Origin: an uncultured Pseudokineococcus sp. | Lineage (GTDB): Bacteria > Actinomycetota > Actinomycetes > Actinomycetales > Quadrisphaeraceae | Assembly: GCF_947495735.1 (NCBI RefSeq) | Contig: NZ_CANMAA010000001.1 | Coordinates: 434,001-498,000 of the forward strand | DNA: 64,000 nucleotides | Direction: 5' to 3' | Part shown: positions 1-64,000 of the stretch, piece by piece | Numbering within the stretch: position 1 is the first letter of the stretch | How the letters are laid out: each line of letters begins with the position of its first letter | Program-made: the position numbers and the translations under genes | The notes under the pieces: generated by a model | The model's database searches: none | What the model saw: only the letters and a program-made list of their open reading frames with translations | What the model was told of the DNA's origin: nothing

Positions 1-2
1 AG

Positions 3-1367
3 GAGCTCGTGGGCGTCCTCGGCGGGCAGACCCGGCGCATGCGGTTCGCCAAGAACCCGCCGACGGTCATCATGCTCGCCGGCCTCCAGGGCGCCGGGAA
101 GACGACGCTGGCCGGCAAGCTGGGCCGCTGGCTGCACGAGCAGGGCCACGCGCCGCTGCTGGTGGCCGCCGACCTCCAGCGCCCCAACGCGGTCACCCAG
201 CTGCAGGTCGTGGGGGAGCGGGCGGGCGTCAGCGTCTTCGCCCCCGAGCCGGGCAACGGCGTGGGCGACCCCGTGGACGTGGCCCGCCGCGGCGTGGCCG
301 CCGCCCGCGAGCGCCACCACGACGTCGTCGTCGTCGACACCGCCGGCCGCCTCGGCGTGGACGCCGAGATGATGCAGCAGGCCGCCGACATCCGCGCCGC
401 GGTCGACCCCGACGAGGTCCTCTTCGTCGTCGACGCGATGATCGGCCAGGACGCCGTCACCACGGCGCAGGCCTTCCTCGAGGGCGTCGAGCTGACCGGC
501 GTCGTCCTCTCCAAGCTGGACGGCGACGCCCGCGGCGGCGCCGCGCTGTCGGTGGCCTCGGTCACCGGCCGTCCGGTGATGTTCGCGTCCACGGGCGAGG
601 GCCTGAAGGACTTCGAGGTCTTCCACCCCGACCGGATGGCCTCGCGCATCCTCGACATGGGCGACGTCCTGACGCTCATCGAGCAGGCCGAGAAGGCCTT
701 CGACGCCGACCAGGCGCAGGACCTCGCCTCGCGGTTCGCCAGCGGCGAGGACTTCACGCTCGACGACTTCCTCGTGCAGATGCAGGGCCTGCGCAACATG
801 GGCTCGATCAAGAAGATGCTGGGGATGCTGCCCGGCATGGGGGAGCTCCGCGAGCAGCTGGAGAGCTTCGACGAGCGGGAGATCGACCGCATCGAGGCGA
901 TCGTGCGCTCGATGACGCCGCTGGAGCGCCGGTCGCCCAAGGTGCTCAACGGCTCCCGCCGCGCCCGCATCGCCAGGGGCTCCGGGCGCACCGTGACCGA
1001 CGTCAACCAGCTGCTCGACCGGTTCGCCGACGCGCAGAAGATGATGCGCTCGATGCGCCAGGGCGGCGGCGGCATGCCGGGCACGGCGGGCCTGCCGGGC
1101 ATGGGCGGCGGTCGCGGGGGCCCGGGCGGCGGCATGGGGGGGCTGCCCGGCGGCGGCAAGAAGTCGAAGGGCAGGACGGCGCCGCCGCCCAAGAAGGGCA
1201 AGGCCAAGTCGGGCAACCCGGCGAAGCGGGCCCAGCAGGAGAGGGACGCGCCCGTGCGCAGCGCGCCCGCGGCGGGGTCGGCCTTCGGCCTCACCCCCCA
1301 GCAGGCCGATCAGCTGCCCGACGACCTCGAGCTGCCCCCGGGCTTCGAGAAGTTCCTCGGCCGGTAG
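3..1367 (+). CDS. ffh: Signal recognition particle protein Ffh (5' end cut by window edge)
   Basis: SRP54/Ffh GTPase, which binds signal peptides on nascent membrane and secreted proteins and, with 4.5S RNA and FtsY, targets them to the translocon. The frame is open from the window edge; roughly 80 residues of the N-domain are missing. Visible are the P-loop GLQGAGKTT, the AADLQRPNA motif, DTAGR (G3), SKLDGDARGG (G4 region) and the methionine-rich M domain with GSIKKMLGMLPGM and NGSRRARIARGSG. The C-terminus is a Gly/Lys/Pro-rich tail, common in actinobacteria. Seven bases separate it from the next gene, and the order ffh - amidohydrolase - rpsP is a standard actinobacterial arrangement. Identification is secure; only the 5' end is absent. 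Confidence 0.97.
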   Translation, partial: ELVGVLGGQTRRMRFAKNPPTVIMLAGLQGAGKTTLAGKLGRWLHEQGHAPLLVAADLQRPNAVTQLQVVGERAGVSVFAPEPGNGVGDPVDVARRGVAAARERHHDVVVVDTAGRLGVDAEMMQQAADIRAAVDPDEVLFVVDAMIGQDAVTTAQAFLEGVELTGVVLSKLDGDARGGAALSVASVTGRPVMFASTGEGLKDFEVFHPDRMASRILDMGDVLTLIEQAEKAFDADQAQDLASRFASGEDFTLDDFLVQMQGLRNMGSIKKMLGMLPGMGELREQLESFDEREIDRIEAIVRSMTPLERRSPKVLNGSRRARIARGSGRTVTDVNQLLDRFADAQKMMRSMRQGGGGMPGTAGLPGMGGGRGGPGGGMGGLPGGGKKSKGRTAPPPKKGKAKSGNPAKRAQQERDAPVRSAPAAGSAFGLTPQQADQLPDDLELPPGFEKFLGR

Positions 1368-1374
1368 GACGGCC

Positions 1375-2499
1375 GTGGCCCAGGTGCTGCACCTGACCGG
1401 GCGGGTCCTGCGAGGCCCCGGCACCGGCGGCGACGAGGACGTCGCCTCGGGGCTGTGGGTGCTCGGCGGCCGGCTCACCTGGACCCGGCCGCCGGGCGAC
1501 CACGACGTCACCGAGATCGACGGCTGGGTGGTCCCCGGCCTGGTGGACGCGCACTGCCACATCGGGCTCGGCCCCTCCGGGCAGGTCGACGCCGAGACGG
1601 CGCAGGAGCAGGCGCGCGCCGACCGGGACGCGGGCGCGCTCCTGCTGCGCGACGCGGGCTCGCCCGCCGACACCCGGTGGGTGGCCGAGCGCGACGACCT
1701 CCCCCGCCTGGTGCGCGCGGGCCGCCACGTGGCGCGCACGCGCCGCTACCTGCGCGGGTTCGCCGAGGAGGTGGAGCCGCCCCGGCTGGCCGAGGAGGTC
1801 CGGCGCCAGGCCCGCCGCGGCGACGGCTGGGTCAAGGTCGTCGGCGACTGGATCGACCGCGACGCCGGCGACCTCGCCCCCTGCTGGTCGCGGGAGGACC
1901 TCGTGGCCGCGGCGGACGCCGCCCACGCCGAGGGCGCGCGGATCACGGCGCACGTCTTCGGGGCGCAGGCGCTGGCCGACGTCCTGGCGGCCGGCTTCGA
2001 CGGCGTCGAGCACGCGACGGCCATGGGGCCCGACGACGTGGCGGTCATGGCGGAGCGTGGGACCGCGGTGGTCCCGACGCTGGTCAACATCGGCACCTTC
2101 CCGGACATCGCGGCCCGGGGGGAGGCCAAGTTCCCGCGCTACGCCGAGCACATGCGGCGCCTGCACGCGCGACGGCGCGAGGCCGTGGCGCTGGCCCACG
2201 AGGCCGGGGTGCGCGTCTTCGCCGGGACCGACGCCGGGAGCACGCTGCCGCACGGGATCCTCCCCGAGGAGGTGGCCGAGCTGTCCCGCGCCGGCCTGGG
2301 CCCCGCCGCCGCCCTCGACGCCGCGTGCTGGTCGGCGCGCCGCTGGCTCGGGTTCCCCGCGCTGGAGGAGGGGGCGAGCGCGGACCTGCTCGTCCTGCCC
2401 GAGGACCCCCGGGAGGACGTCGGCGTCCTCGCCGCGCCGTCCGCCGTGGTCCTGCGGGGGCGGCAGGTCGCCCGGGCCGGGCGGCGTCTGGCAGACTGA
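1375..2499 (+). CDS. Amidohydrolase family protein
   Basis: Metal-dependent amidohydrolase of 374 residues. Metal-site elements are in order: DAHCH near the N-terminus (HxH after the first beta-strand), WVKVV (possible bridging lysine), TAHVF and VEHA histidines, and the GTDAG aspartate near residue 285. This matches the imidazolonepropionase/prolidase-like branch that hydrolyses C-N bonds in cyclic amides or peptides. The substrate cannot be read from the sequence. It starts with GTG seven bases after ffh and is probably co-transcribed with it. The gene is commonly found between ffh and rpsP in actinobacteria, yet has no known role in translation. A putative promoter box for rpsP overlaps its last codons. 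Confidence 0.88.
2489..2498 (+). promoter_or_regulatory. TGGCAGACTG box upstream of rpsP
   Basis: TGGCAGACTG lies about 130 bases before the rpsP start. The same ten bases occur before rplS (4982) and a one-base variant before pyrH (17916). CAGACT resembles the TANNNT-type -10 hexamer of actinobacterial housekeeping promoters (TAGACT is common), so this is read as a -10 element. No convincing -35 box was seen, and the assignment is inference. Confidence 0.4.
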
Positions 2500-2627
2500 C
2501 CCGCTGTACCGGGCGCCACGGGACCCTCTCACCCGCGGCGCGCGAGTCCTGCAGCACGGACGCCCTGGCGAAACCCCACGCCGGGCGGGCGTGCTCACCC
2601 CAGACGAACCAGGAGAACCCCTCCACC

Positions 2628-3071
2628 GTGGCAGTCAAGATCCGTCTCAAGCGCCTGGGCAAGATCCGGGCCCCGTACTACCGCGTCGTCGTGGCCGACT
2701 CGCGCACCAAGCGCGACGGCCGGGCGATCGAGGAGATCGGGAAGTACCACCCGACCGAGGAGCCCTCGTTCATCCAGATCGACTCCGAGCGGGCGCAGCA
2801 CTGGCTGTCCGTCGGCGCGCAGCCGACCGAGCAGGTGCTCGTGCTGCTCAAGATCACCGGTGACTGGCAGAAGTTCAAGGGCCTCCCCGGCGCCGAGGGC
2901 ACCCTGCGCGTCGCCGAGCCGAAGGCCGACCGCCGCGTCGCCTTCGAGGCCGCGGCCCGCGAGACCGGCCCGGCCGAGCTCGCGCCGAAGAAGGACACCG
3001 CGTCGAAGGGCTCGGGCGCGAAGGCCTCCGAGTCGGCGCCGTCCGAGGACGCCCCGGTCGCGACGGCCTGA
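2628..3071 (+). CDS. rpsP: 30S ribosomal protein S16
   Basis: Ribosomal protein bS16, needed for 30S assembly. It starts at GTG after AGGAGA, with the typical [25 protein letters not shown] opening region and [14 protein letters not shown]. The S16 fold takes up about the first 90 residues; the rest of the 147 aa is an Ala/Lys/Glu/Ser-rich tail, a known feature of actinobacterial S16. It heads the rpsP-khpA pair, with KhpA starting two bases after its stop; rimM and trmD follow beyond a strong hairpin. The long 128-base leader and the upstream TGGCAGACTG box suggest its own promoter. Confidence 0.98.
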
Positions 3072-3072
3072 C

Positions 3073-3318
3073 GTGCTCGCCGACGCCCTCGAGCACCTCG
3101 TCCGCGGCATCGTGGACAACCCCGACGACGTCCGCGTCGCCAGCCGCTCCATGCGGCGCGGGACGGTGCTCGAGGTGCGGGTGCACCCGGACGACCTGGG
3201 CCGCGTGATCGGCCGGGCCGGGCGCACCGCCACCTCGCTGCGCACCGTCCTGTCCGCGCTCTCGCGCGGTGAGGGCCCCGTGCGCGTCGACGTCGTGGAC
3301 GTCGACCGCGCGCGCTGA
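3073..3318 (+). CDS. khpA: KH-domain RNA-binding protein KhpA
   Basis: Small RNA-binding protein of 81 residues consisting of one type-II KH domain. The diagnostic GRVIGRAGRTATSLR (GxxG loop) lies in the second half. It starts with GTG two bases after the rpsP stop and has no room for an independent promoter. Its position between rpsP and rimM is conserved in actinobacteria and firmicutes. In other bacteria KhpA works with KhpB/Jag in RNA binding and cell-envelope control. A 19-bp hairpin directly downstream likely ends or attenuates the rpsP-khpA transcript. Confidence 0.93.
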   Translation: MLADALEHLVRGIVDNPDDVRVASRSMRRGTVLEVRVHPDDLGRVIGRAGRTATSLRTVLSALSRGEGPVRVDVVDVDRAR

Positions 3319-3342
3319 GCGCGCGTCCGGCAGCAGCACCGC

Positions 3343-3383
3343 ACGACGCAGCCCCGCCCGCACCGCGGGCGGGGCTGCGTCGT
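3343..3383 (+). terminator. 19-bp perfect hairpin after khpA
   Basis: Perfect 19-bp stem with a 3-nt loop: left arm 3343-3361 (ACGACGCAGCCCCGCCCGC), loop ACC, right arm 3365-3383. It sits 24 bases after the khpA stop and before the rimM leader. No U-tract follows (CCCCGGG). In high-GC actinobacteria such U-less hairpins often act as terminators or attenuators. Confidence 0.75.
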
Positions 3384-3449
3384 CCCCGGGAGCCCTGCAC
3401 CGCTCCCGCCCCACCCCGCCCAGCACCCCCTTCCCCTCGAGGAGCAGCC

Positions 3450-4031
3450 GTGGAGCTCGTCGTCGCCCGCGCCGGTCGTGCGCACGGACTGCGCGGCGAG
3501 GTCGCCCTCGAGGTGCGGACCGACGCGCCCGAGCGCCGTCTGGCCGTCGGCGCCCGCCTGCGCACCGACCCCGACGTCGGCGCCCTGACCGTGGCGAGCG
3601 TGCGCGCGCACCAGGGGCGCCTGCTCGTGGCCTTCGAGGAGACGGCGGACCGCACCGCCGCGGAGGAGCTGCGCGGGGTGCTCCTGCTCGTCGACGTCGA
3701 CCTCGACGACCCCGCCGAGGCCGAGGACGACGCCTGGCACCGCAGCCAGCTCGTCGGCCTGCGGGCCACCACGACCGACGGGCGCGACGTCGGCGAGGTC
3801 GTCGGCCTGGAGCACCTGCCCGCGCAGGACGCCCTGCTCGTGCGCCAGCCCTCGGGGGCCACGGTGCTCGTGCCCTTCGTGCGCGAGCTGGTGCCCGAGG
3901 TGGACGTGGCCGGCGGCCGCGTGGTGCTCGACCCGCCGGGCGGCCTCCTCGAGGGCGACGAGGTCGCCGACGGCGAGGACGACGGCGAGGACGGCTCGCC
4001 GGACGACGGGCCCGGCGCCGGGGGGCGCTGA
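3450..4031 (+). CDS. rimM: Ribosome maturation factor RimM
   Basis: 16S rRNA processing factor that binds S19 and helps mature the 30S head. The 193-residue protein begins [30 protein letters not shown], the RimM N-domain signature with the GRxHGLRGE motif. A PRC-barrel C-domain follows ([26 protein letters not shown]). The C-terminal 40 residues are acidic and Gly/Asp-rich. GTG start with GAGGAG a few bases upstream. One base separates it from trmD, so the two are translationally coupled as in most bacteria. Confidence 0.96.
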
Positions 4032-4032
4032 C

Positions 4033-4929
4033 GTGCGCGTCGACGTCGTCACGATCTTCCCCGACTACCTCGCGCCCCTGCAGCTGTCCCTGCTCGGCCG
4101 CGCGCAGCGCCTCGGGCTCCTGGACCTGCACGTGCACGACCTGCGCGGCTGGACCGAGGACCGGCACCGGACCGTCGACGACACGCCCGCGGGGGGCGGC
4201 GCCGGGATGGTGATGCTGCCCGAGCCCTGGGGCCTCGCCCTGGACGCCGTGCACCGCGGCGAGGGGGCCGGCGGGCCGGTCGGGGCCGCGCCGACGGCCG
4301 AGCCGGGGAGCGACGCCGGGGACGGCGCAGCCGTGGAGCTCGCCGCCGCCCCGGACGAGCCCGCGGACGGGCGCCCCCTGCTGCTGGTCCCCAGCCCGTC
4401 GGGGCGGCGCCTGGACCAGGCGATGGCGCACGAGCTGGCCCGCGAGCCGCGGCTCGTGGTCGCCTGCGGCCGCTACGAGGGCATCGACGAGCGGGTCCTG
4501 CTGGACGCGGCCCAGCGCTACCGCGTCGTCCCCTTCAGCCTCGGCGACTACGTCCTCAACGGCGGGGAGGTGGCGGCCCTGGCGCTCGTGGAGGCCGTCG
4601 GCCGGCTGCTGCCGGGGGTCGTGGGCAACCCGGCGTCCCTGCTGGAGGAGTCCCACGAGCAGGGGCTGCTGGAGCACCCGGTGTACACCCGCCCGCCCCG
4701 CTGGCGCGGCCTCGACGTCCCGGACGTCCTGCTCTCGGGCCACCACGGGCAGGTGGCGCGCTGGCGCCGCGACGAGGGCCTGCGGCGCACGGCGCGTCGC
4801 CGTCCCGACCTGCTCGAGGCGCTCGCGGCCGCGGACCCCGGTGCCCTCGACCGCGCGGACCTCGCCGTGCTCGCCGAGGAGGGCTGGGTCCCCGGTGGCC
4901 GGCGGCCCGCGGCGCCGTCCGGCGACTGA
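4033..4929 (+). CDS. trmD: tRNA (guanine-N1)-methyltransferase TrmD
   Basis: SPOUT methyltransferase that makes m1G37 in tRNAs reading CNN codons, preventing +1 frameshifting. Visible are the N-terminal [12 protein letters not shown], the trefoil-knot SAM-binding motifs [13 protein letters not shown] and [15 protein letters not shown], and the C-terminal HTH-like region with RRPDLLEAL. At 298 aa it is longer than the usual 240-250. The excess is an Ala/Gly/Asp-rich insert at about residues 74-115, between the [12 protein letters not shown] and [10 protein letters not shown] elements, placed where it should not break the knot. It starts one base after rimM. Confidence 0.96.
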
Positions 4930-4981
4930 GCGCCCGCCGCGGGGCGCCCGCTCCGGGGCGGTCGGCCCGAGGTGCCGGCTG

Positions 4982-4991
4982 TGGCAGACTG
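4982..4991 (+). promoter_or_regulatory. TGGCAGACTG box upstream of rplS
   Basis: Same ten-base sequence as before rpsP, here about 170 bases ahead of the rplS ATG in the 231-base trmD-rplS gap. It is interpreted as a housekeeping -10 region (CAGACT). The long leader that would result is Gly/Arg-codon-like in composition but shows no clear ORF. Confidence 0.4.
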
Positions 4992-5160
4992 GCCCGCCGA
5001 GCCGGACGACGAGCCCGCCCCTGCCGCAGGGGGCGTGCGGAGCCCGGAGGAGACCGGCGCCCAGCGCCGGTCGACGGCTCGGACGAGACCAGCGGACGGG
5101 GCCCAGCCCCGCGACGAGTGCGCGGCCGACCTGCGGCGGGCGCGCGGAGAGCAGCAGACG

Positions 5161-5517
5161 ATGCAGACACTGGACGGGCTCGACGCCCTCTCGATGCGCG
5201 ACGACATCCCCGACTTCCGGCCCGGTGACACCGTCAAGGTGCACGTGAAGGTCGTCGAGGGCACCCGCTCGCGCGTGCAGCTGTTCCAGGGCGTCGTGCT
5301 GCGCCGCCAGGGCGCGGGCGTGCGCGAGACCTTCACCGCCCGCAAGGTCAGCTTCGGCGTCGGCGTGGAGCGCACCTTCCCGGTGCACACCCCGGCCATC
5401 GACCGCATCGAGGTCGTGACCCGCGGTGACGTCCGCCGCGCGAAGCTGTACTACCTGCGCGAGCTGCGCGGCAAGGCCGCCAAGATCAAGGAGAAGCGCG
5501 AGCCCGTCTCGCGCTGA
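5161..5517 (+). CDS. rplS: 50S ribosomal protein L19
   Basis: Ribosomal protein bL19 at the 30S-50S interface. The 118 residues match the family length and include [36 protein letters not shown] and a basic C-terminus with [20 protein letters not shown]. The ATG follows a purine-rich GGAGAGCAGCAG stretch. It lies in the conserved trmD-rplS-lepB order and has a probable promoter in the preceding gap. Confidence 0.98.
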
Positions 5518-5544
5518 GCAGCAGGGCCCCGGCCCGCACCGCTC

Positions 5545-5592
5545 CGACGCCCCCGCCCGCCCCGGTCCTGCCGGGTGCGGCCGGGGGCGTCG
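5545..5592 (+). terminator. Hairpin after rplS
   Basis: An 11-bp outer stem (CGACGCCCCCG at 5545-5555 pairing with 5582-5592) encloses a smaller CCGG-tetraloop-like hairpin. It begins 28 bases after the rplS stop. No U-run follows, like the other hairpins in this window. Confidence 0.6.
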
Positions 5593-5744
5593 TCGCGCCC
5601 GGGCCGGTGCGGCTCGCACGGTCGGGGGCGGACGGGGTGCGAGGCTGTCCCCGCACCGCGGGGGGTGCGCCCGAGGGGGCGGCGCAGCAGCACCGCGGTG
5701 CAGGGAACCGGGCCGCAGCGGCCACGACGGGCGGAGGACGTGCG

Positions 5745-6578
5745 GTGAGCAGCGCAGAGGGCGGACCCGGGGGACGGGGCGCGCCGGGGGACGAGGGCGC
5801 CCCCGCGAGGGCCGTGGCCGACGACGAGGAGCCCCGGCGCCGCGGAGGGCTCGTCGGAGCGCTCCGCGAGGTGGTCCTGGTCGTCGTGACGGCACTCGTG
5901 CTGTCGCTGCTCATCAAGACCTTCCTCGTCCAGGCCTTCTTCATCCCGTCGGAGTCCATGCAGCCGACCCTCGAGGTCGGGGACCGGGTCCTGGTCAGCC
6001 GGCTCACGCCCGGACCCTTCGACCTGGACCGCGGGGACGTGGTCGTCTTCACCGACCCGGGCGGCTGGCTGACGCCGACCGTGGAGCCGGAGCGCACCGT
6101 CGTGGGCGAGGCCCTGGTCGACGCGCTGTCGTTCGTCGGCGTGCTGCCCCAGGACTCGGGCGACCACCTGATCAAGCGCGTCGTCGGCCTGCCCGGGGAC
6201 ACGGTGGCGGCCGACGGCACGGGGGCGCTGGTCGTCAACGGCGAGCCCCTGGGCGAGCGCTACCTCTACCCCGGCGACCTGCCGAGCGCGGAGCCCTTCA
6301 CGGTCGTCGTGCCCGAGGGGCGGCTGTGGGTCATGGGCGACCACCGCTCGGACTCCCTCGACAGCCGGGCGCACACCCAGCTCGAGGGCGGCGGCACCGT
6401 GCCGCTCGAGGACGTCGTGGGGCGCGCGGTGCTGCTCGTGTGGCCGCTGGAGCGCTGGGACTGGCTCAGCGAGGGCGAGGACGCCTTCCGCGGCGTCCCC
6501 GCGACGGCGCCCGAGGGCGCCGAGCTCCCCGGGCCCGGCAGCGCCGCCCCGCCGACCCCGGCCGGCTCGGGGTCGTGA
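5745..6578 (+). CDS. lepB: Signal peptidase I
   Basis: Membrane-anchored serine/lysine protease that removes Sec and Tat signal peptides outside the membrane. GTG at 5745 was chosen because GGAGG precedes it; an earlier start at 5607 would add a non-conserved Gly/Ala-rich leader. The 277 aa comprise an acidic cytoplasmic N-terminus, one transmembrane segment at about residues 42-65, the nucleophile Ser in PSESMQPT near residue 70, and the general-base Lys in [11 protein letters not shown] near residue 143. [11 protein letters not shown] follows. An insertion between the Ser and Lys boxes and a Pro/Gly-rich tail are seen. The rplS-lepB-rnhB order is conserved. Confidence 0.96.
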
Positions 6579-6625
6579 GCGCGCGGCGGGTCGGCGGGGC
6601 CGCGCCGCGGCCGGGCGCGGGGCCG

Positions 6626-7420
6626 ATGGCCCGGACCCCGACGCTGCGCGCGGAGCGGGCGCTGCTGCGCGAGGGGCACCTCCTCGTCGCGGGCGTGGAC
6701 GAGGTGGGCCGCGGTGCGCTGGCGGGCCCCGTCTCGGTCGGCGTCGCCGTCGTCGACGCGTCCACCCGCACCGCGCCGGCGGGGCTGCGCGACTCCAAGC
6801 TGCTCGCGCCCGAGGCGCGCGAGGACCTCGCGCCGCGGCTGCGCCGCTGGGCCGTGGCGCACGCCGTGGGGCACGCCAGCGCGGGGGAGGTGGACGCCCT
6901 CGGGATCGTGCGGGCCCTGCGCCTGGCCGGCCGCCGCGCCCTGGAGGCGCTCGACGCGGTCCCCTGCGTCGTCCTGCTCGACGGCTCGCACGACTGGCTG
7001 TCGACGCCCCGCCCGCGCGGGGCGGGGCGCACCGACCCCTGGGTCGTGCGCACGCAGGTCAAGGCCGACCTGCGCTGCGCCGCCGTGGCCGCGGCGAGCG
7101 TCCTGGCCAAGACCGAGCGGGACGGCCTGCTGCGCGACCTCGCCGCCCGCGACGACAGGTACGGCTGGGCGGGCAACAAGGGGTACTCGGCGCCGGACCA
7201 CCTCGCCGCCCTGCGCCGCCACGGCGCCTGCGTGCAGCACCGCCGCAGCTGGCGCCTGCCCGGGCTCGAGGAGCCGGCCGCGGCACCGTCCGCCGGGGCC
7301 GCGCCCGCCGGTGTGCCGCAGCAGGCCACGGGCCGCGAGCCCGAGCAGGCGCTGTCGGGCAGGATGGCGGACCACGAGCCGGTGGTGGTGCCGGTGCTGA
7401 GCGCGCGGAAGGGCCCATGA
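6626..7420 (+). CDS. rnhB: Ribonuclease HII
   Basis: Endonuclease that nicks RNA in RNA-DNA hybrids, including single ribonucleotides left in DNA. The signature [16 protein letters not shown] carries the DE of the catalytic DEDD set; [12 protein letters not shown] and [22 protein letters not shown] follow. The ATG at 6626 fits the usual length. A GTG at 6575 overlaps the lepB stop (GTGA), would give translational coupling and add 17 residues, and cannot be excluded. The last ~50 residues form a low-complexity tail beyond the fold. The stop overlaps the next gene's ATG. Confidence 0.94.
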
Positions 7421-7725
7421 GCGCCGAGGACCTCGAGGACTACGAGACCGAGATGGAGCTCGCGCTGTACCGCGAGTACCGCGACGTCGTCGGTCTGTTC
7501 GCCTACGTCGTCGAGACGGAGCGGCGCTTCTACCTCGCCAACTCCGTCGACCTCGTGCCGCGGAGCACCGACGGCGAGGTGTGGTTCGAGCTCACGCTCA
7601 CCGACGCCTGGGTCTGGGACGTCTACCGCTCCGCCCGGTTCGTCAAGCAGGTGCGCGTGGTGACGTTCAAGGACGTCAACGTCGAGGAGCTGGCGAAGAA
7701 CGACCTCACCGTCCCCGAGACCTGA
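7417..7725 (+). CDS. DUF2469 family protein
   Basis: Protein of 102 residues, acidic at the N-terminus ([20 protein letters not shown]), belonging to the DUF2469 family found throughout actinobacteria just after rnhB. It has no membrane segment or known catalytic motif. [22 protein letters not shown] is the conserved core. The ATG overlaps the rnhB stop (ATGA), so it is translated from the same message. The function is unknown; conservation with rnhB and yraN suggests a role in nucleic acid metabolism, which is inference only. Confidence 0.92.
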
Positions 7726-7986
7726 GGCCGCCCCTCGCGACGACGAGGGCGCACGACCTGCGGGCGCCGCGCACGACACGGGACGACGAGCGCCCGCCCC
7801 ACCGGCGCGGCCGCCCGCTCCCCGACCTCCTCCTGCGGACCCGGCAGGACGTCAGCGCGCGTGCCGGGCGCCCGGTGTCCGCGCCGCGCGCACAGGCCGG
7901 GACCTGCGCGTCCGCGCCCACACCCCGACGACCGCGCCGTGCGCGGGCCCCGGCCGGGACCACGCTCCGGCCCGGAGGTGATCGGC

Positions 7987-8367
7987 GTGCGGACGACGGA
8001 CGCGGTGGGGCGGTACGGCGAGCAGGTGGCGGTGGCGCACCTGGAGGGGCTCGGCATGCGCGTGGTGGCGCGCAACTGGCGGTGCACCAGCCCGGTGCGC
8101 GGGGAGATCGACGTCGTGGCCCGCGACGGCGACGCGCTCGTGGCCGTGGAGGTCAAGACGCGGCGGTGCGGGCCGTCGGGCGCGCCCGGGGCGGGGCACC
8201 CCTTCGAGGCGGTGACGCCGGTCAAGGCGGCCCGGGTGCGCCGGCTCCTGGTGGCGTTCGCCGAGGCGACCGGGGAGCGCGCGGGAGGCCTGCGCGTGGA
8301 CGCGGTAGCGGTCCTGCGCCCCTCGGCCGGGCCGGCGCTCGTGGAGCACCTGCGCGGGGTGGCCTGA
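7987..8367 (+). CDS. YraN family (UPF0102) endonuclease-like protein
   Basis: Restriction-endonuclease-fold protein of 126 residues. The core has [36 protein letters not shown] and VAVEVKTRR; the latter two give the E...D...ExK catalytic pattern of the nuclease superfamily. GTG at 7987 is preferred because GGAGG lies nine bases upstream; GTG at 7978 is an in-frame alternative. The stop overlaps the ATG of the ComM-like gene. yraN-comM-dprA is a conserved trio tied to DNA uptake or processing. The 261-base gap before it shows no gene. Confidence 0.92.
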
Positions 8368-9908
8368 TGGGTCTGGGCGCCACGCGCGGCGTCGCGCTGG
8401 TCGGGATGGCGGGGGCGCTCGTCGACGTCGAGGCCTTCGTGACGCCGGGGCTGCCGGCCTTCGTCGTCACAGGCCTGCCGGACACCTCCCTCGGCCAGTC
8501 CCGCGACCGGGTGCGGGCCGCCCTGGCGGGGATCGGGTGCTCGCTGCCCTCCAAGCGGGTCACGGTCAACCTCTCCCCGGCGTCGCTGCCGAAGCAGGGG
8601 GCGGGGTTCGACCTGGCGGTGGCGGTGGCCGTGCTCGCGGCCGAGGGCGTCCTGGCGCGGGAGGTGGTGCGCGGCTGGACCCACCTCGGCGAGCTGGGGC
8701 TGGACGGGCGCCTGCGGCCGGTGCGCGGGGTGCTGCCGGCCGTGGTGGCCGCGGTGCGCGCCGGCTCGCCGCGCGTCGTCGTGCCGCAGGAGAACGCGGC
8801 GGAGGCCGAGCTCGTCCCGGGCGCCGAGGTGCGCCCGGCGTCCTCGCTCGCCGCCGTCGTCCGCGGGCACGGGGGCGAGGTCGACGGCGACTGCGACCCG
8901 GACGAGGACGCCCCGGCGCGGCCCCCGGCGCCCGCCGCGGCGCCGCCCCGGCTCGACCTGGCGGACGTCGCCGGCCAGGCAGAGGCCCGGCGCGCCGTCG
9001 AGGTGGCCGCGGCGGGAGGGCACCACCTGCTGCTCGTCGGCCCACCGGGGGCGGGCAAGACCATGCTGGCGGCGCGCCTGCCCGGGCTGCTGCCGGACCT
9101 CGGCGACGAGGAGGCGGTCGAGGTGACGGCCGTGCACTCGGTCGCCGGCACCTTCGACGCCGCGGGCGGGCTCCTGCGCCGCCCGCCCTTCGAGGACCCG
9201 CACCACACGGCGACGACGCCGTCGGTGGTCGGGGGCGGCAGCGGCGTGGTGCGTCCCGGCGCGGCCTCCCGCGCCCACCGCGGCGTGCTGTTCCTGGACG
9301 AGGCGCCCGAGTTCCGCAAGGACGTCCTGGAGGCGCTGCGGCAGCCGCTCGAGCACGGGAGCCTGGTCATCGCCCGCGCGGGGGGCGCGGCGCGCTACCC
9401 CGCGCGGTTCCAGCTCGTCATGGCCGCCAACCCCTGCCCGTGCGGCCGGGCCAGCGGGCGCGGCGAGGCCTGCAGCTGCGCCCCGCTGGAGCGGCGGCGC
9501 TACCTCTCGCGCCTGTCGGGGCCGCTGCTCGACCGCGTGGACCTGCAGGTGGAGGTGACCGCGCCCTCGCGAGCCGCGCTGGCCGTGGGGGCCGAGGGCG
9601 AGACGACGGCCGTCGTCGCGGCGCGGGTGCGCTCCGCCCGGGCGGCCCAGCTGGCGCGGCTCGAGGGCTCCGGGGCCCGGTGCAACGGCGAGGCGCCGGG
9701 AGCGCTGCTGCGGGGGCCCCTGCGGCTCCCGGCGGCCGTGGTCGGCGACCTGGACGCCGCCCTCGACCGGGGCCGGCTGACCGTGCGCGGCTACGACCGC
9801 GTCCTGCGGACCGCGTGGACCCTCGCCGACCTCGACGGCGCCCGCGCGCCCGACCGCGACCACGTGGGCGCCGCCCTGCTCCTGCGCCTGCGCGGGCGGG
9901 CCGCGTGA
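8367..9908 (+). CDS. comM: YifB/ComM family Mg-chelatase-like ATPase
   Basis: AAA+ protein of 513 residues. The N-terminal Lon-S5-like domain (GLPDTSLGQSRDRVRAAL, VNLSPASLPKQGAGFDLAVA) is followed by a Mg-chelatase AAA+ module with Walker A GPPGAGKTM near residue 225, Walker B GVLFLDEAPEF and the MAANPCPCG segment. A cysteine cluster (NPCPCG ... CSC) matches the ComM family. In Vibrio and other species ComM is a hexameric helicase that promotes branch migration during natural transformation. It overlaps yraN at the start (ATGA) and dprA at the end (GTGA). Confidence 0.95.
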   Translation: MGLGATRGVALVGMAGALVDVEAFVTPGLPAFVVTGLPDTSLGQSRDRVRAALAGIGCSLPSKRVTVNLSPASLPKQGAGFDLAVAVAVLAAEGVLAREVVRGWTHLGELGLDGRLRPVRGVLPAVVAAVRAGSPRVVVPQENAAEAELVPGAEVRPASSLAAVVRGHGGEVDGDCDPDEDAPARPPAPAAAPPRLDLADVAGQAEARRAVEVAAAGGHHLLLVGPPGAGKTMLAARLPGLLPDLGDEEAVEVTAVHSVAGTFDAAGGLLRRPPFEDPHHTATTPSVVGGGSGVVRPGAASRAHRGVLFLDEAPEFRKDVLEALRQPLEHGSLVIARAGGAARYPARFQLVMAANPCPCGRASGRGEACSCAPLERRRYLSRLSGPLLDRVDLQVEVTAPSRAALAVGAEGETTAVVAARVRSARAAQLARLEGSGARCNGEAPGALLRGPLRLPAAVVGDLDAALDRGRLTVRGYDRVLRTAWTLADLDGARAPDRDHVGAALLLRLRGRAA

Positions 9909-11164
9909 GCGCCCGGGACGGCGGGTCCGGGCAGGGGCGGCTCCCCGGGGTGCAGCCGGCTGCGCCCGCGTGGGCGGCCGAGGACCGTTGGGCGCGCGCG
10001 GCGTGGAGCCGGCTCGCCGAGCCCGGGGACGCGGTGGCGGCGGCCCTGCGGGTCGCGCTCGGACCGGTGGCCGCGCTCGACGTCGTGCTCGGCGGCGCCT
10101 CCGACGCCCCGGAGCTGCCCGGCGAGGCGGGGACGCCGCGGGCCCGCGCGGCGCTGCGGGCGGGCCTGGAGCGGTGGAGGCCCCGGGTGCAGGGCCTGGA
10201 CCCCCGGCGCGACGCCGACGCGCTCGCCCGGCTGGGCGGGCGCGTGGTCGTCCCGGGGGACGAGGAGTGGCCGCGCCGCCTCGACGACCTGGGGGAGGCC
10301 TGCCCGCCGTGCCTGTGGGTGCGGGGGACCGGCGCGCTCGGGCCCCTCGTGGAGCGCTCCGCGGCGCTGGTGGGCTCGCGGGCCTCGTCGGCCTACGGCG
10401 AGCACGTGGCCGCCGAGCTCGCCGCGGGGCTCGTCGAGCGCGGGGTCGCCGTCGTCTCCGGTGGGGCGTTCGGCATCGACGCCGCCGCCCACCGCGCCGC
10501 GCTCGCCGTCGGCGGCGCCACCGTCGCGGTGCTGGCGTGCGGGGTCGACCGCGCCTACCCGGTGGCCCACGAGGCGCTGCTCGCCCGCATCGCCGACGAG
10601 CACGTGGTCGTGGCCGAGCAGCCGCCCGGGGCGGCCCCGACGCGCTGGCGCTTCCTGGAGCGCAACCGGCTGATCGCCGCGGCGTCGTCGGCCGTCGTGG
10701 TCGTCGAGGCCGCGTGGCGCTCGGGCGCCCTGAGCACGGCGACGCGGGCGGCGGCGCTCCTGAGGCCGCTCGGGGCCGTCCCCGGGCCCGTCACCTCGAG
10801 CACCTCCGCGGGCTGCCACCGCGTCCTGCGCGAGCTCCAGGCCACCTGCGTCACGGACGCGGCCGAGGTGGTCGAGCTCGTCGACGCAGCCTCCGGCGCG
10901 GTGGTCCCCGTCCCGGTCGAGCGGGAGAGGTCCGGGCGCGGGCGGCCCCTGGAGGGGCTCGAGGGAGACGACCTGCGCGTCGCCGACGCCCTGCCGGTGC
11001 GGCGCGGCGCTCCCGTCGCGTCGGTCGCCCGCGCCGCCGGGCTGTCCGAGCGCACGGTCGTCGCCTGCCTCGGCCGGCTCTCGCTGAGCGGTCACGCGGA
11101 GGAGGTCGGCGCCGACGAGCGGGGTTCGCTGTGGCGGCGCGCCGCGAGCGGCAGGGGCGGGTGA
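9905..11164 (+). CDS. dprA: DNA-processing protein DprA
   Basis: DprA/Smf family protein of 419 residues, which loads RecA onto incoming single-stranded DNA. The Rossmann-like core shows [50 protein letters not shown] and [12 protein letters not shown]. The N-terminal helical part and a C-terminal winged-helix-like region ([23 protein letters not shown]) are both present. The GTG start overlaps the comM stop. Since most actinobacteria keep dprA without obvious natural competence, its role may be general recombination. Confidence 0.95.
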
Positions 11165-11345
11165 GCGTCGGGGCCGCGCGGGGCGGCGGGGCCGTGCGGG
11201 GCCGGGCGGGGCTGAGCGGCCCGGTGGACGAGGGCTGGTCCGCGGGGCCGGCGCAGGGGGGCGGCGTGCGAGGCCGGTGTGCAGGGCGAGACGCGGGCGG
11301 GGTCCGCCCCTTGCCCCGGGCGCGGGGGTGCGTCAGCGTGGCGGG

Positions 11346-12566
11346 GTGAGCCCCTCCGACGCGCCGTCGAGCGCCCCGGCCCCGCGGGGACCGGTGCCCG
11401 GAGAGCCGCGCCCGGACCGGGGAGGGGAGCCGGGGGACGGGACGCCGGGGGACGGGGCGGCGCAGGACGGGGCGGCGCAGGACGGGGCGGCGCAGGACGG
11501 GGCGGCGCAGGACGGGGCGGCGCAGGACGGGACGGCGCAGGACGGGGCGCCAGGGGGCGGGCCACCGCAGGAGGGGGCACCGGACGGTGAGGGCGCCGGC
11601 GCGCTGAGCCCTGCGGCGGAGTCGCTGCTCGCGGGCTTCACCACCCACCTGGCCGTCGAGCGGGGGCGCTCGCCCCACACGGTGCGCGCCTACGCCGGTG
11701 ACGTCCGCGACCTGCTCCGCGCCAGCGCGGCCCGCGGCGCCGAGGACCCGCGAGACCTGGACCTCGCCCTGCTCCGCTCGTGGCTGGCGGGTGCCGGTCC
11801 GGGCTCGCCGACCAGCAGCCGCCCGTCCGCCCGCCCGCCGGCCCGTCCGCCCGCCCGCCCGCACGCCCGGGCCACGACGGCGCGGCGCGCCGCCTCGGCC
11901 CGCGCCTTCACCGCGTGGCTCGCCCGCACCGGCGAGGTCGACGCCGACGCCGGGGCCCGACTGCGATCGCCGCGCACGGGCGGGTCGCTGCCCGGGGTGC
12001 TGGCGGCCGGGGCCGTCGCGCAGGTGCTCGCCGCCGCGGCGGAGGCGGCCGAGGACGGGGACCCGGCCGCGCTGCGGGACGCCGCGGCCCTGGAGCTGCT
12101 GTACGCCACGGGGGTCCGGGTCGGGGAGCTGGTCGGGCTCGACGTCCACGACGTGGACCGCACGCGCTGGACCGTCCGGGTGATGGGCAAGGGCGCCAAG
12201 GAGCGCGTCGTGCCCTACGGGGCGCCGGCGGACGCGGCCGTCGGGCGCTGGCTCGAGCGCGGACGGCCAGTGCTGGCGGGGCCGCGCAGCGCCGGGGCGC
12301 TCCTCCTCGGGGTCCGGGGAGGGCGCTGGGACCAGCGCGCGGCTCGAGATGTCGTCCAACGGATCAGTGCGAAAGTTGCGTCACGACACGTCACTCCACA
12401 TACCCTGCGTCACAGTGCCGCGACACACCTGCTCGACGGAGGGGCTGATCTGAGGAGCGTGCAGGAGCTGCTGGGCCATGCCAGCCTCGCCACGACGCAG
12501 CTGTACACGCACGTGTCGGTGGAGCGCCTGCGATCCAGCTACCACCAGGCGCACCCCCGCGCCTGA
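11346..12566 (+). CDS. xerC: Tyrosine recombinase XerC
   Basis: Site-specific recombinase that resolves chromosome dimers at dif with XerD. The catalytic set is present: Arg in ATGVRVGEL, Lys in [27 protein letters not shown] with His and Tyr. The SAM-like N-domain has [19 protein letters not shown]. At 406 aa it is about 100 longer than usual. The excess is an N-terminal Gly/Asp/Ala/Gln repeat tract (bases 11451-11540) and an Arg/Pro-rich stretch (11815-11870) inside the N-domain. GTG 11346 is the likeliest start, with a weak Shine-Dalgarno. Codons at 12346-12432 are unusually AT-rich. The dprA-xerC-whiG synteny argues against a phage integrase. Confidence 0.9.
11451..11540 (+). repeat. Six 15-bp tandem repeats inside xerC
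   Basis: Five perfect copies of GACGGGGCGGCGCAG (11451-11525) and a sixth with one change (11526-11540), flanked by degenerate copies. The repeat is in frame and codes for DGAAQ five times, then DGTAQ. Copy number could change without breaking the frame. It lies before the recombinase domains. Confidence 0.93.
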
Positions 12567-12647
12567 GCCCGCCGCACCACGTCACGCACCACCCGCGAGC
12601 GCCCCGGAGCACCCGGGGTCCGAGGAACCAGAGGCCGAGGAGAGCAC

Positions 12648-13541
12648 GTGAGCCAGCGCACGCCCTCGCCGGGACGGCGACCCGCCGCCCCGACGCAGGA
12701 GCGCCGGGGAGCCGGCGCCGGTCCGGGGACCCCTGTCGAGGACGACGACGACGTCGACCGTCCCCTGACGCCGGCGGAGGAGGCGGAGGCGGCCGTCCGA
12801 GAGCTGTGGGTGCGCTTCAAGACCACGGGGGACGCCGCGGTCCGCGAGCGCCTGATCCTCCACTACTCGCCGCTCGTGAAGTTCGTCGCCGGCCGCGTCG
12901 GGGTGGGCCTGCCGTCCAACGTGGAGCAGGCCGACCTGGTCTCCTACGGGGTCTTCGGCCTCATCGACGCGATCGAGAAGTACGACCTCGAGCGCGCGAT
13001 CAAGTTCGAGACCTACGCGATCCAGCGCATCCGCGGCGCCATCATCGACGAGCTGCGCGCCCTGGACTGGATCCCGCGCTCGGTGCGCAGCAAGGCGCGC
13101 GAGGTGGAGAAGACCTACGCCGAGCTCGAGGCCCGCCTGCACCGCACGCCGACCGAGCCCGAGGTCGCGGCGCAGATGGACATCCCGCTCAAGGACCTCC
13201 ACCACATCTTCAGCCAGGTCTCCTACGTGAACCTCGTCGCCCTCGACGAGCTGATGAGCGGGGGCGAGAAGGGCGACAGCCTCTCGCTGGGCGAGACGCT
13301 CGAGGACACCCGGGCCGAGGACCCGGTGCTCGCCTTCGAGGGCGAGGAGACGAAGTTCCTCCTCGCCCGGGCGATCGACCAGCTCTCCGAGCGGGAGAAG
13401 ATCGTCGTGACGCTCTACTACTACGAGAACATGACGCTCGCCGAGATCGGGCGCATCCTCGGCGTGACCGAGTCGCGGATCTGCCAGATGCACTCCAAGG
13501 CGGTCCTGCAGCTGCGGACCAAGCTGGCCGACGTCAGCTGA
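12648..13541 (+). CDS. whiG: WhiG/FliA-type RNA polymerase sigma factor
   Basis: Sigma-28 family factor of 297 residues. Region 2 ([38 protein letters not shown]), region 3 ([25 protein letters not shown]) and region 4 ([28 protein letters not shown]) are complete. In Streptomyces WhiG commits aerial hyphae to sporulation; in motile actinobacteria the orthologue drives flagellar genes. Which role applies here cannot be told. The N-terminal ~45 residues are disordered and acidic. GTG start follows GGAGAGCAC. The xerC-whiG order is conserved in actinobacteria. Confidence 0.94.
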
Positions 13542-13599
13542 CGCCCGCCGCCGTGCAGCCCGCCGCCGCGGCGGTGCCGGGCTCCCCGCCGGTGCGCGC

Positions 13600-14316
13600 T
13601 CAGCGCACGGCCAGGGGCAGGAGGACGGGCGGTGCGGGCGGCCCCAGCAGGGCCAGCGGGTCGAGGTAGACGGCGTCCGTCCCCCTCCCGCGGCGCACGC
13701 CCCAGTGCAGGCAGCCGGGCGGGCAGTGCCCTCCGACCAGCCGCGCCACGGCCTCGCCGCGACGGACCGCGGCCCCGACGGGCAGCAGCGGCTGGACCGG
13801 CTCGAGCGTCGTCCGCAGGTCGCCGTCGTGCTCGAGCACGACGACGCCGCGGTCGACGACCGTGCCGGCGAAGCCGACGACGCCGTCGGACGGGGCGAGG
13901 ACGAGGTCCCCCGCTCCCGCAGCCAGGTCGACGCCGCGGTGACCGGGTGACCACCGCTGCAGCGGGGCGACGAAGGGGCGCAGCACCGCGGGCTCGCCGG
14001 GCAGCGGCCACTCCCAGCCCCGCGCAGCCCGGGCGGGGACCGGGCGCGCGGCGGCGGGCGTCCCCGGGCTCGTGGCGGGGGCTGTCCCCGGGTGCGTGGC
14101 GGCGGGGGCGGCGACGGGCGCGGGGCGCTGGTGGACGGCGCCCTCGTCGGGCGCGGCGCGCGCGGCCGGCGCGGTGCCCGCGACGACCAGGAGGGCCGCG
14201 CCCGCCGCGCCCACCAGGCGACGCCGCCGGGAACGACGCCGCAGGGAGCGACGCGGCTGCGGCCCGGCGCGGCGCGCCGGTCGCCGAGGCGGGGAGGACG
14301 GGGGGCGGGAGGGCAT
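13600..14316 (-). CDS. M23 family metallopeptidase (LytM domain), secreted
   Basis: Peptidoglycan endopeptidase-like protein of 238 residues. An Arg-rich N-terminus leads into a hydrophobic signal segment (LVGAAGAALLVVAGTAPAARA) with a likely AxA cleavage site. A Pro/Ala linker follows, then the LytM domain: PLQRWSPGHRGVDLAAGAG (His and Asp zinc ligands), GVVGFAGTVVDRG and CLHWGVRRG (third ligand region). The usual HxHxE is reduced to HWG, a common variant. The ATG at 14316 is chosen; a GTG directly before it is equivalent. It is convergent with whiG and divergent from rpsB. Confidence 0.87.
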   Translation of the reverse strand: MPSRPPSSPPRRPARRAGPQPRRSLRRRSRRRRLVGAAGAALLVVAGTAPAARAAPDEGAVHQRPAPVAAPAATHPGTAPATSPGTPAAARPVPARAARGWEWPLPGEPAVLRPFVAPLQRWSPGHRGVDLAAGAGDLVLAPSDGVVGFAGTVVDRGVVVLEHDGDLRTTLEPVQPLLPVGAAVRRGEAVARLVGGHCPPGCLHWGVRRGRGTDAVYLDPLALLGPPAPPVLLPLAVR

Positions 14317-14857
14317 CACCCCGGCAGCCTCTGCCGCGGACGAGCGGATCCGGTGCCGGGAGCCGCACCCTGGGGACGAGCGGGGGCTCCCGGGAGGCTG
14401 TGGGCTCCGGTCGGACAGCCGGGCTCCGGTGAGCGGTGGCCTCCGGTCCGACGGGGCCGGCGAGCTCCTGGTGCCGGCTCTGGTCGGACTCCGGTCGACG
14501 GCTCCGACCGGGCCCCTGGTCCGCAGCCCCGGTGAGCGGCTGGTCGCCGGCCCCGGTCACGGGGGCCACGCCGGCGGGCGGACGGCAGGGGCGCCGGTGA
14601 TGCGGTCGCCGGTGCTGCGGGCCCCGGTGCTGCGACGGCGCGGCCGGGTCGGGGGAGGAGCTACCCTTGCCGCGGGGCCGGTCCGCGCCGGCCTACTTCG
14701 CGCGCCCGCAGACCACCGCACCTGGTGGTGGCGCACCTCCCGGTCCGGGCCGCACCGCGGCCCGGGGCAGGTGCGCCGCGGGTGCCAGGGCGGGGCCCGC
14801 ACGGGGCGCCGCGACCAACCGGAGCCGCGCACCAGCGCGGCGTGAGAGGAAACACCC
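14317..14857. other. 541-base gap with degenerate CTCCGGT repeats and rpsB leader
   Basis: No gene is supported here. From about 14395 to 14640 the sequence is a low-complexity mosaic of short GCTCCGGT / GCCCCGGT / GTGCTGCG units; CCGGTGAGCGG occurs near 14426 and again near 14529. TACCCT at 14662-14667 resembles an actinobacterial -10 hexamer and would give an rpsB leader of about 185 bases, in which CCACC(GCACC)GGTGG can form a small hairpin near 14713. The repeat tract may be promoter-distal spacer. Confidence 0.5.
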
Positions 14858-15823
14858 ATGGCCGTCGTCACGATGCGCCAGCTGCTGGAGAGCGGTGTCC
14901 ACTTCGGGCACCAGACCCGCCGCTGGAACCCCAAGATGAAGCGCTTCATCTTCACCGAGCGCAACGGCATCTACATCATCGACCTGCAGCAGTCGCTGAC
15001 CTACATCGACCGCGCCTACGAGTTCGTGCGCGAGACCGTCGCGCACGGCGGCACGGTGCTGTTCGTCGGGACGAAGAAGCAGGCGCAGGAGCCGCTCGCC
15101 GAGCAGGCCACCCGCGTGGGCATGCCCTACGTGAACCAGCGCTGGCTGGGCGGGATGCTGACCAACTTCCAGACGGTCAGCAAGCGCCTCGCGCGCATGA
15201 AGGAGCTCGACCTCGTCGACTTCGACGACGTCGCCGCCAGCGGGCGGACGAAGAAGGAGCTCCTCATGATGCGCCGCGAGAAGGAGAAGCTCGACCGCAC
15301 GCTCGGCGGCATCCGCGACATGGCCCGGACCCCCAGCGCGGTGTGGATCGTGGACACGAACAAGGAGCACCTCGCCGTCGACGAGGCGCGCAAGCTCAAC
15401 ATCCCGATCGTCGCGATCCTCGACACGAACTGCGACCCCGACAGCGTCGACTTCCGGATCCCCGGCAACGACGACGCCATCCGCTCCGTGACGCTGCTGA
15501 CGCGCGTCGTGGCCGACGCCGTGGCCGCCGGCCTCATGGAGCGCGCGGGCGGCGGCCAGCGCGAGGGCGCCTCGGCGTCCGAGCCGCTGGCGGCGTGGGA
15601 GCAGGAGCTGCTCGCGCAGGGCCCGGACCAGTCCGGCGCCTCCGAGGGCCACGCGGCCCGTGGGACCGACGCGGAGGCCACGGCCGCCGAGGAGGTCAGC
15701 GACGTCGACGCCCAGGCGGTCGCCGAGTCGGCCGCCGAGGGCACCGAGAGCCCGCAGGCCGAGGTCGCCGAGCCCGCCCAGGACCCGCAGGCGCCCGCCG
15801 CCGAGGAGCCCGCGCAGGGCTGA
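14858..15823 (+). CDS. rpsB: 30S ribosomal protein S2
   Basis: Ribosomal protein uS2. It begins [26 protein letters not shown], the invariant S2 start, and continues with [34 protein letters not shown] and AILDTNCDP. At 321 aa it carries a C-terminal acidic Ala/Glu-rich extension of about 80 residues, typical of actinobacteria. The ATG follows GAGAGGAAACACCC. It is followed by a strong hairpin and then tsf, the universal rpsB-tsf pair. Confidence 0.98.
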
Positions 15824-15880
15824 CCGGCCCCCGGACGGCGCCGCCCGCGCACGCCGCGGCGCTCCCGAGCTCGACCCCCG

Positions 15881-15919
15881 GCACCGGGGCGCCCTCCTCA
15901 CGGGAGGGCGCCCCGGTGC
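15881..15919 (+). terminator. 17-bp hairpin between rpsB and tsf
   Basis: Perfect 17-bp stem (GCACCGGGGCGCCCTCC, 15881-15897) with a 5-nt loop TCACG and right arm 15903-15919. It lies 57 bases after the rpsB stop and about 55 bases before tsf. Placed inside the rpsB-tsf operon without a U-tract, it probably attenuates rather than fully stops transcription, lowering EF-Ts relative to S2. Confidence 0.7.
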
Positions 15920-15974
15920 CGCGCCACGGGCTTCCCGCCCGGGTCCACCCCGCCTCCACCAGAGGAGAGAGCAC

Positions 15975-16808
15975 ATGGCGTACACCGCCGCAGACATCAA
16001 GAAGCTCCGCGAGTCGACCGGCGCGGGCATGCTCGACTGCAAGAAGGCCCTCGAGGAGTCCGACGGCGACCTCGCCGCGGCGCAGGAGTTCCTGCGTGTC
16101 AAGGGCCTCAAGGGCGTCACCAAGCGCGAGGGCCGCACGGCCTCCAACGGCCTCGTGGCCGCGTACGTCGACGGGGGCGTCGGCACGCTGGTCGAGGTCA
16201 ACTGCGAGACCGACTTCGTCGCCAAGGGCGACCGCTTCGGCGAGCTCGCCCAGCGCGTGCTCGACCAGGCCGTCGCCGTCGGCGCCACCGACGCGGCGTC
16301 GCTGCTGGCCTCCGACATGGGCGGCAAGACGGTCCAGGAGGTCCTCGACGAGGGCAACGCCTCGCTGGGCGAGAAGATCGAGGTCCAGCGCGTGGCGCGG
16401 GTCGAGGGCGACGAGGTCGTCTCCTACCTGCACCGCACGAGCCCCGACCTGCCCCCGCAGATCGGCGTCCTCGTGGCCGCCTCCGGCGAGCGCGCCGCCG
16501 AGGTCGGCCGGGACGTGGCCATGCACACCGCGGCCATGAGCCCCACCTTCCTCACCCGCGAGGAGGTCTCCGAGGAGGTCGTCGCCAGCGAGCGGCGCCT
16601 CGCCGAGGAGACGGCCCGCGAGGAGGGCCGCCCCGAGCAGGCCATGCCCAAGATCATCGAGGGCCGCGTCAACGGGTACTTCAAGGACAACGTCCTGCTC
16701 GAGCAGGGGTTCGCCAAGGAGAGCAAGAAGACCGTCGGCAAGTACGCCGAGGAGGCCGGGGTCCAGGTCACCGGCTTCGCGCGCTTCCGCGTCGGCGCCA
16801 CCGCCTGA
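15975..16808 (+). CDS. tsf: Elongation factor Ts
   Basis: Nucleotide exchange factor for EF-Tu. The UBA-like N-domain with [21 protein letters not shown] and the core [10 protein letters not shown] motif (EF-Tu contact) are clear, as are [22 protein letters not shown] and the C-terminal [10 protein letters not shown]. The 277 aa match the family. The ATG follows AGAGGAGAGAGCAC. An 18-bp hairpin downstream ends the operon. Confidence 0.98.
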
Positions 16809-16829
16809 CGACGCCCCGCACCGCTGCCC

Positions 16830-16879
16830 GACGCAGCAGGGCCCGCCGTCCCCGAGGGGATGGCGGGCCCTGCTGCGTC
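16830..16879 (+). terminator. 18-bp hairpin after tsf
   Basis: Perfect 18-bp stem: GACGCAGCAGGGCCCGCC at 16830-16847 pairs with 16862-16879. The 14-nt apex is itself nearly palindromic (TCCCC/GGGGA). It starts 22 bases after the tsf stop and lies before the convergent hydrolase gene's 3' end at 16930, so it can serve both strands. Confidence 0.75.
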
Positions 16880-16929
16880 AGGGGCGGGTGGCGCCCGGAC
16901 GCGGACGGGCGAGGCGCCGGCCGAGGGCC

Positions 16930-17856
16930 TCAGGCGCCCGCGCCGCCGATCCCGGCCGCGTCGAGGAGCTCGAGGAGCGCGTCGGCGACCTGCTGCGGGG
17001 CCTCCAGGGGCACGAGGTGGCCGGAGCCGGGCACGACCACGAGCTCGGCGTCCGGGCGGTCCTCGTGCATCTCGCGGCCCCGCTCCGCCGGCGGCGTCGC
17101 CCCGTCCTGCTCGCCGAAGAGCAGGAGCACGGGCCCCGGGAAGCCCACCAGCGCCGCCGTCGTGTCCTGCCGGGCGGCCAGCGCGCGGCAGGTCCAGGCG
17201 ACGCCGGCCGGCCGCTGGCCCCGGATCATCGCGGTCACGCGCTCCACGAGGTCGGGCCTCTCGTCACGGGCGCGGGCGGACAGGCCCTCCTCGACCGAGC
17301 CCAGGACGGCGTCCAGCCCCTCGCTCCCCAGCACGCGCTCGGCGGTCTCGCGGCGCTCGCCGGGCTCGTCGGGAGGTCCGACGCGCGTCGTCGTGCTGAG
17401 GAGCGCCAGGCCGGCCACGCGCTCGGGCGCCCGCCCCGCCAGGGCCGTGGCCACGTACCCACCGGTCGAGATGCCCGCCACCACGGCCGACGAGGCGCCC
17501 TCGGCGTCCAGCAGCGCCAGCGCGCCGTCGACGGCCACCTCGAGCGAGGGGTCCCCGTCGGGCACCGGGGCGGCGCCGAGGCCGGGCAGGTCCGCCGCCA
17601 GCACCCGGCACCGCGACATCAGCAGGGGCACGACGTCGTCCCACGTCCTGCGGTCCAGCGGGAAGGCGTGCAGCAGGAGCACCACGGGCGCCCCGGGGCC
17701 GGGCCCCGGTGACGTCGTGCACGGCAGCGCGGCTGCCGAGGCCGCGGCGTCGGGGGGACCGGACGAGCCGACCCCGGCCTGCACGAGGGGACCGGCGGCG
17801 CCGTCCCCGGCACCCGACTCGTCCCGGGCCGGCTGGGGACCCTGCGGCTCCTGCAC
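16930..17856 (-). CDS. Alpha/beta hydrolase
   Basis: Alpha/beta-hydrolase fold protein of 308 residues. [20 protein letters not shown] contains the oxyanion-loop segment; the nucleophile elbow is [12 protein letters not shown] (Ser), the acid lies in [12 protein letters not shown] and the catalytic His in [13 protein letters not shown]. The order fits the 3-oxoadipate enol-lactonase/RsbQ-like group, but the substrate is not defined. The first ~55 residues are Gly/Ala/Pro-rich and likely disordered. GTG at 17856 has an excellent GGGAGGAG six bases upstream. It is divergent from pyrH and convergent with tsf, separated by a hairpin. Confidence 0.85.
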
Positions 17857-17915
17857 GGTGCGCTCCTCCCGCGGGGCGGTCCGCCCCCTGCTCGTCCCGG
17901 CTCCGCCCGCGGATC

Positions 17916-17925
17916 GGGCAGACTG
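17916..17925 (+). promoter_or_regulatory. GGGCAGACTG box upstream of pyrH
   Basis: One-base variant of the TGGCAGACTG boxes seen before rpsP and rplS, about 180 bases before the pyrH start in a divergent intergenic region. GGGCAGACCG near 18038 is a second partial copy. It is read as a possible -10 element; no -35 box is evident. Confidence 0.3.
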
Positions 17926-18106
17926 CCCCGGAGGCCGCCCAGCCCAGCACCCCGCGTCCCGCTGCGCCAGCGGACGAGGACCAGGTCCCGCGCCCGCCCG
18001 GGTCCGGCCCCGCGCGGACGGCCCGGCCCCCGGGCCGGGCAGACCGCACCGACCACCGACCGCCGCGCCTCCGCCCTGGACGCGCACGCCCCGAGGAGCC
18101 CCTCCC

Positions 18107-18829
18107 GTGCCCACGACGCCCGCTCGCGCCCGCAGGGTGCTCCTCAAGCTCTCCGGCGAGACGTTCGGCGGTGGCGCCACCGGCGTCGACCCCGCCGTGG
18201 TCGACCGCGTCGCCGCGGAGGTCGCCGAGGGCGTCGCCGAGGGCGTGCAGGTGGCCGTCGTCGTCGGCGGCGGCAACTTCTTCCGCGGGGCCGAGCTCTC
18301 CGAGCGGGGGATGGACCGCTCGCGCGCCGACTACATGGGCATGCTCGGGACGGTGATGAACGCCCTGGCGCTGCAGGACTTCCTCGAGCAGCGCGGCGTG
18401 GACACCCGGGTCCAGAGCGCGATCACCATGGGGCAGGTGGCCGAGCCGTACATCCCGCGGCGCGCGATCCGCCACCTCGAGAAGGGGCGCGTGGTCATCT
18501 TCGGGGCGGGCGCCGGCCTGCCCTTCTTCTCCACGGACACCGTCGCGGCGCAGCGGGCGCTCGAGACCCACTCCGACGTCGTGCTCATGGCCAAGAACGG
18601 CGTCGACGGCGTCTACACCGCGGACCCGAAGACCGACCCCAGCGCGCAGAAGCTCGAGCACCTGACGTACGCCGACGCCCTCGCCCGGGGCCTGGAGGTG
18701 CTCGACGCCACGGCGTTCAGCCTCTGCATGGGCAACGGGCTGCCGATGGTCGTCTTCGGCATGGAGCGCGGTGACGTGGCAGCCGCCGTCCGGGGTGAGA
18801 GGATCGGCACGCTCGTCGAGGCCGGCTGA
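18107..18829 (+). CDS. pyrH: Uridylate kinase
   Basis: Bacterial UMP kinase, an amino-acid-kinase-fold hexamer that makes UDP. Present are [86 protein letters not shown] and [13 protein letters not shown]. The 240 aa fit the family. GTG at 18107 follows GAGGAG. The tsf-pyrH-frr-cdsA order is conserved, though a hydrolase gene on the other strand lies between tsf and pyrH here. Confidence 0.97.
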
Positions 18830-18940
18830 GCGACCGCGGCAGCCCGCACGCGGCGGCCCGCGGCCCCTCGCGAGCACGGACAGGCAGCGGTGAGACCCCA
18901 GCGCGCCCGCGCGGTGGTGGACGGCGACGAAGGAGCCCCA

Positions 18941-19498
18941 GTGATCGACGACACCCTCCTCGAGGTCGAGGAGAAGATGGACAAGGCCGTCGAGGTCGCC
19001 AAGGAGGACCTCGCCGCCATCCGCACCGGTCGGGCCAACCCCGCGATGTTCTCCAAGATCATGGTGGAGTACTACGGGTCCATGACGCCGCTGCAGCAGC
19101 TCGCGTCGGTGCAGGCCCCGGAGGCGCGCACGGTGCTCGTCAGCCCCTTCGACCGCAGCATCCTCGGGTCGGTGGAGCGGGCGCTGCGTGACTCCGACCT
19201 CGGCGTCAACCCGAGCAACGACGGCAACGTGATCCGCCTCCAGCTCCCCGAGCTCACGCAGGAGCGCCGGCGCGACTACGTGAAGCTCGCCCGCACGAAG
19301 GGCGAGGACGGCAAGATCACCGTCCGCGGGCTCCGTCGGCGCGCCAAGGAGGAGCTCGACCGCATCGGGCGCGACGGCGAGGCCGGCGAGGACGAGGTCG
19401 GGCGCGCCGAGAAGGAGCTCGAGCGCCTGACGAAGGTCCACGTGGACGCCATCGACGACATGCTCAAGCGCAAGGAGACCGACCTCCTCGACGTCTGA
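18941..19498 (+). CDS. frr: Ribosome recycling factor
   Basis: RRF, which with EF-G splits post-termination ribosomes. The GTG at 18941 was chosen because AAGGAG precedes it and it gives the usual 185 residues; a longer frame from 18890 adds non-conserved residues. Motifs include [37 protein letters not shown] in several short blocks, [34 protein letters not shown] and the C-terminal helix ending [10 protein letters not shown]. Confidence 0.97.
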
Positions 19499-19507
19499 GC
19501 CGACCGC

Positions 19508-19531
19508 GCCGCCGCCCCGCCGGGCGGCGGC
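19508..19531 (+). terminator. 10-bp GC hairpin after frr
   Basis: GCCGCCGCCC (19508-19517), a 4-nt loop and the matching arm 19522-19531, ten bases after the frr stop. It is short but entirely GC, and cdsA begins 57 bases later, so it may only attenuate. Confidence 0.45.
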
Positions 19532-19587
19532 ACCCGGACCGTCCTCCGCCGTGACGGCGACGACGGGCAGGACACCGAGGAGGAGAC

Positions 19588-20541
19588 GTGGCGAGCGACG
19601 CCCGTCCACCGGGGCAGGCCCCGCCGGCACCGGCTGCCGGCGGCCCGCACCCCCAGGGCCCCGGCCCCGCAGCGCCGACCCGGCAGCACCTGGCCGACCC
19701 CGGGGTCGACCCCGGCACCGCACCGCGGCGCCGCAGCGCCGGCCGCGACCTGCCGGCCGCCATCGCCGTCGGGATGGGCCTGGGCCTCGTCACGCTGGCC
19801 TCGCTCCTGCTGCTCAAGGACGTCTTCGTCGTCCTCGTCGTCGCCGCGGTCGTGGTGGGCAGCGCGGAGCTCAGCGCCGCGCTGGCCCAGCGGCACCTGG
19901 CCGTGCCCCGCACGCCCGTGGTCGTCGGCGGGGTGCTGCTGGTGGTGGCCGCGCACGTCCTCGGGCCGGCCGCCGCGGTGGTGGTCCACGGGCTGACGTG
20001 CGTCGCCGTGGTCGTCTGGCGGGTCGCCGAGGGCCGCGACGGCGCCGTGCGCGACGTGGCCGCCGGGCTGCTCGTGCTCTCGTGGCTGCCGCTGCTCGCG
20101 ACGTTCGCGGTGCTCATGCTCGGCGAGGCCGACGGCGCGCAGCGCGTCATCGTGTTCGTCGCCGCGGTCATCTCCAGCGACATCGGGGGGTACGCCGCCG
20201 GCGTGATGCTCGGCCGCCACCCGCTCGCCCCGTCCGTCAGCCCCAAGAAGTCGTGGGAGGGACTGGCCGGCTCGGTCCTGCTCTCGCTCGTCGTCGGCGC
20301 CGCTCTCGTCGTGCTGCTGCTCGACGGGCCGTGGTGGGCCGGCGTGCTGCTGGGCGCCCTCGTCGGGCTCACGGCCACCTTCGGCGACCTCGCGGAGTCG
20401 ATGCTCAAGCGAGACCTCGGCATCAAGGACATGGGCAGCACGCTGCCCGGGCACGGCGGCCTCATGGACCGGCTCGACTCCCTGCTCGTCACCGCGCCGG
20501 TGGCGTGGCTCGTCCTGGCGCTCCTGGTGCCGGTCGCATGA
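19588..20541 (+). CDS. cdsA: Phosphatidate cytidylyltransferase
   Basis: CDP-diacylglycerol synthase, integral membrane enzyme that activates phosphatidic acid with CTP for phospholipid synthesis. The 317 aa start with about 50 Pro/Ala-rich cytoplasmic residues, followed by around eight hydrophobic segments. The C-terminal signature SPKKSWEGLAGSVL and LKRDLGIKDMGSTLPGHGGLMDRLDSLL is intact. GTG follows GAGGAGAC. The stop overlaps the next ATG (ATGA). Confidence 0.95.
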   Translation: MASDARPPGQAPPAPAAGGPHPQGPGPAAPTRQHLADPGVDPGTAPRRRSAGRDLPAAIAVGMGLGLVTLASLLLLKDVFVVLVVAAVVVGSAELSAALAQRHLAVPRTPVVVGGVLLVVAAHVLGPAAAVVVHGLTCVAVVVWRVAEGRDGAVRDVAAGLLVLSWLPLLATFAVLMLGEADGAQRVIVFVAAVISSDIGGYAAGVMLGRHPLAPSVSPKKSWEGLAGSVLLSLVVGAALVVLLLDGPWWAGVLLGALVGLTATFGDLAESMLKRDLGIKDMGSTLPGHGGLMDRLDSLLVTAPVAWLVLALLVPVA

Positions 20542-21185
20542 GCCCGGCCGAGCCCGGCCCGGGAGCGACCCCGGACGCCGGGGCGGCGGCGGGAGGGGGC
20601 GCCGGGTCGCCGTCGCTCCCGGACGACCTCGCCGTCCACCTCGTCCGGCACGGCCGGCCCCTGGTGGACCCCTCGCGGCCGCCGTCGACGTGGAGCCTGG
20701 ACCCCGAGCACCTCGACGGCGTCCGGACGCTGCGCGCCAGCGGCGCGCTGCCGCTCGGCGCGCGGTGGGTGAGCTCGGCGGAGCCGAAGGCGCGGGAGAC
20801 GGCCGCCGTGCTGACGGACTCGCCCGTCGCCGTGGACGGCGCCCTGGGGGAGCAGGCGCGGCCCGCCGGCTGGCTGGACGACTACGCGGTGCGCATCCAC
20901 CGCTCGCTCGTCGCGCAGGAGTCCCCGGCGGCCCCGGGGTGGGAGACCGCGGCGAGCACCCGGGCGAGGGTCGTCGACGCCGTCCACCGCCAGGCCGAGA
21001 GCGCCGCCCAGGAGGGCGCCACCGACCTCGTGCTCGTCGGGCACGGCACCGCGTGGACCCTCCTGGTGTCCGCGCTGACCGGGCGCCCCGTCGACCTCTA
21101 CGCCTGGGAGCGGCTGCAGCTCCCCGACACCTGCTCGCTCGCAGGGGGCGAGCTCGTGCGGCGCTGGGGGTCCTGGCGCAGCTGA
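20538..21185 (+). CDS. Histidine phosphatase family protein
   Basis: Phosphoglycerate-mutase-like phosphatase of 215 residues. LAVHLVRHGRPLV holds the RHG motif with the phospho-accepting His; the second catalytic His is in LVLVGHGTAWTLL. An Arg/Glu pair (AEPKARETA) fits the family. The N-terminal 30 residues are Gly/Ala-rich. Its ATG overlaps the cdsA stop, so it is translationally coupled to phospholipid synthesis, but a functional link is not shown. The substrate is unknown. Confidence 0.85.
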   Translation: MSPAEPGPGATPDAGAAAGGGAGSPSLPDDLAVHLVRHGRPLVDPSRPPSTWSLDPEHLDGVRTLRASGALPLGARWVSSAEPKARETAAVLTDSPVAVDGALGEQARPAGWLDDYAVRIHRSLVAQESPAAPGWETAASTRARVVDAVHRQAESAAQEGATDLVLVGHGTAWTLLVSALTGRPVDLYAWERLQLPDTCSLAGGELVRRWGSWRS

Positions 21186-21272
21186 GGCGCCGCGGGCGGG
21201 CCCCAGCGGTCCGGTGCCGCCGCGCCCCCCGTCAGACCTCCCGTCCCGACGGCGTCCGGGCCGGGACCGCGG

Positions 21273-21668
21273 TCACACCTGGGCCAGCACGACGAGCGCC
21301 GCGAGCGCGACCGCGACGAGCGCCGAGAGGGCGCGGGTCCGGGGGCGGAGCCGTCCGCGCCGGTCGGCCGCCAGACGGGGCAGGGACGGCGCCGCGAGCA
21401 CACCGCCCACGGCGACGAAGGCGGTGGCGGCGGCGGCCAGTCCCCAGAGGGCGACGGGCACGAGGTGCCACGGGGCCATGATCGCCAGGAGGGCGAGGGC
21501 GAGGACTGCGGTGGCGCCCTGCTCGAGGGCCTGCCAGCGGTCGCGCAGCAGGGGCAGCGCTCGCCTCGGCTCGGAGTCGAGCAGCGCTCGCACCGTCCCG
21601 AGCCCCGGCAGCAGGCACCAGACGACGAAGAGCCCAGCCGGGAGCGCGGCCACGAGGAGATCAGGCAC
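21273..21668 (-). CDS. Small integral membrane protein, unknown function
   Basis: Protein of 131 residues with four likely transmembrane segments (LLVAALPAGLFVVWCLLPG, a central pair LALALLAIMAPWHLVPVALWGLAAAATAFVAVGGVL and LSALVAVALAALVVLAQV at the C-terminus). No catalytic motif is recognised. GTG at 21668 overlaps the stop of the upstream beta-lactamase-like gene by a few bases, with CAGGGGG as a possible ribosome site, so the two form an operon. It could be a partner of the periplasmic serine hydrolase, which is inference. Confidence 0.65.
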   Translation of the reverse strand: MPDLLVAALPAGLFVVWCLLPGLGTVRALLDSEPRRALPLLRDRWQALEQGATAVLALALLAIMAPWHLVPVALWGLAAAATAFVAVGGVLAAPSLPRLAADRRGRLRPRTRALSALVAVALAALVVLAQV

Positions 21669-22800
21669 GGGTCGCCCCCTGCAGGAGGAGCTCGACCGCG
21701 GCGGCGTCGACCGACCGGTCGGTCGACGCGAGGACGACGACGGCGCGCCCCCGCTGGCGGTCCAGGCCGACAAAGGTGCGGGAGCCTGCTGTCCCGCCGT
21801 TGTGCCACGTGACGACGTGCTCGCCCCCGTCGCCAGCGGTCTCGGACGAGACGATCCAGTGCAGCCCGATCTCCCGGTCCTCGCTGTGCTCGGTGACGGG
21901 CTCGAGCGCGCGTGCGCCGGGTGCGCTGGCCTCCAGCAGCGCCGTGGCCAGGCGCGCCAGGTCCTCCGCGGTGGACCACGGTCCGACGCCGGCGGGGGCC
22001 CAGCCGGCGGCCGTCCACGGCTCCACCTCCGAGCCGTTGGCCCGCACCGGCTCGGCGCCCTCGACCGGCACCTCGGCGGGGGTCGTGGCCACGGAGGTGG
22101 AGGTCATCCCCACGGGGTCCAGCACCCGCTCGGCGAGCAGGTCGGGCCACGGCCGCCCGGCGCGCTCGGCGAGGGCCTGCCCGAGCACGGCCGCGCCGAG
22201 GTTGGAGTACTCCGGCTCCGCGCCTCCCGGTGCGCCGGCGCCGGCGGCGTCCTCGAGCAGGTCGGCCGGAGCACCGGAGTAGGGGTCGCCGCCGCTGTAG
22301 CGGCTCATCAGGGCGGGGAGCAGCGCGCTGCGCGGCAGCCGAGGCAGGCCCGAGCGGTGCGTCGCCAGCTCCTGGAGCGTCGCCTCGCCGTCCGCGGCCA
22401 GCGGGGAGCCCGGCACGAGGTCGCCCACGCGCTCGTCGAGCCGCACCTCCCCGCGATCGACCATGTCGGCGAGCAGCAGTCCGTCGAGCGCCTTCGCCAC
22501 GGACCCCGTCTCGAAGGGAGTGCCCGGGTCCACGGGCGGGCTGCCGGCCCCGGCCGTCGTGCCGACCGCGGCCAGGCGCACCTGCTCCGGAGGCGGCGCG
22601 GTGGTGTCGACGACGGCGACGGAGAGCGCGCGGACTCCCTCGGGCCCCAGCGCCTCCACGGCCCGGGCGGCGAGATCGGCGTCCCCGGTCACGGGGGCGT
22701 CGGCGAGCGTGGGAGGTGCCGGGCCGACGAGGGCGGTCGCGCCGACCCCCAGCAGAACGGAGACGCCCACGGCCAGGGCGAGGCGAGGACGAGGTCGCAC
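21661..22800 (-). CDS. Serine hydrolase, beta-lactamase family (class C/PBP4*-like)
   Basis: Exported 379-residue protein. It begins RPRPRLALAVGVSVLLGVGATALVG, an N-terminal signal or anchor. The three active-site motifs of the beta-lactamase-related superfamily are present: SxxK in ETGSVAKALDG, YxN in PEYSNLGAAV, and HNGGTAG in place of KTG near the C-terminus. The HxG third motif is typical of esterase or peptidase members (EstB, D-aminopeptidase, PBP4*), so antibiotic resistance is not implied. GTG at 22800 has GGAGG four bases upstream. It is divergent from rlmN. Confidence 0.88.
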   Translation of the reverse strand: MRPRPRLALAVGVSVLLGVGATALVGPAPPTLADAPVTGDADLAARAVEALGPEGVRALSVAVVDTTAPPPEQVRLAAVGTTAGAGSPPVDPGTPFETGSVAKALDGLLLADMVDRGEVRLDERVGDLVPGSPLAADGEATLQELATHRSGLPRLPRSALLPALMSRYSGGDPYSGAPADLLEDAAGAGAPGGAEPEYSNLGAAVLGQALAERAGRPWPDLLAERVLDPVGMTSTSVATTPAEVPVEGAEPVRANGSEVEPWTAAGWAPAGVGPWSTAEDLARLATALLEASAPGARALEPVTEHSEDREIGLHWIVSSETAGDGGEHVVTWHNGGTAGSRTFVGLDRQRGRAVVVLASTDRSVDAAAVELLLQGATRA

Positions 22801-23086
22801 GGTTCCTCCGGCGGTGGTGGGGACGGGGACGGCGCGGTCAGCGCCGGCCGCGCCCGAGGACGGTCGGTCGGGTGCGCGCGCGGGCGCGCTCGTGGACGGC
22901 CCCGGGCTGGACCGCTGTCGGGCGGCAGCCGGCCGAGGTCCGGGCGACGAGCCGCGCCCCGCCCGCCCGGTCACCGTCCACGGTCGTGAGCCTGTCGAGC
23001 GCAGGGCGTGACGTCCACAGGTGAGCGGGTCCGTCCTGCAGGAGAGGGCGTGGACGCCCCCCGTGCCGTGCGACCCTGGGGGGGCC

Positions 23087-24304
23087 ATGCCTCCTGCACC
23101 TGGTCAGCTGACCTTCTCCGCCCCGCGCCGCGGCAAGCCGCCGCGCCACCTCGCCGACCTCACGACGGAGGAGCGCGCCGCCGCCGTCGCCGAGCTGGGC
23201 CTGCCCGCCTTCCGGGCGAAGCAGCTGTCGACGCACTACTTCGAGCGGCTCGTCACCGACCCCGCGCAGATGACCGACCTGCCGGCCGCGCGCCGCCAGG
23301 ACGTCGTCGACGCGCTGCTGCCGACGCTGCTCACGCCGGTGCGCGAGATGAACGCCGACGGCGGCGCCACCCGCAAGATGCTCTGGCGCCTGTTCGACGG
23401 CGCGCTCGTCGAGAGCGTGCTCATGAAGTACACGGGCCGCGTGACCCTGTGCCTGTCCAGCCAGGCGGGCTGCGGCATGAACTGCCCCTTCTGCGCGACC
23501 GGCCAGGCGGGCCTCACGCGCAACCTCTCGACGGCGGAGATCGTCGAGCAGGTCGTGGCCGCGGCGCGCTCGCTCGCGGCCGAGGCCGGCGACGCCGGGC
23601 CCGACGGCGTCGAGCGGGCGCTGCGCGTCAGCAACGTCGTCTTCATGGGCATGGGCGAGGCGCTGGCCAACTACAAGGCCGCCATCGCCGCCGTCCGGCG
23701 GATGGTCTCCCCGGCGCCCGAGGGCCTGGGCATGTCCGCCCGCGGCATCACGATGTCGACGGTCGGGCTGGTCCCGGCCATCGACAAGCTCGCCGCGGAG
23801 GGCATCCCCATGACGCTGGCGCTGAGCCTGCACGCGCCGGACGACGAGCTGCGGGACGAGCTCGTGCCGATCAACACGCGCTGGAACGTCGGCGAGGCGC
23901 TGGACGCCGCCCGTCGCTACTACGAGGCCACGGGGCGCCGGGTCTCGATCGAGTACGCGCTCATCCGCGACGTCAACGACCAGGCGTGGCGCGCGGACAA
24001 GCTCGGCACCGAGCTCAACCGCCGCGGCCGGGGCTGGGTGCACGTCAACCCCATCCCGCTCAACCCCACCCCGGGCTCGCGCTGGACGGCGTCGGACCCC
24101 CAGGTGGAGCGCACCTTCGTCGAGCGCCTGCGCGCCCACGGGATCCCCACGACGGTCCGCGACACGCGCGGTCGGGACATCGACGGCGCCTGCGGGCAGC
24201 TGGCGGCCTCCGACCTGCAGCAGCCGCTGGCAGGGACCCCGTCCACCGCGACGGGCCCGGCGCCGGTCGAGCTGGGTCTGCCGGCCCCCGCCGCGGCGGA
24301 CTGA
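23087..24304 (+). CDS. rlmN: 23S rRNA (adenine-C2)-methyltransferase RlmN
   Basis: Radical-SAM enzyme making m2A2503 in 23S rRNA and m2A37 in some tRNAs. The cluster-binding CGMNCPFC is intact; [42 protein letters not shown] and the C-terminal [22 protein letters not shown] (catalytic Cys) are clear. The ATG at 23087, after a G-rich stretch, gives 405 aa; an in-frame upstream GTG (23021) would add 22 poorly conserved residues. The last ~35 residues form a Pro/Ala tail. Confidence 0.96.
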
Positions 24305-24381
24305 CCACCGGCCCACCGCGCCCGGACCACCGCAGCAGGCCTTCCGCGTCCGGCCCTCGGCGTCTGGCAGAGTCCCGGCGC

Positions 24382-25017
24382 GTGAGCACCTTCCCCCGGG
24401 TCGGCCGGCTGTCGCGGGGCTACGCCACCGGCCAGGTCGACACCTTCTTCGCCGAGGCGCGCCAGGCCTACGAGCGGCGCGGGGGCCGCGTGCCCGCCGG
24501 CGCCGACGGCGAGCGCGCCGGCGAGGGCCCGCCGTCGACCGGTCTGCCCGCCGCCCGGGGTGACGCGCCGCTGGACCTCACCGCCCAGGAGGTGCGCGCG
24601 GCGTCCTTCGACCTGGCGCGCCACGGCTACGCCGTCGACGCCGTCGACGGCGCGCTCGCCCGCCTGGAGGACGCCGTCGCGCGGCACGAGCGCGAGGTCG
24701 CCGTGGCGCGCGGCGGTCGCGACGCCTTCCTGGGCGACCTGGCCGCGCGCGCCGGGCTCGTCACCGGTCGGGTGCGGCGACCGGACGGCGCGCGCTTCTC
24801 CCGCGCCCGCGGGCTGCACCGCGGCTACGACGTCGGCGAGGTGGACGCCCTCTGCCACCGGCTGCGCGCGTACTTCGACGAGGGCGCGGCGCTGGCCGTC
24901 GACGACGTGCGGGGCGCGCTCTTCCGCAGCCGCCGCGGTCGCCGCGCCTACTGCGAGGCGCCCGTCGACGCCCTCCTCGCCCGCGCCGTCGAGGTGATGG
25001 TCACCGCGCCGGACTGA
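24382..25017 (+). CDS. DivIVA-domain-repeat protein
   Basis: Protein of 211 residues built from about four related segments, each with a hydrophobic/aromatic start and a helix. The segments are FPRVGRLSRGYATGQVDTFFAEA, VRAASFDLARHGYAVDAVDGAL, FSRARGLHRGYDVGEVDALC and a diverged RGALFRSRRGRRAYCEAPVDAL. The GY-x-x-x-x-VD core is the DivIVA N-terminal motif. Such actinobacterial proteins lack the long coiled coil of Wag31/DivIVA, and their role at the poles or septum is unproven. GTG start at 24382 lies only nine bases after TGGCAGAGT, so the message may be leaderless. The 3' end overlaps the convergent hydrolase gene by 17 bases. Confidence 0.8.
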   Translation: MSTFPRVGRLSRGYATGQVDTFFAEARQAYERRGGRVPAGADGERAGEGPPSTGLPAARGDAPLDLTAQEVRAASFDLARHGYAVDAVDGALARLEDAVARHEREVAVARGGRDAFLGDLAARAGLVTGRVRRPDGARFSRARGLHRGYDVGEVDALCHRLRAYFDEGAALAVDDVRGALFRSRRGRRAYCEAPVDALLARAVEVMVTAPD

Positions 25018-26071
25018 CGTCCGCGAGACCGACCTCGTCGAGGAACTCTGCGCTCGCGCGGGAGATCTCGGCCCGGGCGGTGCTGCGGTCGACCGTCGGG
25101 ACGCCGTCGCCCGGCTGGGACCCGTAGTCGCCGAAGAAGGCGTGCACGGCGCCCTCGACGACGACGAAGGAGGTCTCGGCGGGCAGGTCGTCGGCGGACG
25201 CCCGGACGTCGGCGGGCGTCGTGAGCCCGTCCTGCGACGCCGAGACCGACAGGACCGCGGCGTCGAGGGACGCGCTCACGTCGCCGGCCGGGTAGGAGCC
25301 CCACAGCAGGAGGCCGACCGTCGGGGCGCGGCCGTCCTCGTCGGGGCCGTCGCCGTCGGCCTCGAGGGCGGCGACCGTCCCGCCGAGGGAGTGCCCGCCG
25401 ACGACCCACCGGGCGACGTCCGGGTGCGCGTCCTTCGCGCGGTCCAGGGCGCCGAGAGCCAGGAAGGCGATGCCGAGCGGCTGCTTCGGCACGACGACGA
25501 GGTGGCCGTCCTCGGCGAGGGGGCGCAGCACGGCGGCGTAGGCGCGCGCCTCGACCCTGGCGCCCGGCTGCAGGACCAGGCCCGTCCCGCTGGTGCCGCC
25601 GGGGTGACCGGTCGGGGCGAGCACGAGCGCGGTCGGCGTCTCGGTCACCGTCACGGCGGCGTCGGAAGCCGTGGCCGAGAGCGCCGGCTCGACGGCGGAG
25701 GAGGGGCGCAGCCACCCGAGCAGGGCGACCCAGCCCAGGGCGCCCACGACCATGACGACGCCGGCAGCCCGCCGCCACCCGCGAGGCGCTTTCGCGGGCC
25801 GCCGGCCCCCCACGGCGAGGGCGACCCGGACGAGGACCGTGCCGGCGACCAGCAGCGTGAGGGCGAGCAGCACGGCGTGCAGCGGGTGCCCGTGCACGAC
25901 GGCCCCGGGCTCGGTCGCGAGCACCCAGGCGGCGACGAGGACGGCGGCGGCAGCGGTCGCCCCCGCGACCCAGCGGTGCCAGGTGGCACCGGGCCACGAC
26001 GACGCGCGTTCCTGCGCCTCGTCGACCGGCCCCCGGGACGACCTCGCGGCGAGCGGCGGGCGGCTGGTCAC
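25001..26071 (-). CDS. Membrane-anchored alpha/beta hydrolase
   Basis: Protein of 356 residues: about three N-terminal transmembrane segments ([55 protein letters not shown]) and an external alpha/beta-hydrolase domain. The latter has [15 protein letters not shown] (nucleophile Ser) and [19 protein letters not shown] with the catalytic His. It resembles the dienelactone-hydrolase-like alpha/beta-hydrolase_5 group. GTG at 26071 overlaps the stop of the upstream oxidoreductase gene. Its 3' end overlaps the DivIVA-repeat gene on the other strand. The substrate is unknown. Confidence 0.82.
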
Positions 26072-26481
26072 GAGGGCTCCGGCACCCGGCCCAGGACCCG
26101 GTCGACGGCGATGGCCAGGACCACGCGGCGCGGGTTCTCCCGGGGCACCCGGTACCGCTCGGCGTAGCGCCGCTCGCCCTCGCGGACGGCGTCGGGCTCC
26201 TCGAGCACCTGCACCGGGCCCTCGAGGGTGAGCCACCGGCCGCCGTCCACCTGGCAGACCGCCGCCCGCCCGCCGCGGCGCGCCAGGCGCGCCTTCACCG
26301 AGTCCCCGGACGTGATGACGCGCGCGAGCCCCGCCCCGTCGTCCCAGGTGAAGCCGACCGGCACGACGTGGGGGCTGCCGTCGCGGCGCAGCGACGTCAG
26401 CGTCGCCAGGTGCCGCTCGGCGAGGAAGGCGAGTGCCTGCTCGGGCAGGCGGCGGGGGTCCAGGCCGGAGGGGGTGCTCAC
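26068..26481 (-). CDS. PPOX-class flavin/F420-dependent oxidoreductase
   Basis: Split-barrel protein of 137 residues similar to pyridoxamine-phosphate-oxidase-like F420-binding proteins. [31 protein letters not shown] is the typical first half; [29 protein letters not shown] is the second. It probably binds F420 or FMN in a dimer. GTG at 26481 gives the standard length. It is coupled to the downstream hydrolase gene and divergent from the acyl-CoA synthetase gene, separated by about 80 bases. Confidence 0.85.
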
Positions 26482-26563
26482 GCCCGCGAGCCTGCCACCC
26501 GGTCTGCGCGGGCCGCGCGGGTCCGGCGGCGGGCAGCCGGCCGTCTGGGCGAGGATGGCGGCC

Positions 26564-28525
26564 ATGACGACGCAGGGGTCCGACGGCGGAGCGACGCGGG
26601 GGACGGCGCGCACCGGGGTGGCCTCGGGCGGGGCCTGGGAGGCGGCGCACCGCGAGTCGCTGGAGGACCCGGAGGCCTTCTGGATGCGGGCCGCGCGCGA
26701 CGTCCGCTGGATCCGGCGCCCGACGTCCGCCCTCGACCCGGCCGCCGACGCCGCCGAGGGGTCGGCGCTGCCGCGCTGGTTCCGCGGCGCGACCCTCAGC
26801 ACGGCCTTCAACTGCCTCGACCGCCACGTCATCGCGGGCCGGGGGGAGCAGCCGGCGCTCGTGCACCACTCGGCGTACACGGGGGAGCGGTTGACGCTCA
26901 CCTACGCCGAGCTGCTCGACCACTCCGCCCGCCTCGCCGGGACCCTGCGGGAGCTCGGCGTCGGCAAGGGCGACCGCGTCGTCGTCTACCTGCCGATGGT
27001 CCCCGAGGCCGTCGTCGCGATGCTGGCCTGCGCCCGCATCGGCGCGGTCCACTCCGTCGTCTTCGGGGGCTTCGCGGCGGCCGAGCTCGCCGCGCGCATC
27101 GACGACGCGCAGCCGGTCGTCGTCCTCACCGCCTCGTGCGGCCTGGAGCCGACGCGCGTCGTGGAGTACATGCCGCTGCTCGAGGCGGCCCTGGCGCGCG
27201 CCGAGCACGCACCCGCCCACTGCGTCGTGCTGCAGCGGCCGCAGGCCCGGGCCGAGCTCGTGCCCGGCCGGGACCTGGACTGGCGCGAGGCCACGCGCCC
27301 GGGGGCCGCGCCGCCGGCCGAGTGCGTCGAGGTGGCCGCCACCGACCCCCTCTACGTGCTCCACACCTCGGGGACGACGGGGCGGCCCAAGGGCGTCGTG
27401 CGCGACCACGGCGGCCACGCGGTCGCGCTGACGTGGTCGGTGCCGAACCTCTTCGGCCTCGAGCCCGGGGACGTGGTCCTGACGGCCAGCGACGTCGGCT
27501 GGGTCGTCGGCCACTCCTACATCGTCTACGGACCCCTGCTCGCCGGGTGCACGACCGTCCTCTACGAGGGCAAGCCCGTGGGGACGCCCGACGCGGGGGC
27601 GCTGTGGCGCGCCGTCGCCGAGCACGGCGCCTCGGTGCTGCTCACCGCGCCGACGGCCGTCCGGGCGATCCGCGCCCAGGACCCCGACCTGGCGCTCGCC
27701 GCCGAGCACGACCTGTCCAGCCTGCAGGCGCTCTACCTGGCGGGGGAGCGGCTCGACCCGGACACCTGGGCGTGGGCGGGCGAGCACCTGGGCGTCCCGG
27801 TCGTCGACAACTGGTGGCAGACGGAGACCGGCTGGCCCATCGCCTGCTCCCCGCGCGGGCTCCAGGAGCTGCCGCTCAGGCCGGGCTCGCCGTCGGTGCC
27901 CTCGCCCGGCTACGACGTCCGCGTCCTCGACTCCGCGGGCCAGGAGGTGCCGCCCGGGGTCGAGGGGGCGCTCTGCCTCACGCTGCCGCTGCCGCCGGGG
28001 ACCCTCGCCGGGGTCTGGGGCGGGGACGAGGTGCTGCGGGCCTCCTCGCTGGACGCCCACCCGGGCTACTACGTCACCGGGGACGGCGGCTTCGTCGACG
28101 ACGACGGCTACGTCCACGTGCTCGGGCGCACCGACGACGTCATCAGCGTGGCCGGGCACCGGCTGTCCGCGGGCCAGCTCGAGGCCGCCGTGGTCGGGCA
28201 CCCCGACGTCGCCGAGTGCGCCGTCATCGGCGTCGCAGACCCCCTCAAGGGGCAGGAGCCGCGGGCGCTCGTCGTGCTCGCGGGCGGGACGACGACCTCG
28301 CCGCAGGACGTGGCCGCGCAGGTCGTCCAGCGGGTGCGCGAGGAGGTCGGCCCGTTCGCCGCCCTGCGCAGGGTCGACGTCGTCGCCGCCCTGCCGAAGA
28401 CGCGCTCCGGGAAGCTCCTGCGCAAGACGCTGCGCGAGATCGCCGACGGCGTCGACGCGGTGGTACCCAGCACCATCGAGGACCGCTCGGTGCTCGAGGA
28501 CCTGCGCCCGGTGCTGCGGGGCTGA
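26564..28525 (+). CDS. prpE: Propionyl/acetyl-CoA synthetase-like AMP-binding enzyme
   Basis: Acyl-CoA synthetase (AMP-forming) of 653 residues. The AMP-binding motif [35 protein letters not shown], the [28 protein letters not shown] hinge region and the acetylatable Lys in [14 protein letters not shown] are all present. [12 protein letters not shown] and [11 protein letters not shown] are more like propionyl-CoA synthetase PrpE than Acs, so activation of propionate or another short acid is likely. The ATG at 26564 is favoured (GAGG nine bases upstream); 26555 is an alternative. It is monocistronic as far as can be seen. Confidence 0.88.
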
Positions 28526-28693
28526 GCCCGGGGGCCTGCGGCGGTCGCCGGGGCGGGACGTCGACGGACGATGTCACCGATCTCTGTCACGGCAGACGCT
28601 GCTGGAAGGGAGCGCTCCCGCCCGCTCGGTGCCATCCTCCGAGCACGACGGGGAGCACCCCGGCAGTCGGAGACGGACAGAGCGGGGCACGAC

Positions 28694-28945
28694 ATGGCGG
28701 CAGGCGACGGCAGGGCCACCTCGGGCGCGGGGCTCGGGGGCGGGGGGACCGCGGCGGGCAGGGCCCCCGCGCGCACCCAGCGGTGGGGCGTGCTGGTCGG
28801 TGCGCTGGTGGGCCTCGTCTTCGGGCTCGTCTTCTTCAGCGGTGACGGCCGCTCGCTGCTCGTGACCGGCGCCCTCTGCGTCCTGTTCGCGATCGTCGGG
28901 GCGGCGATCGGCCACTACGCCGTGCGCGGGCGCGAGCGGTCCTAG
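28694..28945 (+). CDS. Small two-helix membrane protein, unknown function
   Basis: Protein of 83 residues with a Gly/Ala-rich N-terminus, two hydrophobic segments (WGVLVGALVGLVFGLVFF and SLLVTGALCVLFAIVGAAIG) and a basic C-terminus (RGRERS). No family is recognised. The ATG at 28694 is preferred; the frame is open upstream to an ATG at 28571, which would add 41 basic residues. It lies between prpE and an oxidoreductase gene, with a 168-base leader of slightly lower GC. Confidence 0.6.
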   Translation: MAAGDGRATSGAGLGGGGTAAGRAPARTQRWGVLVGALVGLVFGLVFFSGDGRSLLVTGALCVLFAIVGAAIGHYAVRGRERS

Positions 28946-29050
28946 CGGTGCGGAGCCGGCGGCCGGGACCGACCGCGGGCGCCGGCTCGCCCGAGCACGC
29001 CAGCGGCGGCGCCGGGCGGGTGGGGGCCGGAGGGCCTCCCGCAGGGTGCC

Positions 29051-30499
29051 GTGCTTGACGCGGTGGTCGTGGGGTCGGGTCCGAACGGGCTGGCCGCCGC
29101 GCTGGTCCTGGCCCGGGCCGGGCTCGACGTGGAGGTGCTGGAGGCCGCCCCGACGGCCGGTGGAAGCGCTCGGACCGCGGAGCTGACCCTCCCGGGCTTC
29201 CTCCACGACCGGGGCTCGGCGGTGCACCCGATGGCGCTCGCCTCGCCGTTCCTGGCGAGCGTCGACCTGGCGGGCCTGGGCGCGGAGCTGCTCCAGCCGG
29301 AGGTCGCCTACGCCCACCCCCTCGACGGGGGGAGAGCCGCACTGGCCGTGCGCGACCTCGAGTCGACCGCGGAGGGCCTGGGGACGGACGGAGCGGCGTG
29401 GCTCCGGGTGTTCCGGCCGCTCGTCGAGCGGTGGCGGGGCGTCGTCGCGCTCGCCCTGGGGGACATGCGCAGCACACCTCCTGACCTCGCCGCCGCGTGG
29501 CGCTTCGGCCTCGCGGTGCTGGAGCAGGCAGGCCCTGCGCGCGGGGTCCGGTTCCGCGGAGAGGCAGCACGGGGCCTTCTCGCCGGAGTCGCGGCGCACG
29601 CCGCCGCGAGGCCGCGCGGCGTGGGGCCCGCCGGCGTGGCCGTCCTGCTCGCCGCCCTGGCGCACGCGGTCGGGTGGCCCGTCCCGCGCGGGGGCTCCCA
29701 GACGATCTCGGACGCTCTCGTGGGAGAGCTGCTCCAGCGGGGAGGGCGACTGCTCGTCGACACCCGGGTCGAGCGCCTGGAGGAGCTGCCCGCCGCGCGC
29801 GCCGTCCTGCTCGACGTCAGCCCCCGGGGACTGCTCAGCATCGCCGGCCCGCGGCTCCCCTGGTCCTACGCCGCTTGGCTGCGCCGCTACCGGTACCGGG
29901 CGGGCGCGGCTCCCGTCCACTTCGCTCTCAGCGGGCCGGTGCCGTGGAGCGCCGCGGGCGTGGGAGCCGCGGGGACCGTCCACCTCGGAGGACCCCGCGA
30001 GCAGGTGGACGCCGCCGAGGGGGAGGTCGCGGTCGGTCGCCACGCCGACCGACCGTTCGTCCTGGTCTCCCAGCCGTCCGTGGTCGACCCCGGCCGCGCC
30101 CCCTCCGGCTCCCACGTCCTGTGGACCTACGCGCACGTCCCGCTGGGCTCTCCCGTGGACGTCTCCGCGCGGGTGCAGGCGCAGGTGGAGCGCTTCGCGC
30201 CGGGGTTCGGCGACCTGGTCCTGGCCCGCACGTCGATCTCGGCCGCGCAGCTGGAGCGCGAGAACGCCAACCTGGTCGGCGGGGACGTGACCGCGGGCGC
30301 GGCCACCCCCTGGCAGCTGCTCTTCCGCCCGGTGCCCCGCTGGGACCCCTACCGGACGCCGGTCGAGGGCGTGTACCTGTGCTCGGCCGCCACCTCGCCG
30401 GGACCGGGCGTGCACGGCATGAGCGGCGTGCACGCCGCGCGCCGGGTGCTGCGGCAGCGGTTCGGCATCCGGGTCGGGCTCGACGGCGGGCGGCGCTAG
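29051..30499 (+). CDS. Phytoene-desaturase-like FAD-dependent oxidoreductase
   Basis: NAD(P)/FAD oxidoreductase of 482 residues. The dinucleotide fold is DAVVVGSGPNGLAAALVLARAGLDVEVLEA, followed by GGSARTAEL and, at the C-terminus, GVYLCSAATSPGPGVHGMSG, typical of the CrtI-like family. Widespread actinobacterial relatives have no known substrate; no carotenoid genes are nearby. It starts with GTG after a G-rich stretch. It precedes a 592-base gap and then the regulator of the putative RiPP cluster, so a link to that cluster is possible but unproven. Confidence 0.85.
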   Translation: MLDAVVVGSGPNGLAAALVLARAGLDVEVLEAAPTAGGSARTAELTLPGFLHDRGSAVHPMALASPFLASVDLAGLGAELLQPEVAYAHPLDGGRAALAVRDLESTAEGLGTDGAAWLRVFRPLVERWRGVVALALGDMRSTPPDLAAAWRFGLAVLEQAGPARGVRFRGEAARGLLAGVAAHAAARPRGVGPAGVAVLLAALAHAVGWPVPRGGSQTISDALVGELLQRGGRLLVDTRVERLEELPAARAVLLDVSPRGLLSIAGPRLPWSYAAWLRRYRYRAGAAPVHFALSGPVPWSAAGVGAAGTVHLGGPREQVDAAEGEVAVGRHADRPFVLVSQPSVVDPGRAPSGSHVLWTYAHVPLGSPVDVSARVQAQVERFAPGFGDLVLARTSISAAQLERENANLVGGDVTAGAATPWQLLFRPVPRWDPYRTPVEGVYLCSAATSPGPGVHGMSGVHAARRVLRQRFGIRVGLDGGRR

Positions 30500-31091
30500 G
30501 CGTGCTGCCCGGGGACGTCGCGTCGACCTGGTGGTGGGTGGGACCCCGCCGGCGGATGGCGCAGGGGGTCGGTGGTGACCGAACCGGTGGGGGAGGCGGG
30601 CCGCGCGTCGCGTCGACCGGCGTCACCCTCGGTGTGACGGGCGGTGACCGGTCCGCCGCGATGGTGCGGTGGAGGCGATCCTCCTCGCCGTCGGTCCGCG
30701 GCCGGTCGGGGAGTCTCCTCAACCGCGATGCCGAGGTCGGCGCACGCGGCCGCCCCGGCCGGAGCCCTGCGGGCTGAGCCGTCGCCGGGCAGCACCCGCT
30801 CGACGAGGCCCCGCGGGCAGCGGACCGGGGACGCCCGCGCCGGACCCCGGCGGCGGTGAGCGCGGTCTCGCCGGCCGAGATCTCGGCGTGGGGACCCCCG
30901 GACGTGGTCGTCAGTGACGGACTGCAGGAGAGCGGTGCCCGTCCGGGCCCCGTGGTGCTCGGTCCGGACCTCGTCGGGGGTGGCGGCGCGGTCGCGGTGG
31001 CCCGGGGCGCTCAGAGGTGCTCGCCCGGTGGGCACGACGCGCTCGCACGCCCAGGTCGCGCTCACGTGACCGACGTCCCCGGGCGGTGCAG
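30500..31091. other. 592-base gap without a supported gene
   Basis: Frames here read as Arg/Pro/Gly-rich low-complexity peptides without recognised families, and codon use does not match the real genes. A small hairpin, CGTCAC/GTGACG, sits near 30620-30640. The gap separates the oxidoreductase gene from the convergent MerR-type regulator. It may be decayed DNA, but no gene remnant was identified. Confidence 0.4.
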
Positions 31092-32120
31092 CTACCGGGG
31101 TCCGGACACCGGCCCGGCCGCGGCGCCCCGGACGCCCGCGGAGGACGGCGGGCGCGGGCCCGCCCGGCGCCGCGGAGCAGCCGTCAGCCCGTCCACGGCG
31201 TCGCCGCCGGCGAGGGGCTCGTGCGGTGCCCGCCGCCCTCCGGCCGGGAGGTGCCCCAGGCCCGGACCGCGGACCTCGGGGAGCGCGGCGACCGCTGCCC
31301 GCTGAGCGGGCGCCACCACGGCCCCACCGGCGACGACCCACGGCAGGGGCGCCACCCCGGCGAGGAGGGCCTCGTCGGACGCGTGGCGCCGGATCGCCAG
31401 GACCATGGTGGTGGCGACGACCTCCTGGACCCCGCTGCGTCGGTCACCTCCCGCCGGCACGTGGGTGTCGATCCACCCCAGCACCTCCTTGGCCAGCGGG
31501 GAGAGCCCCTCCAGCAGCCGGCACAGGACGGCGGTCGCCGTCGTCTGGTCCGCGCCCAGCTCGACGAGGCGGGAGACGGCGCGCAGGGCCTCGGGTTCGA
31601 GGACCTCCCAGCAGCCGTCGACGCCGGCCCGCAAGACGCCGATGCGCTGCAGCACGTCGACGGCCGCCGGGCTGGTCACGTCGAGGCGCTCGAGGAGCCG
31701 CTGCTCGGGGGAGGCGTCCTCCGCAACGACGTCGGCCGCCGGGTCCCCCAGCGTCACCTGGATGGCCGCGAGGTTGAACCCGCGCCGCTGCATGAGCTGG
31801 ATGGCCCGGATCCGCTCGACGTGCGCGGCGCTGTACCGGGCGCACCGGTTGTGTCGGCTCGGCGGGGACAGGAGGCCGCGCGCCTGGTAGGCGCGCACGT
31901 TGCGCACCGACATGCCGACCAGCGCTGCGACCTCGGCGACCGTGTAGCCGTCGCAGCCGTCGGGGTCCAGCGGGCCGTCGACGACCGCGTCCAGCACTGG
32001 TGGCAGCCGGGTCGGGGCGTCCGGGCGGGCGGCGCGGGCCGGGGACCGGCGACCCCCGGACGACGGTGGTCCGGTCCCTCGCTCGCGACCAGCCCCGCCA
32101 GCGCCTGTCGACACGCTCAC
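31092..32120 (-). CDS. MerR-family transcriptional regulator
   Basis: Protein of 342 residues. A winged-helix MerR DNA-binding domain at about residues 60-125 contains YTVAEVAALVGMSVRNVRAYQARGLLSPPSRH and the conserved RYSAAHVERIRAIQLM...GFNLAAIQ. The N-terminal ~50 residues are Gly/Pro-rich. The C-terminal ~200 residues are helical and resemble no metal-binding tail, so a small-molecule or peptide effector is possible. GTG at 32120 follows GGGGGGACGC. It is divergent from the methyltransferase operon across 414 bases, which makes it the likely regulator of that operon. Confidence 0.85.
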   Translation of the reverse strand: MSVSTGAGGAGRERGTGPPSSGGRRSPARAARPDAPTRLPPVLDAVVDGPLDPDGCDGYTVAEVAALVGMSVRNVRAYQARGLLSPPSRHNRCARYSAAHVERIRAIQLMQRRGFNLAAIQVTLGDPAADVVAEDASPEQRLLERLDVTSPAAVDVLQRIGVLRAGVDGCWEVLEPEALRAVSRLVELGADQTTATAVLCRLLEGLSPLAKEVLGWIDTHVPAGGDRRSGVQEVVATTMVLAIRRHASDEALLAGVAPLPWVVAGGAVVAPAQRAAVAALPEVRGPGLGHLPAGGRRAPHEPLAGGDAVDGLTAAPRRRAGPRPPSSAGVRGAAAGPVSGPR

Positions 32121-32534
32121 GCGTCCCCCCGCCGCCGGTCGCAGCCCGACCGGCCGTGTTCGTCAGCCGCACCCCCGGCTTCCTGTCCGCAACGTACTCA
32201 GAAGGGGACCAAACGATCAAGAGATCACGAGATGGAGGAACGGTGGCGCGGTCCGCCGTGCCGGGGGGGGGCGGTGCGACACGGCGGTGGCCGAGCGGCG
32301 GCTCCGCTCGGTGGCACACCGGCGGCCCCGGGCCCGACGGTGACACCGACCGCTGGCACGCCAGTGCCGCAACCGCCGGCTCTCGTGGCATCGCGCCCGG
32401 GCTCTGGTCACCGACTCGCGGCTGCTGTTGCGTGAGCCGGACCCGGGCACCAGCCAGGTGCGGGGTGACGGGCCGGGCGGTGGCGTCGGCGAGGGGTCCG
32501 CGCCACGGGTCGCAGGAGCAGAAGAGGAGCGCAC
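32121..32534. promoter_or_regulatory. 414-base divergent control region of the RiPP cluster
   Basis: No gene is supported. The stretch 32185-32245 is clearly poorer in GC than its surroundings (GCAACGTACTCAGAAGG and AAACGATCAAGAGATCACG) and contains GATC-AAGA-GATC, making it the best place for promoter and MerR-operator elements. No exact -35/-10 pair was recognised. A run of G residues lies near 32264. The methyltransferase start is preceded by GAGGAG close to 32525. Confidence 0.45.
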
Positions 32535-33308
32535 GTGGTGGTCCAGGACCAGTCCACGCGGTACGGCGCCCAGTACGCCGGCGTCTACGACCTGATCTTC
32601 CAGCGGGACGCGGCTGCCGAGGAGACCGCGGACATGCTCTTCCGGCTCGCCGGCGGCGGTCGCCCGACGGTCGTCGAACTCGGCGTCGGCACCGGCCGGA
32701 TCGCGCTCCCGCTCGCTCGTCGGGGCGCCCGGGTCATCGGCGTCGACACCTCTCGGGAGCTCCTGGGGCTGGCCCGAGAGGCCGCTGAGCTGGACCAGCT
32801 CCCCGTCCAGCTGGTGCTCGCGGACATGCGCTCGTGGACCGCGGAGGTCCGGGCCGACCTCACGTACTGCGTGTGCGCCACGATCTCCATGCTCGCGACG
32901 GCGGCCGAGCAACTGCGCACCCTCGGGCGAGCCGTGGCGTCGACGCGTCCCGGGGCCCACGTCGTCGTGGAGACGCACAACCCCGCGTACGTCGCCGCGC
33001 TCCACGCCGACCGCGAGTCGGTCGACGTCCCCGTGCCGGTGAGCGGGCTGGTCGAGGGCATGGTCATGCACAGCCGAGCCCCCTCGCCCGATGGCCTCTG
33101 GCAGGTCACGAGCTCCTGGAGCGATGGATCGGAGCGTCTCTCGGCCGAGGAGTTCAGCCGGCTCACGACCCCTGATGACCTGGAGGCCCTCGCCCTCGAG
33201 GTGGGCCTGGTGCCCGTAGCCCGGTCGGGGGACTTCCGCGGCGGGCCGGTCGAGCCGACGAGCGCCACCTACGTCAGCACCTTCCGAGTGGGAGAGGACA
33301 TCCGATGA
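32535..33308 (+). CDS. SAM-dependent methyltransferase of the RiPP cluster (CypM-like role)
   Basis: Class I SAM methyltransferase of 257 residues. Motif I is VVELGVGTGRIALPLA, followed by VIGVDTSRELLGLAR and LADMRSW. The N-terminal YAGVYDLIFQRD helix fits small-molecule and peptide N-methyltransferases. As first gene of the operon with an exporter and short peptides, it most likely methylates the peptide N-terminus, as CypM does in cypemycin (alpha-N,N-dimethylation); this is inference from context. GTG start after GAGGAGCGCAC. Its stop overlaps the exporter ATG (ATGA). Confidence 0.85.
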   Translation: MVVQDQSTRYGAQYAGVYDLIFQRDAAAEETADMLFRLAGGGRPTVVELGVGTGRIALPLARRGARVIGVDTSRELLGLAREAAELDQLPVQLVLADMRSWTAEVRADLTYCVCATISMLATAAEQLRTLGRAVASTRPGAHVVVETHNPAYVAALHADRESVDVPVPVSGLVEGMVMHSRAPSPDGLWQVTSSWSDGSERLSAEEFSRLTTPDDLEALALEVGLVPVARSGDFRGGPVEPTSATYVSTFRVGEDIR

Positions 33309-35266
33309 GGACCACGTCGGCGGGCGAGCGCTCGAGGACGAGCAGGCGCGCGCTGCGGCGCGCCCGCGACGGGACGGCACCGCGCACAGGTCTGCAGGCG
33401 CTGCGACAGCTGCTGGTGCACGTGCGGCCGGTGCGGGCGGTCCTGCTCGCCGGGCTCCTGCTGCTGGTCGTCTCGACGCTCGTGGCCCTGGTGCAGCCGC
33501 TGGCGGCCCAGGCGATCCTCGACGGGCTCACGGCCGGGGGGGAGCTGAGAGGGCCCGTGCTCCTCCTCGTCGCGGTGGTGCTGCTGTCCGCCGTGACGCA
33601 GGGCTTCGGGAACTACCTGGTCCTGCGCGGTGCCGAAGACGTGGTCCTCGGCTCGCGCCGGCGTCTCGTGTCCCAGATCTTCGACCTGTCCCTGGGCGGC
33701 ATGCGCGGTCAGTCACCAGGGGATCTCATGTCGCGCGTGACGTCGGACACGGCGCTCATACGCCAGGTCTGCGTGTCCTCGATGGTGCAGTTCGTCACGG
33801 GGTCGGTGGCCCTGGTCGGCGCCGTCGTGCTCATGCTGACGCTCGACGTCGTGCTCCTCGCCGTGACGGTCGCCGTCGTGCTCGTCCCCGCCGGGCTGCT
33901 GGGCGTGATCATGCCGCGCGTGCGACGAGCGGCGCGCGAGACGCAGGAGGCCGTCGGGCGGATGGGCAGCGAGCTCGAGCGCGTGCTCGGGGCCTTCACG
34001 ACGCTGAAGGCGTCCGCAGCCGAGGACGAGGAGGACGAGCGCTTCCGGGCGACCAGCCGGCGCGCCCGCGACGCCGGCGTGCGGTCGTCGCTGTGGACGG
34101 CGCTCGCCGCCATGACCTCGGCACTGTCCGTCCAGGCGGCCTTCCTCGTGGTGCTGGGCGTCGGCGCGCTCCGCGTCCAGTCGGGGGCCATGACCGTCCC
34201 CGTCCTCATCGCCTTCCTGCTGTACGCCATGCAGCTGTCCGCACCGGTCGTGCAGCTGACCGCGGCGGTCTCGTCCTTCCAGACGGGGCGCGCTGCGCTC
34301 GAGCGCGTCGCCGAGGTCGAGAGCATGGAGCGGGAGATGGACGTCGAGGACTTCCGCCCGGCCGACGGCGGCGCCGTCGCCGAGCTCCCCGTCGCCGAGC
34401 GCGCGCCGGGCTCGCTCGCGGCCCTCGGCCCCATCTCCTGGAGTCCCGCGGCGGAGCTGCACGACGTGACCTTCCGCTACCCGGACGCCGAGGAGCCAGC
34501 GCTGCGAGACCTGTCGGTCACCATCCCCGAGCGCGGCACGACGGGCGTCGTCGGACCCTCCGGCTCGGGGAAGTCGAGCATCCTCCGGCTGCTCAAGGGG
34601 TTCTTCCCGGTCGAGGCCGGGCAGGTCGTCGTCGGGGGCAGGGACCTCGTCGAGTGGGACCTCACGGAGCTGCGCCAGCACACCGCCTACGTCGAGCAGG
34701 AGACGCCCGTCCTCGCCGGGTCGCTGCGCGACAACCTCGAGTACGGCCTCGAGGACGTCGACGACGAGCGGCTGCGGGCCGTCCTCGTCACCGTCCGCCT
34801 CCACGAGCGGTTCGCCGCTCCGGGCGCGCTGGACGCCGAGCTCGGCCACCGCGGGGCCTCGCTGTCCGGCGGGGAGCGGCAGCGCATCGCCATCGCCCGC
34901 GCCATCCTGCGCGAGCCGAGGCTCCTCCTCCTCGACGAGGCGACGTCGCAGCTGGACGCCCGCACGGAGGCGGTGATGCGCGACGTCGTGGCCGACCTCG
35001 CCCGGCACATGTCGGTCGTCGTGGTCGCGCACCGCCTCTCGACGGTGGTCGACGCCGAGCAGATCGTCGTGCTGGAGGCCGGCCGGCAGCGAGCGGTCGG
35101 CCGCCACCAGGAGCTCGTGGAGCGCGACGAGGTCTACCGGCGGCTCGTGCAGGAGCAGACGCTCCCGGCGAGCGCGGGGCCCTCGCTCCTGGGGCCGCCC
35201 CCGCCCGCACCACCGGGTTCCACCGCCACCGCCACATCCGTCCCCTCGTCCGTGGAGGCCCCGTGA
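33305..35266 (+). CDS. ABC transporter, fused permease-ATPase (peptide exporter)
   Basis: Half-transporter of 653 residues. An Arg-rich N-terminus is followed by about six transmembrane helices (residues ~44-290) and an ATPase domain with Walker A GPSGSGKSS (~416), signature LSGGERQR (~520), Walker B LLLLDEATSQLD (~540) and the H-loop VVVAHRLS (~572). No C39 peptidase domain is present, so leader removal must be done elsewhere. It overlaps the methyltransferase at the start and the hydrolase fusion at the end (GTGA). In this context it likely exports the mature peptide, as CypT-type transporters do. Confidence 0.9.
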   Translation: MRTTSAGERSRTSRRALRRARDGTAPRTGLQALRQLLVHVRPVRAVLLAGLLLLVVSTLVALVQPLAAQAILDGLTAGGELRGPVLLLVAVVLLSAVTQGFGNYLVLRGAEDVVLGSRRRLVSQIFDLSLGGMRGQSPGDLMSRVTSDTALIRQVCVSSMVQFVTGSVALVGAVVLMLTLDVVLLAVTVAVVLVPAGLLGVIMPRVRRAARETQEAVGRMGSELERVLGAFTTLKASAAEDEEDERFRATSRRARDAGVRSSLWTALAAMTSALSVQAAFLVVLGVGALRVQSGAMTVPVLIAFLLYAMQLSAPVVQLTAAVSSFQTGRAALERVAEVESMEREMDVEDFRPADGGAVAELPVAERAPGSLAALGPISWSPAAELHDVTFRYPDAEEPALRDLSVTIPERGTTGVVGPSGSGKSSILRLLKGFFPVEAGQVVVGGRDLVEWDLTELRQHTAYVEQETPVLAGSLRDNLEYGLEDVDDERLRAVLVTVRLHERFAAPGALDAELGHRGASLSGGERQRIAIARAILREPRLLLLDEATSQLDARTEAVMRDVVADLARHMSVVVVAHRLSTVVDAEQIVVLEAGRQRAVGRHQELVERDEVYRRLVQEQTLPASAGPSLLGPPPPAPPGSTATATSVPSSVEAP

Positions 35267-37125
35267 TCCCTGTCCGAGCGCTGTCGTCCCTGGTGCGTGC
35301 GGCGACGGCACCCCCGGGCGCGACCCGCGGCGGCGCCCTCGCCGCGACCGAGCGCATCTCCGCCGTCACCCATCTGCTCATCAGCAGCGAGCACCTCGCC
35401 CGGCCCGGTCTGCGCCAGGCGTCCGGGCTCAACGACTGGTCGCTGTCCGGCCTCGGGCTCGAGCAGCGGTCACCGCTGCTGGCAAGGGTGATGCGCGTCG
35501 TCGCGGACGACCGGGTCACCACGCTGCTCAGCGCCGCCCGGGCCGCCTCCGCGCTCGTGCTGCTGAGCCCCGTCCGCGACCCGAGGCTGCGGTGCGGCGC
35601 GGACGCGGTCGCCGCCGGCGCAGCGGTCCTGCTCCACCCCCGTCTGCGCTACGGCACCGACGGGTCCGACCAGGTGAGCGTCCTGGTGCAGGTGGCAGCC
35701 GCGACCGCGCGCGCGGCAGGGGCTCGCACCAGGGTCGTCGACGCGGCCCTGTGGGGCGTGGCCCTGCAGGCGACCCTCTCCTACGCGGCGTCGGGCTGGG
35801 TGAAGCTGGCGGGCGCGTCGTGGCGCAGCGGCGAAGCCCTGCCGGGGGTCATGCGCACGGCGACCTACGGCAACCCGGACGTCTGGCGGCTGGCGCGGTC
35901 GTACCCCGCCGTCGCGCGCGTCCTGGGCGCCGGCATGCTCGCCCTGGAGTGCACCTTCCCCCTGGCGTACGTGGCCGGCGGGCGCCTCGCCCGCCCCTAC
36001 GTGGCGTCCGCCGCGTGCTTCCACCTGACCGTCGCGCGCATCATGGGGCTCGGGCGCTTCGTCCCCTCGTTCCTGTCCATGCACCCGGCGGTCCTCTACA
36101 CCGCCCGGCGCCGGTCGGGCACCGGTTCGCCGGTCGACCCCCGCCGCGACGACGCCGTCCCGGTCGCCGCGGCGGTGGCGGTGGCCGCTGTCGCCGCGCG
36201 CGGCCTGGCGGTCCGCCTCGCGGACGAGCGGCTGCTGGACCGTCCGCGTCCCGGCGAGCAGCGGTTCACCACCCGCAGCGGCAACGAGCTCCGGTACGTG
36301 GAGCAGGGGCCGACGGGGACGGAGGTCGTCTTCATCCTCGAGAACGGCATGGCGTCGACCACGGAGCACTGGTCCTGGGTGGTCGACGACCTGCGGCGCG
36401 ACCACGCCGTCGTCACCTACGACCGGGCCGGTTACGGGGCCTCGTCCTGGCGCTGCGGCACCGTCCGCTCGCTGGCGGGCATCGCCGACGAGTCGCGCCA
36501 GCTGGTCGAGCACGTCGCCCGGGGCCGACGCGTCGTCCTGGTGGGCCATTCCCTCGGTGGCTACCTGATGATGCTGGCGTCCCGGGGCGTGGCCGCCGAC
36601 GTCGTCGGACTGGGTCTGGTGGACACCAGCCACCCCGACGAGCTGGTGCTGTCCGAGAAGCAGGCCCGTGGCGCGCGACACCTCGACGAGGTGCTCCCGG
36701 TCATGGCGCACTCCCTGGACCTGGGATGGGGCGCACTCCTGCGACCACCGGACTTCCTTAACCGGCTCCCGGCGGCCGCGCGGCGCCGGGCCGTGGCCCA
36801 GTACCGCACCAGCCGTCTGTGGCGGGCCGGGCGCCGCGAGTGGGCGGCGACCCGGGTCGAGTTCGAGGTCTCCCCTGGCCTGCCCCCGCTGACCGCACCG
36901 GTGCAGGTGGTCAGCGCGGCGAGGACGGTCGCGACCGACGGCGTGCAGGAGGACCTCTACCGGCGCATCCTCGCTGCCGCGCCGGCCGGCGGCTTCCACG
37001 TCGTGCCCGGCTGCGACCACGACAGCATCCTCAGCGACCGCACTGCCGCGCGTCAGGTCGCGGAGGTCCTCCGGGCGTCGGTGGCGGGGCACGTGCGGGC
37101 GTGCCTCCAGGAGGTGCCGGCATGA
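35263..37125 (+). CDS. HTTM-like membrane domain fused to alpha/beta hydrolase (linaridin LinH-like)
   Basis: Fusion of 620 residues. Residues ~1-320 contain several membrane segments with GWVKLAGASWRSGEALPGVMRT, NPDVWRLARSYP and FHLTVARIMGLGRF, a pattern like HTTM/vitamin-K-dependent-carboxylase-like proteins. Residues ~330-620 form an alpha/beta hydrolase with LVGHSLGGYLMM (nucleophile Ser near 427) and VPGCDHDSIL (His near 585). Combined membrane/hydrolase proteins are, from memory, a hallmark of linaridin clusters (CypH, LegH), where they have been tied to peptide maturation including epimerisation. GTG start overlaps the exporter stop; GGAGG is upstream. The exact reaction here is unknown. 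Confidence 0.78.
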   Translation: MIPVRALSSLVRAATAPPGATRGGALAATERISAVTHLLISSEHLARPGLRQASGLNDWSLSGLGLEQRSPLLARVMRVVADDRVTTLLSAARAASALVLLSPVRDPRLRCGADAVAAGAAVLLHPRLRYGTDGSDQVSVLVQVAAATARAAGARTRVVDAALWGVALQATLSYAASGWVKLAGASWRSGEALPGVMRTATYGNPDVWRLARSYPAVARVLGAGMLALECTFPLAYVAGGRLARPYVASAACFHLTVARIMGLGRFVPSFLSMHPAVLYTARRRSGTGSPVDPRRDDAVPVAAAVAVAAVAARGLAVRLADERLLDRPRPGEQRFTTRSGNELRYVEQGPTGTEVVFILENGMASTTEHWSWVVDDLRRDHAVVTYDRAGYGASSWRCGTVRSLAGIADESRQLVEHVARGRRVVLVGHSLGGYLMMLASRGVAADVVGLGLVDTSHPDELVLSEKQARGARHLDEVLPVMAHSLDLGWGALLRPPDFLNRLPAAARRRAVAQYRTSRLWRAGRREWAATRVEFEVSPGLPPLTAPVQVVSAARTVATDGVQEDLYRRILAAAPAGGFHVVPGCDHDSILSDRTAARQVAEVLRASVAGHVRACLQEVPA

Positions 37126-37859
37126 GCGCTGCGTCGGTCCTCGGCCGGGGCGCCGAGGTCGTGGTCCCGGTGGCCGTGGCCGGGTGGTGCGCCGTCACCG
37201 TCGTCAGCCAGCACCCGAACCGGGCCTTCGACCGGTTCCGCGGTGGCGTCCTCACGAGCGCCCTGCTCCCGAACTGGCGGTTCTTCGCGCCGGAGCCCGC
37301 GATGCACGACTTCCGGCTGCTGCACCGGTGCCTCCGGGAGGACGGCACGCAGACCACGTGGGAGGACACCCACGACATCGCCCCGAGGACGTGGCAGAAC
37401 GCCTTCTGGTTCCCCGAGCGCCGTCGCGACAAGGCCCTCATCGACCTGTGCAACGAGTTGCTCACGCACGTCCAGCAGATGAGCGCCGAGGACCTCCCGG
37501 GCACGATCGCCTACCAGCTGCTCCGACGTTTCGTCGCCCGCGAGGTGCGGGCGCGCGAGGCGCTGCAACCCGGCGGGGCGCCGGTCGTGGGGCTCCAGTT
37601 CCTCGTGGTCCGCGACGCCGGGCACGACGAGGAGCCCGACCCCGAGTACCTGCTGGTCTCCCGGTTCGAGGAGATCGCCGCCACCGCCCCGGGCTCCGCG
37701 GCAGCGAGGACCCGCGTCGCCGAGCGGGCGTCGTCGCCCGCCGGGCCGGTACCGCGCACGACGTCCCGACCGCGGTCCGCCGCGGCGGGGACCACCAGCT
37801 CGGCCACGGACGAGCGGCGCGCCGGTGGCGCCCGGCCGTCCCGGGTCGTCACCGCGTGA
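37122..37859 (+). CDS. DUF5819-like small membrane protein of the RiPP cluster
   Basis: Protein of 245 residues with one N-terminal membrane segment (VVVPVAVAGWCAVTVVS) and the motif LLPNWRFFAPEPAMHDFRLLHRC, which resembles the NWxFFAPxP hallmark of DUF5819-type proteins often encoded beside HTTM proteins. The last ~65 residues are Ser/Arg/Ala-rich and likely disordered. The ATG overlaps the stop of the hydrolase fusion (ATGA), indicating an obligate partner. No catalytic residues are evident. It is followed after 51 bases by the first precursor peptide. Confidence 0.75.
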   Translation: MSAASVLGRGAEVVVPVAVAGWCAVTVVSQHPNRAFDRFRGGVLTSALLPNWRFFAPEPAMHDFRLLHRCLREDGTQTTWEDTHDIAPRTWQNAFWFPERRRDKALIDLCNELLTHVQQMSAEDLPGTIAYQLLRRFVAREVRAREALQPGGAPVVGLQFLVVRDAGHDEEPDPEYLLVSRFEEIAATAPGSAAARTRVAERASSPAGPVPRTTSRPRSAAAGTTSSATDERRAGGARPSRVVTA

Positions 37860-37910
37860 GGGGCGCCAGGGCCCACCACGAGCAGCACCCACCACAGGAG
37901 GAGAGAGCAC

Positions 37911-38096
37911 ATGGACGCACTACCCCGACGCGTCGCAGGCGCGGGCGAGATCTGCGGTGACATGACGACGGGCGCGGTCCGCGTCGTCGTCCTCGAGGCG
38001 GCACCCGTCATGGCCACGCCCGCGATCGCCGCCGGTGTGGGCGTGGTGGGCAGCGCCGCGGTCGGGTACTTCGCCGAGGAAGCGGGGGACAGCTGA
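37911..38096 (+). CDS. Putative linaridin-like precursor peptide 1
   Basis: Peptide of 61 residues with a strong AGGAGGAGAG ribosome site before its ATG. It has a leader-like front (MDALPRRVAGAGEICGD), VVVLEAAPVMATPAIAAG in the middle and a Gly/Val/Ala-rich end. P32-V-M-A-T-P37 fits the PxxxTP motif of linaridin precursors. In cypemycin (from memory) the cut is at PAM|ATPATP, which by analogy predicts a 27-residue core starting at Ala35. The core has no Cys and ends in EEAGDS. It aligns with peptide 3 over RRV-GA, GD, VVVL, APV and TPA. The stop overlaps the next ATG (TGATG). Confidence 0.8.
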   Translation: MDALPRRVAGAGEICGDMTTGAVRVVVLEAAPVMATPAIAAGVGVVGSAAVGYFAEEAGDS

Positions 38097-38281
38097 TGGC
38101 CCGCACGCGCGTCGAGCGGGTCTCGCTCGACGCCCGGGTGGCCGAGATCGGCGTGGACGCCGGCTCGGTCACGGTCTTCCCAGACGTGACCCCCGTGACC
38201 GCCACGCCGGGCATCGTCATCACGGGGGCCATGGTCAGCGCGGCCGTCGCCGGCTCGGAGATCGGCAAGAACGCCGACTGA
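38096..38281 (+). CDS. Putative linaridin-like precursor peptide 2
   Basis: Peptide of 61 residues whose ATG overlaps the previous stop (TGATG), so it is translationally coupled and made with peptide 1. It carries VTVFPDVTPVTATPGIVITG; P33-V-T-A-T-P38 is the same PxxxTP element. The predicted core from Ala36 has 26 residues, with Thr at two places, no Cys and a charged end (EIGKNAD). The leader differs from peptides 1 and 3 (VSLDARVAEIGVDAGS) but keeps the spacing to PxxxTP. A 17-bp hairpin lies just downstream. Confidence 0.78.
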   Translation: MARTRVERVSLDARVAEIGVDAGSVTVFPDVTPVTATPGIVITGAMVSAAVAGSEIGKNAD

Positions 38282-38297
38282 GGACGTTGCGGCCCGT

Positions 38298-38337
38298 CCG
38301 GGTGCGACCCGACGGATGCTCGTCGGGTCGCACCCGG
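38298..38337 (+). terminator. 17-bp hairpin between precursors 2 and 3
   Basis: Perfect 17-bp stem CCGGGTGCGACCCGACG (38298-38314), 6-nt loop, right arm 38321-38337. It starts 17 bases after the stop of peptide 2. Standing before the third precursor, it may partly terminate the operon and protect the abundant precursor message from 3' decay. Confidence 0.75.
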
Positions 38338-38407
38338 TCGGACTCGCCGCGGTGAGGAGGACGGGGGCCTCGGCTGCCCGTGGTGGCCCATCAGCGAGGA
38401 GGACGGG

Positions 38408-38581
38408 ATGGAAGCGCGCGAGCGCCGCGTCCGCGGTGCGTCCGCGGTCAGCGGCGACCTGTCGGAGAAGACGTGCCACGTCGTGGTGCTGGACACGGCA
38501 CCGGTCACGTCGACGCCGGCGGTCACCGTCGGCACGGTCGTCGGTGCGGTCGACGTCGTCGCCCAGGTCGGCGGCGGCTGA
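38408..38581 (+). CDS. Putative linaridin-like precursor peptide 3
   Basis: Peptide of 57 residues with GAGGAGG six bases before the ATG. It has RRVRGASAVSGDLSEKTC, then HVVVLDTAPVTSTPAVTVG. P32-V-T-S-T-P37 matches PxxxTP. The predicted core from Ser35 has 23 residues, with three Thr, hydrophobic Val-rich content, no Cys and a GGG end. The alignment with peptide 1 (RRV-GA---GD, VVVL--APV--TPA) shows they are paralogues. It is separated from peptide 2 by a hairpin and followed by another. Confidence 0.76.
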   Translation: MEARERRVRGASAVSGDLSEKTCHVVVLDTAPVTSTPAVTVGTVVGAVDVVAQVGGG

Positions 38582-38592
38582 GCACGACGTCC

Positions 38593-38631
38593 GGGTGCGG
38601 CACGGCGACCGGCGGTCGTCGTGCCGCACCC
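38593..38631 (+). terminator. 18-bp hairpin after precursor 3
   Basis: Arms 38593-38610 and 38614-38631, one G-U pair in 18, loop GGC, starting 12 bases after the stop. The stem base (GGGTGCGGCACG) resembles that of the hairpin between precursors 2 and 3, as if duplicated with the gene. It also lies before the 3' end of the minus-strand gene and can serve both directions. Confidence 0.72.
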
Positions 38632-38671
38632 GTGGCACGTCCGGCACCCGCGGCCGGTCGCCCGGCCCAGG

Positions 38672-39379
38672 TCAGGCGGGGGCCAGGGACGCGACGAGGA
38701 GGCCGACGATGACCGTGTTGAAGACGAGGGCGACGAGCGAGTGGGCCGTGACGACGCGGCGCAGCTGCGGGGTGACCACCGCCACGTCCGTCGTGCCGAG
38801 CGTCGTGGACACGGCGCCGGCGAAGTACACGAAGTCGGCGAAGCGCGGGGCGTCGTCCTGCGGGAAGTGCAGCCCGCCCTCGAGGTGGGTCCGGGTCGCG
38901 TAGTCGGCGGCGTACGTGAGCGTGAGGGTCACCCAGGCGAGCACGACGGCCGTGGCCGACACCGCTGTCGCCGCGGCCGAGTCCGCTGCGCCTCCCAGCG
39001 CGCGGGCCGCCGGCAGGTACACGGCGGTGGCCACGAGCACCACGGGGCAGACGAGGACGGCCATGATCGTCCCGGCCCTCGGGACGAGCACCCACCGCAC
39101 GACCCAGCCCCCCCGCGCGGGCCGTGCGCGCAGGCACTCCTCCGGGAAGCGCCAGAACGCGGCACCGGTCAGGCCGACGTAGGCGAGGAGGAAGACGGAG
39201 AAGCCGGCGAGGGCGCGGGTCGCTCCCTCGGCCACCTCGTCGACCGCCAGCTCCGGCAGCCAGGAGAGGCCACCGCCGCCGTAGACGAGCGCCCAGACCA
39301 GGATCGAGAGGTAGTAGCGCCCGCTCTCGCGGCCCACCAGTCGGGGGAACCACCGCGCCCCCGCCGCTCCTGCGACCAC
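38672..39379 (-). CDS. DUF1345-type integral membrane protein (copy 2)
   Basis: Protein of 235 residues with about five or six hydrophobic helices. The DUF1345 hallmark is FADFVYFAGAVSTTLGTTDVAVVTPQLRRVVTAHSLVALVFNTVIVGLLV, where TLGTTDV recalls a pore-like P-loop before the last helix. DUF1345 proteins are ion-channel-like in topology but have no proven function. GTG at 39379 is the only fitting start, eight bases after the upstream copy's stop. Both copies point away from the precursor genes and are probably unrelated to them. Confidence 0.78.
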   Translation of the reverse strand: MVAGAAGARWFPRLVGRESGRYYLSILVWALVYGGGGLSWLPELAVDEVAEGATRALAGFSVFLLAYVGLTGAAFWRFPEECLRARPARGGWVVRWVLVPRAGTIMAVLVCPVVLVATAVYLPAARALGGAADSAAATAVSATAVVLAWVTLTLTYAADYATRTHLEGGLHFPQDDAPRFADFVYFAGAVSTTLGTTDVAVVTPQLRRVVTAHSLVALVFNTVIVGLLVASLAPA

Positions 39380-39387
39380 GGCGGGGG

Positions 39388-40071
39388 TCAGACGGCCAGC
39401 GAGGTCACGAGCAGGGCGAGGACCACCGTGCTGAAGGTGAACGCCAGGACGCTGTGCACGAGGACGACCCCGCGGCTGCCCCGGTCGCGGACCGCGACGT
39501 CCGTGGTGCCGAGCGTGGCGGAGACGGCGACCGCCAGGTAGAGGTGGTCGGTGAACCCGGACCCGCGTCGTCCGGGCACGTCGAGCCCGCCGACGTGCTG
39601 CTCGCGACGCGCGTACACCACCGCGAAGCTGACCGTCATGGTGATCCAGGCGGCGACGACGAGGAGCACCGCGCACGCACCGCTGACCAGCTGCGCCAGC
39701 GGCGAGGGCAGCCCACCCGCGTAGGGCACGTACCAGAGGGCCACCGCGAGGGCGATCATCGCGGCCAGCGAGCCGGGGACGAGGTCGCGGCGCGTGGGGG
39801 TCCTCATCCGCCCGGTGATGTCCTTCGACGCGTTGTCCTCGCGGTGCCTGCTGAAGGCGCGCACCGTCAGCGCGCTGAAGACCAGCATGGTCACGGCGTA
39901 GCAGAGCACCCAGCGGTAGGTGACGAGCGGCACCTCCGACGCGTCGTCGCGCAGGGGCTGCAGGGCGACCGCGAGCGCGAGCCCGCTCCCCGCGGCGGCG
40001 TACCACCGGGCGACGTCGGTGTGCCACCACGTCGGCGGCTGGCGCGAGGCGACGCGCTGCGCTGCGACCAC
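39388..40071 (-). CDS. DUF1345-type integral membrane protein (copy 1)
   Basis: Protein of 227 residues, paralogous to the downstream gene. It has the same layout and FTDHLYLAVAVSATLGTTDVAVRDRGSRGVVLVHSVLAFTFSTVVLALLV near the C-terminus. The N-terminal half has YRWVLCYAVTMLVFSALTVRAF and a central charged loop. GTG at 40071 is used; the ribosome site is weak. The tandem pair may form a hetero-oligomer. A G-rich stretch of GGGGGCACC units (40085-40120) separates it from the ABC transporter operon. Confidence 0.8.
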   Translation of the reverse strand: MVAAQRVASRQPPTWWHTDVARWYAAAGSGLALAVALQPLRDDASEVPLVTYRWVLCYAVTMLVFSALTVRAFSRHREDNASKDITGRMRTPTRRDLVPGSLAAMIALAVALWYVPYAGGLPSPLAQLVSGACAVLLVVAAWITMTVSFAVVYARREQHVGGLDVPGRRGSGFTDHLYLAVAVSATLGTTDVAVRDRGSRGVVLVHSVLAFTFSTVVLALLVTSLAV

Positions 40072-40126
40072 GCGGGCATGCTAGGGCGGGCCGGGGGCAC
40101 CGGGGGCACCGGGGGCCGCGGGGGCC

Positions 40127-41958
<1,832 letters not shown>

Positions 41959-41962
<4 letters not shown>

Positions 41963-43806
41963 CGCCCCACCGCGTAGCCCTGGTCGCCGCGGGGGTTCGC
42001 GGCCCCCTGCAGCAGCCCGGTCGCGGGGTCGCGCGTCACGACGGACAGGCGTCCGAGCGCCCAGTCCCCGGCGCGGGTGACGACGTGCCCCCGCTTCTCC
42101 AAGGAGCCGATGACCTCCTCGCCGAGGCGGTCTTCGACGACGGCGCCGCCCGGCGTCCAGGTGCGCGGCCAGAAGGAGCCGGGCATGGACGTCGTGTGCA
42201 GCGCCGGCGCGTCGACGGCCTGCTGCGGGGTGTACCCGCCGACGAGCGTGCGCAGCAGGTACAGCAGCTGCCACTGGTCCTGCTGGTCGCCGCCGGGGGA
42301 GCCCAGCCCCGCGACGCAGGAGCCGTCGCGCAGCACGAGCGTCGGCGTCAGCGTCGTCCGCGGCCGGCGGCCCGGGCGCAGCGAGGACGGCGCCCCGGGC
42401 TCGAGCCACGTCATCTGCAGGCGGGTGCCGAGGCAGAAGCCCAGCTCGGGAATGGTCGGCGAGGACTGCAGCCACCCGCCGGACGGCGTCGCCGAGACGA
42501 CGGTGCCCCAGCGGTCGACGACGTCGAGGTGGCAGGTGTCCCCGCGGGTCGCGCCGGAGGCGCGCGGCACCGGCGCGCCGGAGGAGCGGACGGTCGGCTC
42601 GCCGGCCGCGGCACCGGCGGCGGCGACGTCGTAGGTCTCGCGCAGCGGCGGGAGGAAGGGCGTGCGCCCGTCCGGGGACCCGGGGCGCACCTCCCGGCTG
42701 GCGCCGGAGCCGATGAGCGCGCGCCGCTCGGCCGTGTACGCGGGGGACAGCAGGGTCCCCAGCGGGACCTGCTCCTCGTCGGGGCCGGGGTCGCCGTACC
42801 AGGCGTCCCGGTCGGCCAGCGCGAGCTTGAGCGCCTCGAGGACGACGTGCGCCCCGTCCGGCGTCGAGGGGTCGAGGTCTTCGGCGTCGAAGCCCTCGAG
42901 CAGCGCCAGGGCCTGCAGGAGCACCGGGCCCTGGCCCCAGGCGCCCGTCTTGGCGACGGTGGCGCCGAAGACGTCGAGGGTGACGGCGTCCTCGAAGCCG
43001 GCGGAGAAGGAGGCCATGTCCTGCCCGCGCAGCACCCCGGCGTGGTCGGTGCCGCTCGCGTGGCGGTGGGGCGCGCGCACGAAGGCGTCGACCGCCTCGG
43101 CGACGAAGCCCTCGCCCCAGGCCGAGCGCGCGGCCTCGATGCGGGCCTCGCGGCTCGGCCGGCCCGCGCCGGCGTCCACCAGCCGGTCGAGCACGTCGGC
43201 GTAGGCGGGGTTGGCGATGCTCGTCCCCGCGGTCGGCGCGGCGCCCGACGGCATCCACAGCGCCGCCGAGGTGGGCCAGTGCTCGGCGAACAGCTGCGCG
43301 ACACCAGTGATCGTCGTCCCGACGCGGGCGAGCACCGGGTGGCCGTGCCGGGCGTAGCCGGTCGCGTAGCCGAGCACGTCGGCCAGCTCCCACGTGCCGA
43401 GGTCGCGCAGCAGCACCAGCCAGGCGTCGACCGCGCCGGGGACCGCGGCCGCGAGCGACCCCGCGCCCGGCACCAGGTCGAGCCCCTCGGCGCGGAAGTG
43501 CTCGGGCGTCGCCCCGGCCGGCGCCGGGCCCTGGCCCATCAGCACCCGCGGCGGCGCGCCGTCGGCGGTCGCCACCAGCCCGGTGACGTCGCCGCCGGGT
43601 CCGTTGAGGTGCGGCTCGACGACGTGCAGCACGAACGCCGCGGCGCAGGCCGCGTCGACCGCCGTGCCCCCGCGCTCGAGGACGGACATGGCGGTCCCGG
43701 AGGCGATCCAGTGCGTCGTCGCGGCCATGCCGAAGGTGCCCTGCAGGGTCGGCCGCGTGGGCTGGACGTCGGCGGAGGGGGGCGTCGTGAAGAGCGGTGG
43801 CGTCAT
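41959..43806 (-). CDS. Gamma-glutamyltransferase-like Ntn hydrolase
   Basis: GGT-family protein of 615 residues. The N-terminal part has FGMAATTHWIASGTAMSVLERGGTAVDAACAAAFVLHVVEPHLNGPGGD, the large-subunit signature. The likely autocatalytic nucleophile is Thr near residue 424 in RGDTCHLDVVDRWG; GGDQQDQWQLL and NPRGDQGYAVGR follow in the small subunit. No signal peptide is evident, so it may act in the cytoplasm. Lying inside a peptide-importer operon, it probably splits imported gamma-glutamyl peptides such as glutathione analogues, or another N-acyl amide. Both ends overlap neighbouring genes by ATGA. Confidence 0.87.
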
Positions 43807-44735
43807 CGGGCTGCCTTCCCCCGGCTGCGGCGCCGGGCGGTCACGGTCATCGGGTCGAGGGCGTCGCGCAGGGCGTCGCCGAAGAGGTTGAAGCCCAGGC
43901 AGATCACGGCGATGGCCAGACCCGGCAGGACGGCGGCGGAGGGCGAGCGCAGGAGGTACTGCTGGGCGTCGGAGAGCATGATCCCGAGGCTCGGCGTCGG
44001 GGGCTGGATGCCCAGCCCCAGGAAGGACAGCAGGGCCTCGCCGATCACCGCCGTCGGCATGATGATCGTGGCCTGCACGATGATCGCCGACGCGGCGTTG
44101 GGCAGGACGTGCTGCACGAGGATGCGCGGGCCGGAGGCGTCCATGGCCCGCGCGGCGTCGACGAAGGGCTTCCCGCGCGTGCGCAGCGTCTCGGCGCGGA
44201 CCACGCGCACCATCGTCGGGATCGCGGCGACGCCGAGCGCGATCGCCGCGTTCCCCAGGCTCGCGCCGCCGATGGCGGCCAGGCCCACGGCGATGATGAG
44301 GAACGGGAAGGCCAGCAGCAGGTCGGTGAGCCGCGACACGACGGCGTCCACGCCCCGCCACCAGCCCGCCACCAGGCCGAGCGGCACCCCCACGAGGACG
44401 GCGAGCCCGACGGCCAGGGCGCCCACCTGCAGGGAGGCGCGCAGGCCGAAGAGGATGCGCGAGAGCACGTCCCGGCCCAGGTCGTCGGTGCCCAGCAGGA
44501 AGCCGACGGTGAGCGGGCGCTGGAACGGCGTCTCGAAGTGCACCTGCGTGGGCGAGTACGGGGCCAGCAGCGGCGCGAGGAGCGCCGCGAGCACCACGAC
44601 CGCCAGCAGCACGAGCCCCACGACGCCCTTGGGGTCGTGGACCAGCCGGCGCAGGACCCGACCCCGGCCGCCGCCCAGGCCGTCACCGGAGTACCCGCTG
44701 CCGGCGGGGACGGCGGCGGTCGCCTCGGCGGCCAT
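43803..44735 (-). CDS. Dipeptide ABC transporter permease (DppC-like)
   Basis: Inner-membrane permease of 310 residues. The N-terminus includes LVHDPKGVVGLVLLAVVVLAALLAPLLAPYSP and the LGTDDLGRDVLSRILFGLRASLQVG motif typical of the DppC/OppC family; the EAA loop (EALLSFLGLGIQPPTPSLG) is present. The ATG overlaps the stop of the upstream permease and its own stop overlaps the GGT-like gene, so subunits are made in fixed order. Confidence 0.94.
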   Translation of the reverse strand: MAAEATAAVPAGSGYSGDGLGGGRGRVLRRLVHDPKGVVGLVLLAVVVLAALLAPLLAPYSPTQVHFETPFQRPLTVGFLLGTDDLGRDVLSRILFGLRASLQVGALAVGLAVLVGVPLGLVAGWWRGVDAVVSRLTDLLLAFPFLIIAVGLAAIGGASLGNAAIALGVAAIPTMVRVVRAETLRTRGKPFVDAARAMDASGPRILVQHVLPNAASAIIVQATIIMPTAVIGEALLSFLGLGIQPPTPSLGIMLSDAQQYLLRSPSAAVLPGLAIAVICLGFNLFGDALRDALDPMTVTARRRSRGKAAR

Positions 44736-45682
44736 CAGGCCTCCACCCGCACGCGGGGGTCGAGCAGGGAGTAGAGCGCGTCGACCGCCAGGTTGATGAC
44801 GACGTAGAACGCCGTCACGAGCACGACCACCGCCTGGATCACCGCGTAGTCCCGCGTGAAGACGGCGTCCAGCGTGAGCCGCCCGAGGCCGGGGAGCCCG
44901 AAGATGCGCTCCGTGACCACGGCCCCGGAGATCAGGCCGCCCAGCTGGAGCCCGATGACGGTGACCACGACGACCAGGCTGTTGCGCAGCGCGTAGCGCC
45001 CCAGCACCCGCCGCGGCGACAGGCCCTTGGCGCGGGCCGTGCGGACGTAGTCGGCCGACAGGGTCTCGAGCATCGAGGCGCGCGTCTGGCGCATGACGAC
45101 GGCGGAGATCGCGGTCCCGAGGACGAAGGCCGGCATGGTCAGGTGCCAGAGCGCGCGCAGGGGGTCCTCCAGGGGGGAGACGTAGCCGGAGGCGGGGAAG
45201 AGCCCGAGCCAGACCGCGAGCACGAGCACGGCGAGGATGCCGATCCAGAAGCTCGGCACCGACAGCAGCAGCACCGACGTCGAGGAGACGGCCCACTCCT
45301 GCCAGCGCCCGCGCCGGACGGCGGCCACCACGCCGGCGCCCACGCCGAGGACGACGGCGACGACCATCGCGTACAGCGACAGCCACGCGGTCACGGGCAG
45401 GGTCGTCGCCACGAGGTCGGCCACCGGCTGGCCGGTGCGCACCGACTCCCCGAGGTCTCCCCGGAGGAGGTTCCCGACGTAGCGCCCGTACTGGACCGGC
45501 AGCGACTGGTCGAGGCCCAGGTCGGCCCGCACCGCGGCGAGCTGCTCGGGGGTCGCCTCCTCCCCGGCGAGCGCGAGGGCCGGGTCGCCGGGCAGCGCGC
45601 GGACGCCGAGGAACACGACGACCGACGCGAGCACGAGCGTCACGAGCGACTGCCAGGTGCGGTGGAAGAGGTAGCGCCCCAT
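44735..45682 (-). CDS. Dipeptide ABC transporter permease (DppB-like)
   Basis: Permease of 315 residues starting MGRYLFHRTWQSLVTLVLASVVVFLGVRALPGDPA, characteristic of DppB/OppB. DYVRTARAKGLSPRRVLGRYALRNS is the cytoplasmic EAA-type loop that contacts the ATPase. Six transmembrane helices are expected. Its ATG overlaps the stop of the substrate-binding protein gene (ATGA). Confidence 0.94.
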   Translation of the reverse strand: MGRYLFHRTWQSLVTLVLASVVVFLGVRALPGDPALALAGEEATPEQLAAVRADLGLDQSLPVQYGRYVGNLLRGDLGESVRTGQPVADLVATTLPVTAWLSLYAMVVAVVLGVGAGVVAAVRRGRWQEWAVSSTSVLLLSVPSFWIGILAVLVLAVWLGLFPASGYVSPLEDPLRALWHLTMPAFVLGTAISAVVMRQTRASMLETLSADYVRTARAKGLSPRRVLGRYALRNSLVVVVTVIGLQLGGLISGAVVTERIFGLPGLGRLTLDAVFTRDYAVIQAVVVLVTAFYVVINLAVDALYSLLDPRVRVEA

Positions 45683-47352
45683 CAGCCCTCCCCGGGGTCG
45701 ACGAAGGCCGCGCGGGACAGGCGCACGACGCCGTCGGCGAAGGTCTGCACGCCGGCGAGCTCGTCGGTGTGCGCCGTGAGGTTGCGCTGGCGGTAGAGGT
45801 ACACGATCGGGTTGTCCTCCTGGACCTTCGTCACGACCTCGCCGTAGGTCGCGGCCCGCGCCGCCATGTCGGTGCCCGAGGCCGCGTCGACGAGGAGGGC
45901 GTCCATCTCGGCGTCGGAGTACCCCGAGTAGTTGTTGCCCGCCCCGGTGGACAGGAAGTTCTGGGTGTTGGCCGCGGGGTCGACGCGTCCGGACCAGCCG
46001 AGCTGGAGCATCCGGAAGTCGCCGCGGCTCTGGACGTCGAGCAGCGTCGAGTACTCGACGGGGGAGATGTCGAGGGCGAAGCCGCCCTCGGCGACCGACG
46101 CCTGCAGGGCCTGGCCCAGGCGCAGGGAGTCGGGGGTGTTGGTGATCTCCATCTCGATCTCCAGCGGCGGCTCCACGCCGGCCTCGCGCAGCAGCTCCAG
46201 CGAGCGCTGCGGGTCGTGCTCGGGGCAGGTCTCGCTCGCGGGCGTGCTGAAGGGGCTGTCGGGGCTGATCGGCGAGCACGCCGGGTCGAACCAGCCGTTG
46301 AAGACGGACCCGACGAGCGTCTCCCGGTCCACGGCGTGGGAGAACGCGAGGCGGACCCGCGGGTCCTGCGCCTCGGGGGTGTCGACCTCGCCGGGGGGCT
46401 CACCCGCGCCGTCCACGTTCCCCACGTTGAAGGTGACGGCCTGGTAGCCCAGCGACCCGGTCTGCAGCAGCTCGACCCCGGACTCGCGGGAGAGCGCCTC
46501 GGCGTCCTGGGTGGAGACGGTGTCGACGACCTGGACGTCGCCCGAGCGGAGGTTGGCGGCGCGGATGGCGGCGTCCGTCATGATCCGGTAGGTGATCGAG
46601 TCGAGGTGCACCTCCTCGGCCGCGTAGTACTCCGGGTCACGCTCGACGACGATCTCGGTCTGGGGGACCCGCTCGACGAAGCGGAAGGGGCCCACGCACA
46701 CCGGTGAGCTGCCGAAGTCCTCGCCGAGCTCCTCGAGCGCCGTCGGCGACATCACCATGCCGGCGCGGTCGGCCAGGGCGGCCGTGATCGGGGCGAAGGG
46801 CGTCTCGTAGGTGAGGCGGACGTGCGTCGGGTCCACGGCCGTGATGTCGGCGACCGGCCCCAGCTCGCTGCGCCGCGAGGAGTCGGGCAGGTCGAGGTGG
46901 CGCTGCAGCGTCGTGGCCACGGCGTCGGCGTCGAACGGCGTGCCGTCCGCGAAGACGGCGTCCTCGCGGACGGGGACGACGACCTCGAGCCCGTCCTCGG
47001 ACACCTCGGGCAGCGCCGTGGCGAGCTGCGGGACCAGCTCGCCGTCGGCGTCGATGTCGTAGAGCTTCTCGCACATCGAGGCCATGACGTAGCGCGTGTA
47101 GAGCGACGACGACGTCGTCGGGTCGAGCACGTCGGGCTCGGCCGACAGCCCCATCACGAGGTCGCCGCCCTCGCGGACGGGCGCGTCGCCGACCGGCGTC
47201 CCCACGACGTCCGCGCGCTCCACCGCCGACCTGGTGTCCTGGACGGCGTAGCAGGAGGTGAGCCCGAGCAGGAGCGCGGCCGCCCCCGGGACCGCCGACC
47301 ACCGCGGGAGGCGGCGCGGCGGACCGCCCTCTCGTCTGCGAGCTGCTGCCAC
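45682..47352 (-). CDS. ABC transporter substrate-binding lipoprotein (family 5)
   Basis: Peptide-binding lipoprotein of 556 residues. The signal sequence ends in the lipobox LTSC (Cys34), followed by GGDLVMGLSAEPDVLDPTTSSSLYTRYVM, a family-5 SBP start. RVRLAFSHAVDRETLVGSVFNG is the conserved hinge block. GTG at 47352 has AGGAGG five bases upstream. It is the first gene of the five-gene operon. Binding of glutathione-like or gamma-glutamyl peptides is suggested only by the GGT-like neighbour. Confidence 0.93.
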   Translation of the reverse strand: MAAARRREGGPPRRLPRWSAVPGAAALLLGLTSCYAVQDTRSAVERADVVGTPVGDAPVREGGDLVMGLSAEPDVLDPTTSSSLYTRYVMASMCEKLYDIDADGELVPQLATALPEVSEDGLEVVVPVREDAVFADGTPFDADAVATTLQRHLDLPDSSRRSELGPVADITAVDPTHVRLTYETPFAPITAALADRAGMVMSPTALEELGEDFGSSPVCVGPFRFVERVPQTEIVVERDPEYYAAEEVHLDSITYRIMTDAAIRAANLRSGDVQVVDTVSTQDAEALSRESGVELLQTGSLGYQAVTFNVGNVDGAGEPPGEVDTPEAQDPRVRLAFSHAVDRETLVGSVFNGWFDPACSPISPDSPFSTPASETCPEHDPQRSLELLREAGVEPPLEIEMEITNTPDSLRLGQALQASVAEGGFALDISPVEYSTLLDVQSRGDFRMLQLGWSGRVDPAANTQNFLSTGAGNNYSGYSDAEMDALLVDAASGTDMAARAATYGEVVTKVQEDNPIVYLYRQRNLTAHTDELAGVQTFADGVVRLSRAAFVDPGEG

Positions 47353-47763
47353 GGGAGCCTCCTCGTGCGCTGACGTCCTGCGGCACCGGGGGACCGGTGC
47401 CGAGCCCCCCGGCTGGGGCAGACCGTACGGACCCGGGCGCCCGGAGGGAACGGTCCGCGCCGAAGTGGTCACGCCGGCCTCGACCGGCCCGGGTGCCCCC
47501 GGAGGACGGCCAGCGGGCGCTCGCGGCGGCCGCCGCGGCGCAGGGGGGGTGGGGGGTCTGAGCGCCGGCCCACCGGGGGAGGTCCCGGCCTCGGGCGCTG
47601 CGTCGCGGCAGCGAGATGGAGGTCTGGGTCGAGGACGAGGTGGATCCGTGACGCAGACCTCCATCTCGCCGCGGGACGGTGGTGGTGCGCCCGGTGGTGG
47701 GCGCCCGGCGCAGCGCGCGGGGCGGTCCAGGAGGTCTCCAGGCAGCGGTGGCACGATCCCGGT
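47353..47763. promoter_or_regulatory. 411-base divergent region between peptide-import operon and dxr
   Basis: No gene is supported. It must hold the promoters of both the binding-protein operon (minus strand) and dxr (plus strand). GGGCAGACCGTACGG near 47417 is similar to the TGGCAGACTG boxes. The main structural element is the 16-bp inverted repeat listed separately. Confidence 0.5.
47611..47669. repeat. 16-bp inverted repeat with 27-nt spacer upstream of dxr
   Basis: GCGAGATGGAGGTCTG (47611-47626) is perfectly repeated in inverse at 47654-47669. The spacer contains GGATCC. Outside the arms, pairing can continue imperfectly (CGTCGCGGCA against CCGCGGGACG). It lies between two 5' ends, where no terminator is needed, so an operator or RNA element is more likely. 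Confidence 0.7.
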
Positions 47764-49053
47764 GTGACCCCACCGACGTCGCCGAGCACCCCCGACCAGC
47801 GCCGCGTCGTCGTCCTCGGCTCCACCGGCTCGATCGGCGTGCAGGCGCTCGCCGTCGTCGCCGCCGCGCCCGAGCGCTTCCGCGTCACCGCGCTGGCGGC
47901 GGGCGGCTCGGACCCGTCCCTGCTCGCGCGCCAGGCCGTGGCGACCGGCGCCGAGCACGTCGCCGTCGCCGACGAGAGGGCCGTGCCGGCGCTGCGCGAG
48001 CACCTCGCCGAGGCGGCCCGCGCCGCCGGCCGCGCCGGGTGGGCGCCGGTCGTGGAGGCCGGTGCCGACGCCGTGGTGCGGGCGGCCGCGCTGCCCGCCG
48101 ACGTCGTCCTGAACGGCATCACCGGCTCGGTCGGCCTCGCGCCCACGCTGGCGGCGCTGGAGGCCGCGGCGCCCGGGGGCGCCGCCGAGGGGGCGCTCCT
48201 CGCGCTCGCGAACAAGGAGTCGCTGGTCGTCGGGGGCCCGCTCGTGCTGGCCGCCGCCGAGCGCGCGGGCGGCATGGACCGCGCCGTGGTCCCGGTGGAC
48301 TCCGAGCACTCGGCGATCGCCCAGTGCCTGCGCGGCGGGCGCGCCGAGGAGGTGCGCCGCCTCGTGCTCACCGCCAGCGGCGGTCCCTTCCGCGGCTGGA
48401 GCCGCGAGCGCCTGGAGGGCGTGACCCGCGAGCAGGCGCTCGCGCACCCCAACTTCGCCATGGGGCCGGTGATCTCCACCAACTCCGCGACGCTGGTCAA
48501 CAAGGGCCTGGAGGTGATCGAGGCGCACCTGCTCTTCGGGCTGCCGATGGACCGGGTGGACGTCGTCGTCCACCCGCAGCAGGTCGTGCACTCGATGGTC
48601 GAGTTCTGCGACGGCGCCACGATGGCCCAGGCCTCGCCGCCGAGCATGCTCATCCCCGTCGCGCTCGGCCTGGGGTGGCCCGACCGGGTCCCGGAGGCCG
48701 GGCCGGGCTGCGACTGGAGCACCGCGCAGACGTGGGAGTTCGCGCCCCTGGACGACGAGGCCTTCCCCGCCGTCCGCCTCGCCCGTCAGGTGGGGGCCGC
48801 CGGGGGCACCGCGCCGGGCGTCTTCAACGCCGCCAACGAGGAGTGCGTGGAGGCCTTCCTGGCCGGGCGGACGTCCTTCACGAGCATCGTCGACACCGTC
48901 GCCCGCGTGGTCGAGGAGTCGGCGTCCGCGCCCGACGTCGCGAGCGGGACGACCGCGCAGGAGCTCACGCTGGACGACGTGCTCGCCGCCGAGCGCTGGG
49001 CGCGGGCCCGGGCGCGCGAGGTGCTGGGCGCGCGCGAGGGGGCCGCGCGATGA
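47764..49053 (+). CDS. dxr: 1-deoxy-D-xylulose-5-phosphate reductoisomerase
   Basis: Second enzyme of the MEP isoprenoid pathway, making 2-C-methyl-D-erythritol 4-phosphate with NADPH. Visible are [15 protein letters not shown] (nucleotide binding), [28 protein letters not shown] (metal and substrate), [24 protein letters not shown] and [16 protein letters not shown]. The 429 aa include a typical helical C-domain. GTG at 47764 is used. The stop overlaps the ATG of the M50 protease gene. dxr, protease, ispG is a conserved actinobacterial order. Confidence 0.97.
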
Positions 49054-50408
49054 CGATCACGTGGGGTCCCGAGGCGGTCCTGCTCGTCGTCCTGGGCGTC
49101 CTCGTCTTCGCGCTCGGCCTGGCCGCCTCCATCGCCCTTCACGAGGTCGGGCACCTGCTGCCCGCCAAGCGGTTCGGCGTCAAGGTGACGCAGTACATGG
49201 TCGGCTTCGGGCCGACCCTGTGGTCGCGCCGGCGCGGGGAGACCGAGTACGGCGTCAAGGCGGTCCCGCTCGGCGGCTACATCCGCATGGTGGGCATGTT
49301 CCCGCCGCGGCGGGGGGAGGACCCGGCCGTCATCCGGGAGTCCTCGACGGGCGTCTTCCAGACGATGGCCGACGACGCCCGCCGGCTGTCCGCCGAGGAG
49401 GTCGGTCCCGAGGACGCGGGCCGCGTGTTCTGGCGCCTGCCGGTCTGGAAGCGCGTCGTCGTGATGCTCGGCGGCCCGGCGATGAACCTGCTCATCGCCG
49501 TGGTCCTGCTGGGTGTCCTGACCACGACGATCGGCACCCGGGCCGTCTCGACCACCACGGTCGGCGCCGTCAGCGAGTGCGTGCTGCCGGCGTCCTCGAC
49601 CGCCAGCGCGTGCCCGGCCGACGCACCGCCCACACCCGCCGCGGCGGCGGGCGTCCTCCCCGGCGACCGCGTCACCGCCTTCGACGGCGAGCCCGTGAGC
49701 GACTGGGAGGCCCTGCGCCAGGACATCCGCGACGCCGCGGGTCGCGAGGTGCCGCTCGTCGTGGACCGGGGCGGCGAAGCGGTCGAGCTGTCCATCACCC
49801 CCATCGCCACCGAGGTGCCGCAGCTCGACGACGAGGGCGCCGCCGTCCTCGGCGCCGACGACGCCCTGCTGACGACGCAGGCGGGCTTCATCGGCGTCAC
49901 GCCCGTCCAGGAGCGCGCGGCCGACCCGGTGACGGCGGTCCCCGGCGTCGTCGTCGACCAGGTGGTCGCGGTCGCGGGCGTGGTCCTCACCCTGCCGCTG
50001 CGCATGGTCGACGTCGCCCGGGCGGCCTTCGGCGACGCCCCGCGCGACCCCGAGGGCCCCATCGGCATCGTCGGGGTCGGCCGCCTCTCGGGCGAGATCG
50101 CCGCCATCGACCAGTTCGAGCTGTCCGACCGCGTGGCCGGCCTCCTCGGCGTGCTCGGCGGCCTCAACGTCGCCCTCTTCGTCTTCAACCTGATCCCGCT
50201 GCTGCCGCTGGACGGCGGGCACGTCGCGGGAGCCCTCTACGAGGGCCTGCGCCGCCAGGTCGCCCGCCTGCGCCGCCGCCCGGACCCCGGGCCGGTCGAC
50301 GTCGCCCGCGCTATGCCGGTGGTCTACGTCGTCACGGGGCTGCTCCTGGTGATGTCGCTGATGCTGCTCTACGCCGACATCGTCCGACCGGTGACGCTGC
50401 TGGGCTGA
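49050..50408 (+). CDS. rip: M50 family site-2 metalloprotease (Rip1/RseP-like)
   Basis: Intramembrane protease of 452 residues. [16 protein letters not shown] carries the HExxH zinc motif in the first transmembrane region, [14 protein letters not shown] follows, a periplasmic PDZ domain lies at about residues 185-265, and [13 protein letters not shown] provides the LDG zinc-ligand aspartate. Mycobacterial Rip1 cuts anti-sigma factors and controls cell-envelope lipids; a similar role is likely. Its ATG overlaps the dxr stop. A 399-base gap with a repeat array separates it from ispG. Confidence 0.95.
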
Positions 50409-50807
50409 GCTCCCACGGGTCCGCGCGGGGTCGGGTGGGTCCGGGCCGGGTGCCTCCCCGGGCACTGGCTGCGCGCCCGGTCGGGGCTGCCGCCCCAGCC
50501 CGGACGCTCGCCTCACGTGCCCGGGGAGCCACCCGGCCCGGACCCGCGGGCGGGTGGCGCTCGGTCACGGATCCCGAGCCCTCGGCCCAGTCCCGCGCGC
50601 GGGAAGCGCTCGACCGCGGGTCCGGGGCGGTGGCCTCACCGGGCACGTCAGGCGAGCGCCCCGACCCCAGCGCTCGTCTCCACCGCGCGCGCTGCCAGTG
50701 CCCTGGGAGGCCGCCGCGCCGGGCCACGCGGCCACACCGGAGCTGCCCCAGCGCACGCCGTCGCCGTCGCCGCGAGCTCATCGAGACCAGGGGGGATACT
50801 GCAGGGC
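50409..50807. other. 399-base gap between M50 protease gene and ispG
   Basis: No gene is supported; the frames are Pro/Arg/Gly-rich and lack family resemblance. Most of it (50438-50735) is taken up by an alternating set of inverted repeats. AGGGGGGATACTGCAGGGC just before the ispG ATG contains GGATACTG, which could be part of a promoter (TACTG) or a ribosome site. Confidence 0.5.
50438..50735. repeat. Alternating inverted-repeat array before ispG (four units)
   Basis: Unit A (50438-50470) and unit B (50518-50546) are inverted copies matching at 28 of 29 positions over 50438-50466. Unit C (50614-50658) is again in A's orientation and can pair with B; its CCGGGCACGT(C)AGGCGAGCG pairs with the arm at 50506-50525 with one mismatch. 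Unit D (50694-50735) is in B's orientation; GCCAGTGCCCTGGGAGGC (50694-50711) is the inverse of 50453-50470 with one mismatch. Mutually exclusive folds A-B, B-C and A-D are therefore possible. It resembles a REP/BIME-type mosaic or a switching RNA leader. Confidence 0.75.
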
Positions 50808-51986
50808 ATGAGCCCCTCGGTGCCCGTGTCCCTCGGCATGCCCGCCGCGCCGCCGCCGGTGCTGGCGCCGCGCCGGCAGTCCCGCAAGATCAAGGTCGGC
50901 ACCGTGGACGTCGGCGGGGACGCGCCCGTCAGCGTCCAGTCGATGACGACGACGCCGACGACGGACATCAACGGGACGCTGCAGCAGATCGCCGAGCTGA
51001 CGGCGACCGGCTGCGACATCGTCCGCGTGGCGTGCCCCAGCCAGGACGACGCCGACGCGCTGCCGGCCATCGCGCAGAAGTCGCAGATCCCGGTGATCGC
51101 CGACATCCACTTCCAGCCGAAGTACGTCTTCGCGGCCATCGACGCCGGCTGCGCGGCGGTCCGGGTCAACCCGGGCAACATCCGCAAGTTCGACGACCAG
51201 GTGGCCTCGATCGCCAAGGCGGCCAAGGACGCCGGGGTGAGCGTGCGGATCGGCGTCAACGCCGGCTCCCTCGACCGCCGCGTCATGGAGAAGTACGGCA
51301 AGGCCACGCCCGAGGCGCTGGTGGAGTCGGCCGTGTGGGAGGCGTCGCTGTTCGAGGAGCACGACTTCCACGACTTCAAGATCTCCGTCAAGCACAACGA
51401 CCCCGTCGTCATGGTGCGCGCCTACCAGCTGCTCGCCGAGCGGGGGGACTGGCCGCTGCACCTCGGCGTCACCGAGGCCGGGCCGGCGTTCCAGGGCACC
51501 ATCAAGTCGGCCACCGCCTTCGGGGCGCTGCTCTCGCAGGGCATCGGCGACACGATCCGGGTGTCGCTGTCGGCGCCGCCGGCGGAGGAGGTCAAGGTCG
51601 GCAACCAGATCCTGGAGTCGCTGAACCTGCGCCCCCGCAAGCTCGAGATCGTGTCCTGCCCCTCGTGCGGGCGCGCGCAGGTGGACGTCTACACCCTCGC
51701 CGACCAGGTGACGGCGGGCCTGGAGGGCATGACCGTGCCGCTGCGCGTGGCCGTCATGGGTTGCGTCGTCAACGGCCCGGGGGAGGCCCGCGAGGCCGAC
51801 CTCGGGGTGGCGTCCGGCAACGGCAAGGGGCAGATCTTCGTCAAGGGCGAGGTCATCAAGACCGTGCCCGAGGACCAGATCGTCGAGACCCTCATCGCCG
51901 AGGCCGAGCGCCTGGCCGAGCAGATGGGCCTCGACGCGGAGGCGGCCGAGGCCGCCGCCGGGGCGCCGACCGTCAGCGTGGGCTGA
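50808..51986 (+). CDS. ispG: 4-hydroxy-3-methylbut-2-en-1-yl diphosphate synthase (IspG/GcpE)
   Basis: [4Fe-4S] enzyme of the MEP pathway making [76 protein letters not shown] and the C-terminal cluster ligands in [11 protein letters not shown] and [15 protein letters not shown] are all present. The ATG at 50808 gives 392 residues, close to other actinobacteria. The Ala/Glu-rich C-terminus is disordered. Two bases separate its stop from the next GTG. Confidence 0.97.
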
Positions 51987-51988
51987 GG

Positions 51989-53359
51989 GTGCCGCTGCGC
52001 TCGTCCACCCGCGTCCTGCTGCGGGGCCTCGCCGTCACCGACCACGTCGTCGACGTCCCGCTGCGGTGGGACGTCGGCCACGGGCGCCCCGTGCCCGCCG
52101 CCGGTCCCGTCGCCGCGGCGGACCCCGGCGCGACGCTGCAGGTCCTGGCCCGCGAGGTCGTCGACGTCCGGCGCGAGCACGAGGACCTCCCGCTGCTGCT
52201 GTTCCTGCAGGGCGGGCCCGGGGGCAAGTCGCCGCGGCCGGTGCCCGGGCAGGGGTGGCTCGCCCGCGCGACGAGGACGCACCGCGTCGTGCTGCTCGAC
52301 CAGCGCGGCACGGGGCGCAGCAGCCGCGTGGACGCCTCCCGGGTCGCCGAGCTCGGCGGCGACGAGGCGGTGGCCGAGCACCTGCGCCACCACCGCGCCG
52401 ACGCCGTCGTGGCGGACGCCGAGCACGTGCGGCACGCCGTCTACGGAGGCCGCCGGTGGGAGAGCCTCGGCCAGAGCTACGGCGGCTTCCTCACGCTGAC
52501 GTACCTCTCGCGCGCCCCGCACGGCCTGGCCGCCTGCTACGTGACCGGCGGCCTCGCCGGGCTCGAGGCGAGCGCCGAGGAGGTCTACCGGCGCTGCTAC
52601 GCGCGCGTCCTCGACCGGAACCGGCGCCACCGCGCCCGGTTCCCCGGCGACCAGGCGCTGCTCGACGCCCTGGCCGACCGGCTCGACGCCGAGGACGTCC
52701 GCCTGCCCTCGGGCGACCGGCTCACGACGCGCCGCCTGCAGTCCCTCGGCATCGCCCTCGGGCGCGAGGACGGCTCGGACGACCTGCACTGGCTGCTCGA
52801 CGAGGCGTTCCGCGACGGCCCGGGTGCGGCGCCGGACGGGCCGCTCGCGCCGTCCTTCCTCGCGGAGGTCGAGGAGCGGACCGGCCACGCGGACGGGCCG
52901 CTCTACGTCGTCCTGCACGAGTCCATCTACGCGCAGGGGCCGGCGCGGGGCCAGGGGCCGACCGCCTGGGCGGCCCAGCGCACCCTGCCGCCGGAGCTCG
53001 CGCCGTCCGCGCGCCCGCTCGGGCTGGTCGGGGAGATGACGTACCCCTGGCAGCTCGAGGAGACGGCGGCTCTGCGGCCCTTCCGCGGCGCCGCCGAGCT
53101 GCTGCACGCGGTCGACGACTGGGAGCCGCTCTACGACCTCGACGTGCTCGCCGCCAACGAGGTGCCGCTGGCGGCGCTGGCCTACCACGACGACCTCTAC
53201 GTCGACGTGGACCTCTCGCTCGCCACGGCGCGCGCCGTCGGGTCCGCGGAGGTCTGGGTCACCAACGAGTGGCAGCACGACGGCCTGCGCGCGAGCGGCG
53301 GGGCGGTGCTGGACCGGCTCCTGGGGTCCGTCGGCGACCGGGGCGGCCCTCTGCCCTGA
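51989..53359 (+). CDS. Proline iminopeptidase-like alpha/beta hydrolase (S33)
   Basis: Peptidase-like hydrolase of 456 residues. LLLFLQGGPGGKSPRPV is the HGGPG-type oxyanion motif, VLLDQRGTGRSSR follows, and the nucleophile elbow is SLGQSYGGFLTLTYLS. Near the C-terminus NEWQHDGLRASGG supplies the His. The length and cap domain fit the prolyl aminopeptidase family related to Streptomyces tripeptidyl/prolyl aminopeptidases. No signal peptide is seen. GTG begins two bases after ispG with GAGG at the stop, so it is co-transcribed; a metabolic link to isoprenoid synthesis is not obvious. Confidence 0.85.
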   Translation: MPLRSSTRVLLRGLAVTDHVVDVPLRWDVGHGRPVPAAGPVAAADPGATLQVLAREVVDVRREHEDLPLLLFLQGGPGGKSPRPVPGQGWLARATRTHRVVLLDQRGTGRSSRVDASRVAELGGDEAVAEHLRHHRADAVVADAEHVRHAVYGGRRWESLGQSYGGFLTLTYLSRAPHGLAACYVTGGLAGLEASAEEVYRRCYARVLDRNRRHRARFPGDQALLDALADRLDAEDVRLPSGDRLTTRRLQSLGIALGREDGSDDLHWLLDEAFRDGPGAAPDGPLAPSFLAEVEERTGHADGPLYVVLHESIYAQGPARGQGPTAWAAQRTLPPELAPSARPLGLVGEMTYPWQLEETAALRPFRGAAELLHAVDDWEPLYDLDVLAANEVPLAALAYHDDLYVDVDLSLATARAVGSAEVWVTNEWQHDGLRASGGAVLDRLLGSVGDRGGPLP

Positions 53360-53395
53360 GCCGAGCCGCCGGCCCGCGGGCGATCCGGCGGGGCG

Positions 53396-54319
53396 ATGGC
53401 TGCGGCCGCGGCGGCGAGGTGGTGGGATGGCGGCGTGCTGCGATCCGGGGCGAGGGTGCTCGACGACGCCGACCGGGAGGAGCTCCTCGAGCTCTGCGCC
53501 CGCGACGCGGTGACCAACGTCTTCGTGGCCGGCCGGGTCGAGGCCCTCGGCGCGTCGCCGCGCCGGCTCGGCGGCGAGGTCTGGGGCTTCGGCGCCCCCG
53601 GCCGCCTCGAGTCCGCGTGCTGGTCCGGGGCCAACCTCGTGCCCGTCGAGGCGCACGACCGGGCCCTCGACGCCTTCGCGTCGCGCGCCCGGTCCCAGGG
53701 CCGGCGCTGCTCCTCGGTCGTCGGCCCGGCCGACGCCGCCCTCGGCCTGTGGGAGCGCCTCGCGCCGGCGTGGGGCCGGGCGCGCGAGGTGCGCCCCCGC
53801 CAGCCGCTCCTCGTGCTGGACGGCCCCGCCGCCGTCGAGCCCGACCCCTTCGTGCGGCGGGCGCGGCCGGACGACCTCGACCTGCTCGTGCCCGCGTGCG
53901 TGGCCATGTTCACCGAGGAGGTCGGCTACTCGCCGGTCGCCTGGGACGGCGGTCGCGCCTACCGCGCGCGGGTGGGCGAGCTGGTGGCGGGCGGCCGCTC
54001 GTTCCTGCGCCTCGACGCGGGGGAGGGGGCCGAGGCCCAGCCCCTGCTGCCCGGGCGGGGCGCCCGACGGGTCGCCTTCAAGGCCGAGCTGGGTGCCGTC
54101 TCGTCGGCGGCCGTCCAGGTGCAGGGCGTCTTCGTCGACCCGGAGCTGCGCGGTCAGGGGCTCTCGGCCCCCGGCATGGCCGCGGTGGCCCAGCTGGCCC
54201 GCGAGCGGTCCGACGTCGCGGTGAGCCTGTACGTCAACGACTTCAACGTCCCGGCCGTCGCCTCCTACCGCCGGGCGGGCTTCCGCGAGGCCGGCGTGCT
54301 CGCGACCGTGCTCTTCTGA
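53396..54319 (+). CDS. GNAT family N-acetyltransferase with DUF4081 domain
   Basis: Protein of 307 residues. The first half (ELCARDAVTNVFVAGRVEALG, GFGAPGRLESACWSGANLVPV) is a DUF4081-type degenerate GNAT domain. The second half is an active-looking GNAT fold with QVQGVFVDPELRGQGLSAPGMAAVAQLARE (acetyl-CoA P-loop RGQGLS) and SLYVNDFNVPAVASYRRAGF. The substrate is unknown. This double-GNAT type regularly follows dxr-rip-ispG in actinobacteria. It is probably part of the ispG transcript. Confidence 0.88.
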   Translation: MAAAAAARWWDGGVLRSGARVLDDADREELLELCARDAVTNVFVAGRVEALGASPRRLGGEVWGFGAPGRLESACWSGANLVPVEAHDRALDAFASRARSQGRRCSSVVGPADAALGLWERLAPAWGRAREVRPRQPLLVLDGPAAVEPDPFVRRARPDDLDLLVPACVAMFTEEVGYSPVAWDGGRAYRARVGELVAGGRSFLRLDAGEGAEAQPLLPGRGARRVAFKAELGAVSSAAVQVQGVFVDPELRGQGLSAPGMAAVAQLARERSDVAVSLYVNDFNVPAVASYRRAGFREAGVLATVLF

Positions 54320-54476
54320 GGGGCCCTGCCCACGGTGTCCTGGGCACCACGTTCGGGTGGATCGACCGCAGGACCGGCCCCGCCGTGCGACGATCGGTCG
54401 TCCGGCAGTCCCGAGGTGCGCCGCTGGAGTCGCTCCTGACGAAATCGACGGTCCACCCCAGGGAGAGCGACATCCC

Positions 54477-56063
54477 ATGGCCGAAGCCCCCAGCGCCGCC
54501 CATGACGCCCGCTCGGTGACCACGTCGGCCGGCGGGGAGTCCCGAGCGCACGCCGCCGGCACCCCGAGCCTGGACGCCGTGCCCGGACCGCGGAGCCGCG
54601 CCGCCTCGCGGCTGGCCGCGGTGGCGGAGCGGACGGCGACCGGGCCCAACCCGGCCCTCCTGGGCTCCGGCGACGCGGAGGGGCTGCTGGCCGCCGCCGC
54701 GGCCACGGGCGCGAACCGGCGCCGCGAGGTGGACGTCCACGTCGTGCTCCTCCTCGCGGTCGACCTGCTGGTGGTCGTGCTGGCGGCGGTGGCCGTCGAG
54801 CTGCAGCCCCTCATGGCCGTGCTCACCACGCTGCTGCTCACCTTCAGCCGCGCGTCGCTCGACCTCTACCGGCGGCGGCTGGGCCTCAGCGTCCTCGACG
54901 AGATGCCGCGGGCCGTGCAGAGCACCGTGCTGACCCTCGGCGTGGCCAGCATCTCGGTGGTGCTGTGGGGGGCGACGTACCTGCTGGCGCCCACGACGCG
55001 CTTCCTCGCCGCCTTCCTCGTGCTCAGCGTGCTCGGGCGGCTCGTCGTCTACGCCGCGATGCGGCGTCGGATGCGGCGCCACCCGGAGGCGCGCCGCCGC
55101 ACGCTGGTGCTCGGCGCGGGCGCCGTCGGGACGGAGCTGGCGGCCGCCATGCAGCGCCACCCCGAGCAGGGGCTGGAGCCGGTCGGCTTCGTGGACGGCC
55201 ACAGCCGCCACCGGGGCGCCGCCCCCGACGTCGCCGTGCCGGTGCTCTCCCAGGACGAGACCCGGCTGCACGAGGCGCTGGAGCGCCACGGGGTCGAGAC
55301 GGTCGTCGTCGCCTACAGCTCCCAGCCGGAGGCGGAGGTGGTCAACAGCGTCATCGTGGCCGCCTCGCACGGATGCGAGGTCCTCGTCGTCCCGCGCCTG
55401 TTCGAGCTGCAGCACGACGGCCCGGACGTGGAGAGCCTGCGCGGGACGCCCCTGGTCCGGCTGCGGACCGACGTCACGACCTCGCCCGCGTGGCTGGCGA
55501 AGACCCTGGTGGACCGGGTGGTGGCCGGGGTGGCCGTCGTCCTGCTGGCCCCGGTGCTCCTGGCCGTGTCGGTCGCCGTCGTCATGGACTCGGGGTTCCC
55601 CGTCCTCTTCCGCCAGGAGCGCGTCGGGCTGTGGTCGCGGCCGATCACCCTGCTGAAGTTCCGCTCGATGCGGCCGGCCACCGAGGAGGAGAGCCGGACC
55701 AACTGGAACATCGCCGGTGATGCGCGGGTCAGCCCCATCGGGCGTTTCCTGCGCAAGACGTCCCTCGACGAGCTGCCGCAGCTCTTCAACATCCTGCGCG
55801 GCGACATGAGCCTGGTGGGGCCCCGGCCCGAGCGGCCCGCGTTCGTCCAGCAGTTCTCCCGTGACCACGACCGCTACTGGGCCCGCCACCGGGTGCCCGT
55901 GGGCCTCACCGGCTGGTCGCAGGTCAACGGCCTGCGTGGTGACACGTCCATCCAGGACCGCTCCCGGTACGACAACTACTACATCGCCAACTGGTCGCTG
56001 TGGCTCGACGCCAAGATCATCCTGCTGACGCTGCGCGAGGTGCTGCGGGGCAGCGGCGGCTGA
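54477..56063 (+). CDS. Exopolysaccharide polyprenyl glycosylphosphotransferase
   Basis: Initiating sugar-phosphate transferase of 528 residues that loads a sugar-1-phosphate onto undecaprenyl phosphate. Four or so N-terminal membrane segments ([50 protein letters not shown]) lead into a Rossmann-like CoA-binding domain ([21 protein letters not shown]). The catalytic bacterial sugar transferase domain has [54 protein letters not shown] and [13 protein letters not shown]. The ATG follows GGGAGAGCGACATCCC. It opens the surface-glycan region to the right. Confidence 0.94.
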
Positions 56064-56165
56064 CCGGGGCGCCGGGCCGCTGCAGCTCTCGGTTCCGCGC
56101 AGTCGGGGCGGAGGACGACGGCACGCCCGCGTCGGGGGGTGCCGCCGTCCGCGGTGCGGCCTCGG

Positions 56166-57182
56166 TCAGCCGGCGTCGGCCCGACGCCGGCGGGCGCTGG
56201 TGACCGTCCCGGCCGAGCCGCCGATCACGAGGAGGGCTCCTCCGGTGAGGAGGAGCGCGTCCGAGAGCCCGCTGCTCGCGCCGCCGACCCCGGTGTCAGC
56301 GCCCCCCGACGGGACGACCGCCATCCCCGCCGCACCCTCGGCGGCCGTCGAGCCGTCCCCGTCGCCCGGGACAGGGGTGCTGGTCGCACCTGCCCCTTCG
56401 GCGGGAGCTGCCACGCCGACCGCGGGGGCCACCCCGGTCGTGCCCGTGGCGTCGACGACGGGGAGCAGCGACGGCGCGTCGCCGTCCTGACCGAGGAGGA
56501 AGACGGTGTAGACGGTTTCGGCGTCCAGCGTCGCGGTCGCGGCGCTCACCGCCCCACCGGCGTTCACGCGCAGGTCCCAGTCGCCCGCGGGGACGTCGGA
56601 GTAGGCGGTCGCCTGCCCGAAGACCGCGCCCTGGGCGATGACGGGCCCGTCCACGGCTGCGACGTCGACCAGGGGCGTGCCCTGCGCCGCGTTGACGAGG
56701 CGGACGCGGGCGGAACCGTCCTCGGGCGCCGTCCGCTCGTCCGCCAGGGTGGCCAGGCGCGGTTGGTCGAGCGTCCCGAGCCCGGCCAGCGTCGTCGCGG
56801 CACCCGGCGCGAGGTCGAAGGTCCCCGACAGCGCGGGCGCGTCCGCCTCGTCGCTGCCCGTCGGGCGGACGTCGACGCGGTACTCGCCCGCGGGGACGTC
56901 CTCGTAGCCCCCCACGGTCCCGTAGCCGGCGGCGTCGGCCAGCTCGACGGGCTCGCCGCCGTCGAGGGGCGTCGCGACGAAGTCCATCCCCTCGAGACCC
57001 GGCACGAGGTGGGCCGCCCGGACGGACGTCTCGGCCGCGGGGGCGCCTGAGGCCAGCGCCGGGGAGGAGCCGAGCCCGATCGCCCCGGCGAGGAGGGGCA
57101 GGACCACGACGCCGCGTCGCGCGGGCCGCCCGACGCGACCCGTGGCGCCGTGTCGGGATGGGGTGCTCATGCGCTCGTCCAT
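56166..57182 (-). CDS. DUF4397 surface protein with C-terminal membrane anchor
   Basis: Secreted protein of 338 residues. A signal peptide (RRGVVVLPLLAGAIGLGSSPALASG) is followed by two DUF4397 repeats, each with an NAAQGTP/HLVPGLEG-like start and a DVPAGxYxVxVR/DVPAGDWDLRVN beta-strand block. A Pro/Gly/Ala linker, GGADTGVGG, a hydrophobic helix and an RRRR tail form a C-terminal sorting-signal-like end. ATG 57182 has GGAGGG five bases upstream. DUF4397 proteins are cell-surface proteins of unknown function, which fits the neighbouring glycan genes. Confidence 0.85.
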   Translation of the reverse strand: MDERMSTPSRHGATGRVGRPARRGVVVLPLLAGAIGLGSSPALASGAPAAETSVRAAHLVPGLEGMDFVATPLDGGEPVELADAAGYGTVGGYEDVPAGEYRVDVRPTGSDEADAPALSGTFDLAPGAATTLAGLGTLDQPRLATLADERTAPEDGSARVRLVNAAQGTPLVDVAAVDGPVIAQGAVFGQATAYSDVPAGDWDLRVNAGGAVSAATATLDAETVYTVFLLGQDGDAPSLLPVVDATGTTGVAPAVGVAAPAEGAGATSTPVPGDGDGSTAAEGAAGMAVVPSGGADTGVGGASSGLSDALLLTGGALLVIGGSAGTVTSARRRRADAG

Positions 57183-57329
57183 GGTGTCCCTCCGTGACCG
57201 ACGGGCAGCGCGACCACGCAGCCCGGTTGCCACAGCATGCTGCACCGTGACCGTGCGCGAGCACCGGTGCGGCGAAGAGGGTGCGCCCGAGCCCGCGGCC
57301 CGGCGCCCCACCAGAGCGCCGGGGCGGCG

Positions 57330-57548
57330 TCAGCGTCGCGGGCTCGTCATCGCTGTCGCGCTCCTGCGCAGGAGTCGGTCGACGACCGCGGACCGCCGCG
57401 CGGAGGGCCCGTAGGAGGGGCAGGTCCGGGCGCCGCAGGCGCCGCAGTCCGACCCGCGGCGGAAGTGCTCGTGGGTGTCACGGTCGTGCCCGCACCGGCA
57501 TGCGGTCGCGGTGCGGCGGGCGGCGGATCGCATGTCGTCCTCACACAT
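57330..57548 (-). CDS. Small Cys/His-rich (zinc-binding-like) protein
   Basis: Protein of 72 residues with CRCGHDRDTHEHFRRGSDCGACGARTCPSYGPS, containing C-x-C-G-H, H-E-H and C-x2-C-x4-C. This spacing suggests a zinc-ribbon-like or treble-clef fold. Short actinobacterial proteins of the form CGH-HEHYRRGTDC are, from memory, often found beside glycosyltransferase genes, so I take it as real despite a weak ribosome site. The C-terminus is Arg-rich. No function is known. Confidence 0.6.
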   Translation of the reverse strand: MCEDDMRSAARRTATACRCGHDRDTHEHFRRGSDCGACGARTCPSYGPSARRSAVVDRLLRRSATAMTSPRR

Positions 57549-57609
57549 CGTCGGGGTTGCTCACTCAGCGTAGATCCGACCCGCCGCTGGACGCGACGTC
57601 CGGTGAAGT

Positions 57610-57625
57610 TGACCCATCCGGGTCA
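57610..57625. promoter_or_regulatory. TGACCC-N4-GGGTCA palindrome upstream of GT2 gene
   Basis: Perfect 6-bp arms with the 4-nt spacer ATCC, 135 bases before the GT2 ATG, in the 211-base gap between a divergent small gene and the glycosyltransferase. The left arm overlaps TTGACC, a possible -35 box. It may be an operator for the glycan cluster; the stem is short for a terminator. Confidence 0.4.
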
Positions 57626-57759
57626 GCGCGAGCGCCGAACAGGGGCGACTGCACGCCACTACTCTCGGTCCCGGAGTCGTCGCCTGCCGCGCCGCCTCCT
57701 TCGCGATCCCGACGGCGTGTGAGCGAAGGCTCTGCCCTCCTCGCCGAAAGGTGCCACTC

Positions 57760-58737
57760 ATGAGCACGCTCCGTCATGTCAGGTCGCAGTGGGTTCGACC
57801 GGAGCGGACGGCCACCCCGAGCGTGACCATCGTCGTCCCGGCCCGCAACGAGGCCCGCAATCTCGAGGTCGTCCTCCCGCAGCTCCCTGCCGTGCACGAG
57901 ATCCTCGTCGTCGACGGCCACTCCTCGGACGACACCGCGGACGTGGTCCGGCGCGTGCGACCGGACGCGCGCCTCCTCCAGCAGACGCGTCGGGGCAAGG
58001 GCAACGCCCTCGCCGTCGGCTTCGAGAACGCGACGGGCGACGTCGTCGTGATGTTCGACGCGGACGGCTCCGCCGACGCCGACGAGATCCCCGCGTACGT
58101 GGCGGCTCTCGAGGCGGGCGCCGACTTCGCGAAGGGGAGCCGTGTGCTCGCCGCGGGGGGCAGCGAGGACATCACCGTCCTCCGCGACGCGGGCAACCGG
58201 GGACTGACCCTGGTCGTCAACACGCTGTTCCGCACCCGCTACACCGACCTCTGCTACGGGTACAACGCCTTCTGGCGCGACATCCTCCCCGTCGTCTCCG
58301 TCCCCGCCTCGGCCGGGGCTGACCCCGTGTGGGGCGACGGCTTCGAGATCGAGACGCTCATCAACTGCCGCATCGCCGCGGCCGGTCTCGTCATCCACGA
58401 GGTGCCGAGCGTGGAGAAGGAACGGATCCACGGCGAGAGCAACCTCAACACCTTCCGCGACGGCTTCCGGGTGCTGAGGACCATCCTGCGCGAGCGCCTC
58501 CGCCGAGGTGGCGCGTCGCCGCGGGGGATCGAGCCGCCGGTGGTGGAGGTCCCCGCGGCCGAGGTCCTGCCCCAGGGCCTGCGCACCGACCACGTCGACC
58601 TCACCGTCGCCTCAGCGGCCGCCGAGGACCCGACCGAGCGTGAGCGCCAGCACCGGGCGGACGACGCCCAGCGCGAGCGGCACGCCGTGGCCCCGGAGCC
58701 CCGCCGGCTGGCCCCCACCAGCCAGGAGGCCCGGTGA
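57760..58737 (+). CDS. Glycosyltransferase family 2 (DPM1/DpgS-like)
   Basis: GT-A glycosyltransferase of 325 residues. SVTIVVPARNEARNLEVVLPQLP, EILVVDGHSSDDTADV, GKGNALAVGFENATGDVVVMFDADGSADADEIP (DXD-like) and YTDLCYGYNAFWRD are typical of polyprenyl-phosphate/UDP-sugar GT2 enzymes. No C-terminal membrane helix is present; the last ~75 residues are charged and low-complexity. ATG at 57760 is chosen with GAAAGG upstream; a GTG three codons earlier is possible. Its stop overlaps the next GTG. Confidence 0.9.
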   Translation: MSTLRHVRSQWVRPERTATPSVTIVVPARNEARNLEVVLPQLPAVHEILVVDGHSSDDTADVVRRVRPDARLLQQTRRGKGNALAVGFENATGDVVVMFDADGSADADEIPAYVAALEAGADFAKGSRVLAAGGSEDITVLRDAGNRGLTLVVNTLFRTRYTDLCYGYNAFWRDILPVVSVPASAGADPVWGDGFEIETLINCRIAAAGLVIHEVPSVEKERIHGESNLNTFRDGFRVLRTILRERLRRGGASPRGIEPPVVEVPAAEVLPQGLRTDHVDLTVASAAAEDPTERERQHRADDAQRERHAVAPEPRRLAPTSQEAR

Positions 58738-59978
58738 CGGGGACGGCCCCCGCGCCCCGGGCGCCTGGTGAGGCCCCCGGCCCCCCGTCCGTGCTCGTCG
58801 TCGGGGCGGGGTGGATGTTCACCTCGGGCATCAGCTACTACACCTGTCGCCTCGCGAACGCCCTGTCCACGCGGGCCACCACGAGCGCCCTCCTCATGCG
58901 CCGCCTCGTCCCACGCGCGCTGTACCCGGGCAGGGCGCGCGTCGGGACGCGCGTCAACGACCTGGACTACGTGCCCGAGGTCGACGTGCTCGACGGCCTC
59001 GACTGGTTCTGGGGCGCGTCGGCCCTCCGTGCCGCGAGGTTCGTCGGCCGCCGCTCGCCGGACGTCGTGGTGCTGCAGTGGTGGACCGGTGCCGTCCTCC
59101 ACAGCTACGTGATGCTCGCCCTGCTCGCTCGACGGCGCGGCGCCCGGGTCGTCATGGAGTGGCACGAGGTCCAGGACACGGGGGAGGCGCGCATCCCCGG
59201 GGTGGCCCGGTACGTGAGGTTCGCGATGAAGGCGCTCCTGCGGATGGTCGACGCCCACGTCGTCCACTCCGAGTACGACCTCGACCTCCTCGTGCGCGCC
59301 TACCACCTCGACCGCGCGGACGCCACGCTCGTGGCTCACGGGCCGTACGACCACGTGGGCACCGGACCGGCGGCGCCGGCGGGCGAGATCCCCTCGCCGG
59401 GGGAGGGGAGTCGCACCAGCACGGTCGAGGACCCCTTCACCCTCCTGTACTTCGGCGTCATCCGTCCGTACAAGGGGGTCGAGGACCTCGTCGCGGCGTT
59501 CGAGGGGCTTCCCGACGAGGTCGGCCGCCGCGTCCGCCTCCTCGTCGTCGGCGAGACGTGGGAGGGGTGGACCGCCCCTCTCGAGGCCATCGGCCGCAGC
59601 CCGGTCCGCGACCGCATCGACGTCGTCAACCGCTACGTCACCGATGCCGAGGTGTCGGAGGTCTTCGCCCGGGCCGACGGCGTCGTCCTCCCGTACCGCC
59701 GCTCCTCGTCCTCCGGACCGCTGCACATCGCCATGAGCTCCGGGCTCCCCGTCGTGGTGAGCGCCGTCGGCGGGCTCGTCGAGGCGGCCGGGGACTACGA
59801 GGGCGTCCGCTTCGCGCCCCCCGGGGACGTCGATGCCCTGCGCTCCGCCCTGGTCGAGCTGGTCGACCGGCGCGGCGAGCGGTACGCGGACCCGCACAGC
59901 TGGTCCAGGACGGTGGAGCGCTACGGGCGGGTCCTGACCTCTGTGGGCGTCTCGTCGTGGGACCAGGGGCCCGCCTAG
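58734..59978 (+). CDS. Glycosyltransferase family 4
   Basis: GT-B enzyme of 414 residues. The N-domain has SVLVVGAGWMFTSGISYYTCRLANALS (flexible glycine-rich donor side), VVMEWHEVQDTGEARIPG and a membrane-proximal hydrophobic patch. The C-domain has YFGVIRPYKGVEDLVAAFEGLP and YRRSSSSGPLHIAMSSGLPVVVSAVGGLVEA, the GT4 nucleotide-sugar site; the usual E-x7-E is modified. GTG overlaps the GT2 stop with GGAGG upstream. It is convergent with the GH5 gene across a 13-bp hairpin. Confidence 0.88.
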   Translation: MTGTAPAPRAPGEAPGPPSVLVVGAGWMFTSGISYYTCRLANALSTRATTSALLMRRLVPRALYPGRARVGTRVNDLDYVPEVDVLDGLDWFWGASALRAARFVGRRSPDVVVLQWWTGAVLHSYVMLALLARRRGARVVMEWHEVQDTGEARIPGVARYVRFAMKALLRMVDAHVVHSEYDLDLLVRAYHLDRADATLVAHGPYDHVGTGPAAPAGEIPSPGEGSRTSTVEDPFTLLYFGVIRPYKGVEDLVAAFEGLPDEVGRRVRLLVVGETWEGWTAPLEAIGRSPVRDRIDVVNRYVTDAEVSEVFARADGVVLPYRRSSSSGPLHIAMSSGLPVVVSAVGGLVEAAGDYEGVRFAPPGDVDALRSALVELVDRRGERYADPHSWSRTVERYGRVLTSVGVSSWDQGPA

Positions 59979-60016
59979 GCCGGCTCCTCGTCGCGCTCCT
60001 GCGGCGGCAGGCCGCC

Positions 60017-60051
60017 GCCCGGTGCCGGCCCTCCCGACGCCGGCACCGGGC
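60017..60051. terminator. 13-bp bidirectional hairpin between GT4 and GH5 genes
   Basis: GCCCGGTGCCGGC (60017-60029) pairs with 60039-60051 over a 9-nt loop. It lies between two convergent 3' ends (59978 and 60074) and can serve both. Confidence 0.65.
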
Positions 60052-60073
60052 CGACGGGTTCGGCTCGTGAGGG

Positions 60074-61252
60074 CTACGAAGACGGGTCCGAGGCCTCCTC
60101 GGCGGTGCGGGCCAGCTCGCCGAGCACGTCGAGCGCCGGGTCGCCGGGACCGATGTCGTAGCCGTCGGTGTCCTCACGGCTCCAGTGCCACAGCAGGTAT
60201 CCGGAGGCCCCGGCGTCCAGCGCCGCACGGCCCTTGTCTGCCAGGAGCCGGGCGCGGCGCTCGCGACCGCGCTCGTCCTGCGCCGTGATGCCCACCTCGC
60301 CGACGACCAGGGGCTTCCCGAGCTCGGCGGCGATCGCGAAGGCGCATCCGACGGGGGCGTCCGTGCGCCGGCACCGGGCGTCGTCGACGGACGGCGGCCG
60401 GCCGGCCTCCCCGCCGGGCATCGCGGACTCGTCGTCGCCGTAGAAGGCCCAGTCGTGGACCTCGACGAAGTCCATCTCCGGCAGCTCGTACACCTCGCGC
60501 AGGTCGGTGCCGCTGCCGCCGGGGGCGCCGTTGCCCTGGGTGCCCAGAGTCACGAGGTGGTGCGGCGCAGCCTCGTGCACCACGGCCCCCACGTCCTGGG
60601 CGAAGGACACGAGGACGCTCCGGTCCTCGCTCGTCCGCCGAGGGGTCTCGGCCTCGTTGACGAGGGTCCAGGCGGCCACCACCGGCTCGTCCGCGTAGCG
60701 CTCGGCCACCAGGGCGGCGTAGTCCCGGAACGAGAGCCGCGCCGTGCCCAGGGGCTCCCGGTACCCCTCGGTGTACCAGCTGTCGCTCTCGACCTGGTCG
60801 AGCGGGACGTCCTCCTCTCCCGTCGAGCAGTCGCCCGGCCCGTCCTCGAGGACCGGCATGACGCGGAGCCCTGCGTCCTCGGCGGCCCGCAGCACGCGGT
60901 CGACGCCCGAGAAGTCCCGCCCGCCCTCGGTGTAGCTCTGGAAGGCCCAGAAGCGGACCACGCCCGCACCCTTCTCGCGCAGCTGCTCGAAGGTCGCGGC
61001 GAGCTCGACGTCGGTGAGCCGTCCCGCGGGGTTGCAGCTGTAGACGTCCGAGGCGGCGGCGTCGTAGAGGTTCACGCCCACGAAGCGGTACGGCTCGCCC
61101 CCGGCGACGAACCGGTCCCCGTCCCGCTCGACGAACGACTCGTCCGGGCCGGCGCAGGCGACCGCCGAGGTCAGGACGAGGGCGACCGCCGCGACGACTC
61201 CCCCAGCGCGAGGTCGAGAGCGGGCGCCATGCGCTCGACGACCCGGTCCCAT
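60074..61252 (-). CDS. Lipoprotein glycoside hydrolase (GH5/cellulase-like)
   Basis: Secreted hydrolase of 392 residues. An Arg-rich N-terminus and AVALVLTSAVAC (candidate lipobox Cys33) suggest a lipoprotein. The barrel shows YRFVGVNLYDAA, GVVRFWAFQSYTEGG, AWTLVNEAETPRR (NE acid/base), FVEVHDWAFYGDD and PLVVGEVGITAQDERG (nucleophile Glu), the clan GH-A order. Beta-mannanase or glucanase activity on the locus' own glycan is plausible. ATG at 61252 lies 82 bases inside the upstream glycosyltransferase gene, an unusually long overlap; no nearer start is seen. Confidence 0.82.
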   Translation of the reverse strand: MGPGRRAHGARSRPRAGGVVAAVALVLTSAVACAGPDESFVERDGDRFVAGGEPYRFVGVNLYDAAASDVYSCNPAGRLTDVELAATFEQLREKGAGVVRFWAFQSYTEGGRDFSGVDRVLRAAEDAGLRVMPVLEDGPGDCSTGEEDVPLDQVESDSWYTEGYREPLGTARLSFRDYAALVAERYADEPVVAAWTLVNEAETPRRTSEDRSVLVSFAQDVGAVVHEAAPHHLVTLGTQGNGAPGGSGTDLREVYELPEMDFVEVHDWAFYGDDESAMPGGEAGRPPSVDDARCRRTDAPVGCAFAIAAELGKPLVVGEVGITAQDERGRERRARLLADKGRAALDAGASGYLLWHWSREDTDGYDIGPGDPALDVLGELARTAEEASDPSS

Positions 61253-62358
61253 GTGAGCTCCTCGACGACCCGCCGGCGACCGGCCCTGCCCGCGGCCGCT
61301 GCGGCGGCCGGGTCCGCCAACGTTCTCACGAGCGCGTCGGTGAGCGCGTCGACGTCGCCGCGGGGCCCGATCCGCCCCTCGACGCCGTCGGTGAGCATGT
61401 CCGGGATGCCGCAGCTGTCGCTCGTGACCACGGGGAGGCCGTGCGCCATGGCCTCGATGAGCACGAGGGGGAACGGGTCGAACAGGGACGGCAGGACGAA
61501 GAGGTCGGCCTCCTCGTACAGCCGGTGGACGACGGCGCGCTCGTGCACCCGCCCGAGCACCTCGACGCCCGGGGGGACGTCTAGGTGGGACGGGCGCGTC
61601 CCGACCAGCTGCAGGCGCGCGCCCGGGTGCACCTCGCGGACCCGCTCGAAGGCCTGCAGGAGCAGGTGCCCGCCCTTGCGCTCGAAGTCGTTGCCGATGA
61701 AGAGGAGGACGGGGCCCCTGCTGCCCGGGGCGCGCCGGGCGGCCGGTGCGGGCAGCTCGTGCGCGTTGACGCCGGCGCCCACGACGGAGACGCGCGCGGG
61801 ATCGACCCCGTAGTCCTCGACCAGCGAGGTGCGGGTGGCCCGGCTGAAGGCGAACAGGTGCTCGGCGCCGCGGTAGGCGGCGCGCTCGCGGGCGTACCAG
61901 GCCTCCAGGTCCGCGCCCGCCAGCGGGTTCCAGGGCGCCCACCCCTCGGCGGACTGGCGGTGCGTGCAGTCCACGTAGAGCAGGGTCGGCGCGCCGGCCA
62001 CCTCGAAGAGCGCGTGGACCTGCAGGACCGGGGTGCTGGGCGCCGCGAGGCGCTCCAGGCGTCGGACGGCGTTCGACGAGCGGAGCGCGTACGCCCAGCT
62101 GCTCTTGTAGAAGCGCTCGGCCCAGTCCTCCCGCCGGGGCCGGAAGGTGGTGGCGGCGACCGCGAGCCGCTGGATCCGCGTGAGCTCCGGGCTCAGGTGG
62201 GCGGCGACGTCGTACCGGCGGCCGACCGCCGCGAAGAGGTAGGGGGTCAGGGCGTCCCCCCGCGAGGCCAGGACGAGCCCTCCCGGTGGGCCGTCTCCCT
62301 CGCGCGCGGACCGCCCCGCCGCTCGGTCCGTCCCCTGGTCCACCGCCACGTCGTGCAC
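61171..62358 (-). CDS. Glycosyltransferase family 4
   Basis: GT4 enzyme of 395 residues. VLLFIGNDFERKGGHLLLQAFERVREVHPGARLQLVG and EEADLFVLPSLFDPFPLVLIEAMAHGLPVVTSDSCGIPDML (E-x7-E) form the donor site. GGLVLASRGDALTPYLFAAVGRRYDVAAHL begins the N-domain. The start is ambiguous: GTG at 62358, 62349 or 62343 follow GAGGAGG at slightly different spacings. Its 3' end overlaps the GH5 gene by 82 bases. Confidence 0.88.
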   Translation of the reverse strand: MHDVAVDQGTDRAAGRSAREGDGPPGGLVLASRGDALTPYLFAAVGRRYDVAAHLSPELTRIQRLAVAATTFRPRREDWAERFYKSSWAYALRSSNAVRRLERLAAPSTPVLQVHALFEVAGAPTLLYVDCTHRQSAEGWAPWNPLAGADLEAWYARERAAYRGAEHLFAFSRATRTSLVEDYGVDPARVSVVGAGVNAHELPAPAARRAPGSRGPVLLFIGNDFERKGGHLLLQAFERVREVHPGARLQLVGTRPSHLDVPPGVEVLGRVHERAVVHRLYEEADLFVLPSLFDPFPLVLIEAMAHGLPVVTSDSCGIPDMLTDGVEGRIGPRGDVDALTDALVRTLADPAAAAAAGRAGRRRVVEELTWDRVVERMAPALDLALGESSRRSPSS

Positions 62359-62519
62359 TCCTCCTCCTCAGCCGCCGGCGGCGGCCCTGCTCATCGTGTC
62401 CCCCGTGCTGCCGCGAGGGTCGTCGTCCGGGCGGGCGTCACCGAGACGGAGGAACGAGCTCCTCGAGCGGCTCCGGGTGAGGGCGTCCGACCGGGGCGCG
62501 CCGACCGTCGCGGAGCGGG

Positions 62520-63713
62520 TCAGCCCCGCGCCGCCCGCCGACCACCGCGCGCAGACCGCCGCGGGCCCCGGACGCGCTCGGCCAGCAGCCGTGCGTAGAG
62601 GGCGTCGACCGCTGCCGCCGCGGAGTCGGCGCCGTAGCGCTCGACCAGGCGGTCCGGAGCCGGGCGGCGGGGGGCGGCCGCGTCGACGACCGCACCCTCC
62701 AGCGCCTCGGCGAGCTCCTCCACGTGCTGCTCGGCCGTGCTCATCGCCCCGTTGCTGCGCACCTGGTGAGCAGCGGGCGCGCCGCCGACCTCGTCCACCG
62801 CCGGGCACTGGGCGTAGGCCACCGGCAGCCCGCTGCCGAGGGCTTCGACGACCGCCATGCCGAAGGTCTCGTCCCTCGAGGCGCTGACGAGGACGTCCAT
62901 CGCCGCGAGCACGTCCGGCACATCACCCCGAGCGCCGAGGAATCGGACGCTGCCCCCGACGCCCAGGTCGCCCGCCAGCGCCTCGAGCCGGTTCCTCAGC
63001 GGTCCGGTCCCGACGACGACCATCACCGCACCTCCCGCACGCAGGCGCGGGGCCGTGGCGCGCAGCGCCTCGTCCACGCGCTTGACCGGGTCCAGGCGCC
63101 CCACGAGGCCGAGGACGAGGTCATCGGTCGCCACCCCGAGCTCGGCGCGCACACGCTGCCGGGCCTCGGCGCCGGGGCGCAGCGCGGCGAAGTCGATGCC
63201 GTTCTCGACCACCACGACGCGGTCGGGCGGGACGCCCCACCCCTCCAGCCGCTCGGCGGTGGTCGCGGAGACGGCCACGGTCACCGAGGTGCCGCGCTCG
63301 AGCAGGCGGTACAGCGCTCCCAGCCACCACGAGCGAGGGCGGCCCTCGATCGTGCCGTCCATGAGGGAGTGCTCCGTCGAGACGACGACCGGCACGCCCG
63401 CGAGCCGCGCCGCCGGGATGCCCCAGAGCTGCCCGGAGAGCAGGTGCACGTGCACGACGTCCGGGCGCAGCCGGCGGAGGCGGACGGCCAGGCGGGGGAC
63501 GGCGAGGGCCTTGCGCCACCCGTCCATGCCGAGCACGTCCACCACCCCGCCGTCGCGCCGGATGCTGTCCGCGACGGGCCCGCCGCCGTACAGGGCGACG
63601 GTGCGCGTCGAGGCCCCCGAGCGCGCCACGAGGGTCTCGAGCTGGCGCTCGGCGCCGCCGGTGACCAGCGTCGTGATGACGTGCACCACGCGCAGCGGGC
63701 GCGCGGGCGTCAC
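62520..63713 (-). CDS. Glycosyltransferase family 4
   Basis: GT4 enzyme of 397 residues. LRVVHVITTLVTGGAERQLETLVAR (GGAExxL-like acceptor loop), VVHVHLLSGQLWGIPAARLAGVPVVVSTEHS, LVLGLVGRLDPVKRVDEALRA and ASRDETFGMAVVEALGSGLPVAYAQCPAVDE (E-x7-E) are present. It resembles EPS-type transferases acting on lipid-linked sugars. GTG at 63713 overlaps the stop of the next upstream glycosyltransferase (GTGA). The C-terminus is Arg-rich. Confidence 0.9.
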   Translation of the reverse strand: MTPARPLRVVHVITTLVTGGAERQLETLVARSGASTRTVALYGGGPVADSIRRDGGVVDVLGMDGWRKALAVPRLAVRLRRLRPDVVHVHLLSGQLWGIPAARLAGVPVVVSTEHSLMDGTIEGRPRSWWLGALYRLLERGTSVTVAVSATTAERLEGWGVPPDRVVVVENGIDFAALRPGAEARQRVRAELGVATDDLVLGLVGRLDPVKRVDEALRATAPRLRAGGAVMVVVGTGPLRNRLEALAGDLGVGGSVRFLGARGDVPDVLAAMDVLVSASRDETFGMAVVEALGSGLPVAYAQCPAVDEVGGAPAAHQVRSNGAMSTAEQHVEELAEALEGAVVDAAAPRRPAPDRLVERYGADSAAAAVDALYARLLAERVRGPRRSARGGRRAARG

Positions 63714-64000
63714 GGCCGTCCCCGACGGGCGAGCACGTCGCGGTACACCTGCGCCAGCGCCTCGGCGCTCGTCTCCCAGGTGGGCAGCTCCACGGGCAGG
63801 GGGGTGTGCGGCACCGGGCCGCGGGCGGCCGTGGCCCGCAGGGCCGTGACGAGCGCTGCCGCGACCGCGTCGTCGTCGGCGTCCTCGGGCACCCCGGCGA
63901 CGAGCCCGTCCTCCACGAGGTCGCCGATGCCGGCGACGTCCAGCCCGACGACCGGGAGCCCGAGGGTGACCCCCTCCATGACGGCCACGGGGTGGGCCTC
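63710..64000 (-). CDS. Glycosyltransferase family 4, C-terminal part (cut by window edge)
   Basis: About 96 residues of a GT4 C-domain running out of the window. The readable frame starts at the edge with EAHPVAVMEGVTLGLPVVGLDVAGIGDLVEDG, the E-x7-E region of GT4 enzymes. No N-terminus is visible. It is upstream of and overlaps the 62520-63713 gene, so at least these two glycosyltransferases form one operon on the minus strand. Confidence 0.85.
   Translation of the reverse strand, partial: EAHPVAVMEGVTLGLPVVGLDVAGIGDLVEDGLVAGVPEDADDDAVAAALVTALRATAARGPVPHTPLPVELPTWETSAEALAQVYRDVLARRGRP

What the first reader, a model, noticed from the sequence alone, without database searches (positions are those of the whole stretch)
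32535..38631. Linaridin-like RiPP gene cluster with three precursor peptides
A methyltransferase, an ABC exporter, a membrane/alpha-beta-hydrolase fusion and a DUF5819-like protein overlap in one operon. Three peptides of 57-61 aa with a shared P-x-x-x-T-P element follow. Linaridins (cypemycin, legonaridin) are, from established knowledge, made by N-terminal methyltransferases, CypH/LegH-type hydrolase-like membrane proteins and ABC exporters, with PxxxTP at the leader/core border. The set here is smaller than described clusters, so it may be a minimal or new subgroup.
Basis: partly seen in the sequence, partly recalled or inferred. Interest (0 to 1): 0.88.

Follow-up and report, generated by a model that had tools for sequence, protein, structure and literature searches.

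The report
Linaridin-type peptide cluster, threonine-poor variant
This stretch of an actinobacterial genome holds a full set of genes for making three small modified peptides of the linaridin antibiotic family, but of a variety whose peptides hold few of the residues that give known linaridins their hallmark chemistry.

Summary
Methyltransferase (M), ABC exporter (T), HTTM-alpha/beta-hydrolase fusion (H) and DUF5819-like protein (L) overlap by 4 bases each, and three PxxxTP peptides follow. A precursor profile built without the window ranks them first, second and third among its six-frame ORFs (E 2e-7, 2.4e-5, 0.01; next 0.41). The linaridin reading holds for the enzymes: H, L and M match a cypemycin-type cluster, and with T and F a linaridin cluster of Streptomyces sp. 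CT34, the legonaridin producer. The cluster is not minimal: F, a FAD oxidoreductase 53% identical to CT34's, lies upstream at 29051-30499. The precursors differ: no curated linaridin precursor model matches them, and the cores are Ala/Gly/Val-rich and Ser/Thr-poor. In 68 loci (window included), 124 cores hold 6.7% Ser+Thr, against 21-24% in four bona fide linaridins; 10 of 109 distinct cores have none. So dehydrobutyrine, the compound-level hallmark, cannot be their shared feature. Most likely H/L epimerise (and partly dehydrate) the core, M dimethylates its N terminus, T exports it; F's role is unknown. New variant of a known kind; key linaridin papers were not readable, so earlier description is possible.

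The parts
29051..30499 (+). F: FAD-dependent, phytoene-desaturase/CrtO-like oxidoreductase, 482 aa; part of the set although separated from M by a MerR gene
   Evidence: NAD_binding_8/Amino_oxidase, CrtO/CrtI-like; 53% identical over 470 aa to the FAD oxidoreductase of the CT34 linaridin cluster (L108), 62% to that of L022; an F hit over 100 bits lies in 67 of 92 loci examined, 60 of them with all of H, L, M, T, F
31092..32120 (-). MerR-family regulator, divergent from M; possible regulator of the cluster (inferred from position only)
   Evidence: PF13411 2.4e-17 for the stretch 31444-32120
32535..33308 (+). M: SAM-dependent methyltransferase, 257 aa; predicted alpha-N-dimethylation of the core, as CypM does
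   Evidence: Methyltransf_25 2.9e-13; 35% identical to L108 M (E 5e-36) and 37% to L109 M; profile hit to the methyltransferase of a cypemycin-type cluster 1.5e-23
33305..35266 (+). T: ABC exporter (membrane + ATPase), 653 aa; no C39 peptidase domain among its Pfam hits
   Evidence: ABC_membrane 1.4e-37, ABC_tran 4e-29; 36% identical to L108 T, E 1.6e-103
35263..37125 (+). H: LinH-like HTTM membrane domain fused to alpha/beta hydrolase, 620 aa; Ser430/Asp454/His586 and HTTM Lys181/His254 conserved
   Evidence: Profile hit to the CypH-type ORF of L019 4e-67; tblastn to L019 33% E 1e-35, and to the split HTTM and hydrolase halves of L108/L109; conservation; model pLDDT 91.9; hydrolase domain Z 25-28 to solved hydrolases
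37122..37859 (+). L: LinL-like, DUF5819-like protein, 245 aa, with PNWRFFAPEPAMHD
   Evidence: DUF5819 below cut-off; 29% to L108 L E 9e-14, 32% to L019 L E 2e-9; alignment of 11
37911..38096 (+). P1: precursor peptide, 61 aa; leader ends PVMATP, core AIAAGVGVVGSAAVGYFAEEAGDS (no Thr, 2 Ser); its end resembles Kocuria and Ilumatobacter precursors (AEEA.D)
   Evidence: leave-window-out profile E 2e-7; ggaggag before the start; relatives
38096..38281 (+). P2: precursor peptide, 61 aa; PVTATP, core GIVITGAMVSAAVAGSEIGKNAD (1 Thr, 2 Ser)
   Evidence: leave-window-out profile E 2.4e-5; GC3 0.97
38282..38345 (+). Very stable hairpin between P2 and P3; possible terminator or attenuator (inferred; no T run, and the consensus scan lists no terminator)
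   Evidence: fold -47.4 kcal/mol, z -5.4, 0 of 200 shuffles as stable
38408..38581 (+). P3: precursor peptide, 57 aa; PVTSTP, core AVTVGTVVGAVDVVAQVGGG (2 Thr, no Ser)
   Evidence: leave-window-out profile E 0.01, third of the window ORFs; gaggagg before the start
38582..38650 (+). Very stable hairpin after P3; possible end of the transcript (inferred)
   Evidence: fold -51.3 kcal/mol, z -4.6, 0 of 200 shuffles as stable

Best explanation
A linaridin-type RiPP cluster. Three precursors each have a leader ending in PVxxTP and a hydrophobic Ala/Gly/Val-rich core. The membrane proteins H (LinH: HTTM + alpha/beta hydrolase) and L (LinL) act together on the core. Because some cores of this group have nothing to dehydrate and most have very little, their shared reaction is most likely epimerisation of L- to D-residues, with dehydration of the few Ser/Thr as a side or partial reaction. 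A protease not recognised in the cluster removes the leader after TP, M dimethylates the new N-terminal Ala/Gly, and T exports the peptides, which act as a narrow-spectrum bacteriocin, perhaps together. F acts on the peptide redox-wise in an unknown way. Shown here: gene set, homology of H, L, M, T, F to bona fide linaridin clusters, precursor homology, Ser/Thr-poverty. Inferred: every chemical step, cleavage site, activity.
For: H, L and M profiles hit a cypemycin-type cluster whose precursor passes NF033752 (98 bits, cut-off 35). H, L, M, T and F hit a CT34 cluster whose precursor passes NF033402 (112 bits, cut-off 35); [quoted passage not shown] A precursor profile without the window finds P1-P3 first. 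60 of 92 loci examined have all five enzyme families. Ser+Thr in cores is 6.7% pooled against 21-24% in four bona fide linaridins; 10 of 109 distinct cores have neither. LinH is cited as an alpha/beta-hydrolase epimerase beside BotH (PMC12661438, passage). grmL is reported indispensable for grisemycin and a possible epimerase, and type A linaridins hold several D-residues (PMC10373908, passages). The hydrolase triad and HTTM Lys181 are conserved. Corynaridin is cut at PxxxTP (PMC9927463, section).
Against: No chemistry was observed. No curated linaridin precursor model matches P1-P3 at E up to 10, though HMMER's filters drop most matches above 0.1. In corynaridin, homologues of these families are suspected of dehydrating Thr, and all eight Ser/Thr are dehydrated (PMC9927463), so dehydration may be their main work and could occur on the 2, 3 and 2 Ser/Thr of P1-P3. 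My precursor search missed real precursors (a second one in L093, L053 and L005, and others), so no locus is firmly shown to lack Ser/Thr in all its peptides; L080 is the best candidate. The window's precursors include a pair more alike than any of the three is to an outside one, so 'acting together' is weak for this window. Expression is unknown.
Confidence: 0.62

Rival explanations
1. An ordinary linaridin with few Thr: H/L dehydrate the available Thr/Ser to Dhb/Dha, M dimethylates the N terminus, and epimerisation is minor or absent.
For: Corynaridin, from a cluster with the same H/L families, is dehydrated at 7 Thr and 1 Ser (PMC9927463); P2 and P3 have 1 and 2 Thr, P1 has 2 Ser.
Against: P1 has no Thr; 21 of 124 cores in the group have no Thr and 10 have neither Ser nor Thr, yet their loci keep H and L.
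Confidence: 0.27
2. A pathway that left the linaridins: leader, exporter and H/L are shared, but F (a desaturase-like FAD enzyme) does the defining chemistry, for example desaturating or reducing core residues.
For: F is found in 67 of 92 loci and resembles CrtI/CrtO enzymes.
Against: F is also in the CT34 and S. noursei clusters with Thr-rich precursors, so it does not mark the Thr-poor group; 25 of 92 loci show no F over 100 bits, some of them on short contigs.
Confidence: 0.06
3. A daptide cluster (C-terminal Thr turned into a dimethylated amine).
For: Best NCBIfam hit of M is daptide_MTase, 57.8 bits against a cut-off of 175; several short hydrophobic precursors.
Against: None of P1-P3 ends in Thr (ends are DS, AD, GG); none of the nine genes scanned hits an aminotransferase or alcohol-dehydrogenase model over its cut-off; daptides need these and an RRE protein (PMC10036551, passages). 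RRE domains were not searched for as such.
Confidence: 0.01
4. A decayed or silent cluster, or peptides that are not translated.
For: Only this genome of the four held for its genus has the full-length H; no sigma-70 consensus promoter found in 28500-39500.
Against: All frames are open, codon-position GC is normal, ribosome-binding-like sites precede P1 and P3; precursor conservation.
Confidence: 0.04

Closest known systems
Legonaridin-type linaridin clusters: Streptomyces sp. CT34 (L108) and S. noursei (L109)
   Same: Same five enzyme families T, F, M, H, L; PxxxTP precursor
   Different: H is split there into a hydrolase and an HTTM ORF with the precursor between L and the HTTM ORF; one Thr-rich precursor found (7 and 5 Thr); window H is fused, three precursors with 0, 1 and 2 Thr
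   Same: Fused HTTM-hydrolase, L, methyltransferase; PxxxTP
   Different: Its precursor ends in Cys; window cores have no Cys; no F hit in L019
Corynaridin (Corynebacterium lactis, PMC9927463)
   Same: LinL, HTTM protein, alpha/beta hydrolase, ABC exporter, PxxxTP (paper)
   Different: No methyltransferase, separate HTTM and hydrolase genes, an SDR gene, 7 Thr in the C-terminal part (paper); its proteins were not compared here
Fused-H group in Streptomyces, Micromonospora, Nesterenkonia, Ilumatobacter, Kocuria and others, S. scabiei 87.22 (L070) among them
   Same: Fused H, L, in 60 of 92 loci examined also M, T, F; PVxxTP precursors, Ser/Thr-poor Ala/Gly/Val-rich cores, two or more in 45 of 68 loci
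   Different: Window order is M-T-H-L-P; in many others the precursors lie before H and H-L-M-T-F follows

Membership tests
Linaridin cluster (gene level) | LinL homologue (the marker used to find clusters, PMC9927463) | tested here: met
   tblastn of window L: L109 E 1.8e-14, L108 8.8e-14, L019 2.3e-9; profile 4.7e-33 to L108
Linaridin cluster (gene level) | LinH / LinG+LinE: HTTM domain and alpha/beta hydrolase | tested here: met
   tblastn L019 1.3e-35; L108 HTTM 3.9e-32, hydrolase 2.2e-16
Linaridin cluster (gene level) | Precursor with PxxxTP at the leader/core border | tested here: met
   PVMATP, PVTATP, PVTSTP; homologous to precursors of related loci; cleavage itself not testable
Linaridin cluster (gene level) | Methyltransferase and ABC exporter (usual, not universal) | tested here: met
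   M 5e-36 and T 1.6e-103 to L108
Linaridin compound (chemical level) | Dehydrobutyrine from Thr in the product | tested here: inconclusive
   P1 core has no Thr, so no Dhb is possible there; P2 has 1 and P3 has 2 Thr; product not observed
Linaridin compound (chemical level) | N-terminal dimethylation; D-residues | not testable with these tools
   needs mass spectrometry and chiral analysis
NCBIfam linaridin precursor subfamilies NF033402, NF033403, NF033752 | Score over the curated cut-off | tested here: not met
   P1-P3 show none of these families at E up to 10; eight precursors of relatives scanned gave at best 20.3 bits against 35, three or more gave nothing
Type A linaridin | C-terminal Cys (AviCys) | tested here: not met
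   cores end DS, AD, GG and hold no Cys
Type B linaridin | SDR gene in the cluster (PMC9927463) | tested here: not met
   none of the nine genes scanned at 29051-38581 hits an SDR family over its cut-off; whether L108 has one was not checked
Type B linaridin | FAD oxidoreductase as found here in the CT34 cluster (not a published criterion) | tested here: met
   F 53% to L108 F, E 1e-136; but window H groups outside the legonaridin-type HTTM rows, so I do not file it as type B
Daptide | C-terminal Thr in the precursor | tested here: not met
   precursor ends; requirement in PMC10036551

The most novel reading that the evidence does not exclude
In this clade LinH/LinL work chiefly as a peptide epimerase on Ser/Thr-poor, Ala/Gly/Val-rich cores, so the products are several co-made, D-residue-rich, membrane-spanning peptides with little or no dehydrobutyrine: a linaridin-derived class that the chemical definition of linaridins excludes. 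Natural Ser/Thr-free substrates would separate the two reactions ascribed to LinH/LinL.
Probability: 0.42. Interest if true: 0.75.

Novelty: new variant of a known kind. Interest (0 to 1): 0.57.

Why it matters
LinH/LinL families have been linked to dehydration (PMC9927463, passages) and to epimerisation (PMC12661438, PMC10373908, passages). A clade that keeps both proteins while some of its substrates have no residue to dehydrate offers natural substrates to tell the two reactions apart, and points to a broad set of hydrophobic, possibly D-amino-acid-rich peptides in actinobacteria. It also hints, below the curated cut-off, that Pfam DUF5819 (unknown function) is kin to LinL.

Tried and rejected
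Daptide reading: rejected (no C-terminal Thr, partner enzymes not seen). Minimal cluster: rejected (F found upstream). Holin hit of P1 in PHROGs (E 0.021) and DUF3188 hit of P1 (E 0.025): taken as chance from a hydrophobic peptide. HTTM domain against solved structures by sequence profile: three chance-level hits, no carboxylase listed. Fold search of the whole H model was filled by the hydrolase domain, so the HTTM part is untested. I considered that invariant Lys181 of the HTTM domain answers to the catalytic Lys218 of vitamin-K carboxylase (role from PMC9146348, passages); no alignment to that enzyme was made, so it is only a lead. Single-sequence fold of H: useless (pLDDT 37.9). Loci with no Thr in any detected core were L044, L053, L080, L093; for L093 and L053 the profile then showed a further precursor, so I make no locus-wide claim for them. 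Rows dropped before the counts: two spurious L039 ORFs, L019 and L020 (used as controls), L043 (same contig as L005). Of the four control cores one is type A and three are legonaridin-type and close to each other, so they are not four independent controls. Searches for print: (listings) showed no paper whose title or shown abstract describes a Thr-poor or multi-precursor linaridin group; three main linaridin papers (Georgiou 2020, Xue 2023, Xiao 2022) are not held and Mo 2017 was not looked up, so prior description cannot be excluded.
Full report
What is there. In window order on the + strand: F, a FAD oxidoreductase (29051-30499); then, after a MerR gene on the other strand (31092-32120), M (32535-33308), T (33305-35266), H (35263-37125), L (37122-37859), P1 (37911-38096), P2 (38096-38281), P3 (38408-38581). 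M, T, H and L overlap by four bases each. Two very stable hairpins lie after P2 and after P3 (z -5.4 and -4.6).

Is it more than chance. I collected PxxxTP precursors from related loci, left the window out, built a profile from 108 of them and searched the six-frame ORFs of the window. P1, P2 and P3 came first, second and third (E 2e-7, 2.4e-5, 0.01); the next ORF had E 0.41. Codon-position GC fits coding sequence.

Relation to bona fide linaridins. Profiles built from the window and its relatives hit genes beside it: H 4e-67, L 8e-18, M 1.5e-23. The genome of Streptomyces sp. [quoted passage not shown] One of them (L108) has T, F, M, a split H and L and a precursor ending PTMITP-LATLATPEATPVGFAATSATAAAVNMITHDVTRH that passes NF033402 at 112 bits. 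That L108 is the legonaridin locus itself is inferred from strain and precursor. Single-sequence tblastn of the window proteins to L108: F 53%, T 36%, M 35%, H 33% (HTTM) and 26% (hydrolase), L 29%, with E from 1e-136 to 9e-14.

Rarity near home. With window L as query, 4 of 149 relatives (own genome included) and 5 of 198 genomes of the order matched at E 0.001 or better; beyond the own genome only one (Nesterenkonia, 5e-35) and one weaker (4.5e-9) are convincing. Within the genus only the window genome of 4 has the full-length H; the other three show only generic hydrolase-domain matches.

The group. Window H matched 17 of 72,556 plasmid records, 8 of them over at least 80% of its length. 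In the genome collection 173 of 195 pattern-matched stretches encode relatives, of which the tool kept the best 80; this favours window-like H. Of 92 loci examined (window, 10 plasmid or genome loci, two controls, 79 of the 80; L043 dropped as the same contig as L005), 60 have hits to all of H, L, M, T, F; hits anywhere in the locus were counted, so a few T hits may be other exporters. 71 of 92 gave at least one motif-and-filter precursor, the two controls and L039 (spurious) included; 21 gave none, several of which do have precursor-like ORFs with a changed motif.

Cores. After dropping controls and the two spurious L039 ORFs, 124 cores from 68 loci remain: 21 have no Thr, 45 one, 46 two, 12 three or more; pooled Ser+Thr 6.7%. 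The four controls have 20.6-23.5%; 1 of 124 reaches the lowest control. Of 109 distinct cores, 20 have no Thr and 10 neither Ser nor Thr; Ala, Gly and Val make up 62%. 45 of 68 loci have two or more precursors. In 18 of 28 non-redundant multi-precursor loci each precursor is more like one of another locus than the locus's own most similar pair, as for conserved pairs; the window is not among the 18. P1 has visible relatives in the Kocuria plasmid L012 and in Ilumatobacter L093, which share the AEEA.D end (seen by eye). The counts are lower bounds because the filter lost real precursors (for example in L005, L093, L053).

Place of H. In a quick tree of 93 HTTM domains the window joins Ilumatobacter, the Kocuria plasmid and Curtobacterium (SH-aLRT 96). 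The three legonaridin-type rows and the type A row lie outside the other 89 (99), but long branches, the window's among them, are flagged and the root was my choice.

How it may work. H was modelled at pLDDT 91.9; residues 324-614 align with solved alpha/beta hydrolases at Z 25-28. Ser430, Asp454 and His586 are invariant in 9 of 9 aligned H proteins including the cypemycin type and at least 90% conserved in 58; HTTM Lys181 and His254 are invariant in all three alignments. Passages name LinH as an epimerase (PMC12661438) and grmL as a possible one (PMC10373908), while corynaridin shows full dehydration and its H/L homologues are suspected of it (PMC9927463, sections and passages). Since some cores have nothing to dehydrate, epimerisation is the better guess for the shared reaction. 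This is inference.

Known or new. Genome mining already labels such loci: a cryptic linaridin cluster is listed for S. scabiei 87-22 just after the concanamycin cluster (PMC8914351, passages), probably L070; I did not match coordinates. So this is a variant of a known kind, not a new kind.

Noticed in passing
L014 (S. atratus plasmid) 1266-8310 and L015 (Streptomyces NBC_00158 plasmid) 165-7992: H (split) and L sit beside class I lanthipeptide dehydratase and LanC genes, hinting that the H/L pair also serves lanthipeptides.
   Followed up: no
L008 5679-12474 and L094 (Tsukamurella): Precursor-like ORF + H + L without M, T or F hits; in L008 followed by alcohol dehydrogenase, proline-racemase-family and SDR genes; the precursor lacks the TP of the motif.
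   Followed up: partly
window 38282-38345 and 38582-38650: Two exceptionally stable GC-rich hairpins bracket P3, perhaps setting its expression apart from P1/P2.
   Followed up: partly
   Followed up: no
L037 (Streptomyces sp. L-9-10) 7806-8860: Five consecutive precursor-like ORFs, in four of which the TP of PxxxTP is lost, with only H and L recognised.
   Followed up: no
L061, L067, L070, L075, L076, L080, L087 (S. scabiei and relatives): A distinct precursor type with PTLGTP and a long Ala-rich core starting RI or RV; in L080 the core has no Ser, Thr or Cys.
   Followed up: partly
window 38672-40071, - strand: Membrane-protein-like reading frames that share an LGTTDV element (by eye), not analysed.
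   Followed up: no
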